The notes under the pieces are model-generated. The model was not told the origin of the DNA. It worked only from the letters and a program-made list of their open reading frames with translations, and searched no databases. The position numbers were made by a program, and so were the translations under genes. Positions 1 through 64,000 of a stretch of 64,000 nucleotides of DNA are shown piece after piece. Each line of letters opens with the position of its first letter. Position 1 is the first letter of the stretch. Origin of the DNA: Calothrix sp. NIES-4105 (GTDB lineage: Bacteria > Cyanobacteriota > Cyanobacteriia > Cyanobacteriales > Nostocaceae); contig NZ_AP018290.1 in the NCBI RefSeq assembly GCF_002368415.1, positions 6,523,614 to 6,587,613 on the forward strand, given 5' to 3'.

Positions 1-1142
1 GAGATGAGGAAATTGATTTAGCAAGAAATATGGTAGACAATTCTATATATGAAATTAATCATTATGGAGCAATTTTAAATGCTAATCGTACTTATTACCT
101 TACAAGATCTCAGCCTCCATTTTTGACAAGAATGGTTTTGGCAGTTTTTAATAAAACTCAAGATAAACAGTGGTTAAAATCTACCTTGAGAGCAATTGAA
201 ACTTACTATAAATACTGGACTACGCCACCAAAGCTAAACCAAGAGACAAATTTATCTCGCTATTTTGACTTTGGTACTGGACCAGCAGCAGAAACTCTTC
301 ATTCTGAGTACAAAGCTAAATTAGGAACTCATTATGAACAAGTACTAGAATACTTCCGTACTCATAAGCAAGTTGCAGGTTACAACATTGAGCCATTTTA
401 TGATAGTGAAAAAGATCAATTAACACCCTTATTTTACAAAGGGGATCGTTCTATGCGGGAATCTGGATTTGACATATCTCACCGTTTTGGTCCCTTTAAT
501 GCTGATACTATCAACTACGCTCCGGTTTGCCTGAACACTCTGTTGTACCAAATGGAAATTGATACAGCACAAATTTATCAAATACTGGGTGATAAACAGA
601 ATGCTCAAATTTGGAAAGAACTTGCTCAAAAACGGCAAGCATTAATTAATCAGTTTTTTTGGGATGAAGAAGCCGGACTATATTTTGACTATAATTTTCA
701 ACAAGGGAGACGGCGCCATTATAAATTTGCTACTACTTTTTATCCGCTTTGGGCAGGAATTGCTTCCCCTGAACAGGCGAAACGGATAGTAAATAATTTA
801 GCCGACTTTGAGGTGCCTGGAGGTTTACTAACTAGTACTGAAGTGACTGGGAATCAATGGGATGCACCTTTTGGTTGGGCGCCTTTACAGTTGATTGCCT
901 ACGAAGGATTACGTCGCTATAACTACACTCAAGAAGCTAATCGTCTAGCATACAAGTTTATTTCTCTTGTTGTCAAAGAGTTTAAAGAACATGGAACTAT
1001 TGTTGAAAAATATAATGTTGTAGAATCTAATTCAAATACAACTACAAAGATTAATTTTGGCTATAGTTCAAATGAAATTGGGTTCGGTTGGACAAATGGA
1101 GTATTTATTGAATTGCTGTCGCAGCTAGAACAATTTTACTAA
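1..1142 (+). CDS. GH37 alpha,alpha-trehalase, C-terminal part (cut by window edge)
   Basis: The enzyme would split trehalose into two glucose molecules. The frame is open to the left edge with no stop before position 30, so the ATG at 30 is internal and the gene starts outside the window. Seen directly: the trehalase block NRTYYLTRSQPPF near the start, RESGFD (the Asp matching the family's catalytic acid), QWDAPFGWAP (trehalase signature 2), and IVEKYN near the end (the Glu matching the catalytic base). About 380 residues are present of a family length near 500, so the missing part is the N-terminus; export cannot be judged. A short GC-rich hairpin follows the stop. The family assignment is firm; the physiological role (osmolyte turnover) is inferred. 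Confidence 0.93.
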   Translation, partial: DEEIDLARNMVDNSIYEINHYGAILNANRTYYLTRSQPPFLTRMVLAVFNKTQDKQWLKSTLRAIETYYKYWTTPPKLNQETNLSRYFDFGTGPAAETLHSEYKAKLGTHYEQVLEYFRTHKQVAGYNIEPFYDSEKDQLTPLFYKGDRSMRESGFDISHRFGPFNADTINYAPVCLNTLLYQMEIDTAQIYQILGDKQNAQIWKELAQKRQALINQFFWDEEAGLYFDYNFQQGRRRHYKFATTFYPLWAGIASPEQAKRIVNNLADFEVPGGLLTSTEVTGNQWDAPFGWAPLQLIAYEGLRRYNYTQEANRLAYKFISLVVKEFKEHGTIVEKYNVVESNSNTTTKINFGYSSNEIGFGWTNGVFIELLSQLEQFY

Positions 1143-1148
1143 ATTTCA

Positions 1149-1166
1149 GGTGGGCCGAAGCCCACC
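1149..1166. repeat. Small palindrome, GGTGGGC family, copy 1
   Basis: Perfect 7-bp arms GGTGGGC and GCCCACC around a CGAA loop, directly after the trehalase gene. The same arms recur at 24122, 40759, 45267 and 51093, always between genes. There is no clear U-run, so it may act as a weak terminator or simply be a dispersed repeat. Confidence 0.75.
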
Positions 1167-1285
1167 CTACTACTAAAACTTTTTGATTAAAACTGCATAA
1201 AAAAGGTTTTGCAACTCGACATATTAATAAAGGCACTTAAAATGATTACAACTGGGCTGTAATAATTTTATCGAGAGGTCATCCA

Positions 1286-1423
1286 ATGGAAATAATTATT
1301 CTCGTAATTATTTTGTCGGCTTTGATAATTCATCATCCTCAACACGCACCCGAAGTAGAGGAGAAAGATGAATACATAATGATGCTAGTGAAGAAGAAAG
1401 ATATTGATAAACAAAAATCTTAA
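1286..1423 (+). CDS. Small hydrophobic protein, 45 residues
   Basis: A short frame with a purine-rich GAGAGG about 8 bases upstream of its ATG. The N-terminal third is a run of I, L, V and A residues that could span or enter a membrane (MEIIILVIILSALII). The rest is acidic then lysine-rich (VEEKDE ... VKKKDIDKQK). It ends about 85 bases before the likely start of the following methyltransferase and could be co-transcribed with it. No family recognised. Support is only the ribosome site and the membrane-like composition. Confidence 0.4.
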   Translation: MEIIILVIILSALIIHHPQHAPEVEEKDEYIMMLVKKKDIDKQKS

Positions 1424-1508
1424 CTTTTTCACAGAAATCAGACTATATATCAATTTGTCGCATTACCTTAAACCAAAGTCTCTACAAGTTTTTTGGAGGT
1501 TTATAGAA

Positions 1509-2261
1509 ATGTTTGTTCGAGAAAAAATATTTAACGGTAATTCTATTACTCCTTTTCAGTTAACTCTAAATCAGATTAATCAAATGCTCCAAGGACATGT
1601 AAAGTCGGGACCATTTGTGAATATGAAATATGTTTCAGAAAGCATTGAGAGCGCTCATTATCCGAAGTTACTTGGTACTTACGAATTAGAACTGCATCCA
1701 GTTATCGAAGAGCTTTGTAATACAAACTTTGATACTATTGTTAACGTTGGTGCAGGTGAAGGTTATTATTCAGCAGGCTTTGCATTACGTAACAATCACG
1801 CACAGATTCTTGCATTTGAGCCACGCTCTAAAGGGCGCCAATTAATTAAAGAGATGGCTCAGTTAAATGGAGTTAGCGAGCGAGTTACTATACATGGATT
1901 GTGTGATGCACCTGCTTTAGAAGAATCATTATACAATCAAGGAAAATGTCTTGTATTTATGGATTGTGAAGGGGGAGAAGCTATCCTGCTAGACCCAAGA
2001 ATTTGTCCAAGTTTGAAAACCGCAACAATAGTGGTCGAACTTCACCCTTTCCTTGTTTCAGGAGTTGGAGAGATAATTGAGTCTCGCTTTCAAAATACTC
2101 ATAGTATTACTCAAGTGTGGACTCGCCCGCGAACAGAAATGGATTTTCCAATCCAAATCTCACAATTAAGGCGTACAGTCTTGAAAAAACATCTTCTCAA
2201 TATTATGTTTGAGAATCGGCAAGAGTTAATGAGATTCTTTTACCTCAAACCTAATCAGTAA
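1509..2261 (+). CDS. FkbM-like SAM-dependent methyltransferase
   Basis: A class I methyltransferase of about 250 residues. The glycine-rich SAM loop is visible as NVGAGEGYYSAGFA. A later acidic strand reads AFEPRSKGRQL, and the segment FMDCEGGEA resembles the D-x-E-G block of FkbM proteins. The substrate cannot be told; family members methylate sugars or small molecules. The frame extends upstream to a TTG at 1404, but GGAGG at 1495-1499 lies about 9 bases before the ATG at 1509, which decides the start. A GC-rich hairpin follows the stop. The gene stands alone, between a small hydrophobic ORF and the convergent topoisomerase. Confidence 0.72.
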   Translation: MFVREKIFNGNSITPFQLTLNQINQMLQGHVKSGPFVNMKYVSESIESAHYPKLLGTYELELHPVIEELCNTNFDTIVNVGAGEGYYSAGFALRNNHAQILAFEPRSKGRQLIKEMAQLNGVSERVTIHGLCDAPALEESLYNQGKCLVFMDCEGGEAILLDPRICPSLKTATIVVELHPFLVSGVGEIIESRFQNTHSITQVWTRPRTEMDFPIQISQLRRTVLKKHLLNIMFENRQELMRFFYLKPNQ

Positions 2262-2278
2262 TTCTAGAAACGTGGGCA

Positions 2279-2298
2279 GGGGCATTTCACCGTGCCCC
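2279..2298 (+). terminator. Hairpin terminator after the methyltransferase
   Basis: GGGGCA and TGCCCC arms with an 8-base loop, followed by TTCGTTTG. It lies 17 bases beyond the methyltransferase stop. The U-run is poor, so termination is probable rather than certain. Confidence 0.5.
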
Positions 2299-2481
2299 TT
2301 CGTTTGACAAGGCAACAACAATAAATAGCCCGGTGGTTAGCCGAGCCGTAACGAAGGTCACTAAGTATGTGAGGTGATTGCATAACTTAATTATTCCCAT
2401 AAGTATTATTAACAGTCATGTACAGTGCGATACAATCATGTTTTTTGTTTACATTTCTATACAAATTTACGCAATTTGCAT

Positions 2482-4731
2482 TTATTTCTTTTTTGTTTTG
2501 GCAGATTGTAATTCCCCAAATTTGGGACTCCACCATCCTTTGGCTGTATTAAAATAAGCTGCGTCTTTGTGGTTACTATCATTTCGAGAGTCGGGGTTGG
2601 AACACCGCAGCATTGTTTTATTTTGTCCGTCTTTTATATAGCTGTATTCTTCGAGTGGTTTTTTGCAGACTGGACAGGGATATTTTGTAACATTACTTGT
2701 TTTGGCTGTTTGAGCAGTTTTGGTAGTTTTGGTAGTTTTGGTTGCTTTTGGTTGTAAGTTTTCTTTTGCAGTAGAGGCGCCATTTGATGAATTCGACGAG
2801 CGTGGCGCCTCCCATGATTTGCTATAATCGCTCCAAAATAGAACTATATTGTCACATCCGCTTACACATTTGAGAAAATATTTCTTTTTAACTTTACTAC
2901 TGGGTATTTTGGCTAGGCTATTTTTGCATTCAGGACATTTAGTTCTGGAAGTTTCATATTGACGTTGATTTGTAGTACCAGCGTTCTTGACATTTGATGG
3001 AGTGATAGGTACAGTCTTAGCTTTTGCGATAGCTGGAGCAAAATAATTTTGATTCCAATCAATCAGGTAACGCTGCCAAGGTTTTTTACCTGAAGCTATT
3101 GTATCTAGCGCGTCTTCCATTTTGGCTGTAAATTCGGTTTCTAATAAGTCTGGTAATGCTTTTTGTAAAAAATCATCGACTTCTAACCCTAGAGTTGTAG
3201 GGTGTAATATGTCTTTGGCTAACTCAATGTAAGTTCGTTTTTTGAGTGTGGCAATCGTGGGAGAATATGTACTTGGGCGCCCAATGCCTTTACGCTCCAT
3301 TAATTGCACTAATTTTGGTTCGGTGTAACGAGGTGGTGGTTGAGTTTTTTTCTTTTCGTGACCTGCGTCTTCTAAAGTTAATTCTTGCCCTTGTTGTAAA
3401 GTTGGTAAAAGTGTGTCTTTACTTAAGTTCGACCAGTAACGCGCGTAACCAAGAAACTCGACAACTTGACCTCTCGCTTGCCATAAAATATTACCCGACT
3501 GTGTAATAACTAAGGTTTTTCGCAGTTGGGCAGCACAACACTGCGAAGCTATCGCGCGCTTCCATATCATTACATACAAATTAAATTCATCGTTAGTTAC
3601 TTCCAGTCGTATTTGTGCAGAAGGTTTAAATACATCTGTAGGACGAATAGCTTCGTGACCTTCTTGAGCAGTTTTACTACTACGATGTTTAGCTGTGTTC
3701 TTGGGAACGTTTTGCGGGTCGTTCTGCTGTAACCACTTGCGCGCGCTATCACAAAACTCTGGACTCAACATTACAGAGTCAGTTCGCATGTAAGTAATTA
3801 AACCTGCTTCATACAACTTTTGCGCGACTTGCATCGTTTTGTCAGGAGAAAATTTTAACCTTGAACCAGCAGCTTGCTGTAGTGAGGAAGTAATAAACGC
3901 TGGAGGAGGTTGACGATAAGTAAGTTTTCCTTCGTATTGAACAATATGGTGAGGATGACGTTTTGCTTCTTCAACTAAACGGTCTGCTTCTTGTTCGGAA
4001 AGTACGCGCGTTGATTCTGGCGCCTGTGTATCATTTTTAGTAGCAGCATCATCGTTAACATCTTCTTGGTTTGCAGGCGCCTCTGTTTGAGTATTTACCA
4101 ACGCTTTATAAAATGCTCTAAACCCCTCAGCATAGTCTACCCAAACACTCCAATAATCTTGGGGTACAAACGTTTGGATTTCTCTTTCGCGTTGACATAT
4201 TAAATGTAAGGTGGCACTCTGAACTCTACCAACACTTTTGGCGCCATTATTTAATGCCCAAACTAAAGGACTTCCTTTATAACCAACTAGTTTATCTAAA
4301 CAATCTCGACACAAACCTGCCCCAATTAGATTAAAATCAAGCTTTCTAGGATTTGCAATTGCCGCACGCACTGCAGCTTCTGTTATTTCTGTATATACGA
4401 CACGTTTCGGTTCTCTTAACCCCAAAGCTTCCTTAAGATGCCAAGCAATGGTTTCACCCTCTCGGTCTGGGTCGGTTGCTAAAACAACTTCCTGCACCTG
4501 GGAACAAGCGGACTTTAATTTTTGTATCGTTTCCTTTGCTTGATGGTCGCGCGCGATGTAACGACACTTAACATTGTTGTCGTCCATAGTAAAACCCAGC
4601 GAATCTTCTCCTTCGTCGCTAAGTTGCCGAATATGACCACAACTCGCTCGAACTATCCAGTCGGCGCCGAGTATTTGACTGAGCTTTTTGACTTTACCAG
4701 GAGATTCTACAACTAGAAGGCGTTTTGGCAT
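2482..4731 (-). CDS. topA: Type IA DNA topoisomerase (TopA family)
   Basis: Relaxes negatively supercoiled DNA by cutting one strand. Seen: an N-terminal TOPRIM domain with LATDPDREGE (Asp87, Asp89 and Glu91 in the metal-binding motif), VGRVQSA near residue 170, the catalytic tyrosine in LITYMRTDS (Tyr314), KGIGRPSTY later, and two C-terminal Cys4 zinc ribbons (from CPECKNSL and from CPVCKKPL). An Ala/Thr/Asp-rich insert (about 215-245) and a Lys/Thr linker (about 670-685) are low-complexity. At 749 residues it is shorter than typical cyanobacterial TopA, and the segment usually reading AQQARR is replaced by AGLCRDC, so it may be a divergent second TopA rather than the housekeeping copy. Monocistronic. 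Confidence 0.88.
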   Translation of the reverse strand: MPKRLLVVESPGKVKKLSQILGADWIVRASCGHIRQLSDEGEDSLGFTMDDNNVKCRYIARDHQAKETIQKLKSACSQVQEVVLATDPDREGETIAWHLKEALGLREPKRVVYTEITEAAVRAAIANPRKLDFNLIGAGLCRDCLDKLVGYKGSPLVWALNNGAKSVGRVQSATLHLICQREREIQTFVPQDYWSVWVDYAEGFRAFYKALVNTQTEAPANQEDVNDDAATKNDTQAPESTRVLSEQEADRLVEEAKRHPHHIVQYEGKLTYRQPPPAFITSSLQQAAGSRLKFSPDKTMQVAQKLYEAGLITYMRTDSVMLSPEFCDSARKWLQQNDPQNVPKNTAKHRSSKTAQEGHEAIRPTDVFKPSAQIRLEVTNDEFNLYVMIWKRAIASQCCAAQLRKTLVITQSGNILWQARGQVVEFLGYARYWSNLSKDTLLPTLQQGQELTLEDAGHEKKKTQPPPRYTEPKLVQLMERKGIGRPSTYSPTIATLKKRTYIELAKDILHPTTLGLEVDDFLQKALPDLLETEFTAKMEDALDTIASGKKPWQRYLIDWNQNYFAPAIAKAKTVPITPSNVKNAGTTNQRQYETSRTKCPECKNSLAKIPSSKVKKKYFLKCVSGCDNIVLFWSDYSKSWEAPRSSNSSNGASTAKENLQPKATKTTKTTKTAQTAKTSNVTKYPCPVCKKPLEEYSYIKDGQNKTMLRCSNPDSRNDSNHKDAAYFNTAKGWWSPKFGELQSAKTKKK

Positions 4732-4870
4732 AAACCTGAGAGGAAAGATGCAACATTCGTAAAGACATTACATGTAACGTCTATACCGTTATCTATATAT
4801 AGTACAGGTGTTTAAAATTTTGTTCTTTTTGAAGAAATATTTAATATCCTTTGCTTCCTGACGGAAAACT

Positions 4871-4896
4871 CAACAATATAAATAGATATATTGTTG
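4871..4896. repeat. AT-rich inverted repeat upstream of lgt
   Basis: CAACAATAT and ATATTGTTG arms with an 8-base spacer lie between divergent topA and lgt. They run directly into a degraded copy of a common cyanobacterial intergenic element (GTTGGGTT ... AACCAACCTAC). This is probably a repeat, though an operator is possible. I see nothing else in 4732-5030 apart from AT-rich promoter-like sequence. Confidence 0.4.
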
Positions 4897-5030
4897 GGTT
4901 CCGCTTCACTTGAACCAACCTACGAACTACAATCTAACCTGTAACAGTCATAAATACTGTGAAATTATCTTGACTAATGATTGCTGATATAAATATAAAT
5001 TCAACAACTCCTAACTCTTAACTATTGATT

Positions 5031-5906
5031 ATGGCATTAGATTTCTCCATTGCCCTTTTGGCGTTTCAATTCACTTCCCCAGGCCCGATTTTATTTCAAA
5101 TTGGACCTATTACGATTCGCTGGTATGGTTTGTTAATTGCGAGTGCGGTGCTTATTGGTGTTACGCTGTCGCAATATTTAGCAAAGCGTCGTAAGGTAAA
5201 CCCTGACTTAGTTAGTGATTTGTCAATTTGGCTAGTGATTGGCGCCATTCCAGCCGCGCGTTTATACTACGTTATATTCGAGTGGTCAGAATATGCTAAA
5301 CATCCTGAGCGTATTTTAGCTATATGGCAGGGTGGTATTGCCATTCATGGAGCAATTTTAGGTGGAACGCTTGCCGCACTGATTTTCTGTAAGCTCAAAC
5401 AAGTTTCGTTCTGGCAAATGGCTGACTTAGTGGCGCCATCACTTATTTTGGGACAGGCAATAGGACGCTGGGGAAACTTCTTTAACTCTGAAGCTTTTGG
5501 CAGTCCAACGAATTTACCTTGGAAACTATATATTCCACCCGAACGGCGCCCATCCGGGTTTACCAATGTTGAATATTTCCATCCTACGTTTCTTTACGAG
5601 TCACTTTGGAACTTAGGTGTACTCGCTATCTTATTAACTTTATTCTTTCGGGGTTTGCAAGGTAAACCGAGGTTGAAAGTCGGTACATTATTTCTAACGT
5701 ACTTGCCAGCATACAGCTTAGGTCGTTTGTGGATAGAAGGACTGCGAACTGACAGTCTTATGCTTGGACCATTGCGAATAGCACAAGTTATTAGCTTGAT
5801 AGGAATAGCTTTAGGGTTAGCTGGACTATGGTGGCTTTATATTAAAAATCGTCCTTTGCCCGATGTTGTCTCGAATGTGGATGAGGCAATAGAAAACAGG
5901 GAGTAA
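5031..5906 (+). CDS. lgt: Prolipoprotein diacylglyceryl transferase
   Basis: Transfers diacylglycerol from phosphatidylglycerol to the lipobox cysteine of prolipoproteins at the cytoplasmic membrane. The family signature [13 protein letters not shown] is at about residue 145. The conserved IAIHGA block holds the catalytic-region His near residue 106, and RWYG is near the N-terminus. Seven or so hydrophobic segments fit the usual membrane topology. An in-frame TTG at 5025 exists, but the ATG at 5031 ([12 protein letters not shown]) is more plausible. About 291 residues, the normal length. Its substrates here include the lipoprotein at 43948. Confidence 0.95.
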
Positions 5907-5929
5907 GGGCAAGTCCCTTAAAATAAAAA

Positions 5930-6001
5930 ATGCCCCAGAGTATTTCTCTAGGGCTTAACCAGGGTGCATCTACCAATCACTTCTACTATATATAGGGGCA
6001 T
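5930..6001 (+). ncRNA. Possible structured RNA between lgt and cobM
   Basis: ATGCCCC at 5930-5936 can pair with GGGGCAT at 5995-6001, enclosing a small hairpin (AGAG-TATTT-CTCT, with GCCC/GGGC flanking) and a pyrimidine-rich single-stranded part. The hairpin alone (5932-5954) could be an lgt terminator. The alternative pairing of GCCCC with either partner is what a leader switch or small RNA would show. It lacks the conserved boxes of the cobalamin riboswitch. Inference from base pairing only. Confidence 0.3.
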
Positions 6002-6065
6002 CATCCGGAAAGCTACTGAGAATTTCCCAAAAAATTTTTTCTAGAACTTTTAGTTTTTTCAAATC

Positions 6066-6878
6066 ATGCGCGAATATACGCAAAACATAAGTAATAAAAA
6101 AGAGAATAAATTTAAAAATAATACTGTTTATATTATTGGAGCAGGACCAGGCGACCCGGAATTACTAACTATTCGAGCGAAAAATCTATTAGAACATGCT
6201 GATGTCGTTTTATTTGCAGACTCTTTAGTTCCATTAGACATTCTTCAATTTTGTCGAGAGGATGCAGAAATTATTCCTACCGCGCGTCAAACTTTGGAAG
6301 AGATTATTGAGGTGATGGTTGACAGGGTAAATTCGCAAAAATTGGTAGTACGCGCACACTCTGGCGACCCTAGTCTGTACAGTGCTATTCACGAACAAAT
6401 GCAGCTTTTAGCTCAAGCCAATATTGATTTTGAAATTGTACCGGGTATTAGTGCGTTTCAAGCTGCCGCTGCAAAACTTAAAGCTGAGTTAACAGTGCCT
6501 GGTTTGGTTCAAACAATTATTTTGACGCGCGTGAGCGGACGTACAGAAGTACCTGACACAGAAGAATTAACTTCACTTGCAGCGCATCAAGCTTCTTTAT
6601 GCTTATATTTGAGCGCGCGTCATGTTGAAGATGCTCAGGTAAAGTTACTTAAATATTATCCAGCTAATACGCTTGTGGGAGTTTGCTATCGATTGGGATG
6701 GGATGATGAGAAAATTAAGGTTGTTCCTCTTGCGGAAATGGCGAATTGTACGCGCGAGGAAAATTTAACTCGGACTACACTATATATTGTTAGTCCTGCA
6801 CTTGGGGATGTTACCGCGCGTTCTCGTCTTTATGATGGTGAATATAATCGGTTGTTTCGGCGTACTGACATAACCTAG
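6066..6878 (+). CDS. cobM: Precorrin-4 C11-methyltransferase
   Basis: A SAM-dependent methylation step in corrin ring (vitamin B12) synthesis. Seen: the N-terminal tetrapyrrole-methylase motif IIGAGPGDPELLT, then VVRAHSGDPSLYSA, and VPGISAFQAAAA, in family order. 270 residues with a lysine- and asparagine-rich N-terminal extension before the first strand. No other cobalamin gene is in the window, which is common in cyanobacteria with scattered cob genes. The ATG at 6066 has no strong ribosome site. Confidence 0.93.
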   Translation: MREYTQNISNKKENKFKNNTVYIIGAGPGDPELLTIRAKNLLEHADVVLFADSLVPLDILQFCREDAEIIPTARQTLEEIIEVMVDRVNSQKLVVRAHSGDPSLYSAIHEQMQLLAQANIDFEIVPGISAFQAAAAKLKAELTVPGLVQTIILTRVSGRTEVPDTEELTSLAAHQASLCLYLSARHVEDAQVKLLKYYPANTLVGVCYRLGWDDEKIKVVPLAEMANCTREENLTRTTLYIVSPALGDVTARSRLYDGEYNRLFRRTDIT

Positions 6879-6961
6879 TATTTTGGAGTAATTCAAACAA
6901 TTGAACCGCTTTACAATACCAGTTTGTCTTCATGATTCGCAGTTTGATTGACAGTAGTGAT

Positions 6962-6985
6962 TATAGATTGTGCCATGAATCTATA
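6962..6985 (-). repeat. Right-end stem-loop of the IS607 element (possible omega-RNA part)
   Basis: Perfect 8-bp arms TATAGATT and AATCTATA with an 8-base loop, about 28 bases beyond the tnpB stop on the minus strand. In TnpB-bearing elements the guide (omega) RNA overlaps the 3-prime end of tnpB and runs to the element end. Position fits, but the RNA itself is inferred. Confidence 0.4.
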
Positions 6986-7012
6986 ACCCTCTTAGGACAC
7001 TGTATCTAAACC

Positions 7013-8536
7013 CTAGCTTCTACGCCGTGAAGCTTTACCTTGACACAAGTGTTTTTTATCAAGCCATCCCATTGAGATAGCCGACTCAAACGTATGACCT
7101 AGTTGCTCAAGGAACTTCGCAGTACGTGACATCAAAATTTTGTGAACTTCTTCCTTCTTCATAAAACGAGTTATTTCCGAGTCAGAAGCACGATTTTTAA
7201 TATTCGTTGCTGCATTTTTATCCGACTGAAATACCACCCCTCCATAGGTAAAGAATTGGTCACCAACACGTTTCCCTAGTAACGTACCGTTGGTTGAATC
7301 AACCTGTGAGGTATAAGCCGGATTAATTAAAATGATTTTAGCACCTTTGCGCCGAGAAATTTCATCTAATGATTTTTGTAATTCTCCTTTTGACCATTCC
7401 GAAAGTTTACGATTTACACATGAAGCTTTCTTTTTGCCTTTGATATACTTACTCAAGTCTTCAACGACTAAAGTACCATAATTATTAAAAATATTTTGAA
7501 CATCTGTGCGGATTAACTGTTTAATCGTTTGACGCTTAATTGCATCTTTTGTATTTGCTTTTTTACGTCCAAGATTATTGTTTAAAATTCGTTCCGGCTT
7601 CTCGCTGTCAGTTTTACGGGATAAAGCAACTAACTTGTAACGTTTCCTGTTCTTGTCAGTTCTTTTTTGGCTTGCATCTTTGATTATTTCTCCAAGACCC
7701 GAAGCATAAATATTCCCATCACTACTATAAAATCCTTCAGTAAAACCTTTATCAAGCCCAACAATGTCACTTTGTTTATTAACTGTAATTTTGGTCGTAT
7801 GAGGATAATGTAGCTCAAAACTTGAACTATTAAAGATTAATCTCATCCGTCCTGCACATGGAGTTACTCTACCTGTTTTGAATTTTATTTCTAGCCACTG
7901 ACACTTTCCATCTACCATCTTAGATGGAATTAAAAAAGTAGTAATAGAACGAGTTTTGTGTTTAATCCTACTTTTCATATAAGAGGAAGTGCCATTAATA
8001 ACTATTTGATTATTAACGTGAGTATGTCCACTTTGGTAATATTGCCGTATCCAACGACACAGGAGCGGATACTGATACCATACTGAATATGAAGAATTAA
8101 GTGCTGTAATTAATTCCTGTCTAAACGATGTTTCTGGAATATCTTCCCAAACCAGCTTTTTACCTTTTTGTACTCTTATCTGTTCTGGTTTGAAAAATTG
8201 ATAGATTTTGCGAATAACTTGAACTTTAGCTGCTTCTTGGACAGCATGAATATCATCAAGAACAGATTGTACAGTACGCTCCCAAATCTCGGAACTTAAA
8301 TTAAAACGCTCTGCTCCATAAATTTTTCTCAGATGCGGAGTATTGCGAATTTCTTTAATTATCTCATTCTTATTAATCCCCCAAGCGCTTAGTGAACCAT
8401 ATTTATTCCATAACTCGGAACGTAGTTTTCCCAAAGTAGAAGCTAATTCCAGTATGTCCGGACTAATATCACCAACTGAGTAAGCAATCCTTGTCACTGT
8501 ATATTCTGTCGTTGTAGCTGCTTTGCGTTTGGGCAT
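7013..8536 (-). CDS. tnpB: TnpB, RNA-guided nuclease of the IS607 element, zinc ribbon altered
   Basis: TnpB proteins are RNA-guided RuvC-type nucleases that favour retention of their element. Seen: RuvC-I IVGLDKGFTEGF, RuvC-II LVVEDLSKYI and RuvC-III FQSDKNAATNI, so all three acidic residues are present. The region between II and III, which normally holds two CxxC zinc knuckles, reads TSQVDSTNGTLLGKR ... FTYGGVVF with no cysteine pair. I believe related IS607 TnpBs in cyanobacteria share this variant. 507 residues, longer than the usual 400 or so because of an N-terminal helical region. The start ATG at 8536 lies 41 bases after tnpA, in a region with two small hairpins. Confidence 0.88.
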   Translation of the reverse strand: MPKRKAATTTEYTVTRIAYSVGDISPDILELASTLGKLRSELWNKYGSLSAWGINKNEIIKEIRNTPHLRKIYGAERFNLSSEIWERTVQSVLDDIHAVQEAAKVQVIRKIYQFFKPEQIRVQKGKKLVWEDIPETSFRQELITALNSSYSVWYQYPLLCRWIRQYYQSGHTHVNNQIVINGTSSYMKSRIKHKTRSITTFLIPSKMVDGKCQWLEIKFKTGRVTPCAGRMRLIFNSSSFELHYPHTTKITVNKQSDIVGLDKGFTEGFYSSDGNIYASGLGEIIKDASQKRTDKNRKRYKLVALSRKTDSEKPERILNNNLGRKKANTKDAIKRQTIKQLIRTDVQNIFNNYGTLVVEDLSKYIKGKKKASCVNRKLSEWSKGELQKSLDEISRRKGAKIILINPAYTSQVDSTNGTLLGKRVGDQFFTYGGVVFQSDKNAATNIKNRASDSEITRFMKKEEVHKILMSRTAKFLEQLGHTFESAISMGWLDKKHLCQGKASRRRS

Positions 8537-8540
8537 ATTC

Positions 8541-8578
8541 TATTATTCCAGTGGGAATAATAGGACTTTACTCCTATT
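8541..8578. repeat. Paired hairpins between tnpA and tnpB
   Basis: TATTATTCC and GGAATAATA (8541-8562) form a perfect 9-bp stem. AATAGGA and TCCTATT (8559-8578) form a second, overlapping stem. They fill the gap between the two transposase genes and could modulate read-through or translation of tnpB. Confidence 0.5.
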
Positions 8579-9159
8579 TACTCCGTTTTGTCAATATACT
8601 TCAAAATTTGTTTTTCGTACTTTCTCAAAAAATATAAGCGCGAACTAAAACAATGTACGATGCTTACAAAGTCTTGCATTAATTCTGCTTGCGGACTGGA
8701 GTTTGTATTATTTAAGACAGTGATTTGGCAATTGTGTAAGCTGCAAAACCATTCAATAAACTCAAAGCCAAAACGAATAAGTCTGTCTTTATGTGCTATA
8801 ACGATTTCTTTAACTTCATTTTTCGCAACTGATTCCATTAAAGAAATGAACTTTTTGCGCTTAAAATTCATTCCAGAGCCAATTTCATAGACGCATTGAG
8901 TATTGGGAAAGTTCAAACCAAGATATTTAATTTGGTTTTCAAGTTCTGGTTTCTGTTGAGAAGTCGAAACACGCGCGTAGAGAATTATGTCACGATTATC
9001 ACTACCAGTTTTAATATTTTCAATCGATTGTTGAGAATAACGTCTGTGTCCTCCTGGGGAACGGATAAATTCTACTTTACCAGCGTCTGCCCAATCAGCA
9101 AGCGTTTTTGGATGGAAACCGTATTGCTTATAAACTTGTTGAGGTGTTAAATATTGCAT
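8578..9159 (-). CDS. tnpA: IS607 serine-recombinase transposase
   Basis: Catalyses element movement through a serine-recombinase reaction. Residues 1-50 form a MerR-like DNA-binding head (LTPQQVYKQYGFHPKTLADW, then SPGGHRRYS). The catalytic domain follows with LYARVSTSQQ, whose serine (about residue 65) is the nucleophile, and later VIAHKDRLIRFGFE, a conserved helix in this family. Length of 193-194 residues is normal. A TTG at 9162 precedes the ATG at 9159; the ATG is preferred. First gene of the two-gene element. Confidence 0.92.
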   Translation of the reverse strand: MQYLTPQQVYKQYGFHPKTLADWADAGKVEFIRSPGGHRRYSQQSIENIKTGSDNRDIILYARVSTSQQKPELENQIKYLGLNFPNTQCVYEIGSGMNFKRKKFISLMESVAKNEVKEIVIAHKDRLIRFGFEFIEWFCSLHNCQITVLNNTNSSPQAELMQDFVSIVHCFSSRLYFLRKYEKQILKYIDKTE

Positions 9160-9241
9160 CAAAGCGAAAATTAGGATTAACTGAGTTTTACTCCATTTTA
9201 CTACTATATTTTATTCTTTGAACACACGGGATATTTCGTGA

Positions 9242-9298
9242 GGGGGCGGGTTTACGAGATGGTAAATTAAGTTTTAGGATATTTGTTAACCCGCCCCT
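9242..9298. repeat. Palindromic repeat, GGGCGGGTTTA family
   Basis: Arms GGGGCGGGTTTAC and GTTAACCCGCCCC enclose about 30 AT-rich bases. A second copy with the same arms is at 48875-48929. It lies between the IS607 element and the tautomerase gene. This is a dispersed cyanobacterial intergenic repeat. Confidence 0.65.
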
Positions 9299-9310
9299 AC
9301 GGTAATCGCT

Positions 9311-9664
9311 ATGCCTTTAATTAAAATTCAAACTTCAATTGCGGCGCCATCTAAATCGAATGTTGAAACGATGCTCAAAGGTCTTTCGGCAAAACTGGCA
9401 AAACATACAGGGAAACCTGAATCTTATGTTATGACTGCTTTTGAGCCTGATGTGTCTATGACGTTTGCGGGAAATACTGAGCCTGCTTGTTATATAGAAA
9501 TTAAGAGTGTCGGCGCCATGAAATCAGAGCTAACACAGGCAATGAGCCAAGATTTTTGTCAAGAAATTAACCAAGCTCTGGGAGTGCCGAAGAACCGTAT
9601 ATATATCGAATTTGCTGATGCTAAAGGTTATATGTGGGGCTGGAATGGTTCTACTTTTGGTTGA
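9311..9664 (+). CDS. MIF-like phenylpyruvate tautomerase
   Basis: Tautomerase-fold protein of the macrophage migration inhibitory factor family. Pro2 (the catalytic base after Met removal), the strand PLIKIQTSI, and the C-terminal GWNGSTFG block are all present. 117 residues, the family's usual size; acts as a trimer in known members. The physiological substrate in cyanobacteria is not known. It is 83 bases upstream of the H-NOX gene on the same strand and may share its transcript. Confidence 0.9.
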   Translation: MPLIKIQTSIAAPSKSNVETMLKGLSAKLAKHTGKPESYVMTAFEPDVSMTFAGNTEPACYIEIKSVGAMKSELTQAMSQDFCQEINQALGVPKNRIYIEFADAKGYMWGWNGSTFG

Positions 9665-9747
9665 TATAATGCATTCTCGTTAATGTTTGTTTTGTTACCA
9701 ATCTGGGAATCCTGAAGTGTAGGGATAAAATACTTCAGGATAAATAT

Positions 9748-10299
9748 ATGTACGGGTTGGTTAACAAAGCTATTCAAGAATTGGTATGTAGCCGTTTTGG
9801 TGAAGAAACTTGGGGGCAAATAAAGCAAAAAGCAGAAATTCAGACAGATACTTTTTTGAGTATGGAAGCTTATCCAGATGATTTAACGCATCGCTTAGTA
9901 GTTGCAGCTAGTCAAGTGTTAGGTATATCTACTGCGGAAGTGATGCAAGCTTTTGGTGAGTTCTGGGTAAGTTATACAGGTAAAGAAGGTTATGGTGAGA
10001 TGATGGATATGGGTGGAGACAATCTACCTGAATTTTTGGGAAACTTGGATGAACTGCACGCGCGTGTAGGGATAAATTTTCCTAAACTTGTACCTCCATC
10101 GTTTGAGTGTCACGAAGTCAAACAAAATCAACTCGAATTACACTATCATTCTAGTCGCTCTGGACTGGCGCCGATGGTTACGGGATTAGTCAAGGGTTTG
10201 GGGCAAAAATTTGATACTGAGGTAAAGGTTACTCAAACTCAAAGTCGTGAACAAGGTTCGGAACATGACGCTTTTCTGATTGAGTACAAGCCTAACTAA
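9748..10299 (+). CDS. H-NOX heme-based NO/O2 sensor
   Basis: Heme-NO/oxygen-binding protein. The proximal heme ligand His104 lies in LDELHARVG, and the propionate-binding YxSxR motif is YHSSR (133-137). MYGLVNKAI at the N-terminus is typical of the family. 183 residues, full length. Its stop lies within 14 bases of the ATG of a histidine kinase that carries the H-NOX-associated domain, a pairing known from bacterial NO-sensing two-component systems. It should bind NO and control that kinase; the output regulator is not in the window. Confidence 0.95.
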   Translation: MYGLVNKAIQELVCSRFGEETWGQIKQKAEIQTDTFLSMEAYPDDLTHRLVVAASQVLGISTAEVMQAFGEFWVSYTGKEGYGEMMDMGGDNLPEFLGNLDELHARVGINFPKLVPPSFECHEVKQNQLELHYHSSRSGLAPMVTGLVKGLGQKFDTEVKVTQTQSREQGSEHDAFLIEYKPN

Positions 10300-10312
10300 T
10301 ATTACTAGTAGC

Positions 10313-11644
10313 ATGATTGTTCCAGCTTTTAGCTTTGCGCCAGAACTGTTTGCACGCAGCTTTCCATTCCATATTATTTTTGACAGCGAATGCAAAATTT
10401 TGCAGGTTGGAGAAGTGTTGCTGCGTATTCATCCAGAAAATATGATTGGGCACTTTTTGGAGCAACATTTCAAAATTATACGTCCCACAATGAAAGGGGC
10501 GCCTGATTTTGCTAGCATTAACAGGCAGTCGCGTTCATTATTTTTGCTTGAATCATTACATAATGGAATACAGCTAAAGGGGCAAATGATTCCTGACCAA
10601 GAACAAGGTATCATTTTTTTTCTATGTTCGGTTTGGGTTACAGAAACGAATGCACTTTCTAAATTTGGTTTGAAGCTTAAAGATTTTGCAATCCATGACC
10701 CAATTATTGACTTTTTATTTTTGCTACAAGCTCAAAATACAGCTTTGGAAGATGCAAAAAAGCTGACTGTTGAACTAACTCAAAAACAAGAGGAATTAAA
10801 ACAGTATTTATTAGAATTACAAAGAACTCAATCACAGCTAATTCAAACTGAGAAAATGTCAAGTCTTGGTCAACTAGTAGCTGGGATTGCTCATGAAATT
10901 AATAATCCAGTTAATTTCATTCAAGGTAATGTCAACTATATAGAAGAATATATACAATCTTTACTTAGTTTACTTTCCTTATATCAAAAGTGTTTTTCCT
11001 CGCACCCAGAGATTGAAGCATTTACAGAAGAGTTAGATTTAGAATATATTATTCAGGATTTATTTAAAATTTTGTCTTCTATGAAATCAGGAGCGATTAG
11101 AATACGCGATATTGTGATATCGCTAAGAACTTTCTCGCGTCTTGATGAAGCTGAAATAAAAACTGTTGATGTTCATGAAAGTATAGATATTACCTTACTT
11201 ATTTTATCACATAGATTAGAAAAATCATCAAAATATTCTCGTATTGAAGTAATTAAAATTTATAGTGATTTACCATTAATTGAATGCTATGCTGGAGAGT
11301 TAAATCAGGTATTTCTCAATATCATTACCAATGCAATTGATGTATTACAAAATAATATATGTTTAGAATCAGCTAAAATTGTGATCAGGACTTGGTTGGA
11401 TAATAACTTAGTTTGCATCAGTATAAAAGACAACGGAATCGGAATCGATGAGAAATTGCTCAAGAAAGTGTTTGACCCGTTTTTTACAACTAAACCCGTT
11501 GGTCAAGGAACAGGCTTAGGATTATTTATTTGTTATCAAATTGTAGTTGATAAACATCATGGTCAACTTGACTGTATTTCAAGACCTGGGCACGGGGCAG
11601 AGTTTATCATCAAAATCCCAACCATTTTGTGCAAAAAGTTCTAG
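10313..11644 (+). CDS. H-NOX-associated (HNOBA) sensor histidine kinase
   Basis: Residues about 1-140 match the HNOBA domain (FPFHIIFD, then PENMIGHFLEQHF), known as a PAS-like partner of H-NOX. A coiled coil follows (about 145-180), then a kinase core: H-box AGIAHEINNP (His about 194), N-box NQVFLNIITNAID, G1 DNGIGID, F-box VFDPFFTTK and G2 GQGTGLGL. No membrane segment, so it is cytosolic. The frame reaches back to a TTG at 10280 overlapping the H-NOX gene, but the ATG at 10313 leaves a 13-base gap and is more natural. No receiver domain in the protein or next door. Confidence 0.93.
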   Translation: MIVPAFSFAPELFARSFPFHIIFDSECKILQVGEVLLRIHPENMIGHFLEQHFKIIRPTMKGAPDFASINRQSRSLFLLESLHNGIQLKGQMIPDQEQGIIFFLCSVWVTETNALSKFGLKLKDFAIHDPIIDFLFLLQAQNTALEDAKKLTVELTQKQEELKQYLLELQRTQSQLIQTEKMSSLGQLVAGIAHEINNPVNFIQGNVNYIEEYIQSLLSLLSLYQKCFSSHPEIEAFTEELDLEYIIQDLFKILSSMKSGAIRIRDIVISLRTFSRLDEAEIKTVDVHESIDITLLILSHRLEKSSKYSRIEVIKIYSDLPLIECYAGELNQVFLNIITNAIDVLQNNICLESAKIVIRTWLDNNLVCISIKDNGIGIDEKLLKKVFDPFFTTKPVGQGTGLGLFICYQIVVDKHHGQLDCISRPGHGAEFIIKIPTILCKKF

Positions 11645-11679
11645 GATAGGATATGCAACGTGTTAAATAGTGACTTGTC

Positions 11680-12759
11680 ATGTCTGTCTCTCCTGCTTTA
11701 CCTGTAGTAAACGGTTCTACCCAAGAACAACCAAAACCTACAATATCTATCCCACCATTACTCGGCGCCTCAAATGACGAGTTGACTGCTTGGGTGCTTA
11801 CTGAGGGGCAACCTGCATTTCGTGGTAAGCAGTTGCATGACTGGATTTATAATAAAGGTGTACGTTCGCTAGCTGATATATCGGCGTTTCCTAAACAATG
11901 GCGCGCGCAACTAATTAATATTCCAATTGGACGTTCTACAGAGCATTACCGTTCGGTAGCTTCGGATGGCACAATTAAATATCTACTGCGACTAGACGAC
12001 GGACAAATAGTTGAAACTGTTGGTATACCTACCGATAATCGTCTCACGGTGTGCGTATCAACTCAGGTGGGTTGTCCTATGGCATGTGACTTTTGTGCTA
12101 CAGGTAAAGGTGGATTTAAACGTAACCTTACACGTTCCGAAATTGTTGACCAAGTTTTAACTGTACAAGAAGACTTTCAGCGTCGTGTTAGCAATATTGT
12201 GTTTATGGGAATGGGTGAACCGCTGTTAAATATAGACAATGTTTTAGGCGCCATTCATTGCATCAACAAAGATATTGGTATCGGACAGCGTAACCTTACA
12301 GTATCAACAGTCGGTATTCGTAACCGTATTCGCCAATTTGCTCAAAATAATCTCCAAGTTACTTTAGCAGTAAGTTTACATGCTCCCAACCAAGCACTTC
12401 GTACACAACTTATTCCTAGTGCCAATTCATACCCCATTGAGGATTTACTTGCTGAGTGCCGCGAGTATGTAGAAATTACTGGGCGCCGAGCCACATTTGA
12501 ATATATATTACTTGCGGAAGTAAATGACTTACCCGAACACGCATTGGAACTATCAAGGCGCCTGCGTGGATTTCAAAGCCATGTAAACTTAATACCTTAT
12601 AACCCAATTAGCGAAGTAGATTATCAACGTCCAAAAACCGAGCGTATCAACAATTTTGTAAAAGTCCTTAAAGACAAGCATATCGCTGTTAGCGTTCGTT
12701 ACTCGCGCGGTTTAGAAGCTGATGCAGCTTGTGGACAGTTGCGAGTGAATAAGGTTTGA
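11680..12759 (+). CDS. rlmN: 23S rRNA (A2503-C2) / tRNA (A37-C2) methyltransferase
   Basis: Radical-SAM enzyme. The CxxxCxxC cluster motif is CPMACDFC (Cys132, 136, 139), followed by [10 protein letters not shown]. The C-terminal Cys351 in ADAACGQLR matches the resolving cysteine that carries the methyl group. 359 residues, normal. It starts 35 bases after the kinase and may be read from the same transcript, though no functional link is known. It converges with the acyl-CoA dehydrogenase across a long inverted repeat. Confidence 0.95.
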
Positions 12760-12840
12760 TCCCCCCTAACCCCCCGATGATTTGGGCTACGTGTACACAC
12801 AAGTATCTTTTTCTTTTCTTTCTTCTCTTTCTTCTCTTTC

Positions 12841-12908
12841 TTTGTGTCCTTTGTGCCTTTGTGGTTCTTTAAAAAGATAAACCACGAAGAACACAAAGGG
12901 CACAAAGG
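12841..12908. repeat. Long inverted repeat between convergent rlmN and acyl-CoA dehydrogenase
   Basis: Arms built from CCTTTGTGCCTTTGTGG and CCACGAAGAACACAAAGG with a short AT-rich loop, preceded by a CTTTCTT-type tract. Related text (TGTGTCCTCTGTGTC near 22141, CTGCGTCTCTGTGG near 56175) recurs in the window. It can serve as a two-way terminator. Confidence 0.6.
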
Positions 12909-12934
12909 GGAGAAACAGTGCTTGAATTGTGTGT

Positions 12935-14128
12935 TTACATTGACATAACAAGACCAAGACGCAGTATTTCGCGTGTAAAATCACAAGAATAGCCAATCAT
13001 TGCATCATTAACAAACTTACCTGCTTTCGACTCGGTAGTAGTTCCATAGCCACCAAGAATTTCTAGTGCAGTCTGTGCGTTTTTAATTGCAACATCTACA
13101 GCAAAAGTTTTAGCAGAAGGCGCCTTTACTGTTGCGGCAAGAAAAGGATTGGTGTCTGAACAGTTAGCTGCATCCCATACCATTAATCTTGCAGCTTGGG
13201 TGTTCACCATCATATCAGCTAATTTCAAAGCAACAGCTTGATGTTCGATAATCGGACGACCCCAACTTACCCGTTTTTTAGCATAATCGACAGCGTACTC
13301 ATATGCAGCGCGCGCTAAACCTACATAGGAAGCAGCAAGTCCAATAGCAACTTCTGGAAGCAACATTAATAATTCTGCCGCTTGTCCCTCTTTCCCAATC
13401 AGGTTTTTTTCATGTACTCGTATATTATCAAGATAGATAGCTGCGTGATGCGAAGGTTTCCAACCAATAAGCGACGTGCGTTCACCAAATTTTAAACCCT
13501 TCGTGTCAGCTTCAACGTAGAACAATGAAAGACTATCTCGTAGTGGTTTATCTTCTTCAGTGCGCGCGATAATAAAATATCCATCGGCAATACCACCATT
13601 TGTAACTATCGACGACTTCTCACCCTTGAGAATATATGTATCCCCTTCCCGCAGCGCTAACGTTTTCATGCCAATTTTGGCATCAGGTATCGGGCAAAAC
13701 ATATCTGATGTAGCCACATTTGGTTCACTTTCTGCGGCACTAAATAAAAAAGGCTCAGACTTCGTGAATTTAGATAATATACGCTCTTTTTGTTCCTCTG
13801 TTCCAGCCCTGCTAATAAAAAGTGCCATCGCAGCAGTAAGATTAAAGTAAGAAGAAGCAACACTGACATCAACGGCGCCAAGTTCCTCTAAAACCAAAAC
13901 CAAATCTACGCACTTCCCACCTTTACCACCGTACTCAGTAGGAAGTAACAACTGAGTGAATCCTAAATCAACACCTTTGGAAAAGAAGCTTTTACACAAA
14001 TCCCAAGGTTCGACATAAGAATTGGTTGAATCAATCTTTTCAACTATTGGGTGAACATCATTCAAAGCAAAATCGCGCGCTGTTTGTTTCAACAACTGCT
14101 GTTCTGACGTTAAACTTAAATCAATCAT
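12935..14128 (-). CDS. Acyl-CoA dehydrogenase family protein
   Basis: FAD-linked dehydrogenase fold, 397 residues. Seen: an N-terminal helical domain, the middle strand domain with FSAAESEPNVATSD and GEKSSIVTNGG, and a C-terminal helical bundle with ALEILGGYGTT. The usual C-terminal YEGT motif, whose Glu is the catalytic base in many family members, is replaced by GYSCDFTRE, so the base may be elsewhere or absent. Most cyanobacteria lack beta-oxidation, so the role is probably specialised (for example tailoring of a carrier-bound acyl group), but nothing nearby shows this. Stand-alone, minus strand. Confidence 0.85.
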   Translation of the reverse strand: MIDLSLTSEQQLLKQTARDFALNDVHPIVEKIDSTNSYVEPWDLCKSFFSKGVDLGFTQLLLPTEYGGKGGKCVDLVLVLEELGAVDVSVASSYFNLTAAMALFISRAGTEEQKERILSKFTKSEPFLFSAAESEPNVATSDMFCPIPDAKIGMKTLALREGDTYILKGEKSSIVTNGGIADGYFIIARTEEDKPLRDSLSLFYVEADTKGLKFGERTSLIGWKPSHHAAIYLDNIRVHEKNLIGKEGQAAELLMLLPEVAIGLAASYVGLARAAYEYAVDYAKKRVSWGRPIIEHQAVALKLADMMVNTQAARLMVWDAANCSDTNPFLAATVKAPSAKTFAVDVAIKNAQTALEILGGYGTTTESKAGKFVNDAMIGYSCDFTREILRLGLVMSM

Positions 14129-14642
14129 TTACCTATTGCCAAGCTTAGTATATTTAATACAGAATATATCGCTTACCCGATTATTATTCAGCATTGTACG
14201 AGTATAAAATTTACTATCAATTCATCAAAATCATCATTTACAATGGTCATTAAAAAGTTCTATAACCCTTATTAAATACAAATTTAGCTCACAACAATAC
14301 TCTCAGTACATAATTGAAACAGGATAAAAAAATATCAAAATTACACATAAAATAATCAACTAGAGCTAATGTATTAAGGGTTCTTTCGTAATTAGCGTTC
14401 TAAATTTTTAATTAAAGTCGATAACTTTCGTTTAAAATCGAGCCTTACAAGTACTTATAGTTTTAATTCCAGCCATAATATCGAATCGCAGTCAATAATG
14501 GCTGTAACATAGGCAACGTAAAGATTTAAAGCTTATTTTTAAAATAATTTAGCACGTTAAGTACGCAAGAACCATATTTCGATACAATTTATATTTTTAT
14601 CTTTTCACTCCTATAATAAAGACGTGCGTGGAATTTAAAATT
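14129..14642. other. AT-rich gene-free stretch upstream of the toxin-like gene
   Basis: About 510 bases with stops in all frames and no recognisable repeat or RNA. It separates the divergently transcribed acyl-CoA dehydrogenase and toxin-like genes and must hold both promoters. No coding remnant of a larger toxin precursor is visible. Confidence 0.5.
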
Positions 14643-15032
14643 ATGTCAAGTTCGTTACTCCCTGGAGAGGGTGCTGTTGGTTCTTATGGCGATTTACTTA
14701 AAAGAGGACGTAGGGGTGATAACTTGACACCACATCACATACCATCAAATGCGTTTATGCTTTTTAAAGTCCCTGGCTACACAAAGGATAAGGGCATTGC
14801 TATCATGATGGAACATTATTCTCCGGGGGTTGGCGGACGCCATAGATTAACGTTATCTTATGGTCAGTCTCCTGATTTGAGTATATCACCAAGACAGGCT
14901 TTAGCTCGCGAGGTTTGGGATGTACGGTCAATTTACTACAATCAAGGACTATATACGCTACAAATAAAGCATAGCTTGCGGCTTGTTATCGAGCAGAATA
15001 AAGCTTTGTGGGGAATTATTTTTAACAAGTAA
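14643..15032 (+). CDS. Free-standing polymorphic-toxin-like domain
   Basis: About 129 residues that look like the C-terminal cartridge of polymorphic toxins. The order GSYGDLLKRGRRGDN, LTPHHIPS, MEHYSPGVGGRHR, then LTLSYG resembles a His-rich domain I recall at the ends of DUF4157/RHS-type proteins. The HHIPS and GGRHR blocks look like a nuclease-type active site, but the activity is not established. No secretion, RHS or repeat region precedes it, and it starts about 14 residues before the domain, so it is either an orphan cartridge or an intracellular toxin. A GTG at 14628 is an alternative start. The next gene, 11 bases on, is the probable immunity gene. Confidence 0.6.
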   Translation: MSSSLLPGEGAVGSYGDLLKRGRRGDNLTPHHIPSNAFMLFKVPGYTKDKGIAIMMEHYSPGVGGRHRLTLSYGQSPDLSISPRQALAREVWDVRSIYYNQGLYTLQIKHSLRLVIEQNKALWGIIFNK

Positions 15033-15043
15033 AGGATTAAAAT

Positions 15044-15463
15044 ATGAGCAGTAATGGTTTAATATCTACTTTAAAAGCGTCGAAGTTGATGCATTCAAGA
15101 GAAGAAGTTTTGGCTTTTGATAATGCTTTAACTAAGTTAGCTGAAAATACGGCTGATGTGGATTTAGAAGAACTTCATCTAGTTTTAGATGATAATTGTG
15201 AACATAAAGAAGTAATGTGGGGTCTTGTCCACTTTTTAGAGTCTTTTGATGCGAGAGAGCAGCTTCAAGCGCTTCTTAATATTGTAGATAAGCTAGTTGT
15301 TTCTGCTCCAGATTGGACGGAGATTATACATTATAGAATATTTAATGATGAGTCAACTCGTTTTTTATATCAGGATATGTTGAGGTCTGCTGATTTGAAT
15401 ACTCAACAATTAGTTACGAATATTTTGGATGATATTGCACGGAAGAAATTAATTAATGTTTAA
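15044..15463 (+). CDS. Probable immunity protein (Imm30-like) for the upstream toxin
   Basis: A 139-residue all-helical acidic protein with no signal peptide. The blocks WGLVHFLESFDAREQL, APDWTEIIHYRIFND and STRFLYQDML resemble the Imm30 family of polymorphic-toxin immunity proteins. It starts 11 bases after the toxin-like gene with AGGA upstream of its ATG, so the pair is one transcript. An immunity role is inferred from order, size, acidity and resemblance. Confidence 0.6.
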   Translation: MSSNGLISTLKASKLMHSREEVLAFDNALTKLAENTADVDLEELHLVLDDNCEHKEVMWGLVHFLESFDAREQLQALLNIVDKLVVSAPDWTEIIHYRIFNDESTRFLYQDMLRSADLNTQQLVTNILDDIARKKLINV

Positions 15464-15848
15464 TATTTTTGTTTGTTTAAATTAGTCTATCAAAACGAGG
15501 GTAATATTATTTTTGAATCGTTCTCAAAAAAATATTTCATTCATGGGAGTAGCAAGGAGCAGAAACAAATTTTACAACCCCAAAAATTCTAAAATTTGGG
15601 GTAGTAACTGTGAAGGTGGCGCCTGTACATAAGCTTCTCACAGTAAGTAGAATTTTTACAACTCCTGAACGGATTACTATATTGATTAGATAATGAGTCG
15701 GATGGGCACCCATATTGCCCCGTCCCTTAATGCCTGCACAGTAACAATTAGAGTGCAAAATTTCTGTCAACCTGCTGCATTAACTCTAAACCAGAGGCAC
15801 CTCTGTTTTTAAAAATCATTTTCGATTACGCAAACAGTGGTAAAAAAA
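15464..15848. other. Gene-free stretch with two dispersed palindromes
   Basis: Contains CCCCAAA...TTTGGGG (about 15578-15602) and a degraded copy of the GATGGGCA...TGCCC-GTCCC repeat (15694-15730) that also occurs at 24354, 29651 and 35611. A 77-codon minus-strand frame crosses these repeats and has no coding character. Nothing else seen. Confidence 0.5.
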
Positions 15849-15871
15849 CCACAGATTAACTAAATCTGTGG
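15849..15871 (-). terminator. Rho-independent terminator of the CAP-domain gene
   Basis: On the minus strand CCACAGATT and AATCTGTGG form a perfect 9-bp stem followed by seven U residues, about 80 bases beyond the stop of the CAP-domain gene. Confidence 0.85.
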
Positions 15872-15950
15872 ATATTTAGCCGTTTACTAGGAAAAACTGT
15901 GCATGAACTTGTTCACATTAAACCAGAGGGAAGGTGTAGATGCTTAAGAA

Positions 15951-17285
15951 TTAGACGATACAGTTGTTTGCACTGAAGCGAGAGGCATCAACTTTGTCTA
16001 AAACAAGAAGTTTATCGAGTCCGCTCTTATTTCCTTTACCATCTGCGTCTAGGCGCAAAACTGTATCAGCACCAACTTGGTCTGGTTGCAGATAATCAGA
16101 GAATTTATTGGAACTGCGACCAGACGAGCCAGTTACAATGCCACGCAAGTCGAGCGTATCTTCATTGGGTTTAAAATTAGCAATTGTATCTCCTTTGTCT
16201 TGCATGTTCCGATTGATAAACTGATCGCGTCCGGCACTAGCAAATAATTTATCTTGTCCAAAGCTGTCAAGCGGGCGAGCATTACCTTTACTACCAGTCA
16301 AGATATCATCCTCTGTCGCAACCGTAGTGTCTTTAACAACTCCTTTCACAGTGTTAGCACTAGCTTGTGGGATATTGCTTGCGGGATTGCGGTCGTCACT
16401 GCCAAAGTCTTGCACCCAATAGTTGTTATCAAATCCCACACCAAGTTGTGTAAAGGAGGGATTGAGAATATTCGCGCGGTGTCCTGGACTGTTCATCCAT
16501 GCTTGCACCACGTCTTGTGGTGTTTTTTGACCAGCAGCGATGTTCTCTCCCATCGTTTGGGCTTCAAAACCAACAGATGCCGCTCTATCCCACGGTTTTG
16601 AGCCATCGGGTCCAGTATGACTAAAGTAGCGGTTTTGAGACATCAGTTCTGCATATTCGTCGGCAGCATAGTTCAATTCTGCATTCGCTTTCAATGGTGC
16701 TAAACCAGACTTGACTCGCTCTTGGTTAGTTAATTCCAGAACTTGTTGTTCAAAGGCGCCATTATTAGCTTCTGAATTGGTGGGAGTGGTATTACCAGTA
16801 GGTGCAGATTGTGTAGGATTTGGTGTCGGTTGTGGCACTGGTTGTTCTGGTTGAGACTCCGAATTAGATGTGGCGCCTGGTATATTACTTGCAGGGTTAC
16901 GGTCGTCACTGCCAAAGTCTTGCACCCAATAGTTGTTATCAAATCCCACACCAAGTTGTGTAAAGGAAGGACGAAGAATATTCGCGCGGTGTCCTGGACT
17001 GTTCATCCATGCTTGCACCACGTCTTGCGGTGTTTTTTGACCAGCAGCGATATTCTCTCCCATCGTTTGGGCTTCAAAACCAACAGATGCCGCTCTATCC
17101 CACGGTTTTGAGCCATCGGGTCCAGTATGACTAAAGTAGCGGTTTTGAGACATCAGTTCCGCATATTCGTCGGCAGCATAGTTCAATTCTGCATTCGCTT
17201 TCAATGGTGCTAAACCAGACTTGACTCGCTCTTGGTTAGTTAATTCCAGAACTTGTTGTTCAAAGGTTGCATTATCCGATGCCAT
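15951..17285 (-). CDS. Tandem CAP/SCP-domain protein with type I secretion-like C-terminus
   Basis: 444 residues. Two nearly identical CAP domains (about 5-130 and 175-305), each with HTGPDGSKPWDRA, GENIAAGQ and AWMNSPGHRANIL, are joined by a Pro/Gln/Thr-rich linker. The C-terminal part (about 320-444) has FGQDKLFASAGRDQF, DTIANFKPNEDTLDL and DKLLVLD, resembling the end of haemolysin/serralysin-type proteins exported by type I systems. There is no N-terminal signal peptide. CAP proteins are extracellular with varied roles. The divergent neighbour is a type I exporter operon, so this is a reasonable cargo. The duplicated CAP segments differ at few bases, so the duplication or its homogenisation is recent. 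Confidence 0.88.
   Translation of the reverse strand: MASDNATFEQQVLELTNQERVKSGLAPLKANAELNYAADEYAELMSQNRYFSHTGPDGSKPWDRAASVGFEAQTMGENIAAGQKTPQDVVQAWMNSPGHRANILRPSFTQLGVGFDNNYWVQDFGSDDRNPASNIPGATSNSESQPEQPVPQPTPNPTQSAPTGNTTPTNSEANNGAFEQQVLELTNQERVKSGLAPLKANAELNYAADEYAELMSQNRYFSHTGPDGSKPWDRAASVGFEAQTMGENIAAGQKTPQDVVQAWMNSPGHRANILNPSFTQLGVGFDNNYWVQDFGSDDRNPASNIPQASANTVKGVVKDTTVATEDDILTGSKGNARPLDSFGQDKLFASAGRDQFINRNMQDKGDTIANFKPNEDTLDLRGIVTGSSGRSSNKFSDYLQPDQVGADTVLRLDADGKGNKSGLDKLLVLDKVDASRFSANNCIV
16372..16756. repeat. CAP-domain direct repeat, unit 1
   Basis: About 385 bases repeated at a 510-base offset (16882-17266), with only scattered single-base differences. It covers one whole CAP domain in frame (510 bases = 170 codons). 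Confidence 0.9.
16882..17266. repeat. CAP-domain direct repeat, unit 2
   Basis: Partner of the copy at 16372. The most visible protein change is RPSF here versus NPSF in the other copy. Confidence 0.9.
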
Positions 17286-18025
17286 AAATATGTCCTCGTA
17301 AAATATTTACTCACATGAACCGAGCAGGGAACACACTTCCACTGCAACTTTTGGTATAAAAAACCAATCTGGACAAGGCACGCTTTCGGTAGTGAAACTT
17401 GAGTGTAAATGATGTACTTGGAATGTGAAAGTCTGGTATCGCGCTTCTGCGCTAAATAATTGAGAGGATGTCCTGATAATCCGCCTGCATATGCAGGCAT
17501 TTGAATCAAAAACTTGTAGCTTAAAAGGTACAAGAGGTACGTGCTTGAACCAGCGGCTTATCCTTACGATAAAAGATACAGTAGCTTTAGTAACACCTAC
17601 CTTGTGTAAGTTAATAAACCGTCACAAGGTAGTCAAAATACAATTTATACATAAATTTTTCAATTTAATTTGCAAGCCAAAAATTTGTAAAACGCAATTT
17701 TTGTAGGATATATAAGGATTATTACTAAATAATATTCGTATAGCACAGGTAGTAAAAATTTATTATTTATGTATAATTTTTAACTAATTTTTTTTATATT
17801 TTTACGGATTAATGAAGCAAAATTTTTTTTAAAATGTGTTTTATTGCAGTTTTGTGGCAGTATATAATGTAAAGTTTTAGCTACGTCTACAAAGCGTTAA
17901 GCAACAAAATTTACAAAGACTTATTAGAAAGATTCCGGATACCGTAAAAAAAACTCGAAACTATTAAGAGAATAGGGGCGCTCAATGCCCGAACCCTAAA
18001 ATGACGAACGTGCTAGTCAGTACTT
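17286..18025. other. Divergent promoter region between CAP gene and exporter operon
   Basis: 740 bases without a credible gene. A perfect 10-bp inverted repeat, CTACCTTGTG (17597-17606) and CACAAGGTAG (17623-17632), with a 16-base spacer is a possible operator. The rest is strongly AT-rich (17640-17960). A 71-codon frame at 17491 shows no coding character. Confidence 0.45.
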
Positions 18026-18778
18026 ATGAAAACGCCAACCTTACAAATGGGTAACGAAATGCTTCAGGCAGAAGAATTGCTGTCTTTGTTGCATCGTTAC
18101 CAGTTGTTACCCCAGGTATTACGTGCCAAAGTGATAGACGAAGCGCTCGCAGGTTTTTCTTGCACTGCCGCAGAAAAGAAAGCAGCAATTACTCAGTTTT
18201 GTCAAGACTATCAACTTACATCTGTTGAGGAACAACAGGCATGGTTGCTTACTCATCACTTGACTGAGACAATGATGCAGGAGTTAGCAATACGTCCGGT
18301 ACTGATTCAGAAATTTCAGCGCGCGATGTGGGGCAACAAACTAGAGGCTTATTTTTTGCAACGTAAAGCAGACCTAGACCAGGTTGTGTATTCCTTAATT
18401 CGCACTCCAGACGAAGGTTTAGCCCAGGAGCTATATTTTCGGATTGTAGAAGGAGAACAATCTTTTGCTAGCATAGCCCAGCAGTATTCCCAAGGTGCAG
18501 AAGCGGCTACTGGGGGAGTTTTGGGTCCAGTTCCCTTGTCTCAACCGCATCCAGCAATTCGGAAAATTCTTTCTGTCAGTCAACCGAATCAAATTTGGGA
18601 ACCGCGCGTAATTAGCCAGTGGTATGTAATTATTCGCTTAGAAAAATTACTACCTGCACAATTAGATGAAGCGATGCAGCAGTATTTACTAAACGAACTA
18701 TTTGAAACCTGGATACAACAAGAAATTCAAACGCGCTTAAAATCTGCTAGCTGTTGCTTGGAGTATCTCGTGGCATGA
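18026..18778 (+). CDS. Peptidylprolyl isomerase (PpiC type) of a type I secretion operon
   Basis: A 250-residue cytosolic rotamase. The N-terminal half is helical. The parvulin domain (about 125-210) reads ELYFRIVEGEQSFASIAQQYSQG, then GGVLGPVPLSQPHP. In cyanobacteria such rotamases often stand before HetC-like exporters and may hold the cargo unfolded. No signal peptide. Its stop overlaps the exporter ATG (ATGA), so the two are translationally coupled. Confidence 0.85.
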   Translation: MKTPTLQMGNEMLQAEELLSLLHRYQLLPQVLRAKVIDEALAGFSCTAAEKKAAITQFCQDYQLTSVEEQQAWLLTHHLTETMMQELAIRPVLIQKFQRAMWGNKLEAYFLQRKADLDQVVYSLIRTPDEGLAQELYFRIVEGEQSFASIAQQYSQGAEAATGGVLGPVPLSQPHPAIRKILSVSQPNQIWEPRVISQWYVIIRLEKLLPAQLDEAMQQYLLNELFETWIQQEIQTRLKSASCCLEYLVA

Positions 18779-21711
18779 AGCCAGTTATCACCCAAAACGA
18801 AATTATCGCATTCTTAGCTGATATTCCCCCTTTTACCAAACTTCCAACTGCTTGTATAGAAAAAGTTGCCCTTAACTGTAAACTTTTACAATATCGTACT
18901 GGGCAGTGGATGTTGGTTAGGGAAAGAATGCCAGCACAAGTAATGGTAATCTATCAAGGAAGTGCGCGCGTGCTAGGCTATGACCAACGGCTAGAGTCAC
19001 AAGTTAGTCTGACTGTAGTCGATTCATGCGAGTTCCTCGGTTGGTTAAGCTTAGTTCGTGGTATTAGTTGTGAAACTGTTATTGCTTCGAGTGAAGTCAT
19101 TGCAATTGCTCTAGAAGCTGCTGAATTTTCGCAGTTGATGGACAAATTTCCAGAGTTTGCACAAGTGCTAGCACGTCCCCATATTACAGAAGTGTTTGAA
19201 CTTTTGAGTTTGGAAATGCAACGTCAAGCTTCGGGCGCCACGGATTTAAAAGAATTAACACGTCAAGTTTGGCAGCAGACTATTGTGGTGAATTTACCTC
19301 CCGGAAAAGTAAATTACCAGCAGTTGGACACTGACCTTTTATGGTTAATTAGTGCTGGCAGTATCGATAAACTTCCTGTTGGCAGTCGCTTATCGCTTGA
19401 AGAAGTTCATAATATTGGACACTGTAAAACTGCCGTCCGTTTGCTTGGTATTCCTTGGGGTATTCCCAAGAATTTGAAAGATGAAAATCCTTTGTCGGCG
19501 CCATTAGAAATTAAAGAGGCGCCAGAATATCCACTCCTCCCAACTGTTGATAGCTTCATACCAGCCCAAACTATATTTATATCGGGAAAAGGCACAATTG
19601 ATGCTCCGTTAGCCTGTTTCCAAATGTTGCATCGTATATTGGGGGGTGAATTTCGCCGCGATTTAATCCGCAAAGTATTAACAAATCAATTGAAATCTAA
19701 CTCACAGATTTCCTTACAAGTAGCGGGAGCAGTAGTGGAAATGATGGGTTTGCAAGCGCAATTAGTCAAAGTTCCAGCCCATGTCATCAACCGTATAAAT
19801 GCTCCAGCGCTGATTTATTGGCAAGATAGTTTAGCCCTGCTGTATAAAATTACAGAGCGCTTAATTGTAGTTGCAGTTCCAGAAACCGGAATCTCTGAAT
19901 ATTCTGTCGCCGAGTTTGCCCAAATTTGGGGACAGGTAGGACAAGTATTGATGGTGGAAAAGGGAGCAGAAGAACGTCCAGAAAAATTTAGTCTGAGATG
20001 GTTTCTACCTGCTGTCTCTAAATACCGTTTGGCATTGGTAGAAGTTTTCGTGGCTTCGTTTTTTGTCCAAATATTTGGGCTAGCCAATCCGATTATCACC
20101 CAAATCATCATCGATACCGTCTTAATCCAAAAAAGCTTGGATACTTTGGATATTCTAGGGATTTTCTTACTCATAATTGGCGTATTTGAAGCCATTTTAA
20201 CGAGTTTACGTACCTATTTGTTTGCTGACACTACTAACCGAATTGATATTCGCTTAGGGACAGAAGTAATTGAGCATCTTTTGCGACTGCCCTTAAATTA
20301 TTTTGAGCGTCGTCGTGTCGGAGAATTAGCAGGACGAATTAATGAACTAGAAAATATTCGACAATTTCTGACAGGTACAGCCCTAACAGTAGTACTAGAT
20401 GCCCTATTTTCGGTAATTTATATCGGGGTCATGCTGTTTTATAGCTGGGTGCTGACATTGGTTGCTCTTGCGACTGTACCCTTATTTGCAGTTCTGACAA
20501 GTTTTGTCGTACCCCTTGTCCAACGACAATTACGCAAAAAAGCCGAACGTTACGCCGATGCCCAATCCTATCTTGTAGAGGTACTTACTGGTATTCAAAC
20601 CGTTAAGGCACAAAATATCGAGTTAAAATCTCGCTGGCAATGGCGCGACCGCTATACCCGTTATATCAGCGCTGGCTTTAAAAATGTACTGACTGCCAGC
20701 ACTGCAAACTCTATTAGCAGCTTTTTAAATCAATTTTCTAGCTTTGTACTACTTTGGGTAGGAGCGCATTTAGTCATCTCTAATCAACTTAGTGTTGGAC
20801 AACTGATTGCCTTTCGTATCATTGCTGGTTACGTTACCAGTCCCTTACTGCGTTTAATGCAATTATCACAAAACTTTCAAGAAGTGGCATTGTCTATCGA
20901 ACGTTTGAGTGACATCTTAAATTCGGCGCCGGAAGTCCAACCAAGTGATAAAAATAATATTCCACTACCGCAAATTCAAGGAGCAGTCAAATACACCAAT
21001 GTTTCCTTTGGTTTTAACCCCGACGATACCTTACAACTGCTTAATATCAATCTAGATATCCCCGTCGGCACCTTTGTTGGTATCGTGGGACAAAGTGGTT
21101 CTGGTAAAAGTACGTTGACAAAATTATTACCTAGACTCTACGAACCTTTATCAGGGCAAATCCAAATAGATGGCTACGATATCAAGAAAGTAGAGTTAAA
21201 TTCTCTACGGCGCCAAATTGGGATAGTGCTACAAGATACCCTCCTGTTTGAAGGAACAATTCAAGATAATATTGCCCTAATTTGCCCAGAAGCCTCTACC
21301 GAAGAAATTATTGCTGCTGCCAAAGCTGCTGCTGCACATGATTTTATTATGGCACTACCTAACGGTTACAACACTATTGTCGGCGAACGCGGTTCTGCAC
21401 TTTCCGGTGGACAACGACAACGCATTGCAATCGCGCGTACAGTGTTACAAAATCCTCAATTATTAATTCTCGATGAAGCTACAAGTGCTTTAGATTACCA
21501 GCTTGAGCAAGAAGTATGCCGTAATCTCATGGAAGTTTTCCACAATAAAACAGTCTTTTTTATCACCCATCGCCTGAATACTGTCAGAAATGCTGATGTC
21601 ATCATCATTATGGATCGGGGTGCGATAGCTGAAATCGGAACTCACAAAGAACTTATGGCAATGAGAGGACGTTATTACTGTCTTTATCAACAACAAGAGT
21701 CGCAGTTTTAA
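18775..21711 (+). CDS. Type I secretion ABC exporter with cNMP-type and C39-like domains
   Basis: 978 residues. Order: a cyclic-nucleotide-binding-like beta domain (about 15-150), a C39-like domain (about 265-390), an ABC transmembrane domain (about 400-690), and an ATPase with GQSGSGKST (Walker A), LSGGQRQRIAIA (signature) and LLILDEATSALD (Walker B). In the C39-like part, the position of the peptidase cysteine (normally ECG) reads DAPLAC, so it is a non-cleaving, cargo-binding type as in RTX exporters. The ATG at 18775 overlaps the rotamase stop and is preferred over TTG at 18754. It resembles HetC-type exporters but the cargo is unknown; the CAP protein next door is a candidate. Confidence 0.93.
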   Translation: MKPVITQNEIIAFLADIPPFTKLPTACIEKVALNCKLLQYRTGQWMLVRERMPAQVMVIYQGSARVLGYDQRLESQVSLTVVDSCEFLGWLSLVRGISCETVIASSEVIAIALEAAEFSQLMDKFPEFAQVLARPHITEVFELLSLEMQRQASGATDLKELTRQVWQQTIVVNLPPGKVNYQQLDTDLLWLISAGSIDKLPVGSRLSLEEVHNIGHCKTAVRLLGIPWGIPKNLKDENPLSAPLEIKEAPEYPLLPTVDSFIPAQTIFISGKGTIDAPLACFQMLHRILGGEFRRDLIRKVLTNQLKSNSQISLQVAGAVVEMMGLQAQLVKVPAHVINRINAPALIYWQDSLALLYKITERLIVVAVPETGISEYSVAEFAQIWGQVGQVLMVEKGAEERPEKFSLRWFLPAVSKYRLALVEVFVASFFVQIFGLANPIITQIIIDTVLIQKSLDTLDILGIFLLIIGVFEAILTSLRTYLFADTTNRIDIRLGTEVIEHLLRLPLNYFERRRVGELAGRINELENIRQFLTGTALTVVLDALFSVIYIGVMLFYSWVLTLVALATVPLFAVLTSFVVPLVQRQLRKKAERYADAQSYLVEVLTGIQTVKAQNIELKSRWQWRDRYTRYISAGFKNVLTASTANSISSFLNQFSSFVLLWVGAHLVISNQLSVGQLIAFRIIAGYVTSPLLRLMQLSQNFQEVALSIERLSDILNSAPEVQPSDKNNIPLPQIQGAVKYTNVSFGFNPDDTLQLLNINLDIPVGTFVGIVGQSGSGKSTLTKLLPRLYEPLSGQIQIDGYDIKKVELNSLRRQIGIVLQDTLLFEGTIQDNIALICPEASTEEIIAAAKAAAAHDFIMALPNGYNTIVGERGSALSGGQRQRIAIARTVLQNPQLLILDEATSALDYQLEQEVCRNLMEVFHNKTVFFITHRLNTVRNADVIIIMDRGAIAEIGTHKELMAMRGRYYCLYQQQESQF

Positions 21712-21717
21712 TTAGTA

Positions 21718-22200
21718 TTCCATGTCATTAAATTTGGAGAGTAGGTTGGTAACGGATGATGAACGGATGTAACGGATAGTTGATTCATTTGATTCGGCAC
21801 CACAAAATAAAATCTTGTTTGTATCAAATCACTCATATGTTATTGCGAGTATCCGTTGCAAATTAACCCCCCAAATTTTATGACACCGAGCAGTATTATT
21901 CCATGTCATTAATTTTAAGGGGTAGGTTGGCAACGGATGTGAAACGGATGTAACGGATAGTTGATTCGTTGTTAGAGGCGCCGCAAAATAAAATCTTGTT
22001 TGTATCAAATAAATCATCCGTTACATCCGCTACATCCGTTGCTAACTGACACACCAAAACTTTTGACACCGAGCAGTATTATTCCATGTCATTAAATTTG
22101 GGGAGTGGGCGCCAACATATAACTCTCTTAACTCCTCACTCTGTGTCCTCTGTGTCTCCGTGGTAAAAAATATACCGTCAGAATTAATGACATGAAGCAG
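21718..22200. repeat. Tandem 182-base palindromic repeat inside the exporter operon
   Basis: Units begin with TTCCATGTCATTAA at 21718, 21899 and 22082 (spacing 181 and 183), the third being partial. Within a unit, GCAACGGATG...TAACGGAT pairs with ATCCGTTAC...ATCCGTTGC (21930-21958 with 22016-22042 in unit 2), giving a long hairpin. The block closes with an inverted TTAATGACATG at 22183. A shortened relative (GCAACGGATACAACGGATG) is at 57543. It looks like a MITE or REP-type element duplicated between the exporter and adaptor genes. Confidence 0.8.
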
Positions 22201-22242
22201 TAGTGTTGTGTCCGTTTTTACGATTATACGGGAAATGGAATT

Positions 22243-24084
22243 ATGCCTGATTTATCTTTGTTAATGCTTGCTTGTACACAAAATTATCAAGCACCAGCTA
22301 ATGTTTCTCTAACAGATACTCGTCATTGCCAACAAATTCGTCATCAGGAGATTACAACTCAAGCAAAATCTGATTTGAATAGTAGGGTTAGCGAACCAGA
22401 AAGGATTGATACGGAGTTGCTGTCACCTAACTATGATCAAAATGCTCAGAGTCAGGTAAATAGGGAGAATATTCTTCCAATAAAAGTGCAAATGCTGTTG
22501 CCGATGGGTGGTTTTTTGTTCTTGTTTGCTGTTGGGGGAATTTTATATATTTGGAAGCGTTTGCCAAATTCAAAACGTCAATGGCAACTGCTTTTACAAG
22601 GTGACTCCGGTATTTTCAGTTCGGGAATTGGTTTACCTCACGAGACAGAGGAGTTCGACCGACCCGTCATCTTAAAACAACCGCGCGCTTGGTCACATGC
22701 GATTATTTGGAGTATCGTTGGTGTCACCAGTTTTGCGGTGATTTGGGCTTGTACTGCTACTATCGATGAATCTGTGCCAGTCATCGGCAAACTTGAGCCT
22801 AAAGGTTCTGTAAAAGAAATCCAAGCTCCAGTGGGAGGAGTCGTTGCTAATATTCATGTGCAGGAAGGACAAAGGGTTAAAAAAGGCGATGTTTTAGTCA
22901 GTTTTGACCGTACAGTTGGACTTGCGAAATTAAGGTCTTTACAACAGGTGCGCGCGAGCTTGATGCGTGAAAATCAATTTTACCGTCAAGAATTGCAATT
23001 ACCAACAGCTAATTCCACATTGAAGCAATTCCAAAGTTCGCCTGAGATAGTATCGCTAACAAAAAATCGTGCCGCTTTGGTGCAGGAAATTCAACTTTAC
23101 CGTACACAATTGAATGGTGGTAACGCTATCCAAGAACTCAATCCCCAGTTACGACAACGCTTACTTAATAGACAATTAGAGACAGACTCGCGCATTGCTG
23201 CTGTGCGTCTAGATGTGGAACAATTAACTCGACAGTTAAATCAAGTACAAGTCCAACTGACTAATGTTCGGGGTAGTCTTGCAACAAATTTGGAGATTGC
23301 TAATAACATAGAAACTTTGGTTAAAGAAGGTGCGTTTGCCCGTTTACCTTATCTAGAACGACGACAAGCAGCCAATACTAGTCAAGCTGAAGTTAACCGT
23401 CTGGAGCAAGAAGCAGAGCGCATACGACTAGCAATTGTCCAAGCACAAAAGAAATTACAAAACGCAAGCGCAATTATTAAAGAAGAATTACTTAGTAAAA
23501 TCGCCGAAAACGAAAAGCAGATTGCGGATATCGATAGTCAACTTACTAAAGTCGTTATTGAAAACAATAAAAATATTCAGGAAATTGACAGTCAAATTAG
23601 CGAACTCACCTTAAATCTGAAATACCAAGAACTGAGGGCGCCGCATGATGGTATTGTATTTGACTTAAAGCCGCGCGGTCAGGGTTACGTTTACAACACC
23701 AGTGAATCTATTCTTAAAATAGTGCCAGCAGAAAATTTAGTAGCCCAAGTTTTCATTACTAACAACGATATTGGTTTTGTGAAAACGGGAATGCCCGTCG
23801 ATGTGCGTCTTGATTCTTTTCCCTATACAGAATTTAGTGATATCAAAGGTAAATTGATTCGGATTGGTTCTGATGCCTTACCTCCAGATCAAATCCATCC
23901 AAATTATCGTTTCCCAGCAGAAATTCGCTTAGAAAAACAATCGATTCGAGTTAATGGCACAGAAGTACCTTTACAATCGGGAATGTCTTTGAGTGCTAAT
24001 ATTAACGTTCGCAAGCGAACTGTTATGAGCATTTTCACAGAGAAATTCTTAGGTAAAATGGAGAGTCTGAAATACACACGTTAG
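22243..24084 (+). CDS. HlyD-family periplasmic adaptor of the type I exporter
   Basis: 613 residues. The unusual N-terminus carries a polar region and a first hydrophobic segment (about 88-105), then a second membrane anchor (about 155-172). A biotinyl-lipoyl half follows (GKLEPKGSVKEIQAPVGGVV), a long coiled-coil hairpin (about 225-460), the second lipoyl half (LRAPHDGIVFDLKPRG) and a beta-barrel end. It bridges the inner-membrane exporter to a TolC-type channel, which is not in the window. It is separated from the exporter gene by the 182-base repeats, which may weaken or separate its transcription. Confidence 0.92.
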   Translation: MPDLSLLMLACTQNYQAPANVSLTDTRHCQQIRHQEITTQAKSDLNSRVSEPERIDTELLSPNYDQNAQSQVNRENILPIKVQMLLPMGGFLFLFAVGGILYIWKRLPNSKRQWQLLLQGDSGIFSSGIGLPHETEEFDRPVILKQPRAWSHAIIWSIVGVTSFAVIWACTATIDESVPVIGKLEPKGSVKEIQAPVGGVVANIHVQEGQRVKKGDVLVSFDRTVGLAKLRSLQQVRASLMRENQFYRQELQLPTANSTLKQFQSSPEIVSLTKNRAALVQEIQLYRTQLNGGNAIQELNPQLRQRLLNRQLETDSRIAAVRLDVEQLTRQLNQVQVQLTNVRGSLATNLEIANNIETLVKEGAFARLPYLERRQAANTSQAEVNRLEQEAERIRLAIVQAQKKLQNASAIIKEELLSKIAENEKQIADIDSQLTKVVIENNKNIQEIDSQISELTLNLKYQELRAPHDGIVFDLKPRGQGYVYNTSESILKIVPAENLVAQVFITNNDIGFVKTGMPVDVRLDSFPYTEFSDIKGKLIRIGSDALPPDQIHPNYRFPAEIRLEKQSIRVNGTEVPLQSGMSLSANINVRKRTVMSIFTEKFLGKMESLKYTR

Positions 24085-24121
24085 TTTTAAACTACCAATA
24101 TATTTTTGAAATACTACGTAA

Positions 24122-24138
24122 GGTGGGCACTGCCCACC
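24122..24138. repeat. Small palindrome, GGTGGGC family, copy 2
   Basis: GGTGGGC-ACT-GCCCACC, 38 bases after the adaptor stop, with a degraded further arm (GTCCACCTTA) at about 24161. Possible terminator of the secretion operon. Confidence 0.65.
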
Positions 24139-24210
24139 AGAAGCCTGATATAATGAACACTGTCCACCTTACATATACTTAGATTTTTTTAAAAACAATT
24201 TAGTATTTCT

Positions 24211-24305
24211 ATACCTGCTTGATAATTAACTGTTAAAAGCAAAATTTTTAACCAGAATGAACCTAACAAAACTTCTATAATATAATCACCAGCATAAACA
24301 GGAAG
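24211..24305 (-). pseudogene. C-terminal fragment of the retropepsin-like protease gene
   Basis: On the minus strand it translates as VYAGDYIIEVLLGS, then FWLKILLLTVNYQAG, matching residues about 85-115 of the intact proteases at 33876 and 39399. Both ends are missing. It marks the left boundary of the duplicated array: each complete module is bordered by such a protease tail. Confidence 0.8.
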
Positions 24306-24513
24306 CTGATATAACAAGTATTTTTATTGATTGCCTTTTGTCTGTATATTTTTAGGGACGAGCAAGGATGCCCATCCCACAAGAGTTTAACTTAAGGCAG
24401 TAAATTTACTTAAATTTAAACATTATTAAAAACATAATTTTTCAGTATTTTCCCAACCGTTGAAAAAATTATTAAAAACTATACTGGTGCTGATAGTAGA
24501 TATATATATTGTT
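24306..24513. other. Upstream region of module 1
   Basis: AT-rich. Contains an inverted copy (24354-24379) of the GGGATGGGCATCC repeat found upstream of the other module copies. A promoter is expected here. The frame of the next gene extends back to a TTG at 24460, but homology with copy 2 supports the ATG at 24514. Confidence 0.45.
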
Positions 24514-25191
24514 ATGGCGCCAGCTAAAATCGCTTTAAAAACAACAGAAAACCAAGTCAAAACTCGCCTTTTACTCAGTTTGTGGGACTTAGGAGGCGCC
24601 ACACGGGAAGTGAAGCGCGGCGAATTGACCAAACGAATTGTTTCCAGGGGTAAAAAAGTTGCAGATTATCAAGAAGTCATTACCCAGTTAGAGAAGGAAG
24701 GCGCGCTAGTAATTTCTAAAAACGGCTATTCTTTAGTGGTGCCAGAAGGTTTGGAAGCGTTAAGCGAAGGATTAAAAAGTGCTGCTTTGAAGTTTGAAGG
24801 TAACACTGTAGGAACTTGGACAGCGAATGCATTGCTAAAGTGGATAAGTGAAAGTGGCAGGGCGCCAGTTGTAACATCTATATCCGTAAATGGGAATGGT
24901 AAGAAGAGCGAGATTAAATCTTATGACGAGTTCAAACAAGTAGCTCTAGATGTCTACGAACAACTCAACCGCGATTACAACCTCAATCATTTAGTGCCAA
25001 TTTATCGAATTCGTAGATCAATTGGCGAACAAGTAATCCGCTCTAATTTCAGTGAGTGGCTGCTGGAAATGCAAGCTAACGATATTTTACAACTACAAGG
25101 TGGAAGTGTAGAGGATAGCGCCCCTGACAAGATTGAAGATTCCATCACCACAGAATTAGATGGTTTACGCTGCTACGCGAGAAAACTTTAA
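24514..25191 (+). CDS. Module 1, gene A: winged-helix protein
   Basis: 225 residues from the ATG that aligns with copy 2 (both begin MA after GTT). Residues about 10-75 look like a winged helix: KTRLLLSLWDLGG, then GELTKRIVSRGKKVADYQEVI, then LEKEGALVISKNGYSLVVPEG, where the last strand pair would be the wing. A second helix-rich part (about 150-195) reads LVPIYRIRRSIGEQVIRSNF, then SEWLLEMQAND. Probably a DNA-binding or adaptor subunit of the ATPase/nuclease module; no named family recognised. It ends 32 bases before gene B. Copy 2 (29912) is clearly homologous over the full length. Confidence 0.75.
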   Translation: MAPAKIALKTTENQVKTRLLLSLWDLGGATREVKRGELTKRIVSRGKKVADYQEVITQLEKEGALVISKNGYSLVVPEGLEALSEGLKSAALKFEGNTVGTWTANALLKWISESGRAPVVTSISVNGNGKKSEIKSYDEFKQVALDVYEQLNRDYNLNHLVPIYRIRRSIGEQVIRSNFSEWLLEMQANDILQLQGGSVEDSAPDKIEDSITTELDGLRCYARKL

Positions 25192-25223
25192 CCAACAGCT
25201 ACTAATCTGGACAAAATATAGTT

Positions 25224-27107
25224 ATGACTAGCGCCACAAGCTTAATTGAAGAATTGATTACTAACAAAAATCCTTTTGCTGGACATATTGTTGTAAGACC
25301 TCAGCAAATATGGGGAAAAAGTTTTCCTGATGTGCCTTCAGTAAATGTTCACGCATCGAATGCTGTTTTTGATGCTGTGGCAAAAGTACGTCAAGGTCAA
25401 CGTGAAACTGTTGGTATTACTATTACAGCAGAAAAGGGTCTTGGTAAAAGCCATATAATTAGTAGAATTCGTAAACAATTGCGGGCTGAAGAGGATACAC
25501 TATTTGTCTACATGAGTAAGTACGACAATTTAAATCAGCTTAAGTATCAATTTCTTCAGTCTGTTGCTGCCAGCCTTAGAGTTATTGATAATCAGAATAT
25601 AATGCAATGGCAAAAGATTGCCACAGCTTTAATTAACGAATCGCAGAATAAAAATCATACGCCTCAGCAATATATACAATCTTTTCCTGCGTGGTTAAGT
25701 CAATATTCTCACAAAATTGTTGATACTTTAACTCAATATGTCTTGCAAAAAAAACCAGAAATTACTAATCCTTATATTATCAGGGCTATTATATGGACAT
25801 TATCGCCAGTTCATAATAGCTACGCAAACTACTGGTTATCTGGTCTAGAATTGACTCAAACCCAAGCTGAAGAAATGGGTTTGCCAAGTCCAAAAACGGA
25901 GGATAGAGAAGCAGAAGCGCTCACTAATATCCGTCAAGTACTAGATATTATTAGTGATTACTGTATTCCTGTTATTTGCTTTGATGAGTTGGATACTACA
26001 GAAGTCAACGAAATGGGTTTTTCTACCGCTCAATTAGTAGCTGGTATGACCAAAGATTTATATAACAACCTCAAACGAGGTGTTTTGTTACTAGCAATGT
26101 ATCCCAATACTTGGAACGAGCAAATTCGAGCTTTACCCCAGGTAGAAGCTGTTATAGATAGATTGGTAAGTGAGCAATCTAACAGGCAACCTATTACGCT
26201 TAATTATCTTAATTCAGATGATGTTGTCGCTATTGTGAAACAATGGCTACAGGATTTTTATCAAGATAATCAAGTAGTTCCACCACATTTATTATACCCA
26301 TTTCAGGAAAATAAACTCAGAGAGTTTGGTAAAAGTAAGCCAACAGTTAGGTCTGTATTAAAATGGTGTGCAGATAATTTTGCTATATCTGAAGAAAAAA
26401 CTGTATCTGTTATATCTAACCGTGTTGATATATATTTTCAAAATGAGTTAAAAAGTATTGAAGCTAATGTTGATTCTTTGATGGAAGATGAAGTGGTAAT
26501 TTCTAATGCCCTTTATCTTGCTTTTATTAGCTTAGTAGGAAAAACTTTAGAAGGCGTAACAATTGATAATGTGGAAGAAGTTAAAGCTAGTGCAGCAGAA
26601 CAATATATTGACTTCAAAGTAGTTTGTAATCAAGGCAATATCAAAATTGGTGTAGATGTTATTCAACAATCAGGAAGTAAATATATAGGAGCTGCATTAA
26701 AACGATTAATCGACTATAAAAAGTTTGACCTCACTCGCGGATGTATAATTCGTTCAAAAACAATTAGTCCAACAGCAAAAATAGCTAGGGAATGTTTGCA
26801 AAAATTATTGAAGGAACAAGGTGGCGAGTGGGTAATGCTGCAAAGGGAAGATATTAAATCACTTCTTGCTATATCTTCTGTTTACTATGTTTATGCTTGT
26901 GAAAATTATGAACTAACAAAGGAGGAGATTTTTGATTACATTGATAAAAATAAGCTTGCTTTTAATAATCCTCTTATTCGAGAGATTTTAAGTGACCCGT
27001 CTGGACAAGAACCTAATAATTTAACAAATGATGAATTACCAATAAGGATTCCTCAAACTAATCATTATTTATTAGATAAAATCGACCTTGAATTAGTGGC
27101 TAAATAA
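25224..27107 (+). CDS. Module 1, gene B: P-loop (AAA+-like) ATPase
   Basis: 627 residues, cytosolic. Walker A is AEKGLGKSH (about residue 70) and Walker B is PVICFDELD (about residue 250), both with the usual catalytic residues. The C-terminal third alternates strands and helices (DFKVVCNQGNIKIGVDVIQQ, then RGCIIRSKT, then GGEWVMLQREDIKSLL), reminiscent of a restriction-endonuclease-like fold whose active site has been lost; this is inference. It lies between the winged-helix and nuclease genes (gaps 32 and 2 bases), so it is one operon. No GGCGCC site occurs in the gene, unlike its neighbours. Confidence 0.82.
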   Translation: MTSATSLIEELITNKNPFAGHIVVRPQQIWGKSFPDVPSVNVHASNAVFDAVAKVRQGQRETVGITITAEKGLGKSHIISRIRKQLRAEEDTLFVYMSKYDNLNQLKYQFLQSVAASLRVIDNQNIMQWQKIATALINESQNKNHTPQQYIQSFPAWLSQYSHKIVDTLTQYVLQKKPEITNPYIIRAIIWTLSPVHNSYANYWLSGLELTQTQAEEMGLPSPKTEDREAEALTNIRQVLDIISDYCIPVICFDELDTTEVNEMGFSTAQLVAGMTKDLYNNLKRGVLLLAMYPNTWNEQIRALPQVEAVIDRLVSEQSNRQPITLNYLNSDDVVAIVKQWLQDFYQDNQVVPPHLLYPFQENKLREFGKSKPTVRSVLKWCADNFAISEEKTVSVISNRVDIYFQNELKSIEANVDSLMEDEVVISNALYLAFISLVGKTLEGVTIDNVEEVKASAAEQYIDFKVVCNQGNIKIGVDVIQQSGSKYIGAALKRLIDYKKFDLTRGCIIRSKTISPTAKIARECLQKLLKEQGGEWVMLQREDIKSLLAISSVYYVYACENYELTKEEIFDYIDKNKLAFNNPLIREILSDPSGQEPNNLTNDELPIRIPQTNHYLLDKIDLELVAK

Positions 27108-27109
27108 CT

Positions 27110-28624
27110 ATGGGTCAGAATTTTTCTATTTCAGCAGCTTTATGTCTACCCACTCCTGATATTGAAGCTTTAATTCAAGGGCGCCAAATTGTTGCTTTAC
27201 CTCGGATGTTTCTTCGTCCCGGACAGGTATTTGCTCTTTATCCAGTAAATACAGCAAGTCAGCTTTCCTATGAGAAGTACTACCGCGCGAGTTTCTTACC
27301 TGTGGCAAACAATGCTGTAACTCACCAAGGTACTTTACTTCAACCTCGTCAACTCAGCTTGCTTACACAAACCGAACAGTTACAACTTCCTCTGTTAGTG
27401 GATGAAACAGTTCAAGTTAAAGCAATGGCGCGCTGCGAGTGTTGTGAAATCCTTGATAGCACAGCACAAGTAGATGTTTTATCAAAGTTAACTATCTGGG
27501 CGCCCGCAACATTACAAGAGCTACTTGAACAACGTCAGCACATCTTCTTAGCTTACCTGCGCGTTTACCAGTTGCCGCAACCTCTAGATGTACCTGCTAA
27601 TCTTGGTCAAAAGGAAAAGTTAGGAAAATTTATTGGTCTACCTAACTCACTCACAGTTCCAGAAGCAAACCCAGTGTTGAGCGATAATACTTTTGCTATC
27701 CGTAAGCAGCAACTCGAAAAGCGTCAACCTCCATTACACCAGGAATTAGAAGAATTTCTTGGTACTCTAATACCGATTACCAACTCTGCCGCAAAGCAAT
27801 TAGAACAAGATATTCAAATATTTCTAGGTTGGAGGCGCCCAACAAGAGCAGCATCCAACGACACAGATTTAATCTGGATACGGAAAATTGCAGAAGTTGG
27901 TAACTCAAGCGATGGACACAGTTTTGAAAAACTCGTTCGTAGAAGCTTGTTAAAACTGGGTTTTACTGGTTCTGGACTAAACCCTGAAGGAACAGGTGGC
28001 GCCGGAGGCATGGATTTTTACTGCGAATATCCATACCCAGTAGTTGGTGAGTGCAAAGCTACTAAATCAGAAAAGGTTCCTGATGGTGTAGCTGCACAGC
28101 TTCTCAAAATAGGTGTGAATCATTTAGGAAAAACGCAGTACGAACCTACGATTAAATTAATTGTTGCAGCAGGTGAGTTAACTTTTTACGCACAAAGAAC
28201 AGCTACTGAACACTATATGAACGTAATTACACCTGAAACTTTACAAAAACTAGTTGAATTACAAGCCAGTTATAAAAACTCGATTAATTTATTAGAACTT
28301 AAGGAGTGTTTACAACAAGCACCTTTTGGTATAGCTGACGAGAAAGTTAATAAATATATAGATAAAGTCAATCAAGATATTAAATTGCGCGCGCAATTAG
28401 TCCAGCTTGTCAAAAGATACCTGGAAAATACAGGCTACGAACATGCAAGTGTTGAAGGTCTACATGGTTTTGTCGCTGGAGCATCAATTAAAATTAAACC
28501 GCAAGAACTACACGAAATGTTAGTTGAACTCTCATCACCGCTCGCTGGTTATTTAGGAAGAATTAAAGGCGAAGATTGGCGCCGGGACAGGTTTTATTTC
28601 CTTCGTAATTTACTATTTAATTAA
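27110..28624 (+). CDS. Module 1, gene C: DUF1802 plus PD-(D/E)XK nuclease
   Basis: 504 residues. The N-terminal part (about 15-165) resembles DUF1802: ALIQGRQIVALPR, QVFALYPVN, and LSKLTIWAPATL followed by AYLRVYQLPQP. The second part (about 275-390) is a restriction-like nuclease: FEKLVRRSLLKLGF supplies the first Glu, GGAGGMDFYCEYPYP the Asp, and VVGECKATK the E-x-K. This order is that of Mrr-type PD-(D/E)XK enzymes. A helical tail ends YLGRIKGEDW. It begins 2 bases after gene B. The tail is far more conserved between copies than the N-terminus, suggesting gene conversion. Confidence 0.85.
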   Translation: MGQNFSISAALCLPTPDIEALIQGRQIVALPRMFLRPGQVFALYPVNTASQLSYEKYYRASFLPVANNAVTHQGTLLQPRQLSLLTQTEQLQLPLLVDETVQVKAMARCECCEILDSTAQVDVLSKLTIWAPATLQELLEQRQHIFLAYLRVYQLPQPLDVPANLGQKEKLGKFIGLPNSLTVPEANPVLSDNTFAIRKQQLEKRQPPLHQELEEFLGTLIPITNSAAKQLEQDIQIFLGWRRPTRAASNDTDLIWIRKIAEVGNSSDGHSFEKLVRRSLLKLGFTGSGLNPEGTGGAGGMDFYCEYPYPVVGECKATKSEKVPDGVAAQLLKIGVNHLGKTQYEPTIKLIVAAGELTFYAQRTATEHYMNVITPETLQKLVELQASYKNSINLLELKECLQQAPFGIADEKVNKYIDKVNQDIKLRAQLVQLVKRYLENTGYEHASVEGLHGFVAGASIKIKPQELHEMLVELSSPLAGYLGRIKGEDWRRDRFYFLRNLLFN

Positions 28625-28647
28625 TCTCCTAAAGTTAATATACCTGC

Positions 28648-28986
28648 CTAATAATTGACTGTTAAAGGCAATATTTTTAACCACTCTGAACCTAATAATA
28701 TTTCTGTAAGTTGATTATTGGCACACACTGGAATTTCATATTCTTGTCCATCGATTAGTACTTTACCTTGATAAATAGTAAATTTACTTTCCCCCTGTGC
28801 AGTTTGGAGTTTATCACGACGTAAATAAATCCAACTGAAACAATCTAAATCTTGTTTATTCATAGCTAAAAAGCCTGTAAAGCCAGTATCTAACATTGCC
28901 TCTACAGGCAACTTTGAGCCATCGACTCCAACTAACTCTATTTCAAAAACTAGCTGACCTCTATCACCAAAAACACCCTGAATCAT
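28648..28986 (-). CDS. Retropepsin-like aspartic protease, unit 1 (C-terminus shortened)
   Basis: 112 residues of clan AA type. The active-site motif AMLDTGFTGFLAM is at about residue 31 and the hydrophobic-hydrophobic-Gly motif ILLGSEW near residue 92. One such chain should dimerise to form the site. Intact copies end LTVNYQAGILTLGD; here the Gln codon is a TAG, so the last nine residues are lost while the remaining sequence persists to about 28622. The ATG overlaps the stop of the 105-codon gene (ATGA), so expression is coupled. The gene is convergent to module 1. Confidence 0.85.
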   Translation of the reverse strand: MIQGVFGDRGQLVFEIELVGVDGSKLPVEAMLDTGFTGFLAMNKQDLDCFSWIYLRRDKLQTAQGESKFTIYQGKVLIDGQEYEIPVCANNQLTEILLGSEWLKILPLTVNY

Positions 28987-29300
28987 ATCGTGCCTGAAAC
29001 TCCAGTTTCATTAATTCCAAACATATGGTGAATAACATTTGGGTACTTTTGACGGGCTTTTAAACTAGCGGTTTCTTTGTCTTTATCAATGAAATAATCG
29101 CCACTGTCCGGTTCTATAGCAATATACCAGCCATAATATTGGTCTATAAGTTCAGGCAGTAGTTTCTGAAAAATTATTTCACAACGCTCGCTAAATGCTT
29201 CTTCTTCTGCTGTGCGTCTAGCTAATTCTTCTTGTGAAATTTGCAGGTTAGGGAAGATTCTTCCTCTACGCGCGCGCGGTTTTTGTACAGATTCAGTCAT
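28983..29300 (-). CDS. 105-residue partner of the protease, unit 1
   Basis: A small soluble protein with a basic N-terminus (RARRGRIFP), a central charged helix and a C-terminal part with YYGWYIAIEPDSGDYFIDKD, weakly like DUF5678. Four copies in the window are all 105 residues from the conserved start MTES. An upstream extension to 29438 is out of line with the other copies and is rejected. It is translationally coupled to the protease, so a substrate, inhibitor or targeting role is plausible but not shown. Confidence 0.75.
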   Translation of the reverse strand: MTESVQKPRARRGRIFPNLQISQEELARRTAEEEAFSERCEIIFQKLLPELIDQYYGWYIAIEPDSGDYFIDKDKETASLKARQKYPNVIHHMFGINETGVSGTI

Positions 29301-29911
29301 ACTTATCTCAGCTTGTAGAATGTATATATTATATATCGTATTTATTTTCAAATTACTGCTTAGTAATAATTTTTTAAATATTGTTATCAGGCATAGTGAT
29401 ATTTTTATTAGTAAGCAATATGTATTATGTTTTACCAACTGCTCCTGTTTTATTTAAGCAGAATACACAGTGGTCTGTATTTGGATATTTTTCAAGCTCT
29501 TTATTATTTTTATTTCTGTGATTTACTAGTTAAATAGCTTATCCTAAGCGCGTCAGTATACCTGCTTAGTAATTTACGAGTAATTCAAGCGTCAAACAGT
29601 AATACGTTTAAGTTACATACTAGAAATTGACTAAACTATTCATTAAACAATGAGTGGGATGGGCATCCTCGCCCGTCCCTTTCTAGTTTTCTTACATGAT
29701 TATATAACTGTGTAAATAAAAAAATTATTTTCTATTTACAGAGTACTTCAATATAATCAACTTATTTCTTGTGACATATTTCTTTAGGAAGATTTTGATT
29801 TAATTTGCTTTATACTATCGTCTCGATAGAAATTTTCCGGGTATTTACTTAAACATAAACAAAGTAATATTTCATTATAATAATCTGAGGGTGTCAAATA
29901 ATACAGTAGTT
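29301..29911. other. Region between unit 1 and module 2, with duplicated boundary sequence
   Basis: Contains the likely promoter of unit 1 (AT-rich GTATATATTATATA about 29319), a short protease-tail remnant (GTCAGTATACCTGCTTAG about 29551), and a block at 29576-29755 that recurs at 35538-35710. That block holds the GGGATGGGCATCC...GTCCC palindrome (29656-29680). The module 2 promoter must lie here. Confidence 0.6.
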
Positions 29912-30586
29912 ATGGCATCAAAAAACACGTTGTCAAAAAGTATGGAAGTTCAAGCTAAAACTCGTCTTCTTCTTGCTTTGTGGGATTTAGGCGCCACTGG
30001 GCAGGAAGTAAAAAAAGGTGAGGTTACAAGGCGAATTGTTACAAAGGGCAAGAAAATTGCCGATTATCAAGATGTATTTAAAGAACTGGAGAAAGAAGGA
30101 GCGATTATCGTTTCTAAAAAAGGCTACTCGCTTGCGACTCCAGAGGGTTTGGAGTCTTTGAGTAAAGGTTTGAGAAGTTCAGATTTCCGTTTTGAAGGAA
30201 CTATTGTTGGTACTTGGGCAGCTAATGCACTCCTAAAGTGGATAAGTGAAATGAATGGCGCCGTAGCTAGTAAGTCTGTATCTACAAACAACGTTAAAAG
30301 CGCTATTGCATCTTATGACGAGTTTAAGTCCGAGATTCTTGACTTGTTTGAGAAGTTAGACAAAGGCCATGTTTACGGTGGACTAGTACCGATTTGGCAT
30401 TTGCGCGAAGCTTTAGGAGAGCGAGTCAATCGTCATAACTTCAACGATTGGATGATGGAAATGCAAGCAGAAAAGTTGCTATATCTCCAAAGTGGTGAAC
30501 ACCGTGGAGCAACAAAAGAACAGAAGGATGCCTCAATTGAAAATGAAATTAGAGGACTGTTGTTTTACGCTAGCCAACCATCTTGA
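29912..30586 (+). CDS. Module 2, gene A: winged-helix protein
   Basis: 224 residues, collinear with the copy at 24514. KTRLLLALWDLGATG, GKKIADYQDVFKELEKEGA, FEGTIVGTWAANALLKWISE and LVPIWHLREALGERVNRHNF correspond block by block. A GTG at 29891 is an alternative start with GAGG right before it, but the ATG at 29912 matches copy 1. It ends 27 bases before the preferred start of gene B. Same inferred role: DNA-binding or adaptor subunit. Confidence 0.75.
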   Translation: MASKNTLSKSMEVQAKTRLLLALWDLGATGQEVKKGEVTRRIVTKGKKIADYQDVFKELEKEGAIIVSKKGYSLATPEGLESLSKGLRSSDFRFEGTIVGTWAANALLKWISEMNGAVASKSVSTNNVKSAIASYDEFKSEILDLFEKLDKGHVYGGLVPIWHLREALGERVNRHNFNDWMMEMQAEKLLYLQSGEHRGATKEQKDASIENEIRGLLFYASQPS

Positions 30587-30613
30587 GAAAAAATGGAGGA
30601 AGCTATAACAGAC

Positions 30614-32407
30614 ATGACAGACCCATATGTATTATTTGAGCAGGCACGTAAACGAAGCCCAAACCCTTTTAGTCAAAAAACAGTAATAGCTGATACAGAG
30701 ATTTGGGGTCACGTCATGAGTGACCTCTCCAGTCTCAACCAGCATATTGATTTGGCAATAGAACAGGCAATTTCTGATGTTAGGCAAGAGTTTTCTAACC
30801 AGCTTGGAATTGCTATTAAAGGTGATAGGGGAACAGGTAAGAGCCACGTTATTCATCGAGTATGGAAAAAGATTGAAAAACAAGGAGGTGCAGTTTTTGC
30901 TTACATACCTCCCTGTAATACTTCTAATCGAATCCAGTCTCATGTACGCTTTTATCTTTCTGAAAGCTTTAATCACCAAGACGTGCATAAAACGACTCAA
31001 TGGCAAAAGCTAGCTATTGCGGCAATGCTAACTCTCAAAGGAACAGAATATGAAGAAAAGTATCGGGATTATCTGGAAAAATCTGCTCAAGTTAAGCAGT
31101 TGAAGAAGTATATTCAGCAGACTAATGTAGCTAAAAGCGACTTGTTCGGCTTTTTTGATGATTTGGCAGAATCTATTCTAGAAAATCAACCGCAACTAGA
31201 TTTTTATTTCCTTAAAGCAGTTCTATTATCTCTCTTAACACCTGTGAAAGAAGCCCAACTTGCTTTATCTTGGATAAGAGGTGATGAGACTCTTGGTACT
31301 CATGAATTAGGTTTACCCCAGCAATCAGATGCTAAATCCATATGGATGATACAGCAAATATGTAAGCTAGCCAAAGTTGCTTCATTACCTGTTGTAATTT
31401 GCTTTGACCAACTAGATAGTGTTGAACCTGATACTGAAAGTGGAGATAGTCCTGCTCAAACTATAGCTAGATGCATTGACCAGATTTATTCTCAATGCAG
31501 TAACGTGATTCTCCTTTGTTGTGTTATTAGCGACACATGGAGGGAAATTAAACATATGGGAAGTGGAATCCCTAATAGGGTCGGTCAGCGACAAGTGACA
31601 GCAAATCCTCCAAATGAAGAGGAAATGCTAGAGCTTGTTAGATTAAGATTAAGTTGGTTCTACGAAACTAACAATCTTAATCCTAATGATTATCCTCCTC
31701 TGTATCCTTTGGAGGAAGAACAAATAAAAATGATTGCTAACTCCTTTGCTGGTGTACGTTCTTTATTAGAAGAATGTGCTAAAAAGTTTGAATTAGACAA
31801 AGCAATAAGCACACTAGAAGTGAAAAAGAAAAAAGTTCAAGAAATTTATTCGGAACTATCAAGTAAAGTCTCTATTCCAATGAATGATGATACTAAACTT
31901 GCGGAAGTGATTTCTTTAACTATGAAAATGATTCCTGATGAAGGTACTGGAAATGTTATAGTAAATAAAGTAGAACCGTTGAAAAGTTCATCACATAATT
32001 TACACTTAATCATTTCTGGGTACGATCAGCTTCAAAATAAAGATGTAAAAATTGGGGTAAGAGTATGTGAAACAAACCAGTATCGAACATTTAATGCTGT
32101 AATGACTAGATTGTTAAAATACGAAACTTATAAAATAACTCGCGGTTGTTTAGTACGTTCTACTCCTGTACCTAAAACTTGGAAATCGAGCCAAATACTT
32201 AAACAAGAACTTGAGAAGGAAAAGGGTGGAGAAGTTGTGGATAATTTTAAAAAAGATGATATTAAGGCTTTAGTGGCTTTAGAAACAATGTATTCACAGG
32301 CAGAAAATTATGGTTTTGAAAAACAGGAGCTAATTAATCTTATCAAAGATCTGAAGCTCGCAGCTAATAATCCACTACTTGATGAAATTTTAAGTACTCC
32401 TGTATAA
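30614..32407 (+). CDS. Module 2, gene B: P-loop ATPase with altered Walker B
   Basis: 597 residues from the ATG at 30614, which matches the MT start of copy 1 and has GGAGG upstream; 30593 is an alternative. Walker A is KGDRGTGKSH. Walker B is PVVICFDQLD, with Gln where copy 1 has the catalytic Glu, so ATP hydrolysis may be slowed or lost. The C-terminal third keeps the VKIGVRVCE ... RGCLVRS ... KKDDIKALVAL pattern of copy 1. The gene has no GGCGCC site. One base separates it from gene C. Confidence 0.82.
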   Translation: MTDPYVLFEQARKRSPNPFSQKTVIADTEIWGHVMSDLSSLNQHIDLAIEQAISDVRQEFSNQLGIAIKGDRGTGKSHVIHRVWKKIEKQGGAVFAYIPPCNTSNRIQSHVRFYLSESFNHQDVHKTTQWQKLAIAAMLTLKGTEYEEKYRDYLEKSAQVKQLKKYIQQTNVAKSDLFGFFDDLAESILENQPQLDFYFLKAVLLSLLTPVKEAQLALSWIRGDETLGTHELGLPQQSDAKSIWMIQQICKLAKVASLPVVICFDQLDSVEPDTESGDSPAQTIARCIDQIYSQCSNVILLCCVISDTWREIKHMGSGIPNRVGQRQVTANPPNEEEMLELVRLRLSWFYETNNLNPNDYPPLYPLEEEQIKMIANSFAGVRSLLEECAKKFELDKAISTLEVKKKKVQEIYSELSSKVSIPMNDDTKLAEVISLTMKMIPDEGTGNVIVNKVEPLKSSSHNLHLIISGYDQLQNKDVKIGVRVCETNQYRTFNAVMTRLLKYETYKITRGCLVRSTPVPKTWKSSQILKQELEKEKGGEVVDNFKKDDIKALVALETMYSQAENYGFEKQELINLIKDLKLAANNPLLDEILSTPV

Positions 32408-32408
32408 A

Positions 32409-33875
32409 ATGAGTATAGAAATAATAAATGGAATTCAACTACCTGCTTATGATGTTGAACTGCTTAATTCCGGTGAACTTATTGCAGTACCATTCAAACA
32501 ATATAAGCGAGAAGGTGAAGTATTTTGGCTTTATCCTAGTCAGCAAATACCATTTAATTTAGAGATAGAGCAATATTACCAAGCTCAACATATAGTGAAT
32601 GCTAGAAAAGCAATAGCTAGAAGCGCAAGATACCCAATAGAAATAAAAGCTTGGGCACGTTGTGAGTATCACTGGCATGTTTATTCTGAGCTAAGAGATT
32701 ACTTGTATACAATTGCACAATCATCTGTCTGGAACTTAAGTGCTTTAGAACATATTCTTGAACAGCATCAAGTCCTAAAATTGTTGCTACTGCGGGTATA
32801 TCGTTTATCAAATCCTTGTATAGTTAATGTACGTACAGCACCTGGCACATTCTATTGGGCTAAAGCTGAAGATTTGATAAATATGGCTAGTGAAAATGAT
32901 ACACCAGTGGTTTCTAATGTCAGCTTTAATAAACGTAAAACTATTTTATTAAGTGGAAAAGCCTACCCTAATACAGGTATAGAGGCTTTGCTATTTCAAT
33001 GTGAGCAAATTTTAGATAAGAATTCGAGTGCTAAACAGTTTAGCTACGATATTCAAAAGTTTTTAGGTTGGATTGATGAGAAACCAGCAAAAGAAGTAAA
33101 TCCAAATTTAGCTTGGATAAACGATATTGCAGCTTTAGGAAATCGTAGTAAACAAGAGGATGAGGGTAAAAGTAATTATCAAGCTGGAACTGATTTTGAA
33201 AATGTAGTTCGTAACAGTCTTGAATTCTTAGGCTTCACTATTGACTATTATCATAAAGGTGGCGCCGGAGGCTTAGATTTATTTTGCTCTAAACCATACG
33301 CATTGGTTGGTGAGTGTAAAGCTGGTAAGAAAATTCCTAACGATACGGCTGTACAATTACTTAATTTAGCTACTCTGCGATTGCAAAATCAAGAATTATT
33401 TAAACAAGCTACTAAATTAATTATTGGACCAGGTGAAGCGACAACTCAATTAGAAGAAGCAGCAAAGTTACACGGTATGGCTATTATAAATCCAGAAACG
33501 CTTGAGAAGCTAGTAAAGCTACAACATGCTTATCCGAACTCAATTGACTTATTTAAACTTAAAGAATATTTAGAACCTGGCAAATCCGATGAAAGTGTAG
33601 AGAAATATATTAACCAGATTTATAGTGAAATTAATTTGCGCGCGCAACTAATTCAACTTGTGAAAAAATATATTAACAATACAGGTTCTGAACAAGCCAA
33701 TGTTGATGAGGTACATGGTTTTGCCGTTGCAGCATCAATTAAAATTAAAAAGCAAGAACTACACGAAATCCTAGTTGAACTATCATCCCCACTTACAGGC
33801 TACTTGGGACGAATTAAAGGGGAAGACTGGCGCTATGACAAGTTTTATTTCCTTCGTGATTTACTAGTTAGCTAG
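32409..33875 (+). CDS. Module 2, gene C: DUF1802 plus PD-(D/E)XK nuclease
   Basis: 488 residues, homologous to 27110 over its length. DUF1802-like part: NSGELIAVPFKQY, EVFWLYPSQQ, VWNLSALEHILEQHQVLKLL followed by LLRVYRLSNP. Nuclease part: FENVVRNSLEFLGF, GGAGGLDLFCSKPYA and LVGECKAGKK, so Glu, Asp and the E-x-K are intact. The N-terminal half is much more divergent from copy 1 than the last 150 residues. It ends at the edge of the convergent protease gene. Confidence 0.85.
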   Translation: MSIEIINGIQLPAYDVELLNSGELIAVPFKQYKREGEVFWLYPSQQIPFNLEIEQYYQAQHIVNARKAIARSARYPIEIKAWARCEYHWHVYSELRDYLYTIAQSSVWNLSALEHILEQHQVLKLLLLRVYRLSNPCIVNVRTAPGTFYWAKAEDLINMASENDTPVVSNVSFNKRKTILLSGKAYPNTGIEALLFQCEQILDKNSSAKQFSYDIQKFLGWIDEKPAKEVNPNLAWINDIAALGNRSKQEDEGKSNYQAGTDFENVVRNSLEFLGFTIDYYHKGGAGGLDLFCSKPYALVGECKAGKKIPNDTAVQLLNLATLRLQNQELFKQATKLIIGPGEATTQLEEAAKLHGMAIINPETLEKLVKLQHAYPNSIDLFKLKEYLEPGKSDESVEKYINQIYSEINLRAQLIQLVKKYINNTGSEQANVDEVHGFAVAASIKIKKQELHEILVELSSPLTGYLGRIKGEDWRYDKFYFLRDLLVS

Positions 33876-34241
33876 CTAATCTCCTAACGTCAGGATACCT
33901 GCTTGATAATTAACTGTTAAAGGCAAAATTTTTAACCATAATGAACCTAGCAAAACTTCTGTGATATGATTACCTGCATAAACAGGCAGTTCATACTCTT
34001 GCTCATCTAATACTATTTTTCCCAGATATTTTTCAAGACGCACTTGCCCTTGTGGCGTAACCATCCATTCATTACCATTGAAAACCCAGCCGAAAGTATC
34101 TATATCTTGTTTATTTATAGCTAAAAAGCCTGTGAAACCAGTATCTAGCATGGCTTCCACAGGCAACTTTGAAGTATTTGAAGCAACTAATTCAATTTCA
34201 AACAATATGTGCCCAACCTCGTCAAACTTACCCTGTATCAT
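33876..34241 (-). CDS. Retropepsin-like aspartic protease, unit 2
   Basis: 121 residues from the MIQG start that overlaps the stop of the partner gene (ATGA). An 11-codon upstream extension to 34274 is not conserved. AMLDTGFTGFLAI carries the catalytic Asp-Thr-Gly and EVLLGSLW is the second motif. Full-length C-terminus ILTLGD. The stop abuts the stop of the convergent module 2 nuclease with no spacing. Soluble; substrate unknown. Confidence 0.88.
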   Translation of the reverse strand: MIQGKFDEVGHILFEIELVASNTSKLPVEAMLDTGFTGFLAINKQDIDTFGWVFNGNEWMVTPQGQVRLEKYLGKIVLDEQEYELPVYAGNHITEVLLGSLWLKILPLTVNYQAGILTLGD

Positions 34242-34555
34242 ATTCTGCCAACTGCTCCTGTTTCCGAAAGGCAAAAAACACAGTGGTTAGGATTTGGGTA
34301 TTTTTTAATGGCTCTACTATGAGCAGATTCAAGATTCTGGTCAATTAAATATTCTCCGCTATCTGGCTCTACAGCTATATACCAACCATAGTATTTATCT
34401 ATCAACTCAGGACGTACACGCTCAAAAATGGCTCGGCAGCGCTGGTCATAGATTTCATCAAGAGCTTTTCGCCGTGCTAATTCTTCTGGTGATAAGGTGC
34501 GTTCAGGAAAGATTCTTCCTCTACGTGCGCGCGGTTTCTGTACAGATTCAGTCAT
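34238..34555 (-). CDS. 105-residue partner of the protease, unit 2
   Basis: Starts MTESVQKPRARRGRIFPER and ends NETGAVGRI-type (SETGAVGRI). Same length as the other three copies. YYGWYIAVEPDSGEYLID is conserved. An upstream extension to 34600 runs through the AT-rich promoter and is rejected. Coupled to the downstream protease by ATGA. Confidence 0.78.
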   Translation of the reverse strand: MTESVQKPRARRGRIFPERTLSPEELARRKALDEIYDQRCRAIFERVRPELIDKYYGWYIAVEPDSGEYLIDQNLESAHSRAIKKYPNPNHCVFCLSETGAVGRI

Positions 34556-35049
34556 AATAATCTCAGCTGCTGGACTGTATACATTATATATTGTATTCAT
34601 TTTTATCTTACTACTTAGTAATAACTGTTTAACTTTTATTATCTATCAAAGTAATATTTATCATTAGTCGCAGTATGTATTATATTTTACTAACTGTTGC
34701 GCTTTTATTTATACAGAACACGTAGTAGTCTACATTCTTAAGTTTGAGGCTACTAAAGTTAACGGAAACTTTAATTTAATACAAGTAATTGTACTAAAGA
34801 CTTTTAAACTCGGAATGGTTATTTTTTAGATATATAGCAGTTTGAAATATTTCGTACAAATGATGCATTGTATGGATGTGTAAACCGGAGATTTTTCCGC
34901 TGGGATATATCACGTCTTTACATGAAGATGTTTTTTACGATTTATAACCTAATTGCTATAGTATTCGATTTGATTGGTTTCAAATAAAAGTTGATTAATA
35001 AAATCGTAAAAAGATTGAAGTTCACAAAATTTTTTGATTTCTGAAAAAT
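34556..35049. other. AT-rich gap after unit 2
   Basis: Holds the unit 2 promoter region (GTATACATTATATATTGTA at about 34577, shared with 40590) and a CTACTTAGTAATA element common to several units. The rest, up to the membrane protein at 35050, is AT-rich with no repeat that I can place. Confidence 0.5.
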
Positions 35050-35502
35050 ATGTTATTGAATTTTTTCTGCAAGCGCTACTTAAGTGTGATTGCAATTAGC
35101 TTTGCTGCGTTTTCGACACTCGCACCTGCACCTGCACATGCTAGAGGGACAATTATTGTTAACACTGGTGAAGAACTCTTTGAGGTAGCTGATTTTCCTC
35201 AGAACATGGTTGACGAATATCCTGGTCTAAAAGATTACAAAGTATCATATGCGTGCCAGCGTTTCGGCATATTTTGGGCAAATGTATGGACGTGGGACTG
35301 TAAGTTAATGGCAGGAAACATTAGCACAAATACTATAGCTGACATACCGCAAGAGTTTATGCCAACACTGCAACAACAGTATCCATTTGATAAAGCACAG
35401 CGTAATTTCTGGAACAAATACGGAATCATAACAATGTTGAGTGTTTTCATACTGCTGTGTGTAATGCAAGTAGTGATTAAGTCTCCAGCCACAGAAGCGT
35501 AA
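35050..35502 (+). CDS. Small exported or membrane protein, unknown
   Basis: 150 residues. The N-terminus is a signal-peptide-like stretch (RYLSVIAISFAAFSTLAPAPAHA, cleavage likely after AHA). A soluble domain with many aromatic residues and two cysteines follows (SYACQRFGIFWANVWTWDC). A C-terminal membrane segment reads IITMLSVFILLCVMQVVI. I recognise no family. It lies between unit 2 and the broken third module, so it may belong to the array or be an insertion. No copy of it accompanies the other modules. Confidence 0.6.
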   Translation: MLLNFFCKRYLSVIAISFAAFSTLAPAPAHARGTIIVNTGEELFEVADFPQNMVDEYPGLKDYKVSYACQRFGIFWANVWTWDCKLMAGNISTNTIADIPQEFMPTLQQQYPFDKAQRNFWNKYGIITMLSVFILLCVMQVVIKSPATEA

Positions 35503-35537
35503 CTCCAAACGGCGCCACAATTACAAAATAAAACTTC

Positions 35538-35710
35538 GAGTAATTCAAGCGTCAAACAGTAATACATTTAAGTTACATGCTAGAACTTGAATAAACTATT
35601 CATTAAACAATGAGTGGGATGGGCATCCTTGACCGTCCCTTTATAATTTATTTACATCATTATATAACTGTATAAAAAAATATTTGCTATTCACAGAGTG
35701 CTTCAACATT
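35538..35710. repeat. Second copy of the pre-module block (from 29576-29755)
   Basis: The block from GAGTAATTCAAGCGTCAAACAG through CACAGAGT(G/A)CTTCAA is nearly the same at 29576 and 35538. In the first place it leads to module genes A-B-C. Here it runs straight into the 3-prime half of a gene C copy, so it marks a deletion joint near 35700. Confidence 0.85.
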
Positions 35711-36337
35711 GGCGCCTCTGGAATGGATTTTTACTGTGAGTATCCCTACCCAATGGTAGGTGAGTGCAAAGCTACTAAATCAGAAAAAGTTCCCGATAGT
35801 ACGCCTGCACAGCTTTTAAAAATTGGCATGAACCATTTGGGTAAAGCACAGTACGACAACGCGATTAAATTAATAGTTGCAGCAGGTGAGTTAAATTCCT
35901 TTGCTATTAGAACAGCTACTGAAAACGGTATGAACGTGATTACACCAGAAACTTTACAAAAACTTGTTGAATTACAAGCAAGCTATAAAAACTCGATTAA
36001 TTTATTAGAACTTAAAGAGTGTTTGCTTTCATCGCCATTTGGTATAGCAGACGAAAAAGTTAATAATTATATAGATAAAGTCAATCAAGATATTACACTG
36101 CGCGCGCGATTAGTCCAACTTGTCAAAAATTAGCTTGAAAATACAGGTTTTAAACGTGCAAGTGTTGATGCACTACATGGTTTTATTGCCGGAGCATCGA
36201 TTAAAATTAAACCGCAAGAACTACACGAAATCTTAGTTGAACTCTCATCACCGCTCGCTGGTTATTTAGGAAGAATTAAAGGCGAAGATTGGCGCCGGGA
36301 CAGGTTTTATTTCCTTCGTGATTTACTAGTTAATTAG
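35702..36337 (+). pseudogene. Module 3 remnant: 3-prime half of nuclease gene C
   Basis: It keeps the active-site half of the nuclease (GMDFYCEYPYPMVGECKATK) and the whole tail to YLGRIKGEDW ... FLRDLLVN, but genes A, B and the DUF1802 half are missing. The TAC codon of the conserved KRYLE (copy 1) is TAG at 36131-36133, interrupting the frame. It is closer to module 1 than to module 2. Its stop abuts the broken protease of unit 3, as in module 2. Confidence 0.88.
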
Positions 36338-36702
36338 CTAATCTCCAAATGTCAATATACTTGCTTGATAATTGACTGTTAAAGGTAAAATTTTTAACCA
36401 TGCCGAACCCAGTAGTATCTCTGTAATAGCTCTACCTGCAAATACTGGAATTTCATATTCTTGTCCATCTAAAATTATTTTTCCTAAATACATTTGGAAT
36501 AATTTTTTTCTTGCGCTGTTACCATCTCTTGTTTACCAAGAAAAGGCCACTCAAAACCGTCTAAATCTTGTATATTCATAGCTAAAAAGCCCGTAAAGCC
36601 AGTATCAAGCATAGCTTATTCAGGCAATTTTAATTCACGGTTTGCAATTAACTCTATTTCAAACAGTAGATGCCCCACATCATTAAACTTGCCATTTATC
36701 AT
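36338..36702 (-). pseudogene. Broken retropepsin-like protease, unit 3
   Basis: The start (MINGKFNDVGHLLFEIELIA) overlaps the partner stop as in the other units. The LPVE codons before the active site have become LPE then TAA (about 36615), and a frameshift follows near 36510. The active-site AMLDTGFTGFLAM and the tail EILLGSAWLKILPLTVNYQA are still legible. The partner gene upstream is intact. Confidence 0.85.
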
Positions 36703-37016
36703 ATTCTACCTGTTGCTCCGCTTTCATTCAGACAAAATACGCAGTGGTCAGCATTTGGATACTTTGCAAGTGCTTTTTTGTGTGCTTCTATGTTATCTTT
36801 GTCAATCAAATACTCTCCACTATCTGGCTCCACAGCAATATACCAACCGTAGTATTTATCAATTAATTCAGGACGTACACGCTCAAAAATTTCTCGACAG
36901 CGCTGGTGAAAGATTTCATCAAGAGCTTCTTGCCGTGCAAGCTCTTCGGGTGTCATCGCTCTTTTAGGAAAGATTTTACTGTGTCGTGTGCGTGCTTCTT
37001 GTGTTGATTCAGTCAT
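36699..37016 (-). CDS. 105-residue partner of the protease, unit 3
   Basis: Intact frame: MTESTQEARTRHSKIFPKR, then RQEALDEIFHQRCREIFERVRPELID and KYYGWYIAVEPDSGEYLIDKD. It survives although its protease is broken, so it may have a function of its own or the break is recent. The basic RARRGR of other copies is changed to RTRHSK. Confidence 0.75.
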   Translation of the reverse strand: MTESTQEARTRHSKIFPKRAMTPEELARQEALDEIFHQRCREIFERVRPELIDKYYGWYIAVEPDSGEYLIDKDNIEAHKKALAKYPNADHCVFCLNESGATGRI

Positions 37017-37105
37017 AGTCTTCTACATTTTTTATTGCCTACACTGTATATTGTATAATAAATAAGGATGTCGAAAATTTTAAGATTAGTTGTACATTAT
37101 AAACT

Positions 37106-39304
37106 TCAAGAATAAGTTTTCTGGTGACAATTTACATATTGCTGGAGTTCTTGGCGCCAAGAAGCATCATTAGTTGGAATAGGATTCGGAAGTTTTGCTA
37201 TCACCTGACGGGCAGCATCAATGCGTCCAGCTTTGGCATAAAGTTGCACAATTGGCATGACATAAGTAGGATATTTGTTATTTTGGTTATTGAGAAGATT
37301 TGCTGCTAAATCGAGTATTTTTAATGCTTCTTCAGAGCGATTGCGGTCAAGGTAAGCTTTAGCAAGTTGGGGTGCTTGGTCTAAAAATGATTCTGGTGTT
37401 CCGTTGCTATATTGTAAATCAATTGCTTGCTGGGCAATGGGTAAATTACCTAGTGCTAACGCTGTGGATACCAAATTGCTAATGTTGATATCTTTGTAAC
37501 CATAGGGAGAAATCTCCTGAAGCGTTTTCCAAGCTGCCTCGACTTGATTGGCATCTAAAAATTGTTGCGAAATTAATGAGAGCGTATATTTGGCTGTAAC
37601 GCCTAAGTTGTCATCGGTAGGTAACGAAGAAGCCCATTTTACAGCAGTTTGACGAGCCGTTTGGGCAGACGCAGTATCGTTAGCAGTAGTATAAGCGCGC
37701 GCAATTGCTGCATAAGCGATTGCACGAGTATCAAATCCTTTAACAGTTGATGCCAAACTTGAAGCTTTAGCGAATACTATTTTAGCTTTGGTTGGTTGTC
37801 CACTTTTTGCAAATACTGCGGCAACCTGCGCTAATGTATCAATGGCAGAGGAATACTCTGGACTTCGACGCGGAATTTTTTCGGCAATTGAGACGGCTTT
37901 ATCTAGTTGTTGCTGTTTAGCGTAAGCAATCGCCAGAGACTGAAGCAACTCTATGCGGCGTTCGGGGTTTTTTGATAAGCGTTGGACAAAAGGTGCAATA
38001 TTATCAAGTGCATTAATTTGAGCAGCAAAATTAATGGGTGGTTCAATTTTTGTGAATGCATTTCGGGCAAGTAATTGCTCAAAGGCTGTTTTAGCTTCCA
38101 AACGATTGCCATCTGAGATAGCCGCCATTAAAATGCTATCAATATTCACGTTCTCAGGCGCCACAGCTTGCACAAATTCCGCGATTGCATTAGTAACTTT
38201 TTGAGGTTGGTTGCGACGGCGATATTCACCTGCTGCTCGTAACGCATAGTTAAGGCGGAGGTCGATAGCTCCTACTCCTTCAAATGTTGGCAGCCCTGTG
38301 AAGAGGCGGTCAGGATTACCACCTGCTTTTAAATAGCTATTAAGAAAGTTAACATTATAAAACGCGCGTCTCCATGAATCAAATCCAGCTTTAAAAAGTT
38401 TGTCGGCTTCTTTTGGTTGTTTCGCGCGGTCGTAAGCAGCAACTAAACGACCGTAAGGTGCATCATCATAATCGGGAGAAACTCTTTTTAAATAAAAATT
38501 AGCTTTATCAAGGCGATTTAATTGCAGATACAGGGTAATTAAGTCGGAACTGATAACTTGTGTTGTGGGGGTAGCTTTGGCAATGCGGTCTGCTAGTAAA
38601 AGCGCTTTTTGCGATTGGTTATTGTCCGCATAAAGACGGGCTAAAGATAAAGTTGGAGTGCTGCGGTTTAGAACAGTTTCAATTTTGGGCAACTGGGGGG
38701 CAATAGCTTTTGATAGTCCAAGCTCCACAACTGCATCAACAAGTTTGGTTAATTGAACCGCGCTTTGCTCATCAGTAGACTTTAATGCTAAAGCGATACC
38801 ACGGTTTAGAAGTAGAGCCGCGCGGTCATTACCCTGTAACCGTTGGTAATAGCCTGCTAGTTTGCCAGTCATTTCTGCCCGCAAGCTCAACGATGGTAAC
38901 TTTTCAATCCGCAAAGCTAATTGATCAATTAGGGCAATAAGTTGAGGTTTCTGGCTGTTGGGTAGTACTTTGAGCAATAAATCCATTCGAGCTGCTCGAC
39001 CCGTGTCAGGTGGACCTGGGTCTGGTTTTTCGGTTAGCCACAATATTAAATTTTCCTGTATAGCTAAATCTAAGGAACTAGGTGATGTTGCGATTGCTTC
39101 TAATTCCGAAAGTTGACGCGCGACCGCATCCGTAGCAACAGTTTCGGGCAATGGTGTTACCGGATACCAGTTTACATAACTGCGCTCGTTGTTCAACAAA
39201 GTTTGGCAAGTTTGACTAGGGGCTTGTGCTTGTGCCAATGTCCAGGGTAAAAAATTTACGAGCGCTAAACTGAAAATAGGGGCTATTTTAAATAATAACT
39301 GCAT
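37106..39304 (-). CDS. Exported helical-repeat (TPR-like) protein
   Basis: 732 residues. A signal peptide (FKIAPIFSLALVNFLPWTLAQAQA) is followed by a mostly helical protein with repeated pairs such as SLARLYADNNQSQKALLLADRI, AIAYAKQQQLDKAVSIAEKI and LAKAYLDRNRSEEALKILDLA, typical of TPR/SEL-type arrays. Likely periplasmic or envelope-associated scaffold; no enzymatic motif. It sits between protease units 3 and 4, with the same orientation. Its own GGCGCC content is normal, so it may be a resident gene into which the array expanded. Confidence 0.8.
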   Translation of the reverse strand: MQLLFKIAPIFSLALVNFLPWTLAQAQAPSQTCQTLLNNERSYVNWYPVTPLPETVATDAVARQLSELEAIATSPSSLDLAIQENLILWLTEKPDPGPPDTGRAARMDLLLKVLPNSQKPQLIALIDQLALRIEKLPSLSLRAEMTGKLAGYYQRLQGNDRAALLLNRGIALALKSTDEQSAVQLTKLVDAVVELGLSKAIAPQLPKIETVLNRSTPTLSLARLYADNNQSQKALLLADRIAKATPTTQVISSDLITLYLQLNRLDKANFYLKRVSPDYDDAPYGRLVAAYDRAKQPKEADKLFKAGFDSWRRAFYNVNFLNSYLKAGGNPDRLFTGLPTFEGVGAIDLRLNYALRAAGEYRRRNQPQKVTNAIAEFVQAVAPENVNIDSILMAAISDGNRLEAKTAFEQLLARNAFTKIEPPINFAAQINALDNIAPFVQRLSKNPERRIELLQSLAIAYAKQQQLDKAVSIAEKIPRRSPEYSSAIDTLAQVAAVFAKSGQPTKAKIVFAKASSLASTVKGFDTRAIAYAAIARAYTTANDTASAQTARQTAVKWASSLPTDDNLGVTAKYTLSLISQQFLDANQVEAAWKTLQEISPYGYKDINISNLVSTALALGNLPIAQQAIDLQYSNGTPESFLDQAPQLAKAYLDRNRSEEALKILDLAANLLNNQNNKYPTYVMPIVQLYAKAGRIDAARQVIAKLPNPIPTNDASWRQELQQYVNCHQKTYS

Positions 39305-39398
39305 AATACGTATATTTAACTAACATAATTGATACAACTAGCTAGTGGCTAGTTCCCAAACTATATTAATTTTTACTTAATATACTTACATTATCCAG

Positions 39399-39764
39399 CT
39401 AATCTCCTAGCGTTAAAATACCTGCTTGATAATTAACTACTAATGGCAAAATTTTTAACCAAGCTGAACCTATTAATACTTCTGTAATTTCATCGCCAGC
39501 ATAAACTGGTATTTCGTACTCTTCTCCATCTATATAAATTTTACCAGAATACCTATCAAAAGTATTTTCTCCACTGGCGGTTATCATCTCTTCTTCACCA
39601 ATATATGCCCATTGCAAGGCATCTAAATCTTGGTTACTAATAGCTAAAAGACCTGTGAAACCTGTATCTAACATAGCTTCCATAGATAAGTTTAATCCAT
39701 CAGCACCAATTAAATTAATCTCAAAAAATATATGCCCAACATCGTCAAACGTACCTTGTATCAT
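39399..39764 (-). CDS. Retropepsin-like aspartic protease, unit 4
   Basis: 121 residues. AMLDTGFTGLLAI holds the Asp-Thr-Gly motif and EVLIGSAW the second motif. It ends QAGILTLGD like unit 2. The ATG overlaps the partner stop (ATGA). This unit has no A-B-C module beside it: to its left is the TPR-like gene. Confidence 0.88.
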   Translation of the reverse strand: MIQGTFDDVGHIFFEINLIGADGLNLSMEAMLDTGFTGLLAISNQDLDALQWAYIGEEEMITASGENTFDRYSGKIYIDGEEYEIPVYAGDEITEVLIGSAWLKILPLVVNYQAGILTLGD

Positions 39765-40078
39765 ATTCTGCCAGTAGCTCCTGTCTCATTTAGGCAGAAA
39801 ACGCAATGGCGAGCATTTGGGTATTTTTTTATAGACTTTGCATGAGCAACTTCAATATCTTTATCAATGAAAAATTCACCGCTATCAGGTTCTACGGCAA
39901 TATACCAACCATAATGTTTGTCTATTAAATCAGGACGCACATGCTCGAATATTGCTCGACAGCGTTTATGGAAGGCTTCGCGTTCGGCTTTGCGTTTTGC
40001 TAGTTCTTCGGGTGATAATGTACGTTCAGGGAAGATTCTACCTCTACGCGCGCGCGGTTTTTGTGTTGATTCGGTCAT
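39761..40078 (-). CDS. 105-residue partner of the protease, unit 4
   Basis: Starts MTESTQKPRARRGRIFPER and continues with KHYGWYIAVEPDSGEFFIDKD and FCLNETGATGRI. Collinear with the other three copies. An AT-rich promoter (GTATACTATATATTC about 40099) precedes it. Coupled to the protease gene. Confidence 0.78.
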   Translation of the reverse strand: MTESTQKPRARRGRIFPERTLSPEELAKRKAEREAFHKRCRAIFEHVRPDLIDKHYGWYIAVEPDSGEFFIDKDIEVAHAKSIKKYPNARHCVFCLNETGATGRI

Positions 40079-40337
40079 CGTCTTTTATATTTTTGATTGT
40101 GTATACTATATATTCTATAAAATGTAAGATTATTTTTGTCGTAATAATTGTTTATATAATATTATATTGTCAGTATACTTGCTTGACGATTAACGCTCTT
40201 TAAGCGCACATACTGCATACAGGCGCCTACTTAAACAGACTTTTATAATACTAACTTTGCAGTGTCAAACACTGTTAAAACTTTATCAGCCAAATTACAT
40301 ATAGCATTCCTATATGAGTTGTAAAAAATATATCTAC

Positions 40338-40365
40338 GTAGAGACGCGATTAATCGCGTCTCTAC
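40338..40365. repeat. Perfect palindrome GTAGAGACGCGAT...ATCGCGTCTCTAC
   Basis: 28-base perfect inverted repeat. A relative with GTGACATGTCAC at its centre is at 54806-54833. This family is scattered in Nostocales genomes. Confidence 0.85.
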
Positions 40366-40758
40366 AGTGTGCGGATTTTACAAATGATTTAGGACTGCTA
40401 TATAAAGATGTATTTAATAGGAAAGCTGGCAATATTTTGAATACAATTGCCTAAATTTACATAGGCAGTTGCTGAAAATTTGACAAAACATTTTCTCTTC
40501 CATGTTAGTAAGTTACTTTTTTTGGGAATACTTGTGTAAGCGTAGACAATTGTCGCTTAGTCATAATAATCTTGGCTTTTAAACTGTATACATTATATAT
40601 TGTAGTCATTTTGATATACTACTTAGTAATATTTTTTAATTTTATTATTAATCAGTGTTTGTATCTTAAATATTTATAATTTAAACGCCATCTCTCTAAT
40701 CAAAGAAATGGCGCGTGTAAATATAATTCGGTTTCTATTCTTAAGACAGCTGGGGACG

Positions 40759-40775
40759 GGTGGGCAGTGCCCACC
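40759..40775. repeat. Small palindrome, GGTGGGC family, copy 3
   Basis: GGTGGGC-AGT-GCCCACC, just downstream of the cupin gene (minus strand), where it could act as its terminator. Confidence 0.7.
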
Positions 40776-40782
40776 TTACCCT

Positions 40783-41250
40783 CTAGGCTATTGGCGCCTC
40801 GGTATTGATTTGAATGTTACTAATTGCTTTTAAGTTATCTAATGCAGATTTTGCGGCTTCTAAATCGTAAGGAAATGGTCTACCGCGCGTTACATAATCT
40901 AGTGGTTGCACTGGACGATGACGTAATACTGCATTCACAACTACACATGAAGAGGAACTTAAATTGATGGCGCCGTGTAATACTCCAGGTGGAATTATCG
41001 CTACGGCTGGTTGCTTTTCACTTAGGGGAATATATTGATATTGCTTGTCGATGAGTGTAACTAGCACAAATTCGCCTTTGACTACTAATATTTGGTCGGT
41101 TTGCGATTTATGTACGAACAAGTCATCTACAGCATGAGGGGGAACTTGTACAAGCATAGTTTCGTTGCTAGCTTGTGGGGTGAAGAATTGCGCCATTCCG
41201 CCTTTGATTGACTCAAGATGGCGGATTGTAATACCTCTAGCTTTATTCAT
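40783..41250 (-). CDS. Cupin-domain protein
   Basis: 155 residues. One double-stranded beta-helix: VPPHAVDDLFVHKSQTDQILVVKGEFVLV carries the first His-containing cupin motif, and AVAIIPPGVLHGAIN the second. The pattern recalls sugar-epimerase-like cupins (RmlC/WxcM type) but the catalytic residues cannot be matched. ATG at 41250 is preferred over a GTG at 41259. Metal- or sugar-related role unknown. It lies downstream of pgi, past a strong terminator, so it has its own promoter. Confidence 0.7.
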   Translation of the reverse strand: MNKARGITIRHLESIKGGMAQFFTPQASNETMLVQVPPHAVDDLFVHKSQTDQILVVKGEFVLVTLIDKQYQYIPLSEKQPAVAIIPPGVLHGAINLSSSSCVVVNAVLRHRPVQPLDYVTRGRPFPYDLEAAKSALDNLKAISNIQINTEAPIA

Positions 41251-41327
41251 GTTTAGCACCTATAAATAAATAAAATTTTTTCTGTTTTTGTCTTTTTTTT
41301 AGCTGTAAAAATTTGAGCCAGTAAAAA

Positions 41328-41378
41328 AGCTGAACATCTTAAGAACTGAGTGTGTTCTTTAATCTTAGATGTTCAGCT
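41328..41378 (-). terminator. Terminator of pgi
   Basis: On the minus strand AGCTGAACATCT arms (12 bp, perfect) enclose a short loop and are followed by six U residues, 60 bases beyond the pgi stop. Strong rho-independent pattern. Confidence 0.85.
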
Positions 41379-41438
41379 ATGAAAATTTGTTGCATAAACA
41401 ACAAATATTGACCAACTGTGATGTGTATTTTACAAACT

Positions 41439-43025
41439 TCAGCCCATAGATACAGTCAAGCTGCTAGGTTCGCTTAAGTTACCTTGCAAAACTACGCCGC
41501 GATTATTCGCGTGCATATGCCGCAAGATGATATATATTGACTCGATTTTGTCACTGGCGCCTGCTTTTTCTGCAAGTTGTGCAATTGATAACGCGCTTTT
41601 CTCGCTTTGTAAAACGCCTAGAACTTTTGTTTGCAAGTCCAAAATGACTGCGGCAGCTTTTTTACCTGCTTCTACACCTGGTTGATGGTAAGCGTTTACA
41701 TTAACTAAATTACCGTAGAAACCAACCGTTCGGTCATATAATGCAATCAAGGCGCCGACAGTACGAGGGCTAACTTCAGGAATTGTCACCGTAATAGAAT
41801 CGCGGTGGTTTTCGTACAATGCTTGACGTGTACCTTGGAGGAAACCAGAAAGGTAATCACCAGATGTAATACCTGGTTCAAGTTCAGGAGATGCTCCTTC
41901 GCGGTCTTTTAATACTTCAATAAAAGTAAGGAAGAAGTTTGATACACCTTCGCGCAACTGTTGAACGTAAGCGTGTTGGTCTGTAGAACCTTTGTTACCG
42001 TATACGGCGATACCCTGATGAACTACATTACCATCGAGGTCTTTTTCTTTACCTAAAGATTCCATGACGAGCTGCTGCAAGTAACGACTAAATAGCAGCA
42101 AGCTGTCTTTATAGGGTAGAACGACCATATCCTTCTCACCCTTACCGTTACCTGCGTAATACCATGCTAAAGCCAGCATCGCAGCAGGATTTTTCTTGAT
42201 ATCGGCAACGCGCGTAGCATCATCCATTTCTTTGGCGCCTTCAAGCATTTCTTTAATATCAATGCCTTGAAGTGCAGCAGGTACTAACCCAACGGTAGAC
42301 AGTTCCGAAGTGCGTCCACCAACCCAATCATACATCGGAAAGCGCATTAGCCAATTTTCTGACTTGGCTTGTTCGTCAAGCTTACTACCAGGCATGGTAA
42401 TAGCAACGGCGTAATTCGCAAAATCTAAATTTTGTCCCGCATAAGCTTTTCTAACTTCCAACATGCCGTTACGGGGTTCAGGTGTACCACCAGATTTAGA
42501 TATGACTAAAACTAGGGTACTAGAAAGTTTATTACGTAGATGCGTAAGAATTTTGTCGATGCCAGCAGGGTCTGTATTATCGATAAAATGAATTGCTAAA
42601 GGAGGAAAATCGGGAGCAAGGGCTTCGGCGACAAATTCGGGGCCAAGGGCAGAACCACCGATACCAATAGAAATAATATCAGTAAAGCGCGCAGCTTTGG
42701 GAGGATGAATTCCGCCTGTGTGAACCTTCTCGGCAAAAACTTCGATTTGTTCGATTGAACTAACAATTTCTTGTGTCAGTTCGGGAGTAGGCGCCAAATC
42801 AGGATTTCGCAGCCAGTAGTGTCCAACCATGCGGTCTTCGTCAGGGTTCGCGATAGCTCCCTTTTCAAGTTCCGCCATATCCGCGAAAGCCTTCTCGAAC
42901 TTTGGTTGCAACGCCTCTACGAACGCATTATCAAAGCGCATCCGACTAATATCGAGGTAAAACCCCAATCCTTCGTGGTAATATAACCATTCCTGGTATC
43001 GCTGCCAAAGTGTCGAAGCGTCCAT
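41439..43025 (-). CDS. pgi: Glucose-6-phosphate isomerase
   Basis: Interconverts glucose-6-phosphate and fructose-6-phosphate in glycolysis, gluconeogenesis and the oxidative pentose phosphate route. Seen: [26 protein letters not shown] (phosphosugar site), [15 protein letters not shown] (family signature), and [14 protein letters not shown], whose His is a catalytic residue. 528 residues, the length of the cyanobacterial form. Monocistronic, with a strong terminator. Confidence 0.97.
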
Positions 43026-43110
43026 AGGGAAATCTCAAGTAAGTTTTATCAAGAACAAGTTTAAGGTAAGGACTCGCTTATACCCACCCAACCTTATACA
43101 GTTTTAAGTC

Positions 43111-43386
43111 TTATGCCATCTGCTCGCCCTTAACATCTGGCATAGGTATAACTCGCAAAAACTTAACAATTTCACCCCGTAGCTCAATTCCTATAAGATG
43201 TCCATCTAAGGTAAATCGGTAAAATATGCCTTCGCCATCGATTTGTCGCAACTGCGGTAAGTTATGCAGTTGTCCTTTTTGGGGAAACTCCACGAACGCC
43301 ATATTGTACACCTGTTGGTAAACAGCAGGCTGCAAACGTCTTAAATCGAATAGAAACGACCGCGCGTAGCGCACTTCGGTATTCAC
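43111..43386 (-). CDS. RelE/ParE-type toxin
   Basis: 91 residues. MNTEVRYARSFLFDLRRLQ, then VYQQVYNMAF, and a C-terminal YRFTLDGHLIGIELRGEIVKFLRVIP follow the RelE/ParE fold. Start GTG at 43386. Known relatives either cleave mRNA on the ribosome or poison gyrase; the fold does not say which. The probable antitoxin is 17 bases upstream on the same strand. Confidence 0.75.
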   Translation of the reverse strand: MNTEVRYARSFLFDLRRLQPAVYQQVYNMAFVEFPQKGQLHNLPQLRQIDGEGIFYRFTLDGHLIGIELRGEIVKFLRVIPMPDVKGEQMA

Positions 43387-43403
43387 GCTGACTTTACCCC
43401 TTT

Positions 43404-43601
43404 TTACGGTATTGTTAAGTTTCGCACCGCTTCCTCATGCGTTAATGTATCCCACGGTTGCTGCAATTGTTTAACAGATTGTATTGCTTTGAGAACTTTG
43501 TAATCGCAATGCAATGCGTAAACTACACTCCAAACAACTTGGAGTTCATCATCGGTCATTTGTTCTATTAGTTTATGCAACTGGGGTCGCAGCACACTCA
43601 T
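43404..43601 (-). CDS. Probable antitoxin of the ParE/RelE-type pair
   Basis: 65 residues, helical. LIEQMTDDELQVVWSVVYALHCDYKVL and a C-terminal WDTLTHEEAVRNL are typical of small cyanobacterial antitoxins upstream of RelE/ParE genes. There is no obvious DNA-binding domain. Assignment rests on size, order and spacing. Confidence 0.65.
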   Translation of the reverse strand: MSVLRPQLHKLIEQMTDDELQVVWSVVYALHCDYKVLKAIQSVKQLQQPWDTLTHEEAVRNLTIP

Positions 43602-43947
43602 ATATCAACTCTACTGGGGAGCAACTAACCTTTATGATTCCCAAAAAACAGCAATAGTTAACATCTTTCAGAAGGCAGGAGGCAGGAGGTAAAAATAAAT
43701 AAAAATAAATAATAAGTTAAGTATTGTAAAAATAACCGGAATATGCAATAATGCAGAGTTTTTACTATAATCGATAGAAAAATAGCCGATATTGAATTTA
43801 ACATTTAACTTGCGAATGTTAATTTCCTTATCTTTACAAAGTCTATTCTAAAGTCTATTGTTTGGATACTATTCTTGATAACGTAAAAACTCTTATGTTT
43901 TATTACGCTATATAACCCAGTAAACACCCAGTAAGGGTAAAATTACT
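43602..43947. other. Promoter region of the amino-acid transporter operon
   Basis: 346 bases. Short direct repeats (GGCAGGAGGCAGGAGG at about 43675, AAATAAATAAAAATAAATAAT after it, and AAAGTCTATTCTAAAGTCTATTG at about 43838). No gene or hairpin stands out. Confidence 0.4.
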
Positions 43948-45237
43948 ATGAAAAACATCGAAAAAAGAAGCTTTAACAATCGTAATACGTCAAAAAGTCC
44001 GATTATTCGGTTTAATACCCTGTTTATCACTGTTTATAGTCTGGGGTTGTTTTTAACCGGATGTGGTGGAAACACTGTCACTAATCAAGGTGCTTCCGGA
44101 AATACCGTCAAAATTATTTCTAGCTTTCCCTTGACAGGTAGTGCTGTCGGTCAAACCCAAACAATCGTAAACAGTATTAAGCAAGCGCTTGATGAGACTA
44201 ACTCAACTCTTTGTGACGGTAAGCTCAAAATTGACTATGAGTCTTTAGACGGTGCAACTGCAGCAACAGGAAAATGGGATGCAGCTAGAGAAGCTGAAAA
44301 TGCAAATAGAGCTGTCTCAGACCCCAATGTTGTCGCGTATATCGGCACCTTTAACTCCGGCGCCGCCAAAATTTCAATTCCCGTCCTCAACCAAGCTAAC
44401 TTAGTAATGGTCAGTCCAGCGAATACAGCTGTTGGTTTAACTAAGGCAGGTGGAGAACCAGGAGAACCCGAAAAATACTACCCAAATGGCAAGCGTAACT
44501 ATGCGCGCGTAGTCCCTGCTGATGATTTACAAGGTTCTGCAGCAGCTAACTGGGCGAAATCACTCGGAGTAAAAAAAGTTTATATTTTAGATGACCAAGA
44601 AGTTTACGGTAAGGGATTAGCTGACGTATTTGAAGCTACAGGCAAAAAAATTGGACTCGAAATTTTAGGACACGAAGGTATTGATGCCAGAGCAACAGAT
44701 TATAGAGCGTTGATGAATAAAATCAAAGCGGTCAACCCAGATATGATTTATTTTGGCGGTATCACCCAAAATAACGCTGGGCAGTTAATCAAAGACATGC
44801 GTAATGTTGGGATGACAGCGGATAAAGTCAAGTTTATGAGTCCTGATGGTACATATGAACAAGCTTTGATTGATGCAGCCGGTAAAGATGCAGAAGGTGT
44901 TTTAGCAACTTTTGGTGGTATTCCGCCTAAACAGCTAACAGGTGCTGGTAAAGCTTGGTATGACAGCTATAAGAAGAAATATAATGCTGAACCTGAAGCT
45001 TATGCTGCATATGGTTACGAAGCTGCCAAAGTAGTTATTAATGGCATTGGCAAAGTTTGTAAAAATGACCGCGCGGCAATTCGTGATGCTGTTTTAGGAA
45101 CTAGAGACTATAAAGGTATACTTGGTACTTGGAGTTTTGACGCGAATGGTGATACAACCTTAACCACTATGTCAGGGAATACCGTTAAAAGCAGCAAATG
45201 GGAATTTGTTACCTTGCTTGATGCTAAAGCTAAGTAA
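43948..45237 (+). CDS. Amino-acid ABC transporter substrate-binding lipoprotein (NatB/LivK type)
   Basis: 429 residues. N-terminal hydrophobic segment ends in the lipobox LTGC (Cys about 39), so it is processed by Lgt and anchored outside the membrane. The rest is a type I periplasmic binding fold: VKIISSFPLTGSAVGQTQ, AYIGTFNSGAAKIS, LVMVSPANT and DMIYFGGITQNNAGQ. First gene of a five-gene set (binding protein, two permeases, two ATPases) homologous to cyanobacterial neutral amino-acid system NatABCDE. A small palindrome after its stop may reduce read-through into the permeases. Confidence 0.93.
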   Translation: MKNIEKRSFNNRNTSKSPIIRFNTLFITVYSLGLFLTGCGGNTVTNQGASGNTVKIISSFPLTGSAVGQTQTIVNSIKQALDETNSTLCDGKLKIDYESLDGATAATGKWDAAREAENANRAVSDPNVVAYIGTFNSGAAKISIPVLNQANLVMVSPANTAVGLTKAGGEPGEPEKYYPNGKRNYARVVPADDLQGSAAANWAKSLGVKKVYILDDQEVYGKGLADVFEATGKKIGLEILGHEGIDARATDYRALMNKIKAVNPDMIYFGGITQNNAGQLIKDMRNVGMTADKVKFMSPDGTYEQALIDAAGKDAEGVLATFGGIPPKQLTGAGKAWYDSYKKKYNAEPEAYAAYGYEAAKVVINGIGKVCKNDRAAIRDAVLGTRDYKGILGTWSFDANGDTTLTTMSGNTVKSSKWEFVTLLDAKAK

Positions 45238-45266
45238 TTTCCTACAGAACTTATACGTAGACGTAG

Positions 45267-45283
45267 GGTGGGCAATGCCCACC
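45267..45283. repeat. Small palindrome, GGTGGGC family, copy 4
   Basis: GGTGGGC-AAT-GCCCACC in the gap between the binding-protein gene and the first permease. Position suits an RNA-stabilising or attenuating hairpin that keeps binding protein in excess. Confidence 0.65.
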
Positions 45284-45311
45284 ATACAGATAACCAATAC
45301 ATAAAAGAACA

Positions 45312-46442
45312 ATGATAAAATCACTCCAGAAAGCATCTAAAAGTAGTTTGCTAGGCAAGAAATCACTAAGCGGTTGGCAAAAAATCCTTTTATATATAGT
45401 TGTAGCTTATTTAGTTTTATTATTGGCGCCAATTGCAGGGTTTGATTTACCAAGAATTATAGGCGAAATAAAAAGTAACCCTGCTCTTTTAATTCAACAA
45501 CTATTAATTGGTCTGGTTAACGGTGCAATTATTGCGATTATTGCATTAGGCTACACAATGGTTTATGGCATCATCGAGTTGATTAACTTTGCTCATGGTG
45601 ATTTGTACATGTTAGGGGCATTCGCATCACTAACTGTTATTGGAGCTTTTGGCATTAGCGATGGTGCATCGTTTCAAGCAAGTCTAGGCGCTATATTTAT
45701 TGCTTTGATTGTTAGCACGATGTTATGCGCTGGCTTAAATATATTAACTGAAAAATATGCCTACCGACCATTACGAAATGCACCACGACTGGCGCCTTTA
45801 ATTTCGGCAATTGGAGTTTCGTTCATTTTTCAGAATATTGGGCTGTTCTGGGGTGGTTTAAAGTCATTTATCCCTGTAATGGGTGTAAACGCTGCAGCAC
45901 CAAAGAATTTTCCAGATTTATTACCGCGTATAGATATTCTTAAAGCATTGGGTATTCAAAGCAGTATTCAGTTCACAACTAAAGACTTAATCGTATTAGT
46001 GACTGCGCTGGTTTTAATGGTGGGACTACATTTATTTGTACAGTTTACATCTTGGGGCAAAGCAATGCGCGCGACTGCTCAAAATCGAGACGCAGCTAAA
46101 ATGATGGGCATTAATGTAGATGGGATTATAGTACTAACATTTTTAATTGGTGGTTGCCTAGCAGGAGCAGCAGGTTTATTAGTTGGACTTTATAACAATA
46201 CTATTGTTTTTACAATGGGTTTTACAGCGGGTTTACGAGCATTCACCGCCGCAGTTTTAGGAGGAATTGGTAATATTGTGGGAGCAATGTTAGGGGGAGT
46301 ATTAATTGGATTACTCTCAGCTTTAAGCGACCAATATTTTTCAAGTCGATGGACAAATGCTTGGGTATTCGCTGTTTTGGTGATAATTTTAGCATTCCGA
46401 CCAGGTGGTCTACTTGGTGATAACGCACAAGAAAAGGTTTAA
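45312..46442 (+). CDS. livH: Branched-chain/neutral amino-acid permease (LivH type)
   Basis: 376 residues with eight or so membrane segments. LIGLVNGAIIAIIALGYTMVYGIIELINFAHGD is the family N-terminal hallmark, and FTAAVLGGIGNIVGAMLGGVLIG the EAA-like loop that contacts the ATPase. An N-terminal extension of about 60 residues with an extra hydrophobic stretch precedes the core. Corresponds to NatD-type permeases in cyanobacteria. Followed by livM after 18 bases. Confidence 0.92.
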   Translation: MIKSLQKASKSSLLGKKSLSGWQKILLYIVVAYLVLLLAPIAGFDLPRIIGEIKSNPALLIQQLLIGLVNGAIIAIIALGYTMVYGIIELINFAHGDLYMLGAFASLTVIGAFGISDGASFQASLGAIFIALIVSTMLCAGLNILTEKYAYRPLRNAPRLAPLISAIGVSFIFQNIGLFWGGLKSFIPVMGVNAAAPKNFPDLLPRIDILKALGIQSSIQFTTKDLIVLVTALVLMVGLHLFVQFTSWGKAMRATAQNRDAAKMMGINVDGIIVLTFLIGGCLAGAAGLLVGLYNNTIVFTMGFTAGLRAFTAAVLGGIGNIVGAMLGGVLIGLLSALSDQYFSSRWTNAWVFAVLVIILAFRPGGLLGDNAQEKV

Positions 46443-46460
46443 AATATATAAGTAATAAAG

Positions 46461-48008
46461 ATGAAAAAATTACTAAACCAAATAATTAAATCGGTTGGAG
46501 TGTTGGGAATAGTCGCTGCCATTACCGTCTTAACCTTCGGTGGTTGGAGTGGTGCAATTATGAGTTGGCTACTCGGTACTGCAATAGGATTAACTCAAAC
46601 TCAAGGTAAAAGAATTAATACCCCTACTCAGGGCGCCACTTACGGTGCTTCTTCAGGGTTGATACTAGGTGTTTGTGTACTAGTTGCTAGTTTAATCCAA
46701 GGTTTATTGTTGTTACCCATTTCGGGACGTTCAGCAATTGGGTTTCCCGAAGCTTTATTATACGGGGTTAGCGGTCTTGTGATTGCACCATTATTTGCAG
46801 CCATAACTGGAGCAATACAAGCATTAAATCCTAAACAGCGACAATTAGGAACGTTAATCGTTCTCGGCTTTTCGATAATTTTATTTCCTTTAGTCGATGC
46901 AGTTGCCCAAACTCGTTGGATATCAACTGTTATTGAAATCCAAATCTTTATCTTGTTAGCATTAGGACTAAATATTACCGTTGGCTTTGCTGGACTGCTT
47001 GATTTAGGTTACGCAGCTTTTTTTGCAATTGGCGCCTACACAACAGGTTTATTGTGTTCACCTCAACTCAATATTCACTGGAACTTTTGGCTAGTAATTC
47101 CCATTGCAGCAGCAGTTGCAGCGCTTTTTGGCGTAATTCTTGGCGCCCCCACATTACGGTTGAGAGGTGATTACCTTGCTATTGTTACCCTTGGTTTTGG
47201 AGAAATTGTCCCTGTCCTTTTTCGTAACTTAACTCAAATTCGTATTGAAGAACCAATTTCTAAAATTATTGGTAGCTTAATTGGGCGCCCAGAAATGGCG
47301 ATTTGTCTTGTCGGATGTGACCGCGCGATTAATTTAACAGGTGGTGAACCAGGAATTAACCCTATCGACCGACCCTACCTACCAATCATCGGTAGTTTCA
47401 CCAGCAGCAATCCTTTTCCTTGGTATTATTTGATATTATTTCTCGTAATTTTCTCTTACTTCGCAATTAGTCGATTACGAGATTCGCGTTTAGGAAGAGC
47501 TTGGACGGCAATTCGCGAAGATGAGCTTGCTGCAAGTGCTATGGGAATAAACCTAGTTAGAACAAAATTACTTGCATTTGCTATGGGAGCAGCTTTTGCA
47601 GGATTTGCTGGTGCATTTTACGCCGCTTATATCAGTGCTATCTTCCCCAGTGTATTTGACTTTTCAGTGTCTGTAATTATATTGTGTATGGTGATTTTAG
47701 GCGGTTTAGGAAACATGACAGGAGTTATCTTAGGTGGCATCATTATTATGGGCGCCGACCGATTGTTTCTACCTCAAATCGCCAGAATATTAGAAGGAAT
47801 TCGCACGACAACTTTGCTACCGCTAATTAGCAATCCACAATGGCAAGAATTTATTAGAACCAGCTTAGACCCTACACAAATGCGTTTGTTTCTGTTTGGT
47901 CTGACCCTCGTAATTATGATGTTAGTGCGTCCAGAAGGATTAGTGCCAGATAGACTGCGACAAGCAGAATTACATGGAGAAGCAACAGATAGCGAAGTCA
48001 CAACTTGA
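46461..48008 (+). CDS. livM: Branched-chain/neutral amino-acid permease (LivM type)
   Basis: 515 residues, longer than E. coli LivM because of extra N-terminal membrane segments (about 10-135). Core marks: LGLNITVGFAGLLDLGYAAFFAIGAY, LRLRGDYLAIVTLGFGEI, and the loop FAGFAGAFYAAYISAIFP with VILGGLGNMTGVILGG. An insert of about 60 residues after GEIVPVLFRN (ISKIIGSLIGRPEMAICLV) is present. Corresponds to NatC-type permeases. 30 bases before livG. Confidence 0.92.
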   Translation: MKKLLNQIIKSVGVLGIVAAITVLTFGGWSGAIMSWLLGTAIGLTQTQGKRINTPTQGATYGASSGLILGVCVLVASLIQGLLLLPISGRSAIGFPEALLYGVSGLVIAPLFAAITGAIQALNPKQRQLGTLIVLGFSIILFPLVDAVAQTRWISTVIEIQIFILLALGLNITVGFAGLLDLGYAAFFAIGAYTTGLLCSPQLNIHWNFWLVIPIAAAVAALFGVILGAPTLRLRGDYLAIVTLGFGEIVPVLFRNLTQIRIEEPISKIIGSLIGRPEMAICLVGCDRAINLTGGEPGINPIDRPYLPIIGSFTSSNPFPWYYLILFLVIFSYFAISRLRDSRLGRAWTAIREDELAASAMGINLVRTKLLAFAMGAAFAGFAGAFYAAYISAIFPSVFDFSVSVIILCMVILGGLGNMTGVILGGIIIMGADRLFLPQIARILEGIRTTTLLPLISNPQWQEFIRTSLDPTQMRLFLFGLTLVIMMLVRPEGLVPDRLRQAELHGEATDSEVTT

Positions 48009-48038
48009 TAATAATTTAGTTAAATAAATAGTATATAT

Positions 48039-48824
48039 ATGATGGCAGTCGAACCCAAAGTAGCAATATTAGAAGCACAGCAACTGACAATGCGATTTGG
48101 TGGCTTAACAGCCGTTAATCAAGTTGATTTTGTCTTAGAAAAAGGTAGTATTGCCAGCCTCATTGGTCCAAATGGAGCGGGAAAAACAACGTTTTTTAAC
48201 ATGTTGACTGGTATTTATCACCCTAGTGCAGGTAGGTTATGGCTTTATGATAGAGACATTACTGGCTTGAAACCAGACGAACTTACCAAACTAGGTGTAG
48301 CTAGAACTTTCCAGAATATCCGCCTATTTAATAACATGACCGTGCTGGATAATGTATTAGTAGGAATGCACGGTAAACTAAAAGCTAACCTCGTTGGCAC
48401 TTTACTGCGTCCTCCAGCGGTTGTTCAAGAAGAATCTAACGCCAGAATTAAAGCTTTACATTGGTTAGATTATGCAGGTTTAGCTAAATCTAGAACCTTT
48501 GAGTTAGCAAAAAATCTTTCTTATGGAGAACAAAGGCGCCTAGAAATAGCAAGAGCATTAGCATCCGAACCGCAATTATTGCTTCTAGACGAACCAACAG
48601 CAGGAATGAATCCTAGAGAAACAGGAGAGTTAACTGCGTTTATGCAACAAATTCGTAGCGAACTAAACCTAACTATATTATTAATCGAACACGACATGAA
48701 ACTCGTGATGGGAATCAGCGACTATATTACCGTACTTGCAAACGGTAAAAAAATCTCCGAAGGAACACCCGCTCATGTACGTCAAGACCCTCTTGTAATT
48801 GAAGCCTACCTAGGCAAAGAGTAA
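48039..48824 (+). CDS. livG: Amino-acid ABC transporter ATPase (LivG type)
   Basis: 261 residues. Walker A GPNGAGKTT, signature LSYGEQRRLEIARAL, Walker B LLLLDEPTAGMNP, and the switch His in IEHDM. LivG-type C-terminal end (VIEAYLGKE). NatA-like. A second in-frame ATG at 48042 is an equally good start. It is followed by a palindromic repeat and then livF. Confidence 0.94.
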   Translation: MMAVEPKVAILEAQQLTMRFGGLTAVNQVDFVLEKGSIASLIGPNGAGKTTFFNMLTGIYHPSAGRLWLYDRDITGLKPDELTKLGVARTFQNIRLFNNMTVLDNVLVGMHGKLKANLVGTLLRPPAVVQEESNARIKALHWLDYAGLAKSRTFELAKNLSYGEQRRLEIARALASEPQLLLLDEPTAGMNPRETGELTAFMQQIRSELNLTILLIEHDMKLVMGISDYITVLANGKKISEGTPAHVRQDPLVIEAYLGKE

Positions 48825-48874
48825 CACCAAGAGAGCGATAGATATCATCAGAGCGATACCGTCATGATACCGTA

Positions 48875-48929
48875 AGGGCGGGTTAACGAAAAAACCAATT
48901 TCCTTTTAAGATACCTCTAAACCCGCCCT
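48875..48929. repeat. Palindromic repeat, GGGCGGGTT family, between livG and livF
   Basis: AGGGCGGGTTAA and TAAACCCGCCCT arms with a 31-base AT-rich spacer, the same family as 9242-9298. It may lower read-through to livF or be a neutral insertion. Confidence 0.65.
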
Positions 48930-48968
48930 CCCATAGCAAAATCCAAAAATACAAAAATCTAAAATATA

Positions 48969-49682
48969 ATGCTACAAGTCAAAGACATCCATACATACTA
49001 CGGTAATATACAAGCCCTAAAAGGTGTATCAATAAATATCAACCAGGGCGAAATCTGTACCCTTATCGGTAGCAACGGCGCCGGGAAAACCACTCTTTTA
49101 CGAACCATCCAAGGACTTATACGTCCCCGTCAAGGTACAATATTATTCGAGGGAAAAGCATTAGAAACCGTATCGCCCCAAAAAATTGTTCGTGAATTAA
49201 ACATAGCTCAAAGTCCAGAAGGACGGATGATTTTTCCTAGGATGACAGTGCTAGAAAATTTAGAAATGGGCGCCTTTTGTCGGAAAGATAAACTTGGTAT
49301 AAAATCAGATTTAGAATACGTCCTAAATTTATTTCCCCGTCTGCGAGAGCGAATAAGCCAAAAAGGTGGAACACTTAGCGGTGGTGAACAACAAATGCTA
49401 TCAATTGGACGCGCGTTAATGGCAAAACCTCGCTTGTTATTACTCGATGAACCAAGCATGGGTTTAGCTCCTAACTTAGTGCAAGAAATATTTTCTTTGA
49501 TTAGGCAAATTAACAAAGAACGAGAAACAACTATTTTACTAGTCGAACAAAACGCTCGTCAGGCATTAGATGTTGCCGTGCGCGGTTATGTGCTGCGAAC
49601 TGGTAAAATTGAACTCGAAGGTCGAGCTAGTGATTTACAAACCAACGAAGAAGTTCGTAAAGCTTATTTAGGTGAAGGTTAA
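48969..49682 (+). CDS. livF: Amino-acid ABC transporter ATPase (LivF type)
   Basis: 237 residues. Walker A GSNGAGKTT, signature LSGGEQQMLSIGRAL, Walker B LLLLDEPSMGLAP, and the switch His position occupied in LVEQNARQ as typical for LivF. Ends VRKAYLGEG. NatE-like. Last gene of the five-gene transporter set. Confidence 0.94.
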   Translation: MLQVKDIHTYYGNIQALKGVSININQGEICTLIGSNGAGKTTLLRTIQGLIRPRQGTILFEGKALETVSPQKIVRELNIAQSPEGRMIFPRMTVLENLEMGAFCRKDKLGIKSDLEYVLNLFPRLRERISQKGGTLSGGEQQMLSIGRALMAKPRLLLLDEPSMGLAPNLVQEIFSLIRQINKERETTILLVEQNARQALDVAVRGYVLRTGKIELEGRASDLQTNEEVRKAYLGEG

Positions 49683-49843
49683 TAACGCGCTTATTGTTGC
49701 TGCATCTTTTTGGGGTGTTTGAAAAGTAATATTTATTATACAATCCGAAATTTGATCCACCCTAACAAGAACGCATGGAAGAGGAGAACAAGAGGAGGTT
49801 TTAGTGGGTAAGTTTCGTAGAGCAGATTGCACAAGGGGATAAT

Positions 49844-50116
49844 ATGTTATTTATGGTTGTCGAACGGTTCAAAGAAGGCAAAGCTAAAGAGATATATCGC
49901 CGCTTCCAAGAAAAAGGGCGAATGATGCCAGAAGGGTTACGATACATAGATAGTTGGGTTGAAGTAAACTTTGGACGCTGCTTTCAGCTTATGGAGTGTA
50001 ACGACTTGCGTTTATTTCAGCAATGGGTTTTAGAGTGGGAAGACTTGGGAGAATTCGAGATAATACCCGTCGTTTCCTCAAAGGAGACGCTGGAAGTTAT
50101 TACTAAAACGCTATAG
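49844..50116 (+). CDS. DUF3303-type small protein
   Basis: 90 residues: MLFMVVERFKEGKAKEIYRRFQEKGRMMPEGLRYIDSW, then GRCFQLMECND and WVLEWEDLGEFEIIPVVSS. This is the pattern of DUF3303, a ferredoxin-like (dimeric alpha/beta barrel) family common in cyanobacteria. Function unknown. A purine-rich AAGGGGAT lies before the ATG. Followed by a broken DUF4336 gene. Confidence 0.82.
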   Translation: MLFMVVERFKEGKAKEIYRRFQEKGRMMPEGLRYIDSWVEVNFGRCFQLMECNDLRLFQQWVLEWEDLGEFEIIPVVSSKETLEVITKTL

Positions 50117-50130
50117 AAAGCGAGTAAATT

Positions 50131-50322
50131 ATGCTTCGAGAAATAGATAATAACCTTTGGGTCGCAGAACAACCATTTAAGTATTGGGGGCTAGAAGTCG
50201 GCGCCCGCATGACAGTTATTCGTTTAATATCTGGAGAGTTAATCGTAATTTCTCCAATTCAAACAGGATGGTGCTACTGGTTTAAGTTAACCAGTAGTAC
50301 CAAATTGCGTCATTACAACTAA
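50131..50322 (+). pseudogene. N-terminal fragment of a DUF4336 gene
   Basis: MLREIDNNLWVAEQPFKYWG and MTVIRLISGELIVISPIQ match the first 45 residues or so of DUF4336 proteins (metallo-hydrolase-like, normally over 200 residues). After SPIQ the frame runs into a 13-bp hairpin (50270-50282 with 50289-50301) and stops after 63 codons. The remaining three quarters of the family sequence is not in the following DNA. Either a deletion relic or a shortened gene. Confidence 0.7.
50270..50301. terminator. Hairpin at the joint of the DUF4336 fragment
   Basis: GGTGCTACTGGTT and AACCAGTAGTACC arms, one mismatch, 6-base loop. It lies between convergent genes and can end transcription from either side. 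Confidence 0.55.
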
Positions 50323-50909
50323 GCTGACTGCATTACTTGTCCCTGCTGCTGTTGCTGTAACTGATACATATGGTTAAACAGCTTCCAACAATATTCTTCT
50401 GGCAACCCGCAAGTAACGGCGCCTCGTAAAACTATATTAAAGTACCAATCGTTCGGCGCCACTTCTTGGGCTAGTTTATTAACAACTACATAAGTTCGCA
50501 CATTCTTATAAACTTTACCGTGAGCGCGAACTTCTATTATTTCTCGACGATAACCACCTCTAGGTACATCTTCCCGTTTGTCTAACTGTTCGCTAAGGCG
50601 CCAAGGTAACTTATATAAAACACCTTTAACGCTAGCTTTTGGGTCTGGCACTACATCCAATACACCACACTTACGAGTTTGAGAATAGCGATAAAACCCT
50701 AGTCTATAACCTTTTAGCGTTCCGGCGCCTACAACATAAAGATGAGTTTTTTCACCTAGTGACCGTTTTAGGTCTACCGGACACATACACGAACCATATG
50801 CAAAATAGTAAAATGTTGAATCTTCACCATGCTGCGATTCCAAGTTACACAACGCTTGGCTCTCTGTAATTATCGCATTTTGGTGTAATTGCTTACCCAA
50901 ATTTTTCAC
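50319..50909 (-). CDS. Gamma-glutamylcyclotransferase-like protein
   Basis: 196 residues. YYFAYGSCMCPVDLKRSLG corresponds to the family's YGSN phosphate-like loop (Cys replaces Asn), and LDKREDVPRGGYRREII holds the Glu in the position of the catalytic base. Fold of AIG2/GGCT enzymes, which form 5-oxoproline from gamma-glutamyl substrates. C-terminus rich in Gln. Start is a GTG at 50909. Reaction inferred from family only. Confidence 0.78.
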   Translation of the reverse strand: MKNLGKQLHQNAIITESQALCNLESQHGEDSTFYYFAYGSCMCPVDLKRSLGEKTHLYVVGAGTLKGYRLGFYRYSQTRKCGVLDVVPDPKASVKGVLYKLPWRLSEQLDKREDVPRGGYRREIIEVRAHGKVYKNVRTYVVVNKLAQEVAPNDWYFNIVLRGAVTCGLPEEYCWKLFNHMYQLQQQQQGQVMQSA

Positions 50910-51092
50910 CTATCTTTTTATACAGGGACTACTGATATTATTTTATCATTGTTTTGCATGTATAGAGGCGGCGACCAAAAAAACTGTCAAATCTGTGGAA
51001 GTAAATAATAATAAGTAATAACTTTAATTACGGACTTAGTTCAATGTGTTGATCAGTTTGAGCAAGGTTTGAAAAAATATAGACACCTGTAG

Positions 51093-51110
51093 GGTGGGCT
51101 TCGGCCCACC
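51093..51110. repeat. Small palindrome, GGTGGGC family, copy 5
   Basis: GGTGGGC-TTCG-GCCCACC, 9 bases beyond the stop of the minus-strand repeat protein. A UUCG-type tetraloop makes this a stable hairpin on the plus strand. Confidence 0.75.
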
Positions 51111-51118
51111 TTACTACG

Positions 51119-53830
51119 TTATCTATTGCTGAGTGTTGTTGCTGTTAAGTCATTCCAAGCTTTTAATACAACCCTTAAGTTGTCTGGCAATTTTTCGCTC
51201 GATGCATCATTATACTGTATTGTACCTTTTTCGGAGGTAAGAGTATAAGTGATATAATCTGCGGCGCCGCTTGGAGCAGGATAACTAATATTTTGGAATA
51301 GTTCTGCTTGCCGTTTTAGTACCTGCTCGAACTGTTTTACCTCACTTTGCTCTAGTCGGAATACTCTACGGTCAGAATCATTTGTATCACCTAGACGAGT
51401 TTGAATTAGGCGCCCGTCTTCGAGTAAAACTGTTTCGTAGGTTCTGCCAATAAAACCACCTGTTGTTACATATCGGAATATTACACCGTCTGTTAATGCG
51501 GGTGGTAATGAGCGTGTAGGTATTGGTACACCTCCATTTGCTACTTCATCTACAACTTTGCTAGCATCTGTATTTAATCGAAATGCGATTTTATTGCTTG
51601 CATTGCCAATGAAATTATTTGTGTGGTAAACAAAACGCTCTCTACCAACTGCAACCGTAATACGCCATCCTCTAACTGGTGTATTGGTGTTTGAATTACC
51701 ACTTAAACCAAGATTACCATTCTTCCAAGTTACAAGTTCGGCGCCAGTTATGTTTTTAGTGGATACATTGACTTTGGCAACCGCGCGTTTTTGAGCATCA
51801 TCTAACACGCTTTTAACTATTGGTTTTGGTATGCTGGCTATAGGTAAGTACTCATATCGAGTAGTATCTTTATCAACGGCATATACCCAATTTTCCATTC
51901 CATTCGACACTGTGACTTCTGCTGAGAAGTTTCTATCAGAAGGGTTATCAGATACTAACTTGATGCTTGTAACGCGAAATTCTGCTAGGTCTTTTTCGGA
52001 AGAACGTCTTAAAGCATCTTTCTTAATTACTTCTGCAAGTCTTGGCGCCAAAGCTGGAGTTTGGTCTTGATTTACAATCTTACCATCAGCACTAACTAAA
52101 TAAGTCCAATTACCAAGACCACTATCAACTGTAACATTCCAACCTGGAGTAGGTCTATATGACCTGTCGCATATGGGGTTGAAAGTTAAATTACAAGGGT
52201 TGGGGAAAGTTACTTTTTCTGCTTTGGTTATTCTAAATGTATCTTCTGAGCGTCCTGACCATTTAGAAGCGTCACGCAAAACAGCATCAGCAATATTTAT
52301 AGGTATATTTACATTACTGCCTACTTGGTCTTGTCTACCACCTTGAACTAGTTTCAGTTGTGACCCATTATCGCTAACAAAATAAACCCATGCATCACGA
52401 ACGTTATATGGTCTAACACTAACTTCCCAACCAGATACTGGAGCCGGTGTACAAGCAGGTAAGGTTGCTGGGTCATCGCAACCAAAGAACCACTGCTTAC
52501 GCTTATAGGAAACTACATCAAAAGCTTTTTGTGGTAGTTCCGCAGTTTCTGCAGCTTTAGATAAAACTGCATTTCTTACAGCTTTTGGTAAACCTTCTGC
52601 TAATAACTTTAAAGACTCACCTGTTTCATTGCTTAAATAAACCCAACGGTCTTGGTCGTTACTAACACTGACTTTCCATACATATGATTTTACCAAAGCT
52701 GGACAGTCTTGATTGGGAGGGCAGTAACCCTCAGTTTGCCATTTTCCACTTTCGATATTAACAACCGATAGTGTTCCTACAGGTACTCCTGCATTTTCAG
52801 ACACGCGCCGTAATATTCTATCACTGACATTTTGCGGCAATGTAATATTACTTGCAGCTAAATTCAATCTTACTTGCGAACCATCTGGTAAAACATGGTA
52901 CACTAGGCGCCGTTTACCTGCTTCCACTGTCACACGAAATGCGCGTTGGTTTATTTTAGTACAAGCTTCATTTGGTCTAGCTAAACCCAAACAACCATCA
53001 ACGCTAATTTGTTGAACACTACCTATTTCTAACTCAGATACTGGCAAACCTGATGCTCCTGCTGCTGCTCTTAAAACCGCGCGTTCAGCTTTATCAGATA
53101 AACCTTTGTTATCAATGTCACTTTCTTTTCTATTTAATCTAACTACAGAACCGCTTTCATTAGTATGGTAAATCAAATTTGTGTCTTTGATACCAACAAC
53201 AACACGCCAACCTGGAATTACTTGTTGAGTACATAGTCGGTTTGGTTCAGCAAGTTCCAAACATCCATCTCTCCAGTCGCGCGCTTGTGCTTGAGTAATA
53301 TTAAGCTGTCTTGGCTGTACTCTTAAATGAGATGATGCAGCTCTAATTACAGCATCACGAACTCGACTGGGTAAGCGAGTGTTATTACCATTATCAGAAA
53401 TATTTCGATTAGTAACACGTAAATTACGACCATTGTTATTGGTGTGGTAAATAAAATTTTCACGACCGTTCGATACGACAACTTGCCATCCTGGTACTAA
53501 CGCTTGTGTACAAAGTTCACCTGGGCCTGCTAGTTCCAAACAACCATTACGCCACGTTCTTTCAGTAGATTCAACTATACTTATATTTGATGGTGCAATA
53601 CCCTGGCGCCGTGATAAGTCTCTAATTACTGCATTTCTGACCGCACGTGGTAAATTACGATTACTGCTGATTTTTAACTCTTTTGTAACAGGTGATGCAG
53701 AATTTACTGGCGCCGCTATAGCACTCTTAACCAAGGAGATGCTGCTAAGTGACAAAACACCGCTTAATACAAAAGCAGTAACAACTTGTCGCTGATTCAT
53801 GATAGAATTATTTTTGAAATTAGTTTTCAT
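51119..53830 (-). CDS. Large exported protein with eight tandem ~75-residue repeats
   Basis: About 900 residues. An N-terminal signal segment (VVTAFVLSGVLSLSSISLVKSAIAA) is followed by eight repeats. Each starts LP-x-A-V-R-N-A-V-type helix, then a strand pair around W-x-x-G-C-L-E-L-A and C-T, and ends P-G-W-x-V-x-V ... Y-H-T-N. Repeats 1-3 keep the paired cysteines (GCLELA ... LCTQ); later ones vary. A distinct C-terminal domain (about 770-903) follows. I cannot name the family; the repeat resembles PepSY-like export domains only in length and strand pattern. Envelope or extracellular. A start at 53800 is equally possible. Stand-alone gene. Confidence 0.75.
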   Translation of the reverse strand: MKTNFKNNSIMNQRQVVTAFVLSGVLSLSSISLVKSAIAAPVNSASPVTKELKISSNRNLPRAVRNAVIRDLSRRQGIAPSNISIVESTERTWRNGCLELAGPGELCTQALVPGWQVVVSNGRENFIYHTNNNGRNLRVTNRNISDNGNNTRLPSRVRDAVIRAASSHLRVQPRQLNITQAQARDWRDGCLELAEPNRLCTQQVIPGWRVVVGIKDTNLIYHTNESGSVVRLNRKESDIDNKGLSDKAERAVLRAAAGASGLPVSELEIGSVQQISVDGCLGLARPNEACTKINQRAFRVTVEAGKRRLVYHVLPDGSQVRLNLAASNITLPQNVSDRILRRVSENAGVPVGTLSVVNIESGKWQTEGYCPPNQDCPALVKSYVWKVSVSNDQDRWVYLSNETGESLKLLAEGLPKAVRNAVLSKAAETAELPQKAFDVVSYKRKQWFFGCDDPATLPACTPAPVSGWEVSVRPYNVRDAWVYFVSDNGSQLKLVQGGRQDQVGSNVNIPINIADAVLRDASKWSGRSEDTFRITKAEKVTFPNPCNLTFNPICDRSYRPTPGWNVTVDSGLGNWTYLVSADGKIVNQDQTPALAPRLAEVIKKDALRRSSEKDLAEFRVTSIKLVSDNPSDRNFSAEVTVSNGMENWVYAVDKDTTRYEYLPIASIPKPIVKSVLDDAQKRAVAKVNVSTKNITGAELVTWKNGNLGLSGNSNTNTPVRGWRITVAVGRERFVYHTNNFIGNASNKIAFRLNTDASKVVDEVANGGVPIPTRSLPPALTDGVIFRYVTTGGFIGRTYETVLLEDGRLIQTRLGDTNDSDRRVFRLEQSEVKQFEQVLKRQAELFQNISYPAPSGAADYITYTLTSEKGTIQYNDASSEKLPDNLRVVLKAWNDLTATTLSNR

Positions 53831-54124
53831 AGTTACATGTGAGACAGTAATTATCCGTCAGCCGTTAATTCGCAGAAAATGATTAATTGCAAGCGACAAC
53901 AAATTCTTCATCCTAAACTTATATAGTTCGGGACGAAATATAAAACTTGATAGAGATAGATGTAATATATTGCCCTGCATACCGAAATAGACGCAAATTA
54001 ACTCGTCCTTTGTTCCTTAGTTTTTACAGGAACTTTAAAAAGGGCGAGCAAAGTTTATGTGTTTATATATAGACTTGTTATATATTCCGTATTTACACCA
54101 AATACATATAGTGATTACATCTAA
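53831..54124. other. Gap between repeat protein and NTPase-like fragment
   Basis: AT-rich, no gene, repeat or RNA recognised; holds the promoter of the minus-strand repeat protein. Confidence 0.4.
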
Positions 54125-54628
54125 CTAAGCTGATAAAGACTGCTGATTAAACGAACCTGGTGTATCAAAACGAATTGTACATGCAGCCCAGTCTTTCAAA
54201 TCAGGCGCCAGCCATACCAAACGGCGTACAATATCATCATTAACCCAAAGCACTAAAGGGAAATGGAACTGTTTACGTAACTCATCGCGCATGAGGTTTG
54301 TAGAAACAATTAACTGATTAATTGAGATAACTGACTCCAAACCCCTGACCATTAAAGCTTCAGGCTGACTAGAACCCAATGTAGTAGCAATAGTCGTATA
54401 TAATGTATCAGCCGTTGGAGGTAAAACAATCTCCTTAATATCCACTGCCGAGAACTCATGCAGCAAACTAACTATATCCTGCTGTCGCTGTGGAGAATTA
54501 CAGCAAGCTAAAAGCAGCGAAAAATCACCGCTTGCCACCATTATCGACCTTGCTAGCGTCTTTATGGCAGCAGTTGAGCTTGATATATCTCGTTTTGGTT
54601 CTCGTTGTGTTTTAAGTAGACTAATCAT
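54125..54628 (-). CDS. N-terminal NTPase-like domain, truncated
   Basis: About 167 residues. FSLLLACCNSPQRQQDIVSLL, a middle strand/helix region with ALMVRGLESVISINQLI, and FHFPLVLWVNDDIVRRLVWLAPDLKDWAACTIRF resemble the start of large cyanobacterial TPR or NTPase proteins, where FPIVLWV and APDFWSW-like motifs are followed by the rest of the ATPase and repeats. Here the protein ends right after that block. ATG at 54628 is preferred to GTG at 54634. A shortened gene or a natural single-domain version. Confidence 0.5.
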   Translation of the reverse strand: MISLLKTQREPKRDISSSTAAIKTLARSIMVASGDFSLLLACCNSPQRQQDIVSLLHEFSAVDIKEIVLPPTADTLYTTIATTLGSSQPEALMVRGLESVISINQLIVSTNLMRDELRKQFHFPLVLWVNDDIVRRLVWLAPDLKDWAACTIRFDTPGSFNQQSLSA

Positions 54629-54805
54629 TTCCACGCCCTGACTATAATTTGATGCACTACTAAGAAAATATCAGCAAAATTACTCAAAAAAATCATCCTA
54701 TAGTAGGTAAGTGAGTAATTTTGTTGACATCTACTGGGATAACCTTGAATCGATCATATTCACAGTATCCAAATTGGGCATGGGGTGGTTGACCCCACAT
54801 TGAAT

Positions 54806-54833
54806 GTAGAGACGTGACATGTCACGTCTTTAC
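54806..54833. repeat. Palindrome GTAGAGACGTGAC...GTCACGTCTTTAC
   Basis: 28-base near-perfect inverted repeat of the family seen at 40338, lying just after the stop of the minus-strand desaturase/dehydrogenase gene; may act as its terminator. Confidence 0.8.
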
Positions 54834-54835
54834 AA

Positions 54836-56062
54836 CTATTTACTGAAGAGACGGTAGTAAAGGAATGTGCTAAGTTCCTTGATGGGGAAGAGTATATAGG
54901 TTAGAGGGTTGACGGTGACTATAATATTGCGGAAGTCTCGCTTTGCTAGAAAGAGTATTCCTTTGGCTACAAAAGGCGCCGACATGACACCATAAGGATT
55001 AAGCTGGCTTTTAAAAGGTCCAAGGATTAATTTGCGTATCGTGCAAACCTTATCTAAGCGTTTGAGGGTGATAATTTCTCCTAACGCGCGTTTGCTAAGT
55101 TCATAAAGCGGACTGAGTGCGGGAGATACTTCAGCTTCGGAGGTGTTAACCCAAATTTCCTTTGTGGCTTTTGCATCTGCTCCGGTTATAGTGGTCATGA
55201 ATATATCCATCAACCGTAACGCGCTAAAGGTGTTTACCTCGTAAGACGAGTTTATGGCATCTGTTGTGCGGGCGCCATATACGTTTATTCCGTGGTTGAT
55301 AATTAAAATATCGACTTTCTGTAAATTGTCTAGTAGTGCAGCTTCGTTACCCATTTGCCACGAAAGCACTTTTATCCCGTCTTGCAATATTTGGTCGGGA
55401 CGAGTTGTGATAGCGACAACTTTAGCTCTATGCAGTACAAGTTCTGCTGTTAACGCTTGTCCCAAAGCACCACTAGCACCAGTTATAGCTATTGTTTTGC
55501 CTTGAAGTGATAATCCTGTTCCAAGTACTTTATCCACTAGAGGAAAAACACCACTATAGTATGCATTTACATTATCAAAATGATGGCGCCAGTGGTAGGT
55601 ACGATTTACCAGCCATACAGATGGAACTTCTTCCAAAGCTCCAGGCAAATGTGTATAGTCTGTCTCAATACTTCCTTGAAAATACCTTACACTCGCAGCA
55701 TAGAGAAAACCCCAAGCGTAAACTACTCCCAACCAAAACCCCGCTTGATGGATAAAAAAAGCTAAGGGTGTCACGACCGCCACAAGTAAACCCGATTCTA
55801 AAATATCATGATATAACTGCGAATCTCGATAAGCTTTGAGCGAAACCACCGAAAAATCCCGTTTATATGCCATATGGTGCTTGTTGTGCCATTTTGCTAA
55901 CCAACTAACCTGGTGGCATAAAGCATGATAGCTGTCCCTTAATACTTCAGCAAGCAACAGCGAGAGCAAAGCCCAAATAGTAAATTGGATGCAAGTGACT
56001 ACTACAGGCGCCCAGTTGGTCTGGATTGCCTCTATTGCGTTCAAACGAGTTAAAATCTCCAT
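54836..56062 (-). CDS. Bifunctional sterol desaturase / short-chain dehydrogenase
   Basis: 408 residues. The N-terminal half is a membrane fatty-acid-hydroxylase-type domain with histidine clusters HALCH, HNKHH and HWRHH for a di-iron site and several hydrophobic stretches. The C-terminal half (about 185-400) is a Rossmann short-chain dehydrogenase with AITGASGALGQ and ILIINHG. The classic Ser-Tyr-Lys triad is plausible in NTSEAEVSP ... YELSK. This fusion is characteristic of cyanobacteria; the substrate is not known (lipid or carotenoid-like). Monocistronic. Confidence 0.92.
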   Translation of the reverse strand: MEILTRLNAIEAIQTNWAPVVVTCIQFTIWALLSLLLAEVLRDSYHALCHQVSWLAKWHNKHHMAYKRDFSVVSLKAYRDSQLYHDILESGLLVAVVTPLAFFIHQAGFWLGVVYAWGFLYAASVRYFQGSIETDYTHLPGALEEVPSVWLVNRTYHWRHHFDNVNAYYSGVFPLVDKVLGTGLSLQGKTIAITGASGALGQALTAELVLHRAKVVAITTRPDQILQDGIKVLSWQMGNEAALLDNLQKVDILIINHGINVYGARTTDAINSSYEVNTFSALRLMDIFMTTITGADAKATKEIWVNTSEAEVSPALSPLYELSKRALGEIITLKRLDKVCTIRKLILGPFKSQLNPYGVMSAPFVAKGILFLAKRDFRNIIVTVNPLTYILFPIKELSTFLYYRLFSK

Positions 56063-56312
56063 ATCGTGCTATTGATATCTCTGTTTTTTCTTAATCATTC
56101 TTAATAATCCATCAACCCCGCGCAAAAATCGAGTTCTAGATCAAACTAAATTACTCTCTCCTCCTCTGTTTCTCTGCGTCTCTGTGGTAAATATCTTGAC
56201 ATTGGTTTATTTTTTACCTTATTAGGCACAGAGAGCGCTCCAGAGGAATGCAACTTATGAGTAAAATATACGGTCATACGTGTATCATGCGTTTAAATTA
56301 CACGAATAGATA

Positions 56313-57542
56313 ATGATAAATTTGAAGTGGAGTGTGAGGCGCCCCATTAAACAGCGTTATTTTGCTGCACTGGTGGCTTTGAGTTTAGCGGTAACGATGT
56401 TATTTCCTTTACCAATAAGCGCGCAAATACCTTCTCGCTTACCAGTAAGTGAGTTACGGGGAGTTTGGCTAACTAATATAGATAGCAATGTTCTATTTGA
56501 TAAACAGCGTTTAGATAATGCTTTAGCGCGTCTCAAAGAATTAAATTTTAATATAGTATATCCAACAGTATGGAACTGGGGATGGACGCTATATCCAAGT
56601 AAAGTTGCTCAAAGAGTTATTGGACGTAACGTTGACCCCGAACCAGGACTACAAGGACGCGATATGCTCAAAGAAGCCGTTGAGTCGGGACATGCCAAAG
56701 GTTTAAAGGTAATACCCTGGTTTGAATTTGGCTTTATGGCGCCAGCTGACTCTGAACTAGCAAAACGGCGCCCACAATGGCTTACAAGTCGTCGAGATGG
56801 TACTAAAATTGTCAAAGAAGGTACGCACGACCGAGTATGGTTAAACCCATTTCGTCCTGATGTCCAGCAATTCATGCTAGATTTAATCGTGGAAATAGTT
56901 AAAAACTACGATATAGATGGTATTCAATTTGACGACCATTTTGGTTTACCTGCGGAACTAGGCTATGATTCATACACTGTAGCGTTGTATAAAAAAGAAA
57001 ATCGCGGCAAATTACCTCCAAAAAATCCCCAAGACCCGGAATGGTTACGTTGGCGTGCCAATAAAATTACAAATTATATGAAACGGGTATTTACAGCCAT
57101 TAAAGCTGCAAACAAGAATTGCTTAGTTTCAGTATCACCAAACCCACAACGGTTTTCCTATGACTTTTTCCTTGCAGACTGGCAACGTTGGGAACGAATG
57201 GGGCTAATTGAAGAATTAATTATACAGATATATCGCAATGACTTAAAAGTATTTAATAGTGAATTAGACCGTCCAGAAGTCAAAGCAGCGCAAAGCCATA
57301 TCCCCGTCAGCATTGGTATTATCAGTGGCTTAAAAAATAAATATGTACCAATGCAACAAATTCAAACGCAAGTCCAAAACGTGCGCGCGCGTAAATTTGC
57401 AGGAGTTTCATTCTTTTTCTACGAAACGTTATGGAACATGAGTAACGAACCAATGCAGCAACGTCAAGCAGGTTTACAAAGCATGTTCCCAACACCAATA
57501 GCATACCCGCATTTATTAAATGGGTGGAGAGCTAATAGATAA
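56313..57542 (+). CDS. Exported glycoside hydrolase-like protein (GHL10 / family 10-like)
   Basis: 409 residues. A signal peptide (YFAALVALSLAVTMLFPLPISA) and a TIM-barrel: RGVWLTNIDSNVLFD, NIVYPTVWNWGWTLYPS, KVIPWFEFGF, WLNPFRPDVQQFMLDLI, GIQFDDHFG and CLVSVSPNP. This is the GHL10 family, probably acting on cell-wall or exopolysaccharide glycans; Asp residues in IQFDDH are candidate catalytic groups. Secreted. Stand-alone. Confidence 0.9.
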   Translation: MINLKWSVRRPIKQRYFAALVALSLAVTMLFPLPISAQIPSRLPVSELRGVWLTNIDSNVLFDKQRLDNALARLKELNFNIVYPTVWNWGWTLYPSKVAQRVIGRNVDPEPGLQGRDMLKEAVESGHAKGLKVIPWFEFGFMAPADSELAKRRPQWLTSRRDGTKIVKEGTHDRVWLNPFRPDVQQFMLDLIVEIVKNYDIDGIQFDDHFGLPAELGYDSYTVALYKKENRGKLPPKNPQDPEWLRWRANKITNYMKRVFTAIKAANKNCLVSVSPNPQRFSYDFFLADWQRWERMGLIEELIIQIYRNDLKVFNSELDRPEVKAAQSHIPVSIGIISGLKNKYVPMQQIQTQVQNVRARKFAGVSFFFYETLWNMSNEPMQQRQAGLQSMFPTPIAYPHLLNGWRANR

Positions 57543-57779
57543 TTTGCAACGGATACAACGGATGTAACGGATAAGTTGTAGGTTGGGTGTAGCGGCAGCG
57601 TAACCCAACATCAAATATTGTTGTTGATATTTCTGATGTCACAACAACATACATATGTCGAGTTACGACAACATATATAATGTAGTGCGCCAAATACCGC
57701 TTCAAAAAATCTAGGTAAATCTGGTAACTCCTAAATCCACGCACAATCGCGGTTCGTTGTACGATTTCCTCCACCTATT
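57543..57779. repeat. Intergenic repeat cluster
   Basis: Begins GCAACGGATACAACGGATG, a short relative of the 182-base repeat at 21718, then GTAGGTTGGGTGTAGCGG...TAACCCAACA, a common cyanobacterial palindromic element, then AT-rich DNA. No gene. Confidence 0.55.
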
Positions 57780-59402
57780 TCAAGATGGCACTCTAACCGC
57801 CCGTCCGTTATGACTTGCAAACGTTTGTTCATTCGGGTAATTTAATCCACCTGAGTTATTACACCCATTGGCAACCGAACTACCAAATTCAAGGAAACTA
57901 TTCTCAGTTGTCCCGTTGCGTAAGCTAGAGGAGGCTGTTGGCCTAGGCTGAAAGAAAGAGTGTCGGGCTGAACCTTTCACCCTTTTACTGATTTTGTTCC
58001 ATTGCGACCAGACGTGCTTTGTCGGTTCCTTACCTTCATAGGCGGTTCTGGCTGGAACACCCTCAGAATAGTTCATTGCACGTCGTGCAAGAACTAATGC
58101 TGCTGCCGTTCCTGAATTCATCCCATAAAGTGACATAAATTTGGTCATACCGATGAGGGATGAATACGCAGGATTAACGGTAATTAATTTAATCCCTAAT
58201 TTAAAGCATCGACTAAAAAGTAATTCATAAAAACGGCGATATGCGAAACCCGAAATCATCCGATTATACCGCTTATGCTTGGTGCCACTATTTAGTTGTG
58301 ATTTTTTGGCATCAAAATCTAATTCTTCAATGACAATAGGGCATTTAAAGGCCAGTGCCAATGTTGTTAATTCTGTAATAACGTCGGCGATTACTGCCTC
58401 TGTTTTATGATGTGATAAACTATGAAGATTAAACTTAATGTCTCCAAATCGTTTGGGATTACCGTCGGCATTTACTTTACACCATGCTACCGAGTTGACA
58501 TTTAGGTCTACACCGATACAACCCAACATTACTGTCTCGGATGTAATTGGTTTGTGTACATCAACTGTAATTTGTGCGAACCATACACCATATTTTCTTT
58601 GAATTATACGGTAAGTTATCGATTGACCCGATGCCCATGCTTGTTTAATTTCTTTGTCACCATAGCCATTTAGATTAATTGGTATTTCTACATACTCACC
58701 ATAGTTCGCTTCTAAAGCATAAGGCACACGAATTTTTAATATATCAAGAGAATCTTTCTCCAGACCGATAATTAATTGACAAACTTGATTTCCGTTTGAC
58801 TCGTCTTTACTTCCAACAAAATAAATGGTTTCTTTATTGCCTAAATTCACGTGCAACTGTTTTGATTTTAAATGTTTAAGCTGACACATCATCTGATGTA
58901 ACTTACGTTTTTGATGATGGAGCTTATTTTTCGCACTCTGGTAATAGGTGCCTGTATCGCGTCCAAAAGCTCTTGATGATGCTTGATCAAATTGGGGTTT
59001 ATATTTTGATGGTATTTTTGCTTTTTTACCTTGCTTTGCAGTTTGATTATATTTAACGACTGCTTGTAAATATTCAAGATGCTTTTTTACTTTCTTTTCA
59101 AGGACATCGACCGAGGATTTTAAGGTTTTTACTTTACTCTCTAATATTTTTATATGTCGTGCGTGTGACATGCGCGCACTTTTTATTTCGCCTTCTATAA
59201 ATGTAATAATACTCGAAGCTTGGCGCTTATTAATTGCAAATCTATCTTGCAGTGTTCTATTCAACTCTGCCAACTTTTGATTTTCAAGCAATCCTTTAAG
59301 ACTAAATATTGATGCATATGTCGAAATGGCTGCATAGTCTGCCAAAAATAAACCTGAATTGGTATCTGTGTGTATTTGCTTTACATAAGTTTGCTTGAGC
59401 AT
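57780..59402 (-). CDS. Stand-alone TnpB-like protein with altered RuvC-III
   Basis: About 540 residues. A helical, lysine-rich N-terminus (coiled coil about 75-120), then a RuvC-like domain: GCIGVDLNVNSVAW (first Asp), PIVIEELDFDAKK (Glu), and TVNPAYSSLIGMTKF, then YGMNSGTAAALVLARRAM. The third acidic residue expected before AAA is Thr here, and no zinc ribbon is present. The C-terminal 90 residues are Ser/Asn-rich. Relatives with S-x-T-A-A occur in cyanobacteria and I believe they are near the ancestry of Cas12k. No tnpA accompanies it and no CRISPR array is seen. Nuclease activity is doubtful. ATG at 59402 chosen over GTG at 59417. Confidence 0.78.
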   Translation of the reverse strand: MLKQTYVKQIHTDTNSGLFLADYAAISTYASIFSLKGLLENQKLAELNRTLQDRFAINKRQASSIITFIEGEIKSARMSHARHIKILESKVKTLKSSVDVLEKKVKKHLEYLQAVVKYNQTAKQGKKAKIPSKYKPQFDQASSRAFGRDTGTYYQSAKNKLHHQKRKLHQMMCQLKHLKSKQLHVNLGNKETIYFVGSKDESNGNQVCQLIIGLEKDSLDILKIRVPYALEANYGEYVEIPINLNGYGDKEIKQAWASGQSITYRIIQRKYGVWFAQITVDVHKPITSETVMLGCIGVDLNVNSVAWCKVNADGNPKRFGDIKFNLHSLSHHKTEAVIADVITELTTLALAFKCPIVIEELDFDAKKSQLNSGTKHKRYNRMISGFAYRRFYELLFSRCFKLGIKLITVNPAYSSLIGMTKFMSLYGMNSGTAAALVLARRAMNYSEGVPARTAYEGKEPTKHVWSQWNKISKRVKGSARHSFFQPRPTASSSLRNGTTENSFLEFGSSVANGCNNSGGLNYPNEQTFASHNGRAVRVPS

Positions 59403-59617
59403 CGGATATTTATACACCCTTTTATATCAATCCCACGACTACAATTATTGTATATTTTACTCGCTTCGAGGAAATTAAGAATTGTTACTTATACATACTG
59501 ATTTTTTGACCTAAAATTATGTATAAAGATTTACTGTTAAACCACTTTCCTGAGAATTATCGAGATTTGAAATCAATAAACCTATGAAATCCCATGATTT
59601 TGGGTTACTGCTGATAA

Positions 59618-59764
59618 CCCCAAGGAAAAGTAGCTACATATGGACAAGTCGCAGAACTAGCGAACCTTTGTGGAAAACCTCGTTTAGTAGGATACGCACT
59701 TTACCGTGTAGACATATCAAATTTAACTCAATATATTGTGGTTCATCTTAATACGTATGTATAA
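59618..59764 (+). pseudogene. Fragment of an alkyltransferase-like / MGMT gene
   Basis: An open frame without start: PQGKVATYGQVAELANLCG followed by KPRLVGYALYRV matches the DNA-binding helix-turn-helix and arginine-finger block of O6-methylguanine methyltransferase and alkyltransferase-like proteins. The frame then leaves the homology before the PWHRV region and stops at 59762. Preceded by a stop at 59615. A relic, probably broken by insertion of the neighbouring TnpB-type element. Confidence 0.7.
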
Positions 59765-59870
59765 TAAACACGTAATACGTTTTATTAAGATACACTCACT
59801 CAAGAGTCTTAAACTGAATTATCCGTTTCTAAAAACAGGCGCCGATTAATTTGATTACGACTCTTGTCAC

Positions 59871-60203
59871 TTATTGACAGTATCGTTTAAATTCTCGTTT
59901 CCGTCCCAACTTAAAGGCACTTCTATCACAGAAGCGCGGGAAGCGGATTAACTCACCATTTTCCACATATATTATTTCTCCCTCAAAAAAATGACGGTAA
60001 GTATCTTGAACAATTCCCACCAAATCTGAGCCGTCCACTGCAGTAACTTGAATATAAATACCTTCGGAGTAACCCGAATTATGTTTTACGGAAACTCTTA
60101 CAATGTTGTTCACAGTTATTGCGTCGCGAATAAGAGGATTCAGTAATTGCCCATGCCAATCACAAAGCGAATCTCGAAGATCAAAAAATATTTCCTCTTT
60201 CAT
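59871..60203 (-). CDS. Small protein of unknown function (DUF2314-like resemblance)
   Basis: 110 residues, soluble. The middle reads VSVKHNSGYSEGIYIQVTAVDGSDLVGIVQDTYRHFFEGEIIYVENGELIRFPRF, a strand-rich pattern like DUF2314 (E-x-I-W-V-x-V ... V-D-G ... G-x-L) seen among proteins with immunity-like or regulatory roles. The resemblance is weak. The basic C-terminus (KLGRKREFKRYCQ) is unusual. The neighbours give no functional hint. Confidence 0.5.
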   Translation of the reverse strand: MKEEIFFDLRDSLCDWHGQLLNPLIRDAITVNNIVRVSVKHNSGYSEGIYIQVTAVDGSDLVGIVQDTYRHFFEGEIIYVENGELIRFPRFCDRSAFKLGRKREFKRYCQ

Positions 60204-60262
60204 TACTCGACCGTCAAAAAATTATTCATTCCTAGGATAAACAATAAAACAGGCGCCACTAA

Positions 60263-60808
60263 TTACGATGTGATGTTTAGTAGAGATTTTGTACTAGATA
60301 TGGGCGGTTTTGGATAAATAGCAGTATTCTGAGCCGAAACAATTTTCCAATCTTTTCCCTGCTTTTCAAAAACATACTTCATTCGCGTTCTAAGCACTCC
60401 CGGCTCTGTCATCTCTATACCTGGGGGCAGTGCGTCATAACCGCGTAGCGTTTGAACTGTTTCTGCTACAGCAGCTTTGCGACCAAGTTGGCGCACCTTC
60501 CAAACTTCTACCTCAAGATTACTGTTTTTAAAGATACCACTGAAAAGTGTTGCGTGTCGCTTTTGCGTCTCATCCCGACCATCAAAGTGCGTACCTATAA
60601 TGTTAATAAAATCAGCATCCTCACTAAAGTCTTGAACCCACGCTTGTGCATTGTCCTGATTCCAAGCAATGGCTTGCATATTTATTATTGTGCGGATGGC
60701 AGTATCCGAAGATGCATACCGTGACTGGGCAGTTGCTACTAATAATGTTGAGATTAACATGATTAAAGCAATGCTTAAAAAGAGCAATGCGCGGTACAAG
60801 CGTTTCAT
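60263..60808 (-). CDS. Exported SnoaL-like (NTF2-fold) protein
   Basis: 181 residues. An N-terminal hydrophobic signal (LLFLSIALIMLISTLLVATAQ) is followed by a SnoaL/DUF4440-like fold: IRTIINMQAIAWNQDNAQAW, FSEDADFINIIGTHFDGRD and YVFEKQGKDWKIVSAQNTAI. Such domains are mostly of unknown function in bacteria. AGGAG precedes the ATG at 60808, which decides the start over a TTG at 60811. Confidence 0.78.
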   Translation of the reverse strand: MKRLYRALLFLSIALIMLISTLLVATAQSRYASSDTAIRTIINMQAIAWNQDNAQAWVQDFSEDADFINIIGTHFDGRDETQKRHATLFSGIFKNSNLEVEVWKVRQLGRKAAVAETVQTLRGYDALPPGIEMTEPGVLRTRMKYVFEKQGKDWKIVSAQNTAIYPKPPISSTKSLLNITS

Positions 60809-60811
60809 CAA

Positions 60812-61403
60812 AAACTCCTAGTTTAATAAGAAGGAAGAAGTATGAGGGCAGAGGACAGAAATGTTCAGGCACCTATAACTTATATCAACATAACATTGCG
60901 TGCGTTTCAAATCTCGTAAGCGTTATGATCAATAATTTATCTGCTAATATAAGAATAATTATCTTACCCAATGCTACTAAAAGCTAGGACAGCGAAGGGA
61001 AAAATCAGAAATAATTTTTTCATAATTTAAGTTTCTGTTTTAGGTGATTTAAAAAAGGCTAAGTTATTGCTATAAAGGTAAAACTACTTATGTAGACTAC
61101 CTAAATATATCAAGTTTCCCGCTAAGGTCGGCGCCCTAATCATTAGCTCCTGAGTTTAAGACCTACGCAATTTTAGACAACAACCGCGCGTTAGACAGTG
61201 AACTTAAAACAAATGGATTTGCAAGCACTAACAGTAGTTTATGCTTTATGTTCCCAGTCCCGAACTGTTGCTCTCGCACGCTCATAGTAGGTAACTAGAA
61301 TAAATGTGTACCTAAATATATTCAGCATCTTTACATATAATTCCTGATAACTTTTGACACTGCTAGCGCGCACATAAAATATATTTTCTACAAATGTCTA
61401 TTT
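60812..61403. other. Gene-free stretch
   Basis: 592 bases. I see no convincing gene, repeat family member or hairpin; one GGCGCC at 61130. Confidence 0.4.
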
Positions 61404-61898
61404 TTACGGAGAATTATCAAGTTCAGGAAGAAAAATTGTAATTCCATATTCAGGAGCAGTGGCTAATATCCGGTCAATCACTTCTTGAGTTATAGGTAAC
61501 GGTGGAACTGATGAATTTTCTACTTTAGTTCCGACTTGTGCAAAAAACTTTTCTACTCCACCTGGTGTAGCCAAAATCAGCATTTTGGCTGGTGTAGAAC
61601 CAACATTTTTAAAACTATGGAGTTGACCTTTGGGAGAATGCAAGAATGTTCCGGGAGTTGCTAAAACTGTTTGTTTGTCAAGATAAAACTCAATCGAACC
61701 AGATTGAATGTAGAATGCTTCATCTTCTCGACTATGAATATGTGGCGGCGGGCCTAATTGGGGTGCAACTACTACTTCAAACAGTGCATACTTGCCATCT
61801 GTTTGTTCGCTTGTAGCTTTAAACGTGGTTACATCGCCTGCTACTGAATAGCTATCACCGTCACCTGACCGCAATAATATCCCATGATTAATTGTCAT
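61404..61898 (-). CDS. Cupin-domain protein (quercetin dioxygenase-like)
   Basis: 164 residues. First cupin motif PHIHSREDEAFYIQSGSIEFYLD (two His and the Glu) and second motif PKGQLHSFKNVG are complete, so a metal site is likely. The length and order resemble quercetin 2,3-dioxygenase-like single cupins. An AGGAG motif sits before the ATG at 61898, which is preferred over the ATG at 61907. Substrate unknown. Confidence 0.8.
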   Translation of the reverse strand: MTINHGILLRSGDGDSYSVAGDVTTFKATSEQTDGKYALFEVVVAPQLGPPPHIHSREDEAFYIQSGSIEFYLDKQTVLATPGTFLHSPKGQLHSFKNVGSTPAKMLILATPGGVEKFFAQVGTKVENSSVPPLPITQEVIDRILATAPEYGITIFLPELDNSP

Positions 61899-62065
61899 TT
61901 TTATCATCTCCTAAGTTTTATGACAAACAGATTGCGTGCGACACTTGCACAAATAAACAAAACACAGCCTAGCCATGATTAAAATTTTAGCGAAAAGCAC
62001 AAGCCTACTGGCTATTTTATCGATGCTGTTAAGGCGCCTATTCAACTTTAGTACAAAAACATGAA

Positions 62066-62092
62066 ACTCTCTCATAAATGATAAGAGAGAGT
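62066..62092 (-). terminator. Hairpin after the 51-residue ORF
   Basis: ACTCTCTC and GAGAGAGT arms with an 11-base loop, about 40 bases downstream of the small minus-strand ORF, with a T-rich stretch after it on the minus strand. Confidence 0.55.
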
Positions 62093-62133
62093 CAGAAATG
62101 AAAGAAACTATGTTGCAGTACCACAAACATGGT

Positions 62134-62289
62134 TCAAAAGGCGCCTAACAATACAAGCATAGTAAATAGCGACACTATTCCCATTCCTGTTAATACAATC
62201 CGAAAGTAAGGAGCATGATTAATTGTGTCTAAATATTGATTTCTCTTCCGGTCTTCTTCAGTTAATGTTGTAAAATTCATTTCTCGCAT
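62134..62289 (-). CDS. Small single-pass membrane protein, 51 residues
   Basis: A clean short frame with GGAGG 6 bases before the ATG. Soluble, charged N-terminus (MREMNFTTLTEEDRKRNQY) and a C-terminal hydrophobic stretch (IVLTGMGIVSLFTMLVLLGAF) that would be tail-anchored. A hairpin follows. No family recognised; the size and layout resemble small photosystem or membrane-associated proteins in general but nothing specific. It faces the same way as the cupin at 61404. Confidence 0.6.
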   Translation of the reverse strand: MREMNFTTLTEEDRKRNQYLDTINHAPYFRIVLTGMGIVSLFTMLVLLGAF

Positions 62290-62767
62290 AATTACCTCCG
62301 CTAATCTTTGTAGCAGATTAAATAGATAAAACCCTACTTTAGGGATATTTTCAATTTAACTACAATCACAATGGTAATTACGAGTAAGTATAGAAAAATG
62401 AACAAAAATTATACTAATGTAATGTATAGTAATAAAACTTTAACCTCTAATACTAATTAATACAATTTAGTTTTTATAGGGTATGTTCATTGTAACATTC
62501 TTTAGTCATTTCAAAAGCAAATACTAAAATAATTATTTACAATAAAACACATTACCTGAATAAATTTTAATTTGATTAATACACCTGCTTGAAATAACAG
62601 TAATAATATACTAAGTAGTAGATAATATATACCCAGCCTCTATCTGAGAGACTGGGTGCCATATACAATTTCAACAAGTTTTTAGGCAGTCAAAAATCTT
62701 GCTTAACTTCCTCAATGTAGTAAGAGAAGTTACCCGTAAGTAGCTATTAGTTGTTTAGTTTTTTGAT
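62290..62767. other. AT-rich gene-free stretch
   Basis: 478 bases. A hairpin CCCAG-CCTCT...GAGAG-ACTGGG at 62633-62657 lies beyond the stop of the hydrolase gene (minus strand) and could be its terminator. The ACACCTGCTTG and TACTAAGTAG elements near 62580-62620 faintly recall the protease array but do not align well. Confidence 0.4.
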
Positions 62768-63475
62768 TTATCGGACGGCAAACCATTCGAGTGCAGAACT
62801 TGCAATATCTGTAGGAACCGTATGAAAACCATTAAACTCCTGGTAAACTACATCATAGCCCGCGCGCTGTAACTGTGGCACAATCTTCCTACTACAGTTG
62901 TCAATCGACAAAATATTATCCGATTTGCCATGTGAGATAAAAATACGCGGTTCTCCATACTGTGAAGCAGGCGCCATAAAACCAGGTGAGAATGCGATGA
63001 TATGGTTAAACAAGTCACCGTTAGTTATACCAATACTAAGTGCATAAGATGCACCATCAGAAAAACCTTCAACCGCAATGCGTGCCGGATCAACCGCTAC
63101 ACAACTAAATGTTTTCTCTAGTGAGAGGTCTATAAAAGCGATATCAGGACCATAGTCACCGTACACTATATCCCAGCTTTTTTCACGTGAAGGAGTTGCT
63201 AGTAAAATTAGTCCTTGAGCATCTGCCAAGTGTAGAAATGGCGCCAAAGCACCATGTGCATTACCACCTGCACCATGTAGCATTAGTACCAACGGTGCAG
63301 GTTGGTCTGACTTATAGCTTTTGGGTACATAAAGAAGCGCGTCACGGTGAGCATCTAGTCCCAGGGGTTGTAAACCATAAGATGCTGACAAATTAGTTGG
63401 TTGCTGTGGTCGTACAGACAACCGTCCTTGTTCATACACAAGGTTATACTGTTTTTGTTGCTTGTCTCTGATCAT
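62768..63475 (-). CDS. Alpha/beta hydrolase (PHB-depolymerase/esterase-like)
   Basis: 235 residues. Oxyanion region LMLHGAGGNAHG, nucleophile elbow EGFSDGASYAL (Ser), acid in SHGKSDNIL (Asp) and FNGFHTVP (His) complete the triad. No signal peptide, so cytosolic. Resembles dienelactone hydrolase/phospholipase-carboxylesterase types; substrate unknown. Confidence 0.85.
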   Translation of the reverse strand: MIRDKQQKQYNLVYEQGRLSVRPQQPTNLSASYGLQPLGLDAHRDALLYVPKSYKSDQPAPLVLMLHGAGGNAHGALAPFLHLADAQGLILLATPSREKSWDIVYGDYGPDIAFIDLSLEKTFSCVAVDPARIAVEGFSDGASYALSIGITNGDLFNHIIAFSPGFMAPASQYGEPRIFISHGKSDNILSIDNCSRKIVPQLQRAGYDVVYQEFNGFHTVPTDIASSALEWFAVR

Positions 63476-63878
63476 TTTTTAATTAATTGAGTTAACTAAT
63501 TTTATGCCTTCAGATAGAAGTATTAATTAATTGAAAAATAATTATTTAGTTTTATAAGTTAGAATCTTAACAAAGCCAGCTTGACTCAGTAACTATTAAA
63601 ATAGTATTTAATAAAAAACAATTTCGATTCAAATAGATAAATCGAAAGGTTATAATTAATAGTTCATTTATTATCTAGAGTTCCAAGAACGAAAACTTCA
63701 TTCTTTAAGAATATTTGGCGCCAGACTTAAGTAATAGATTGGTTCAGTTTAAAGTTAATTTTTTTTGTATTAATGACTACATTTCTGCCGAATGAATAGT
63801 TTTTTGGATTACGACCTAAGAAAGAAGCCAGGGTGTATACATCCAACATAAATTTTAAAAAAATCGCTAAACAACAGC
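63476..63878. other. Gene-free stretch before the RecQ fragment
   Basis: AT-rich, no gene; one GGCGCC at 63718. Promoters for the divergent hydrolase and RecQ-like start must lie here. Confidence 0.4.
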
Positions 63879-63989
63879 ATGGTTAAACAGCGCTCCAGTT
63901 ATAAGCAAATTCAACAAATCGAACGCGAGATTTTTGGTTACGATAGCTTGCGTCCTGGTCAACAAGAAGTAATTGCAGCATTAGATTAA
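63879..63989 (+). pseudogene. RecQ-like helicase N-terminus, stopped after 36 codons
   Basis: The frame MVKQRSSYKQIQQIEREIFG, then YDSLRPGQQEVIAAL, is the start of a RecQ helicase (F-G-Y-x-S-x-R-P-G-Q motif 0). Where family members continue with L-x-G-x-D, the frame meets GATTAA. Only 11 bases remain in the window, so it is unclear whether a frameshifted remainder follows. Either a relic or a broken gene. Confidence 0.65.
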
Positions 63990-64000
63990 TATAACTAAAA

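Follow-up and report, generated by a model that had tools for sequence, protein, structure and literature searches.

Mosaic variation of an operon encoding a winged-helix-like protein, an ATPase, and a DUF1802 nuclease, a candidate restriction-type system of cyanobacteria

What does a tandemly duplicated three-gene operon do on a cyanobacterial chromosome? The question arose from a stretch of 64,000 nucleotides of Calothrix sp. NIES-4105 (hereafter "the window"), in which genes A, B, and C had been predicted to encode a winged-helix protein, a P-loop ATPase, and a DUF1802 domain fused to a PD-(D/E)XK nuclease, together forming a candidate undescribed conflict system. We compared this locus with its relatives. 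The main new result is that the operon is a mosaic of independently varying blocks, as seen among genomes whose Pgi proteins are nearly the same. The function of A-B-C that we infer as the best fit is conflict with invading DNA.

RESULTS

Two tandem modules and a broken third C

The locus occupies positions 24514-36334 of the window, upstream of pgi, and comprises two A-B-C modules in tandem followed by a third C that is broken (Table 1). Both copies are complete and share a single orientation, as predicted: the six genes are open at the expected places, all on the plus strand, with intergenic gaps of 32, 2, 6, and 1 bases. The decay described next door was also confirmed. Positions 35711-36334 correspond to C1 residues 297-504 at 84% identity with a single internal TAG, and the open frame of this remnant, C3, is 35684-36133. 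Besides the window, tandem modules occur in loci L099, L101, L105, and L116.

Table 1. Features of the A-B-C locus in the window
Feature	Position	Strand	Description
A1	24514..25191	+	225 aa; N-terminal part with weak winged-helix similarity; residues 178-223 in exchanged block 1
B1	25224..27107	+	627 aa; predicted fold, ORC/Cdc6-like AAA+ ATPase; Walker A pattern; Walker B, FDELD; C-terminal region alpha/beta
C1	27110..28624	+	504 aa; DUF1802 at residues 10-201; predicted PD-(D/E)XK Mrr-like nuclease at about 255-385, then C-terminal helical region
A2	about 29912..30586	+	ORF opens at GTG 29891; taken as 29915-30583 in the analyses
B2	30593..32407	+	604 aa; divergent allele; identity to B1, 0.28; Walker B, FDQLD
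C2	32409..33875	+	488 aa; divergent DUF1802 and nuclease; tetrad intact
C3	35684..36334	+	3' remnant of third C; TAG breaks frame
Exchanged block 1, copy 1	25045..27589	+	A tail, all of B, DUF1802 half of C; limits approximate, from relatives
Exchanged block 2, copy 1	27857..28504	+	Nuclease and region after it in C; limits approximate, from relatives
pgi	41442..43025	-	Landmark of site common to many relatives; outside the system

Domains and predicted folds of A, B, and C

DUF1802 (PF08819) was identified in C1 (E = 2.4e-32) and C2 (E = 2.6e-17), in agreement with the predicted architecture, and the nuclease part gave weak matches to Mrr_cat (PF04471) that lie below cut-off (C1, E = 0.0015; C2, E = 0.017). 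Mrr_cat was matched by 54 of 63 C proteins at E-values up to 1 (best, 5.5e-05), and four of the 63 matched the wHTH model of BrxC with E-values no better than 0.011. The nuclease residues reported as intact in both copies are indeed present in C1 and C2, as the tetrad E273-D302-E314-K316 (C1 numbering). Merging identical C proteins and dropping those shorter than 380 aa left 121 distinct sequences from loci L034-L173 and the window, 116 of which carried the EDEK tetrad. It was unbroken in all 113 distinct C proteins adjoining a B and damaged in five of seven solo C proteins, the latter result coming from about three lineages. On these sequence grounds, C is predicted to carry an active PD-(D/E)XK nuclease.

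Structure prediction of C, proposed along with the original prediction, placed MspJI first among PDB matches, followed by the ASCH protein of Zymomonas (5guq; Foldseek probability 1.00, TM-score by target 0.53-0.55) and, lower, by the TRIP4 ASCH domain with dsDNA. The E-values were weak, with a best of 2.1e-3, none below 0.001, and ASCH matches at 5.5e-3 or weaker. By this fold match with weak E-values, the modeled DUF1802 of C resembles ASCH/PUA-like domains. The Pfam ASCH family was absent among the best 25 of the 45 families matched by C proteins, and PDB sequence searches with C, by single protein and by profile, returned nothing secure. An hhalign comparison of the DUF1802 part with an ASCH alignment gave no match, but that alignment, built from ORFs of four of six ASCH-search loci and including one 32-aa scrap, was too thin for its null result to argue against the fold match.

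For B, the P-loop ATPase assignment agrees with the Walker A pattern and the fold model. B1 and B2 match generic NTPase models only, all below cut-off; B1 scored 25.5 bits against NCBIfam ATPase_Sll1717, for which the cut-off is 75, and PDB sequence searches (single protein and profile) gave nothing secure. Among 112 distinct B proteins (124 including repeats), 107 have the Walker A pattern. Walker B reads FDQ in 13 of the 112, including B2, so ATP hydrolysis is perhaps dispensable in some. The AF2 model of B1 (pLDDT 87.3), which has an alpha/beta region at 445-538, had 13 PDB structure matches at E < 0.001, among them ORC subunits, Cdc6, and RdrA; TnsC (E = 2.3e-3) and BrxC rank lower. TM-scores for the ORC/Cdc6 matches under E 0.001 are low, at 0.23-0.30 by query. 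Mitochondrial ribosome chains are also among the 13. B thus models as an ORC/Cdc6-like AAA+ ATPase. Single members of the 31 B proteins searched matched PF10923 BrxC_BrxD (E = 0.0016) and DUF87 HerA (E = 0.0098), and the B of L171 weakly matched NA-iREase1 (E = 0.099).

Protein A had no profile match above cut-off, and its designation as a winged-helix protein draws on weak but recurrent matches, such as those to SelB-wing_2 in 10 of 31 A proteins (best E, a weak 0.0023). A PDB profile search with A returned nothing secure.

Co-occurrence and operon structure

The expected co-occurrence of the three genes was found. Using thresholds set by gene (about E 1e-60 or better for A, 1e-100 or better for B, and 1e-3 for C), A, B, and C were all present in 96 of 243 genomes of the order. 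A accompanied C in 98 of the 243 (A only, 5; C only, 12), and B accompanied C in 107 (B only, 10; C only, 3). Among the 81 loci retrieved through C (80 named loci and the window), 78 carried complete A-B-C modules arranged as one operon, and the B-C gap was at most 20 bases in 73 of 86 cases; such an arrangement is not due to chance. Co-occurrence and operon conservation support A-B-C being one functional unit. A and B genes also occur without C. In addition, there is a sister operon, A'-B'-C', in which A' is distantly related to A and B' is an AAA ATPase. C' combines a 3'-5' exonuclease, PD-(D/E)XK, and FtsK/SpoIIIE in L156, L160, and L173, and L155 has the nuclease-FtsK protein and lacks the exonuclease.

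Chromosomal site and neighboring genes

The examined flank included pgi in 38 of the 80 named loci, as it does in the window, and mutM, mdh, or pgi lay near the site in 48 of the 80. A fixed housekeeping location in all strains had been named as evidence against a conflict system. Half of that evidence was found, in that housekeeping genes do adjoin the site in many loci; the presence of C is nevertheless patchy, at 110 of 243 genomes in the order and 55 of 386 in the phylum sample.

The suggested defense-island setting was not borne out. No island was seen by PADLOC in the module region and 10 window neighbors or by eye in the flanking genes of other loci. PADLOC matched one of the 10 neighbors, the gene at 18754-21711, with four models (best, mad3, E = 1.7e-32). 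Pfam identifies this gene as an ABC transporter with a C39 peptidase, and we therefore read the match as shared ABC ATPase similarity. The 10 module-region proteins yielded a single weak match (C2 to PDC-S01, E = 0.0017). Searching 26 C proteins yielded six weak families, the best being Csn2 in one member (E = 1.3e-4), and two of the 26 matched the CARF-PDDEXK model (E = 5.3e-4). The protease/partner pair adjoining each module was considered as a source of extra components and set aside, since only 19 of 80 loci have a protease in the 2.5 kb on the 3' side of their last C. Searches with C found no match in 72,556 plasmid records, 50,697 phage records, or viral contigs, and inspection by eye of the first 45 recurrent neighbor clusters found no transposase.

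The operon is a mosaic of independently varying blocks

Block statistics were calculated for the 32 of 80 named loci that had a single A, B, and C above the length limit and Pgi in the examined stretch; multi-copy loci were left out. The A tail, B, and DUF1802 covary as one block, the nuclease forms a separate block, and the ends are conserved. At Pgi identity of at least 0.95 (64 pairs from 23 loci, which share loci and hence are not independent), median identities were 0.89 for the N-terminal part of A and 0.87 for the end of C, and 0.48 for the ATPase part of B, 0.61 for DUF1802, and 0.68 for the nuclease. Across these pairs, B identity correlated with that of the A tail (0.93) and DUF1802 (0.91) and not with that of the nuclease (-0.16); with Pgi removed, Mantel r values for B were 0.86, 0.78, and -0.09, respectively. 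Nucleotide breakpoints were sharp in several of 10 hand-picked pairs.

B identity barely follows Pgi (r = 0.27), whereas the values for Mdh and MutM are 0.89 and 0.90, respectively. The "UrtD" cluster gave r = 0.62, which is not a clean control because the cluster is mixed with other ABC ATPases. Eleven genomes linked at Pgi 0.97 carried seven B alleles in 10 B-nuclease combinations, and seven genomes not titled MAG, at Pgi of at least 0.97, carried five B and three nuclease alleles. Assembly chimeras were rejected as the cause, as the pattern persisted without MAG-titled loci. The 25 of 64 pairs that remained comprised nine with B low and nuclease high, seven with both low, two with B high and nuclease low, one with both high, and six intermediate. 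These data support hypervariability of the kind typical for conflict genes.

DISCUSSION

We consider that A-B-C is probably a chromosomally anchored, ATP-driven restriction-type system directed against invading DNA. B, the ORC/Cdc6-like ATPase, would assemble on DNA together with the wHTH-like A; the ASCH/PUA-like DUF1802 of C would sense the state of that DNA (a modification or another feature); and B would then license cutting by the PD-(D/E)XK domain of C. We infer the DNA target, complex formation, and modification sensing, and block exchange may alter specificity or evade inhibitors. The conflict reading is favored by the conserved unit, the tetrad kept beside B, and the hypervariability, and it loses the island setting originally attached to it. 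It is also conceivable, though somewhat short of an even chance, that the locus is a combinatorial immune locus, in which recombination at the shared site would exchange two cassettes independently of each other between constant ends, one for recognition and motor (A tail, B, and DUF1802) and one for the nuclease. DUF1802 would read invader DNA marked by modification or in another way, and tandem copies such as those in the window would store alleles locally. Sister strains would then differ in their sensor-effector pairings.

Other explanations account for parts of the data. In abortive infection, B would sense an invader product and C would degrade all cell DNA, with DUF1802 being inhibitory or a docking domain rather than a reader. 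The tendency of the nuclease to decay once A and B are gone, like an activator-dependent effector, fits this, as does the presence of RdrA, which belongs to the RADAR defense system, among the B-model matches. Modification-dependent restriction enzymes, however, work without cell suicide. According to the available text of PMC7897488, those enzymes are built from a PUA-superfamily domain joined to a nuclease, and we regard abortive infection as unlikely. A house DNA-repair or replication-restart complex, in which an ORC/Cdc6-like loader and its wHTH partner would work with a structure-specific nuclease on the host's damaged DNA, would explain the site near mutM, mdh, or pgi, the presence of C in most sampled genomes of its own family (33 of 43 in the phylum sample), and the failure to find mobile copies of C in plasmid, phage, and viral-contig searches. 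Such a complex would hardly be expected to vary block by block, C was not found in 133 of the 243 genomes of the order, and B tracks Pgi far more poorly than Mdh and MutM do; we give this explanation a low probability.

The mosaic itself could have arisen from an old tandem array through differential loss and unequal crossing-over, without any selection for diversity and whatever the function. Tandem modules are at hand in the window and four other loci, and the conserved ends are usable as crossing-over points. The number of B alleles and of B-nuclease combinations in the 11 linked genomes is nevertheless large for neutral sorting, making this account improbable, although unequal crossing-over of a tandem array could supply alleles. 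That the operon is cargo or a remnant of a transposon or other mobile element, with B a TnsC-like regulator, is suggested by TnsC among the structure matches of B; the common chromosomal site, the lack of C matches in the plasmid, phage, and viral collections, and the lack of transposases in the neighbor clusters inspected make it very improbable indeed.

If the restriction-type reading is right, many cyanobacteria possess a chromosomal counter-invader system, and DUF1802 gains a role. Strains nearly equal in Pgi with differing cassettes would be a natural experiment separating sensor from effector. The locus would also exemplify a conflict system in which block exchange generates diversity at a single site, with neither islands nor mobile elements involved, a case that island-based searches would miss.

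Comparison with known systems

Calling the system undescribed was too strong, since similar operons are mentioned in PMC10853773 (2024). One sentence in the available text of that paper describes Orc/Cdc6 operons in mobile neighborhoods that encode an ASCH-REase fusion and a triple-wHTH protein. These component types resemble those predicted for A-B-C (an ORC/Cdc6-like ATPase, a nuclease fused to a domain with a weak fold match to ASCH, and a wHTH-like protein), as compared by description; the mobile neighborhoods differ from the chromosomal, shared site and cassette-wise variation found here. The string "cyanobacteri" is absent from the main text of PMC10853773, and a text search for papers containing "DUF1802" did not return it. 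The same text describes HerA/FtsK systems that include Orc/Cdc6 along with a 3'-5' exonuclease, and HerA/FtsK-linked relatives with an inactive REase between the AAA+ core and a C-terminal wHTH. Likeness to HerA/FtsK systems lies in the sister operon A'-B'-C', with its exonuclease, PD-(D/E)XK, and FtsK/SpoIIIE; these systems have a translocase, whereas A, B, and C of the window had no HerA/FtsK match.

RdrA of RADAR and BrxC of BREX have an AAA+ fold like that modeled for B, and PglZ, BrxX, and the BREX methyltransferase were unmatched among the 10 module-region proteins of the window. PUA-superfamily modification-dependent restriction enzymes, in the available text of PMC7897488, include MspJI (SRA-PD-(D/E)XK) and VcaM4I (EVE-HNH). 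Like MspJI-type enzymes, C fuses a reader-like domain to a nuclease; unlike them, it is encoded in one operon together with the genes for an ATPase and for a wHTH-like protein.

Two modules in the window and their chromosomal site

The tandem pair of complete modules in the original prediction was confirmed. Both copies of A (winged-helix-like protein), B (ATPase), and C (DUF1802 plus PD-(D/E)XK nuclease) are full and lie on the plus strand, with gene gaps of 32, 2, 6, and 1 bases; the decay noticed next door is borne out by the remnant of a third C. Pfam detected DUF1802 in C1 and C2 (PF08819, E-values 2.4e-32 and 2.6e-17) and, below its cut-off, an Mrr-like nuclease (PF04471, 0.0015 and 0.017). 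A Pfam note connects DUF1802 with Mrr-type nucleases. The modules diverge strongly (B1 and B2 are 0.28 identical) and are better kept in the N-terminal part of A (0.64) and at the end of C (0.82). Elsewhere, the host genome (12.04 Mb, eight contigs) encodes a stand-alone DUF1802 protein of ~200 aa.

Features of the window (window positions)
Feature	Position	Strand	Remarks
A1	24514-25191	+	
B1	25224-27107	+	
C1	27110-28624	+	
A2	29912-30586	+	
B2	30593-32407	+	FDQ Walker B
C2	32409-33875	+	
Third C, 3' end (remnant)	35711-36334	+	84% identity to C1 residues 297-504; one TAG
Clan AA aspartic protease and ~105-aa partner, repeated	28648-29300, 33876-34600, 36699-37016, 39399-40078	-	Convergent with C
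pgi	41442-43025		Transporter genes after; Pfam

The protease/partner units comprise three pairs and one lone partner, and the protease match (TIGR03698) was below cut-off in both copies scanned (n = 2). Of 80 loci, 19 have a protease on the 3' side of C; protease and partner are possibly a dispersed two-gene unit.

Searching with C yielded 80 related loci (L numbers), 81 with the window, and 78 of these 81 carry full modules, 83 in all; the exceptions are L112, L136, and L142. Among the 80, the flank examined contains pgi in 38, mutM in 33, and mdh in 22, with at least one of the three in 48. These names were assigned by reading sequences, Pgi in the window being confirmed by Pfam. Since pgi and then transporter genes follow the modules, the downstream side of the window is the same neighborhood as in relatives; the upstream side, with HlyD and ABC transporter genes, is unlike theirs. 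In seven further loci (L162-L166, L168, and L169), B is a long open frame, and neither A nor C occurs in the stretch examined. In L162 and L163, this solo B lies downstream of a gene interpreted as mdh, a position that may be ancestral. L034 and L038 have an extra gene between B and C, presumably resembling the Uma2/DUF820 family.

Distribution and co-occurrence

At close-family thresholds, A was present in 103, B in 117, and C in 110 of 243 genomes of the order (loose thresholds gave A matches in 132 and B matches in 176). The genes co-occur: A and C in 98 genomes, B and C in 107, and all three in 96 (Fisher p of 2.6e-47 for A/C and 1.2e-52 for B/C, both values ignoring relatedness). Exceptions were C without A (12), A without C (5), B without C (10), and C without B (3). 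L170 and L172 have A without adjoining B or C, and L171 has A-B without C.

In a phylum sample, 55 of 386 genomes carried C: 33 of 43 in the own family, 17 in the rest of the order, and five in other orders of the class. When genome contigs were scanned with C, 265 relatives emerged, the best 80 being retained; record titles mark every one of these as cyanobacterial, and the nearest to the window by C identity are Calothrix loci (83-84% for three). Searches with C gave no match in plasmid or phage records, and none of 67 pattern stretches in viral contigs was confirmed.

Active sites

The nuclease of C is tied to B. Among 121 distinct C proteins, the tetrad E-D-E-K (E273-D302-E314-K316 in C1) is kept in all 113 beside B and lost in five of seven solo C. 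The two solo C that keep it are the truncated C of L076 and the C behind a shortened A in L070; the remaining protein, at a contig edge, also keeps it. The Fisher p for tetrad loss in solo C versus C beside B (1.1e-7) overstates independence because the five tetrad-less C come from about three lineages. In L117 (11570-13015), a second tandem C that has lost its active site lies directly behind an A-B-C with intact C, and is perhaps an inactive partner or decoy. B2 and 12 others among 112 distinct B have Gln for Glu in Walker B (FDQ), and such proteins could bind ATP without hydrolysis.

Block-wise variation among close relatives

Two loci were counted as a close pair when their Pgi proteins were 0.95 or more identical (64 pairs, 23 loci). 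Their median identity was 0.89 in the N-terminal part of A, 0.65 in the A tail, 0.48 in B, 0.61 in DUF1802, 0.68 in the nuclease, and 0.87 at the end of C; both ends were at least 0.75 identical in 62 of the 64. B identity among close pairs correlated with that of the A tail (0.93) and DUF1802 (0.91), and not with that of the nuclease (-0.16). Mantel tests with Pgi regressed out (496 pairs of 32 loci) gave, for B, 0.86 with the A tail, 0.78 with DUF1802, -0.09 with the nuclease, and 0.11 (p = 0.098) with the N-terminal part of A. Over all pairs, identity correlated with Pgi at 0.89 for Mdh (15 loci), 0.90 for MutM (23), 0.96 for UrtC (27), 0.79 for A, 0.63 for C, and 0.27 for B; the cluster labeled UrtD, ABC ATPases with paralogs mixed, gave 0.62.

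B/nuclease identity classes in close pairs were high-high 3, high-low 6, low-high 20, low-low 18, and intermediate 17. Single linkage at Pgi 0.97 joined 11 genomes in one cluster, where an allele limit of 0.75 gave one allele of the N-terminal part of A, seven of B, six of DUF1802, and five of the nuclease, in 10 B-nuclease combinations. Of five other clusters (Pgi 0.95, two or three genomes each), one (L085, L091) was uniform, with a single allele throughout.

Nucleotide profiles were drawn for 10 pairs that we picked. Between L079 and L088, A is 88-93% identical (57% at its end), B 39-72%, and C 56-66% in its first third, then 90-96%, with 73% in the last window. Between L079 and L143, C begins at 89-93% identity, falls to 53-68% across the nuclease, and ends at 88%. 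Less clean were L085/L091 (near-uniform apart from lower identity toward the end of B), L079/L125 (B falling to 58-88% only), and L074/L077 (differences extending to A and upstream). The alleles may have been imported from other strains or drawn from tandem copies since lost.

Predicted folds, sister operons, and known systems

The model of B (pLDDT 87.3) had 13 structure matches with E < 0.001, among them ORC subunits, Cdc6, and RdrA; TnsC and BrxC came lower. Placement in the ORC/Cdc6 clade is a reading and not proof, since TM-scores are low, rmsd is high, and two mitochondrial ribosome chains are among the 13. The model of C (pLDDT 86.0, pTM 0.60) matched MspJI best (E = 2.1e-3), then a series of ASCH structures, some with dsDNA; judging by size and topology, as the output carries no residue ranges, the ASCH matches probably cover DUF1802.

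Sister pairs, A'-B', also emerged when A and B served as queries (E-values ~1e-8 to 1e-16 for A' and ~1e-27 to 1e-35 for B'); they lie among L154-L161 and L173, with several copies in L161. In L156, L160, and L173, B' is followed by a protein that combines 3'-5' exonuclease, PD-(D/E)XK, and FtsK/SpoIIIE domains, whereas its counterpart in L155 has no exonuclease domain; A-B-like pairs thus partner more than one kind of nuclease. Among the matches listed, L157-L159 had no exonuclease, nuclease, or FtsK protein beside the pairs.

By computation, A, B, and C are linked, the tetrad is intact beside B, and variation is block-wise. A-B-C stands as a genuine and conserved system of three genes, and counter-invader restriction is its most likely role. 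Because the A tail and DUF1802 vary together with B, both would contact it; B may gate the nuclease of C, DUF1802 may read DNA, and block exchange could answer changing invaders or invader inhibitors.

In the literature covered, DUF1802 turns up in one paper, on soil gene networks, and the terms ASCH, restriction, Cdc6, wHTH, and nuclease come together only in PMC10853773 and PMC12839542. Cassette exchange in a system of this type was not met with in our searches, none of which used the term. Background on PUA/ASCH is found in PMC7641849 and PMC7897488. Among the systems that PMC10853773 names are Orc/Cdc6 operons carrying a triple-wHTH protein and an ASCH-fused REase, as well as HerA/FtsK systems in which a 3'-5' exonuclease occurs. 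A-B-C is probably a new variant of the kind of system sketched in 2024; what merits testing is the way its cassettes vary at one shared site.
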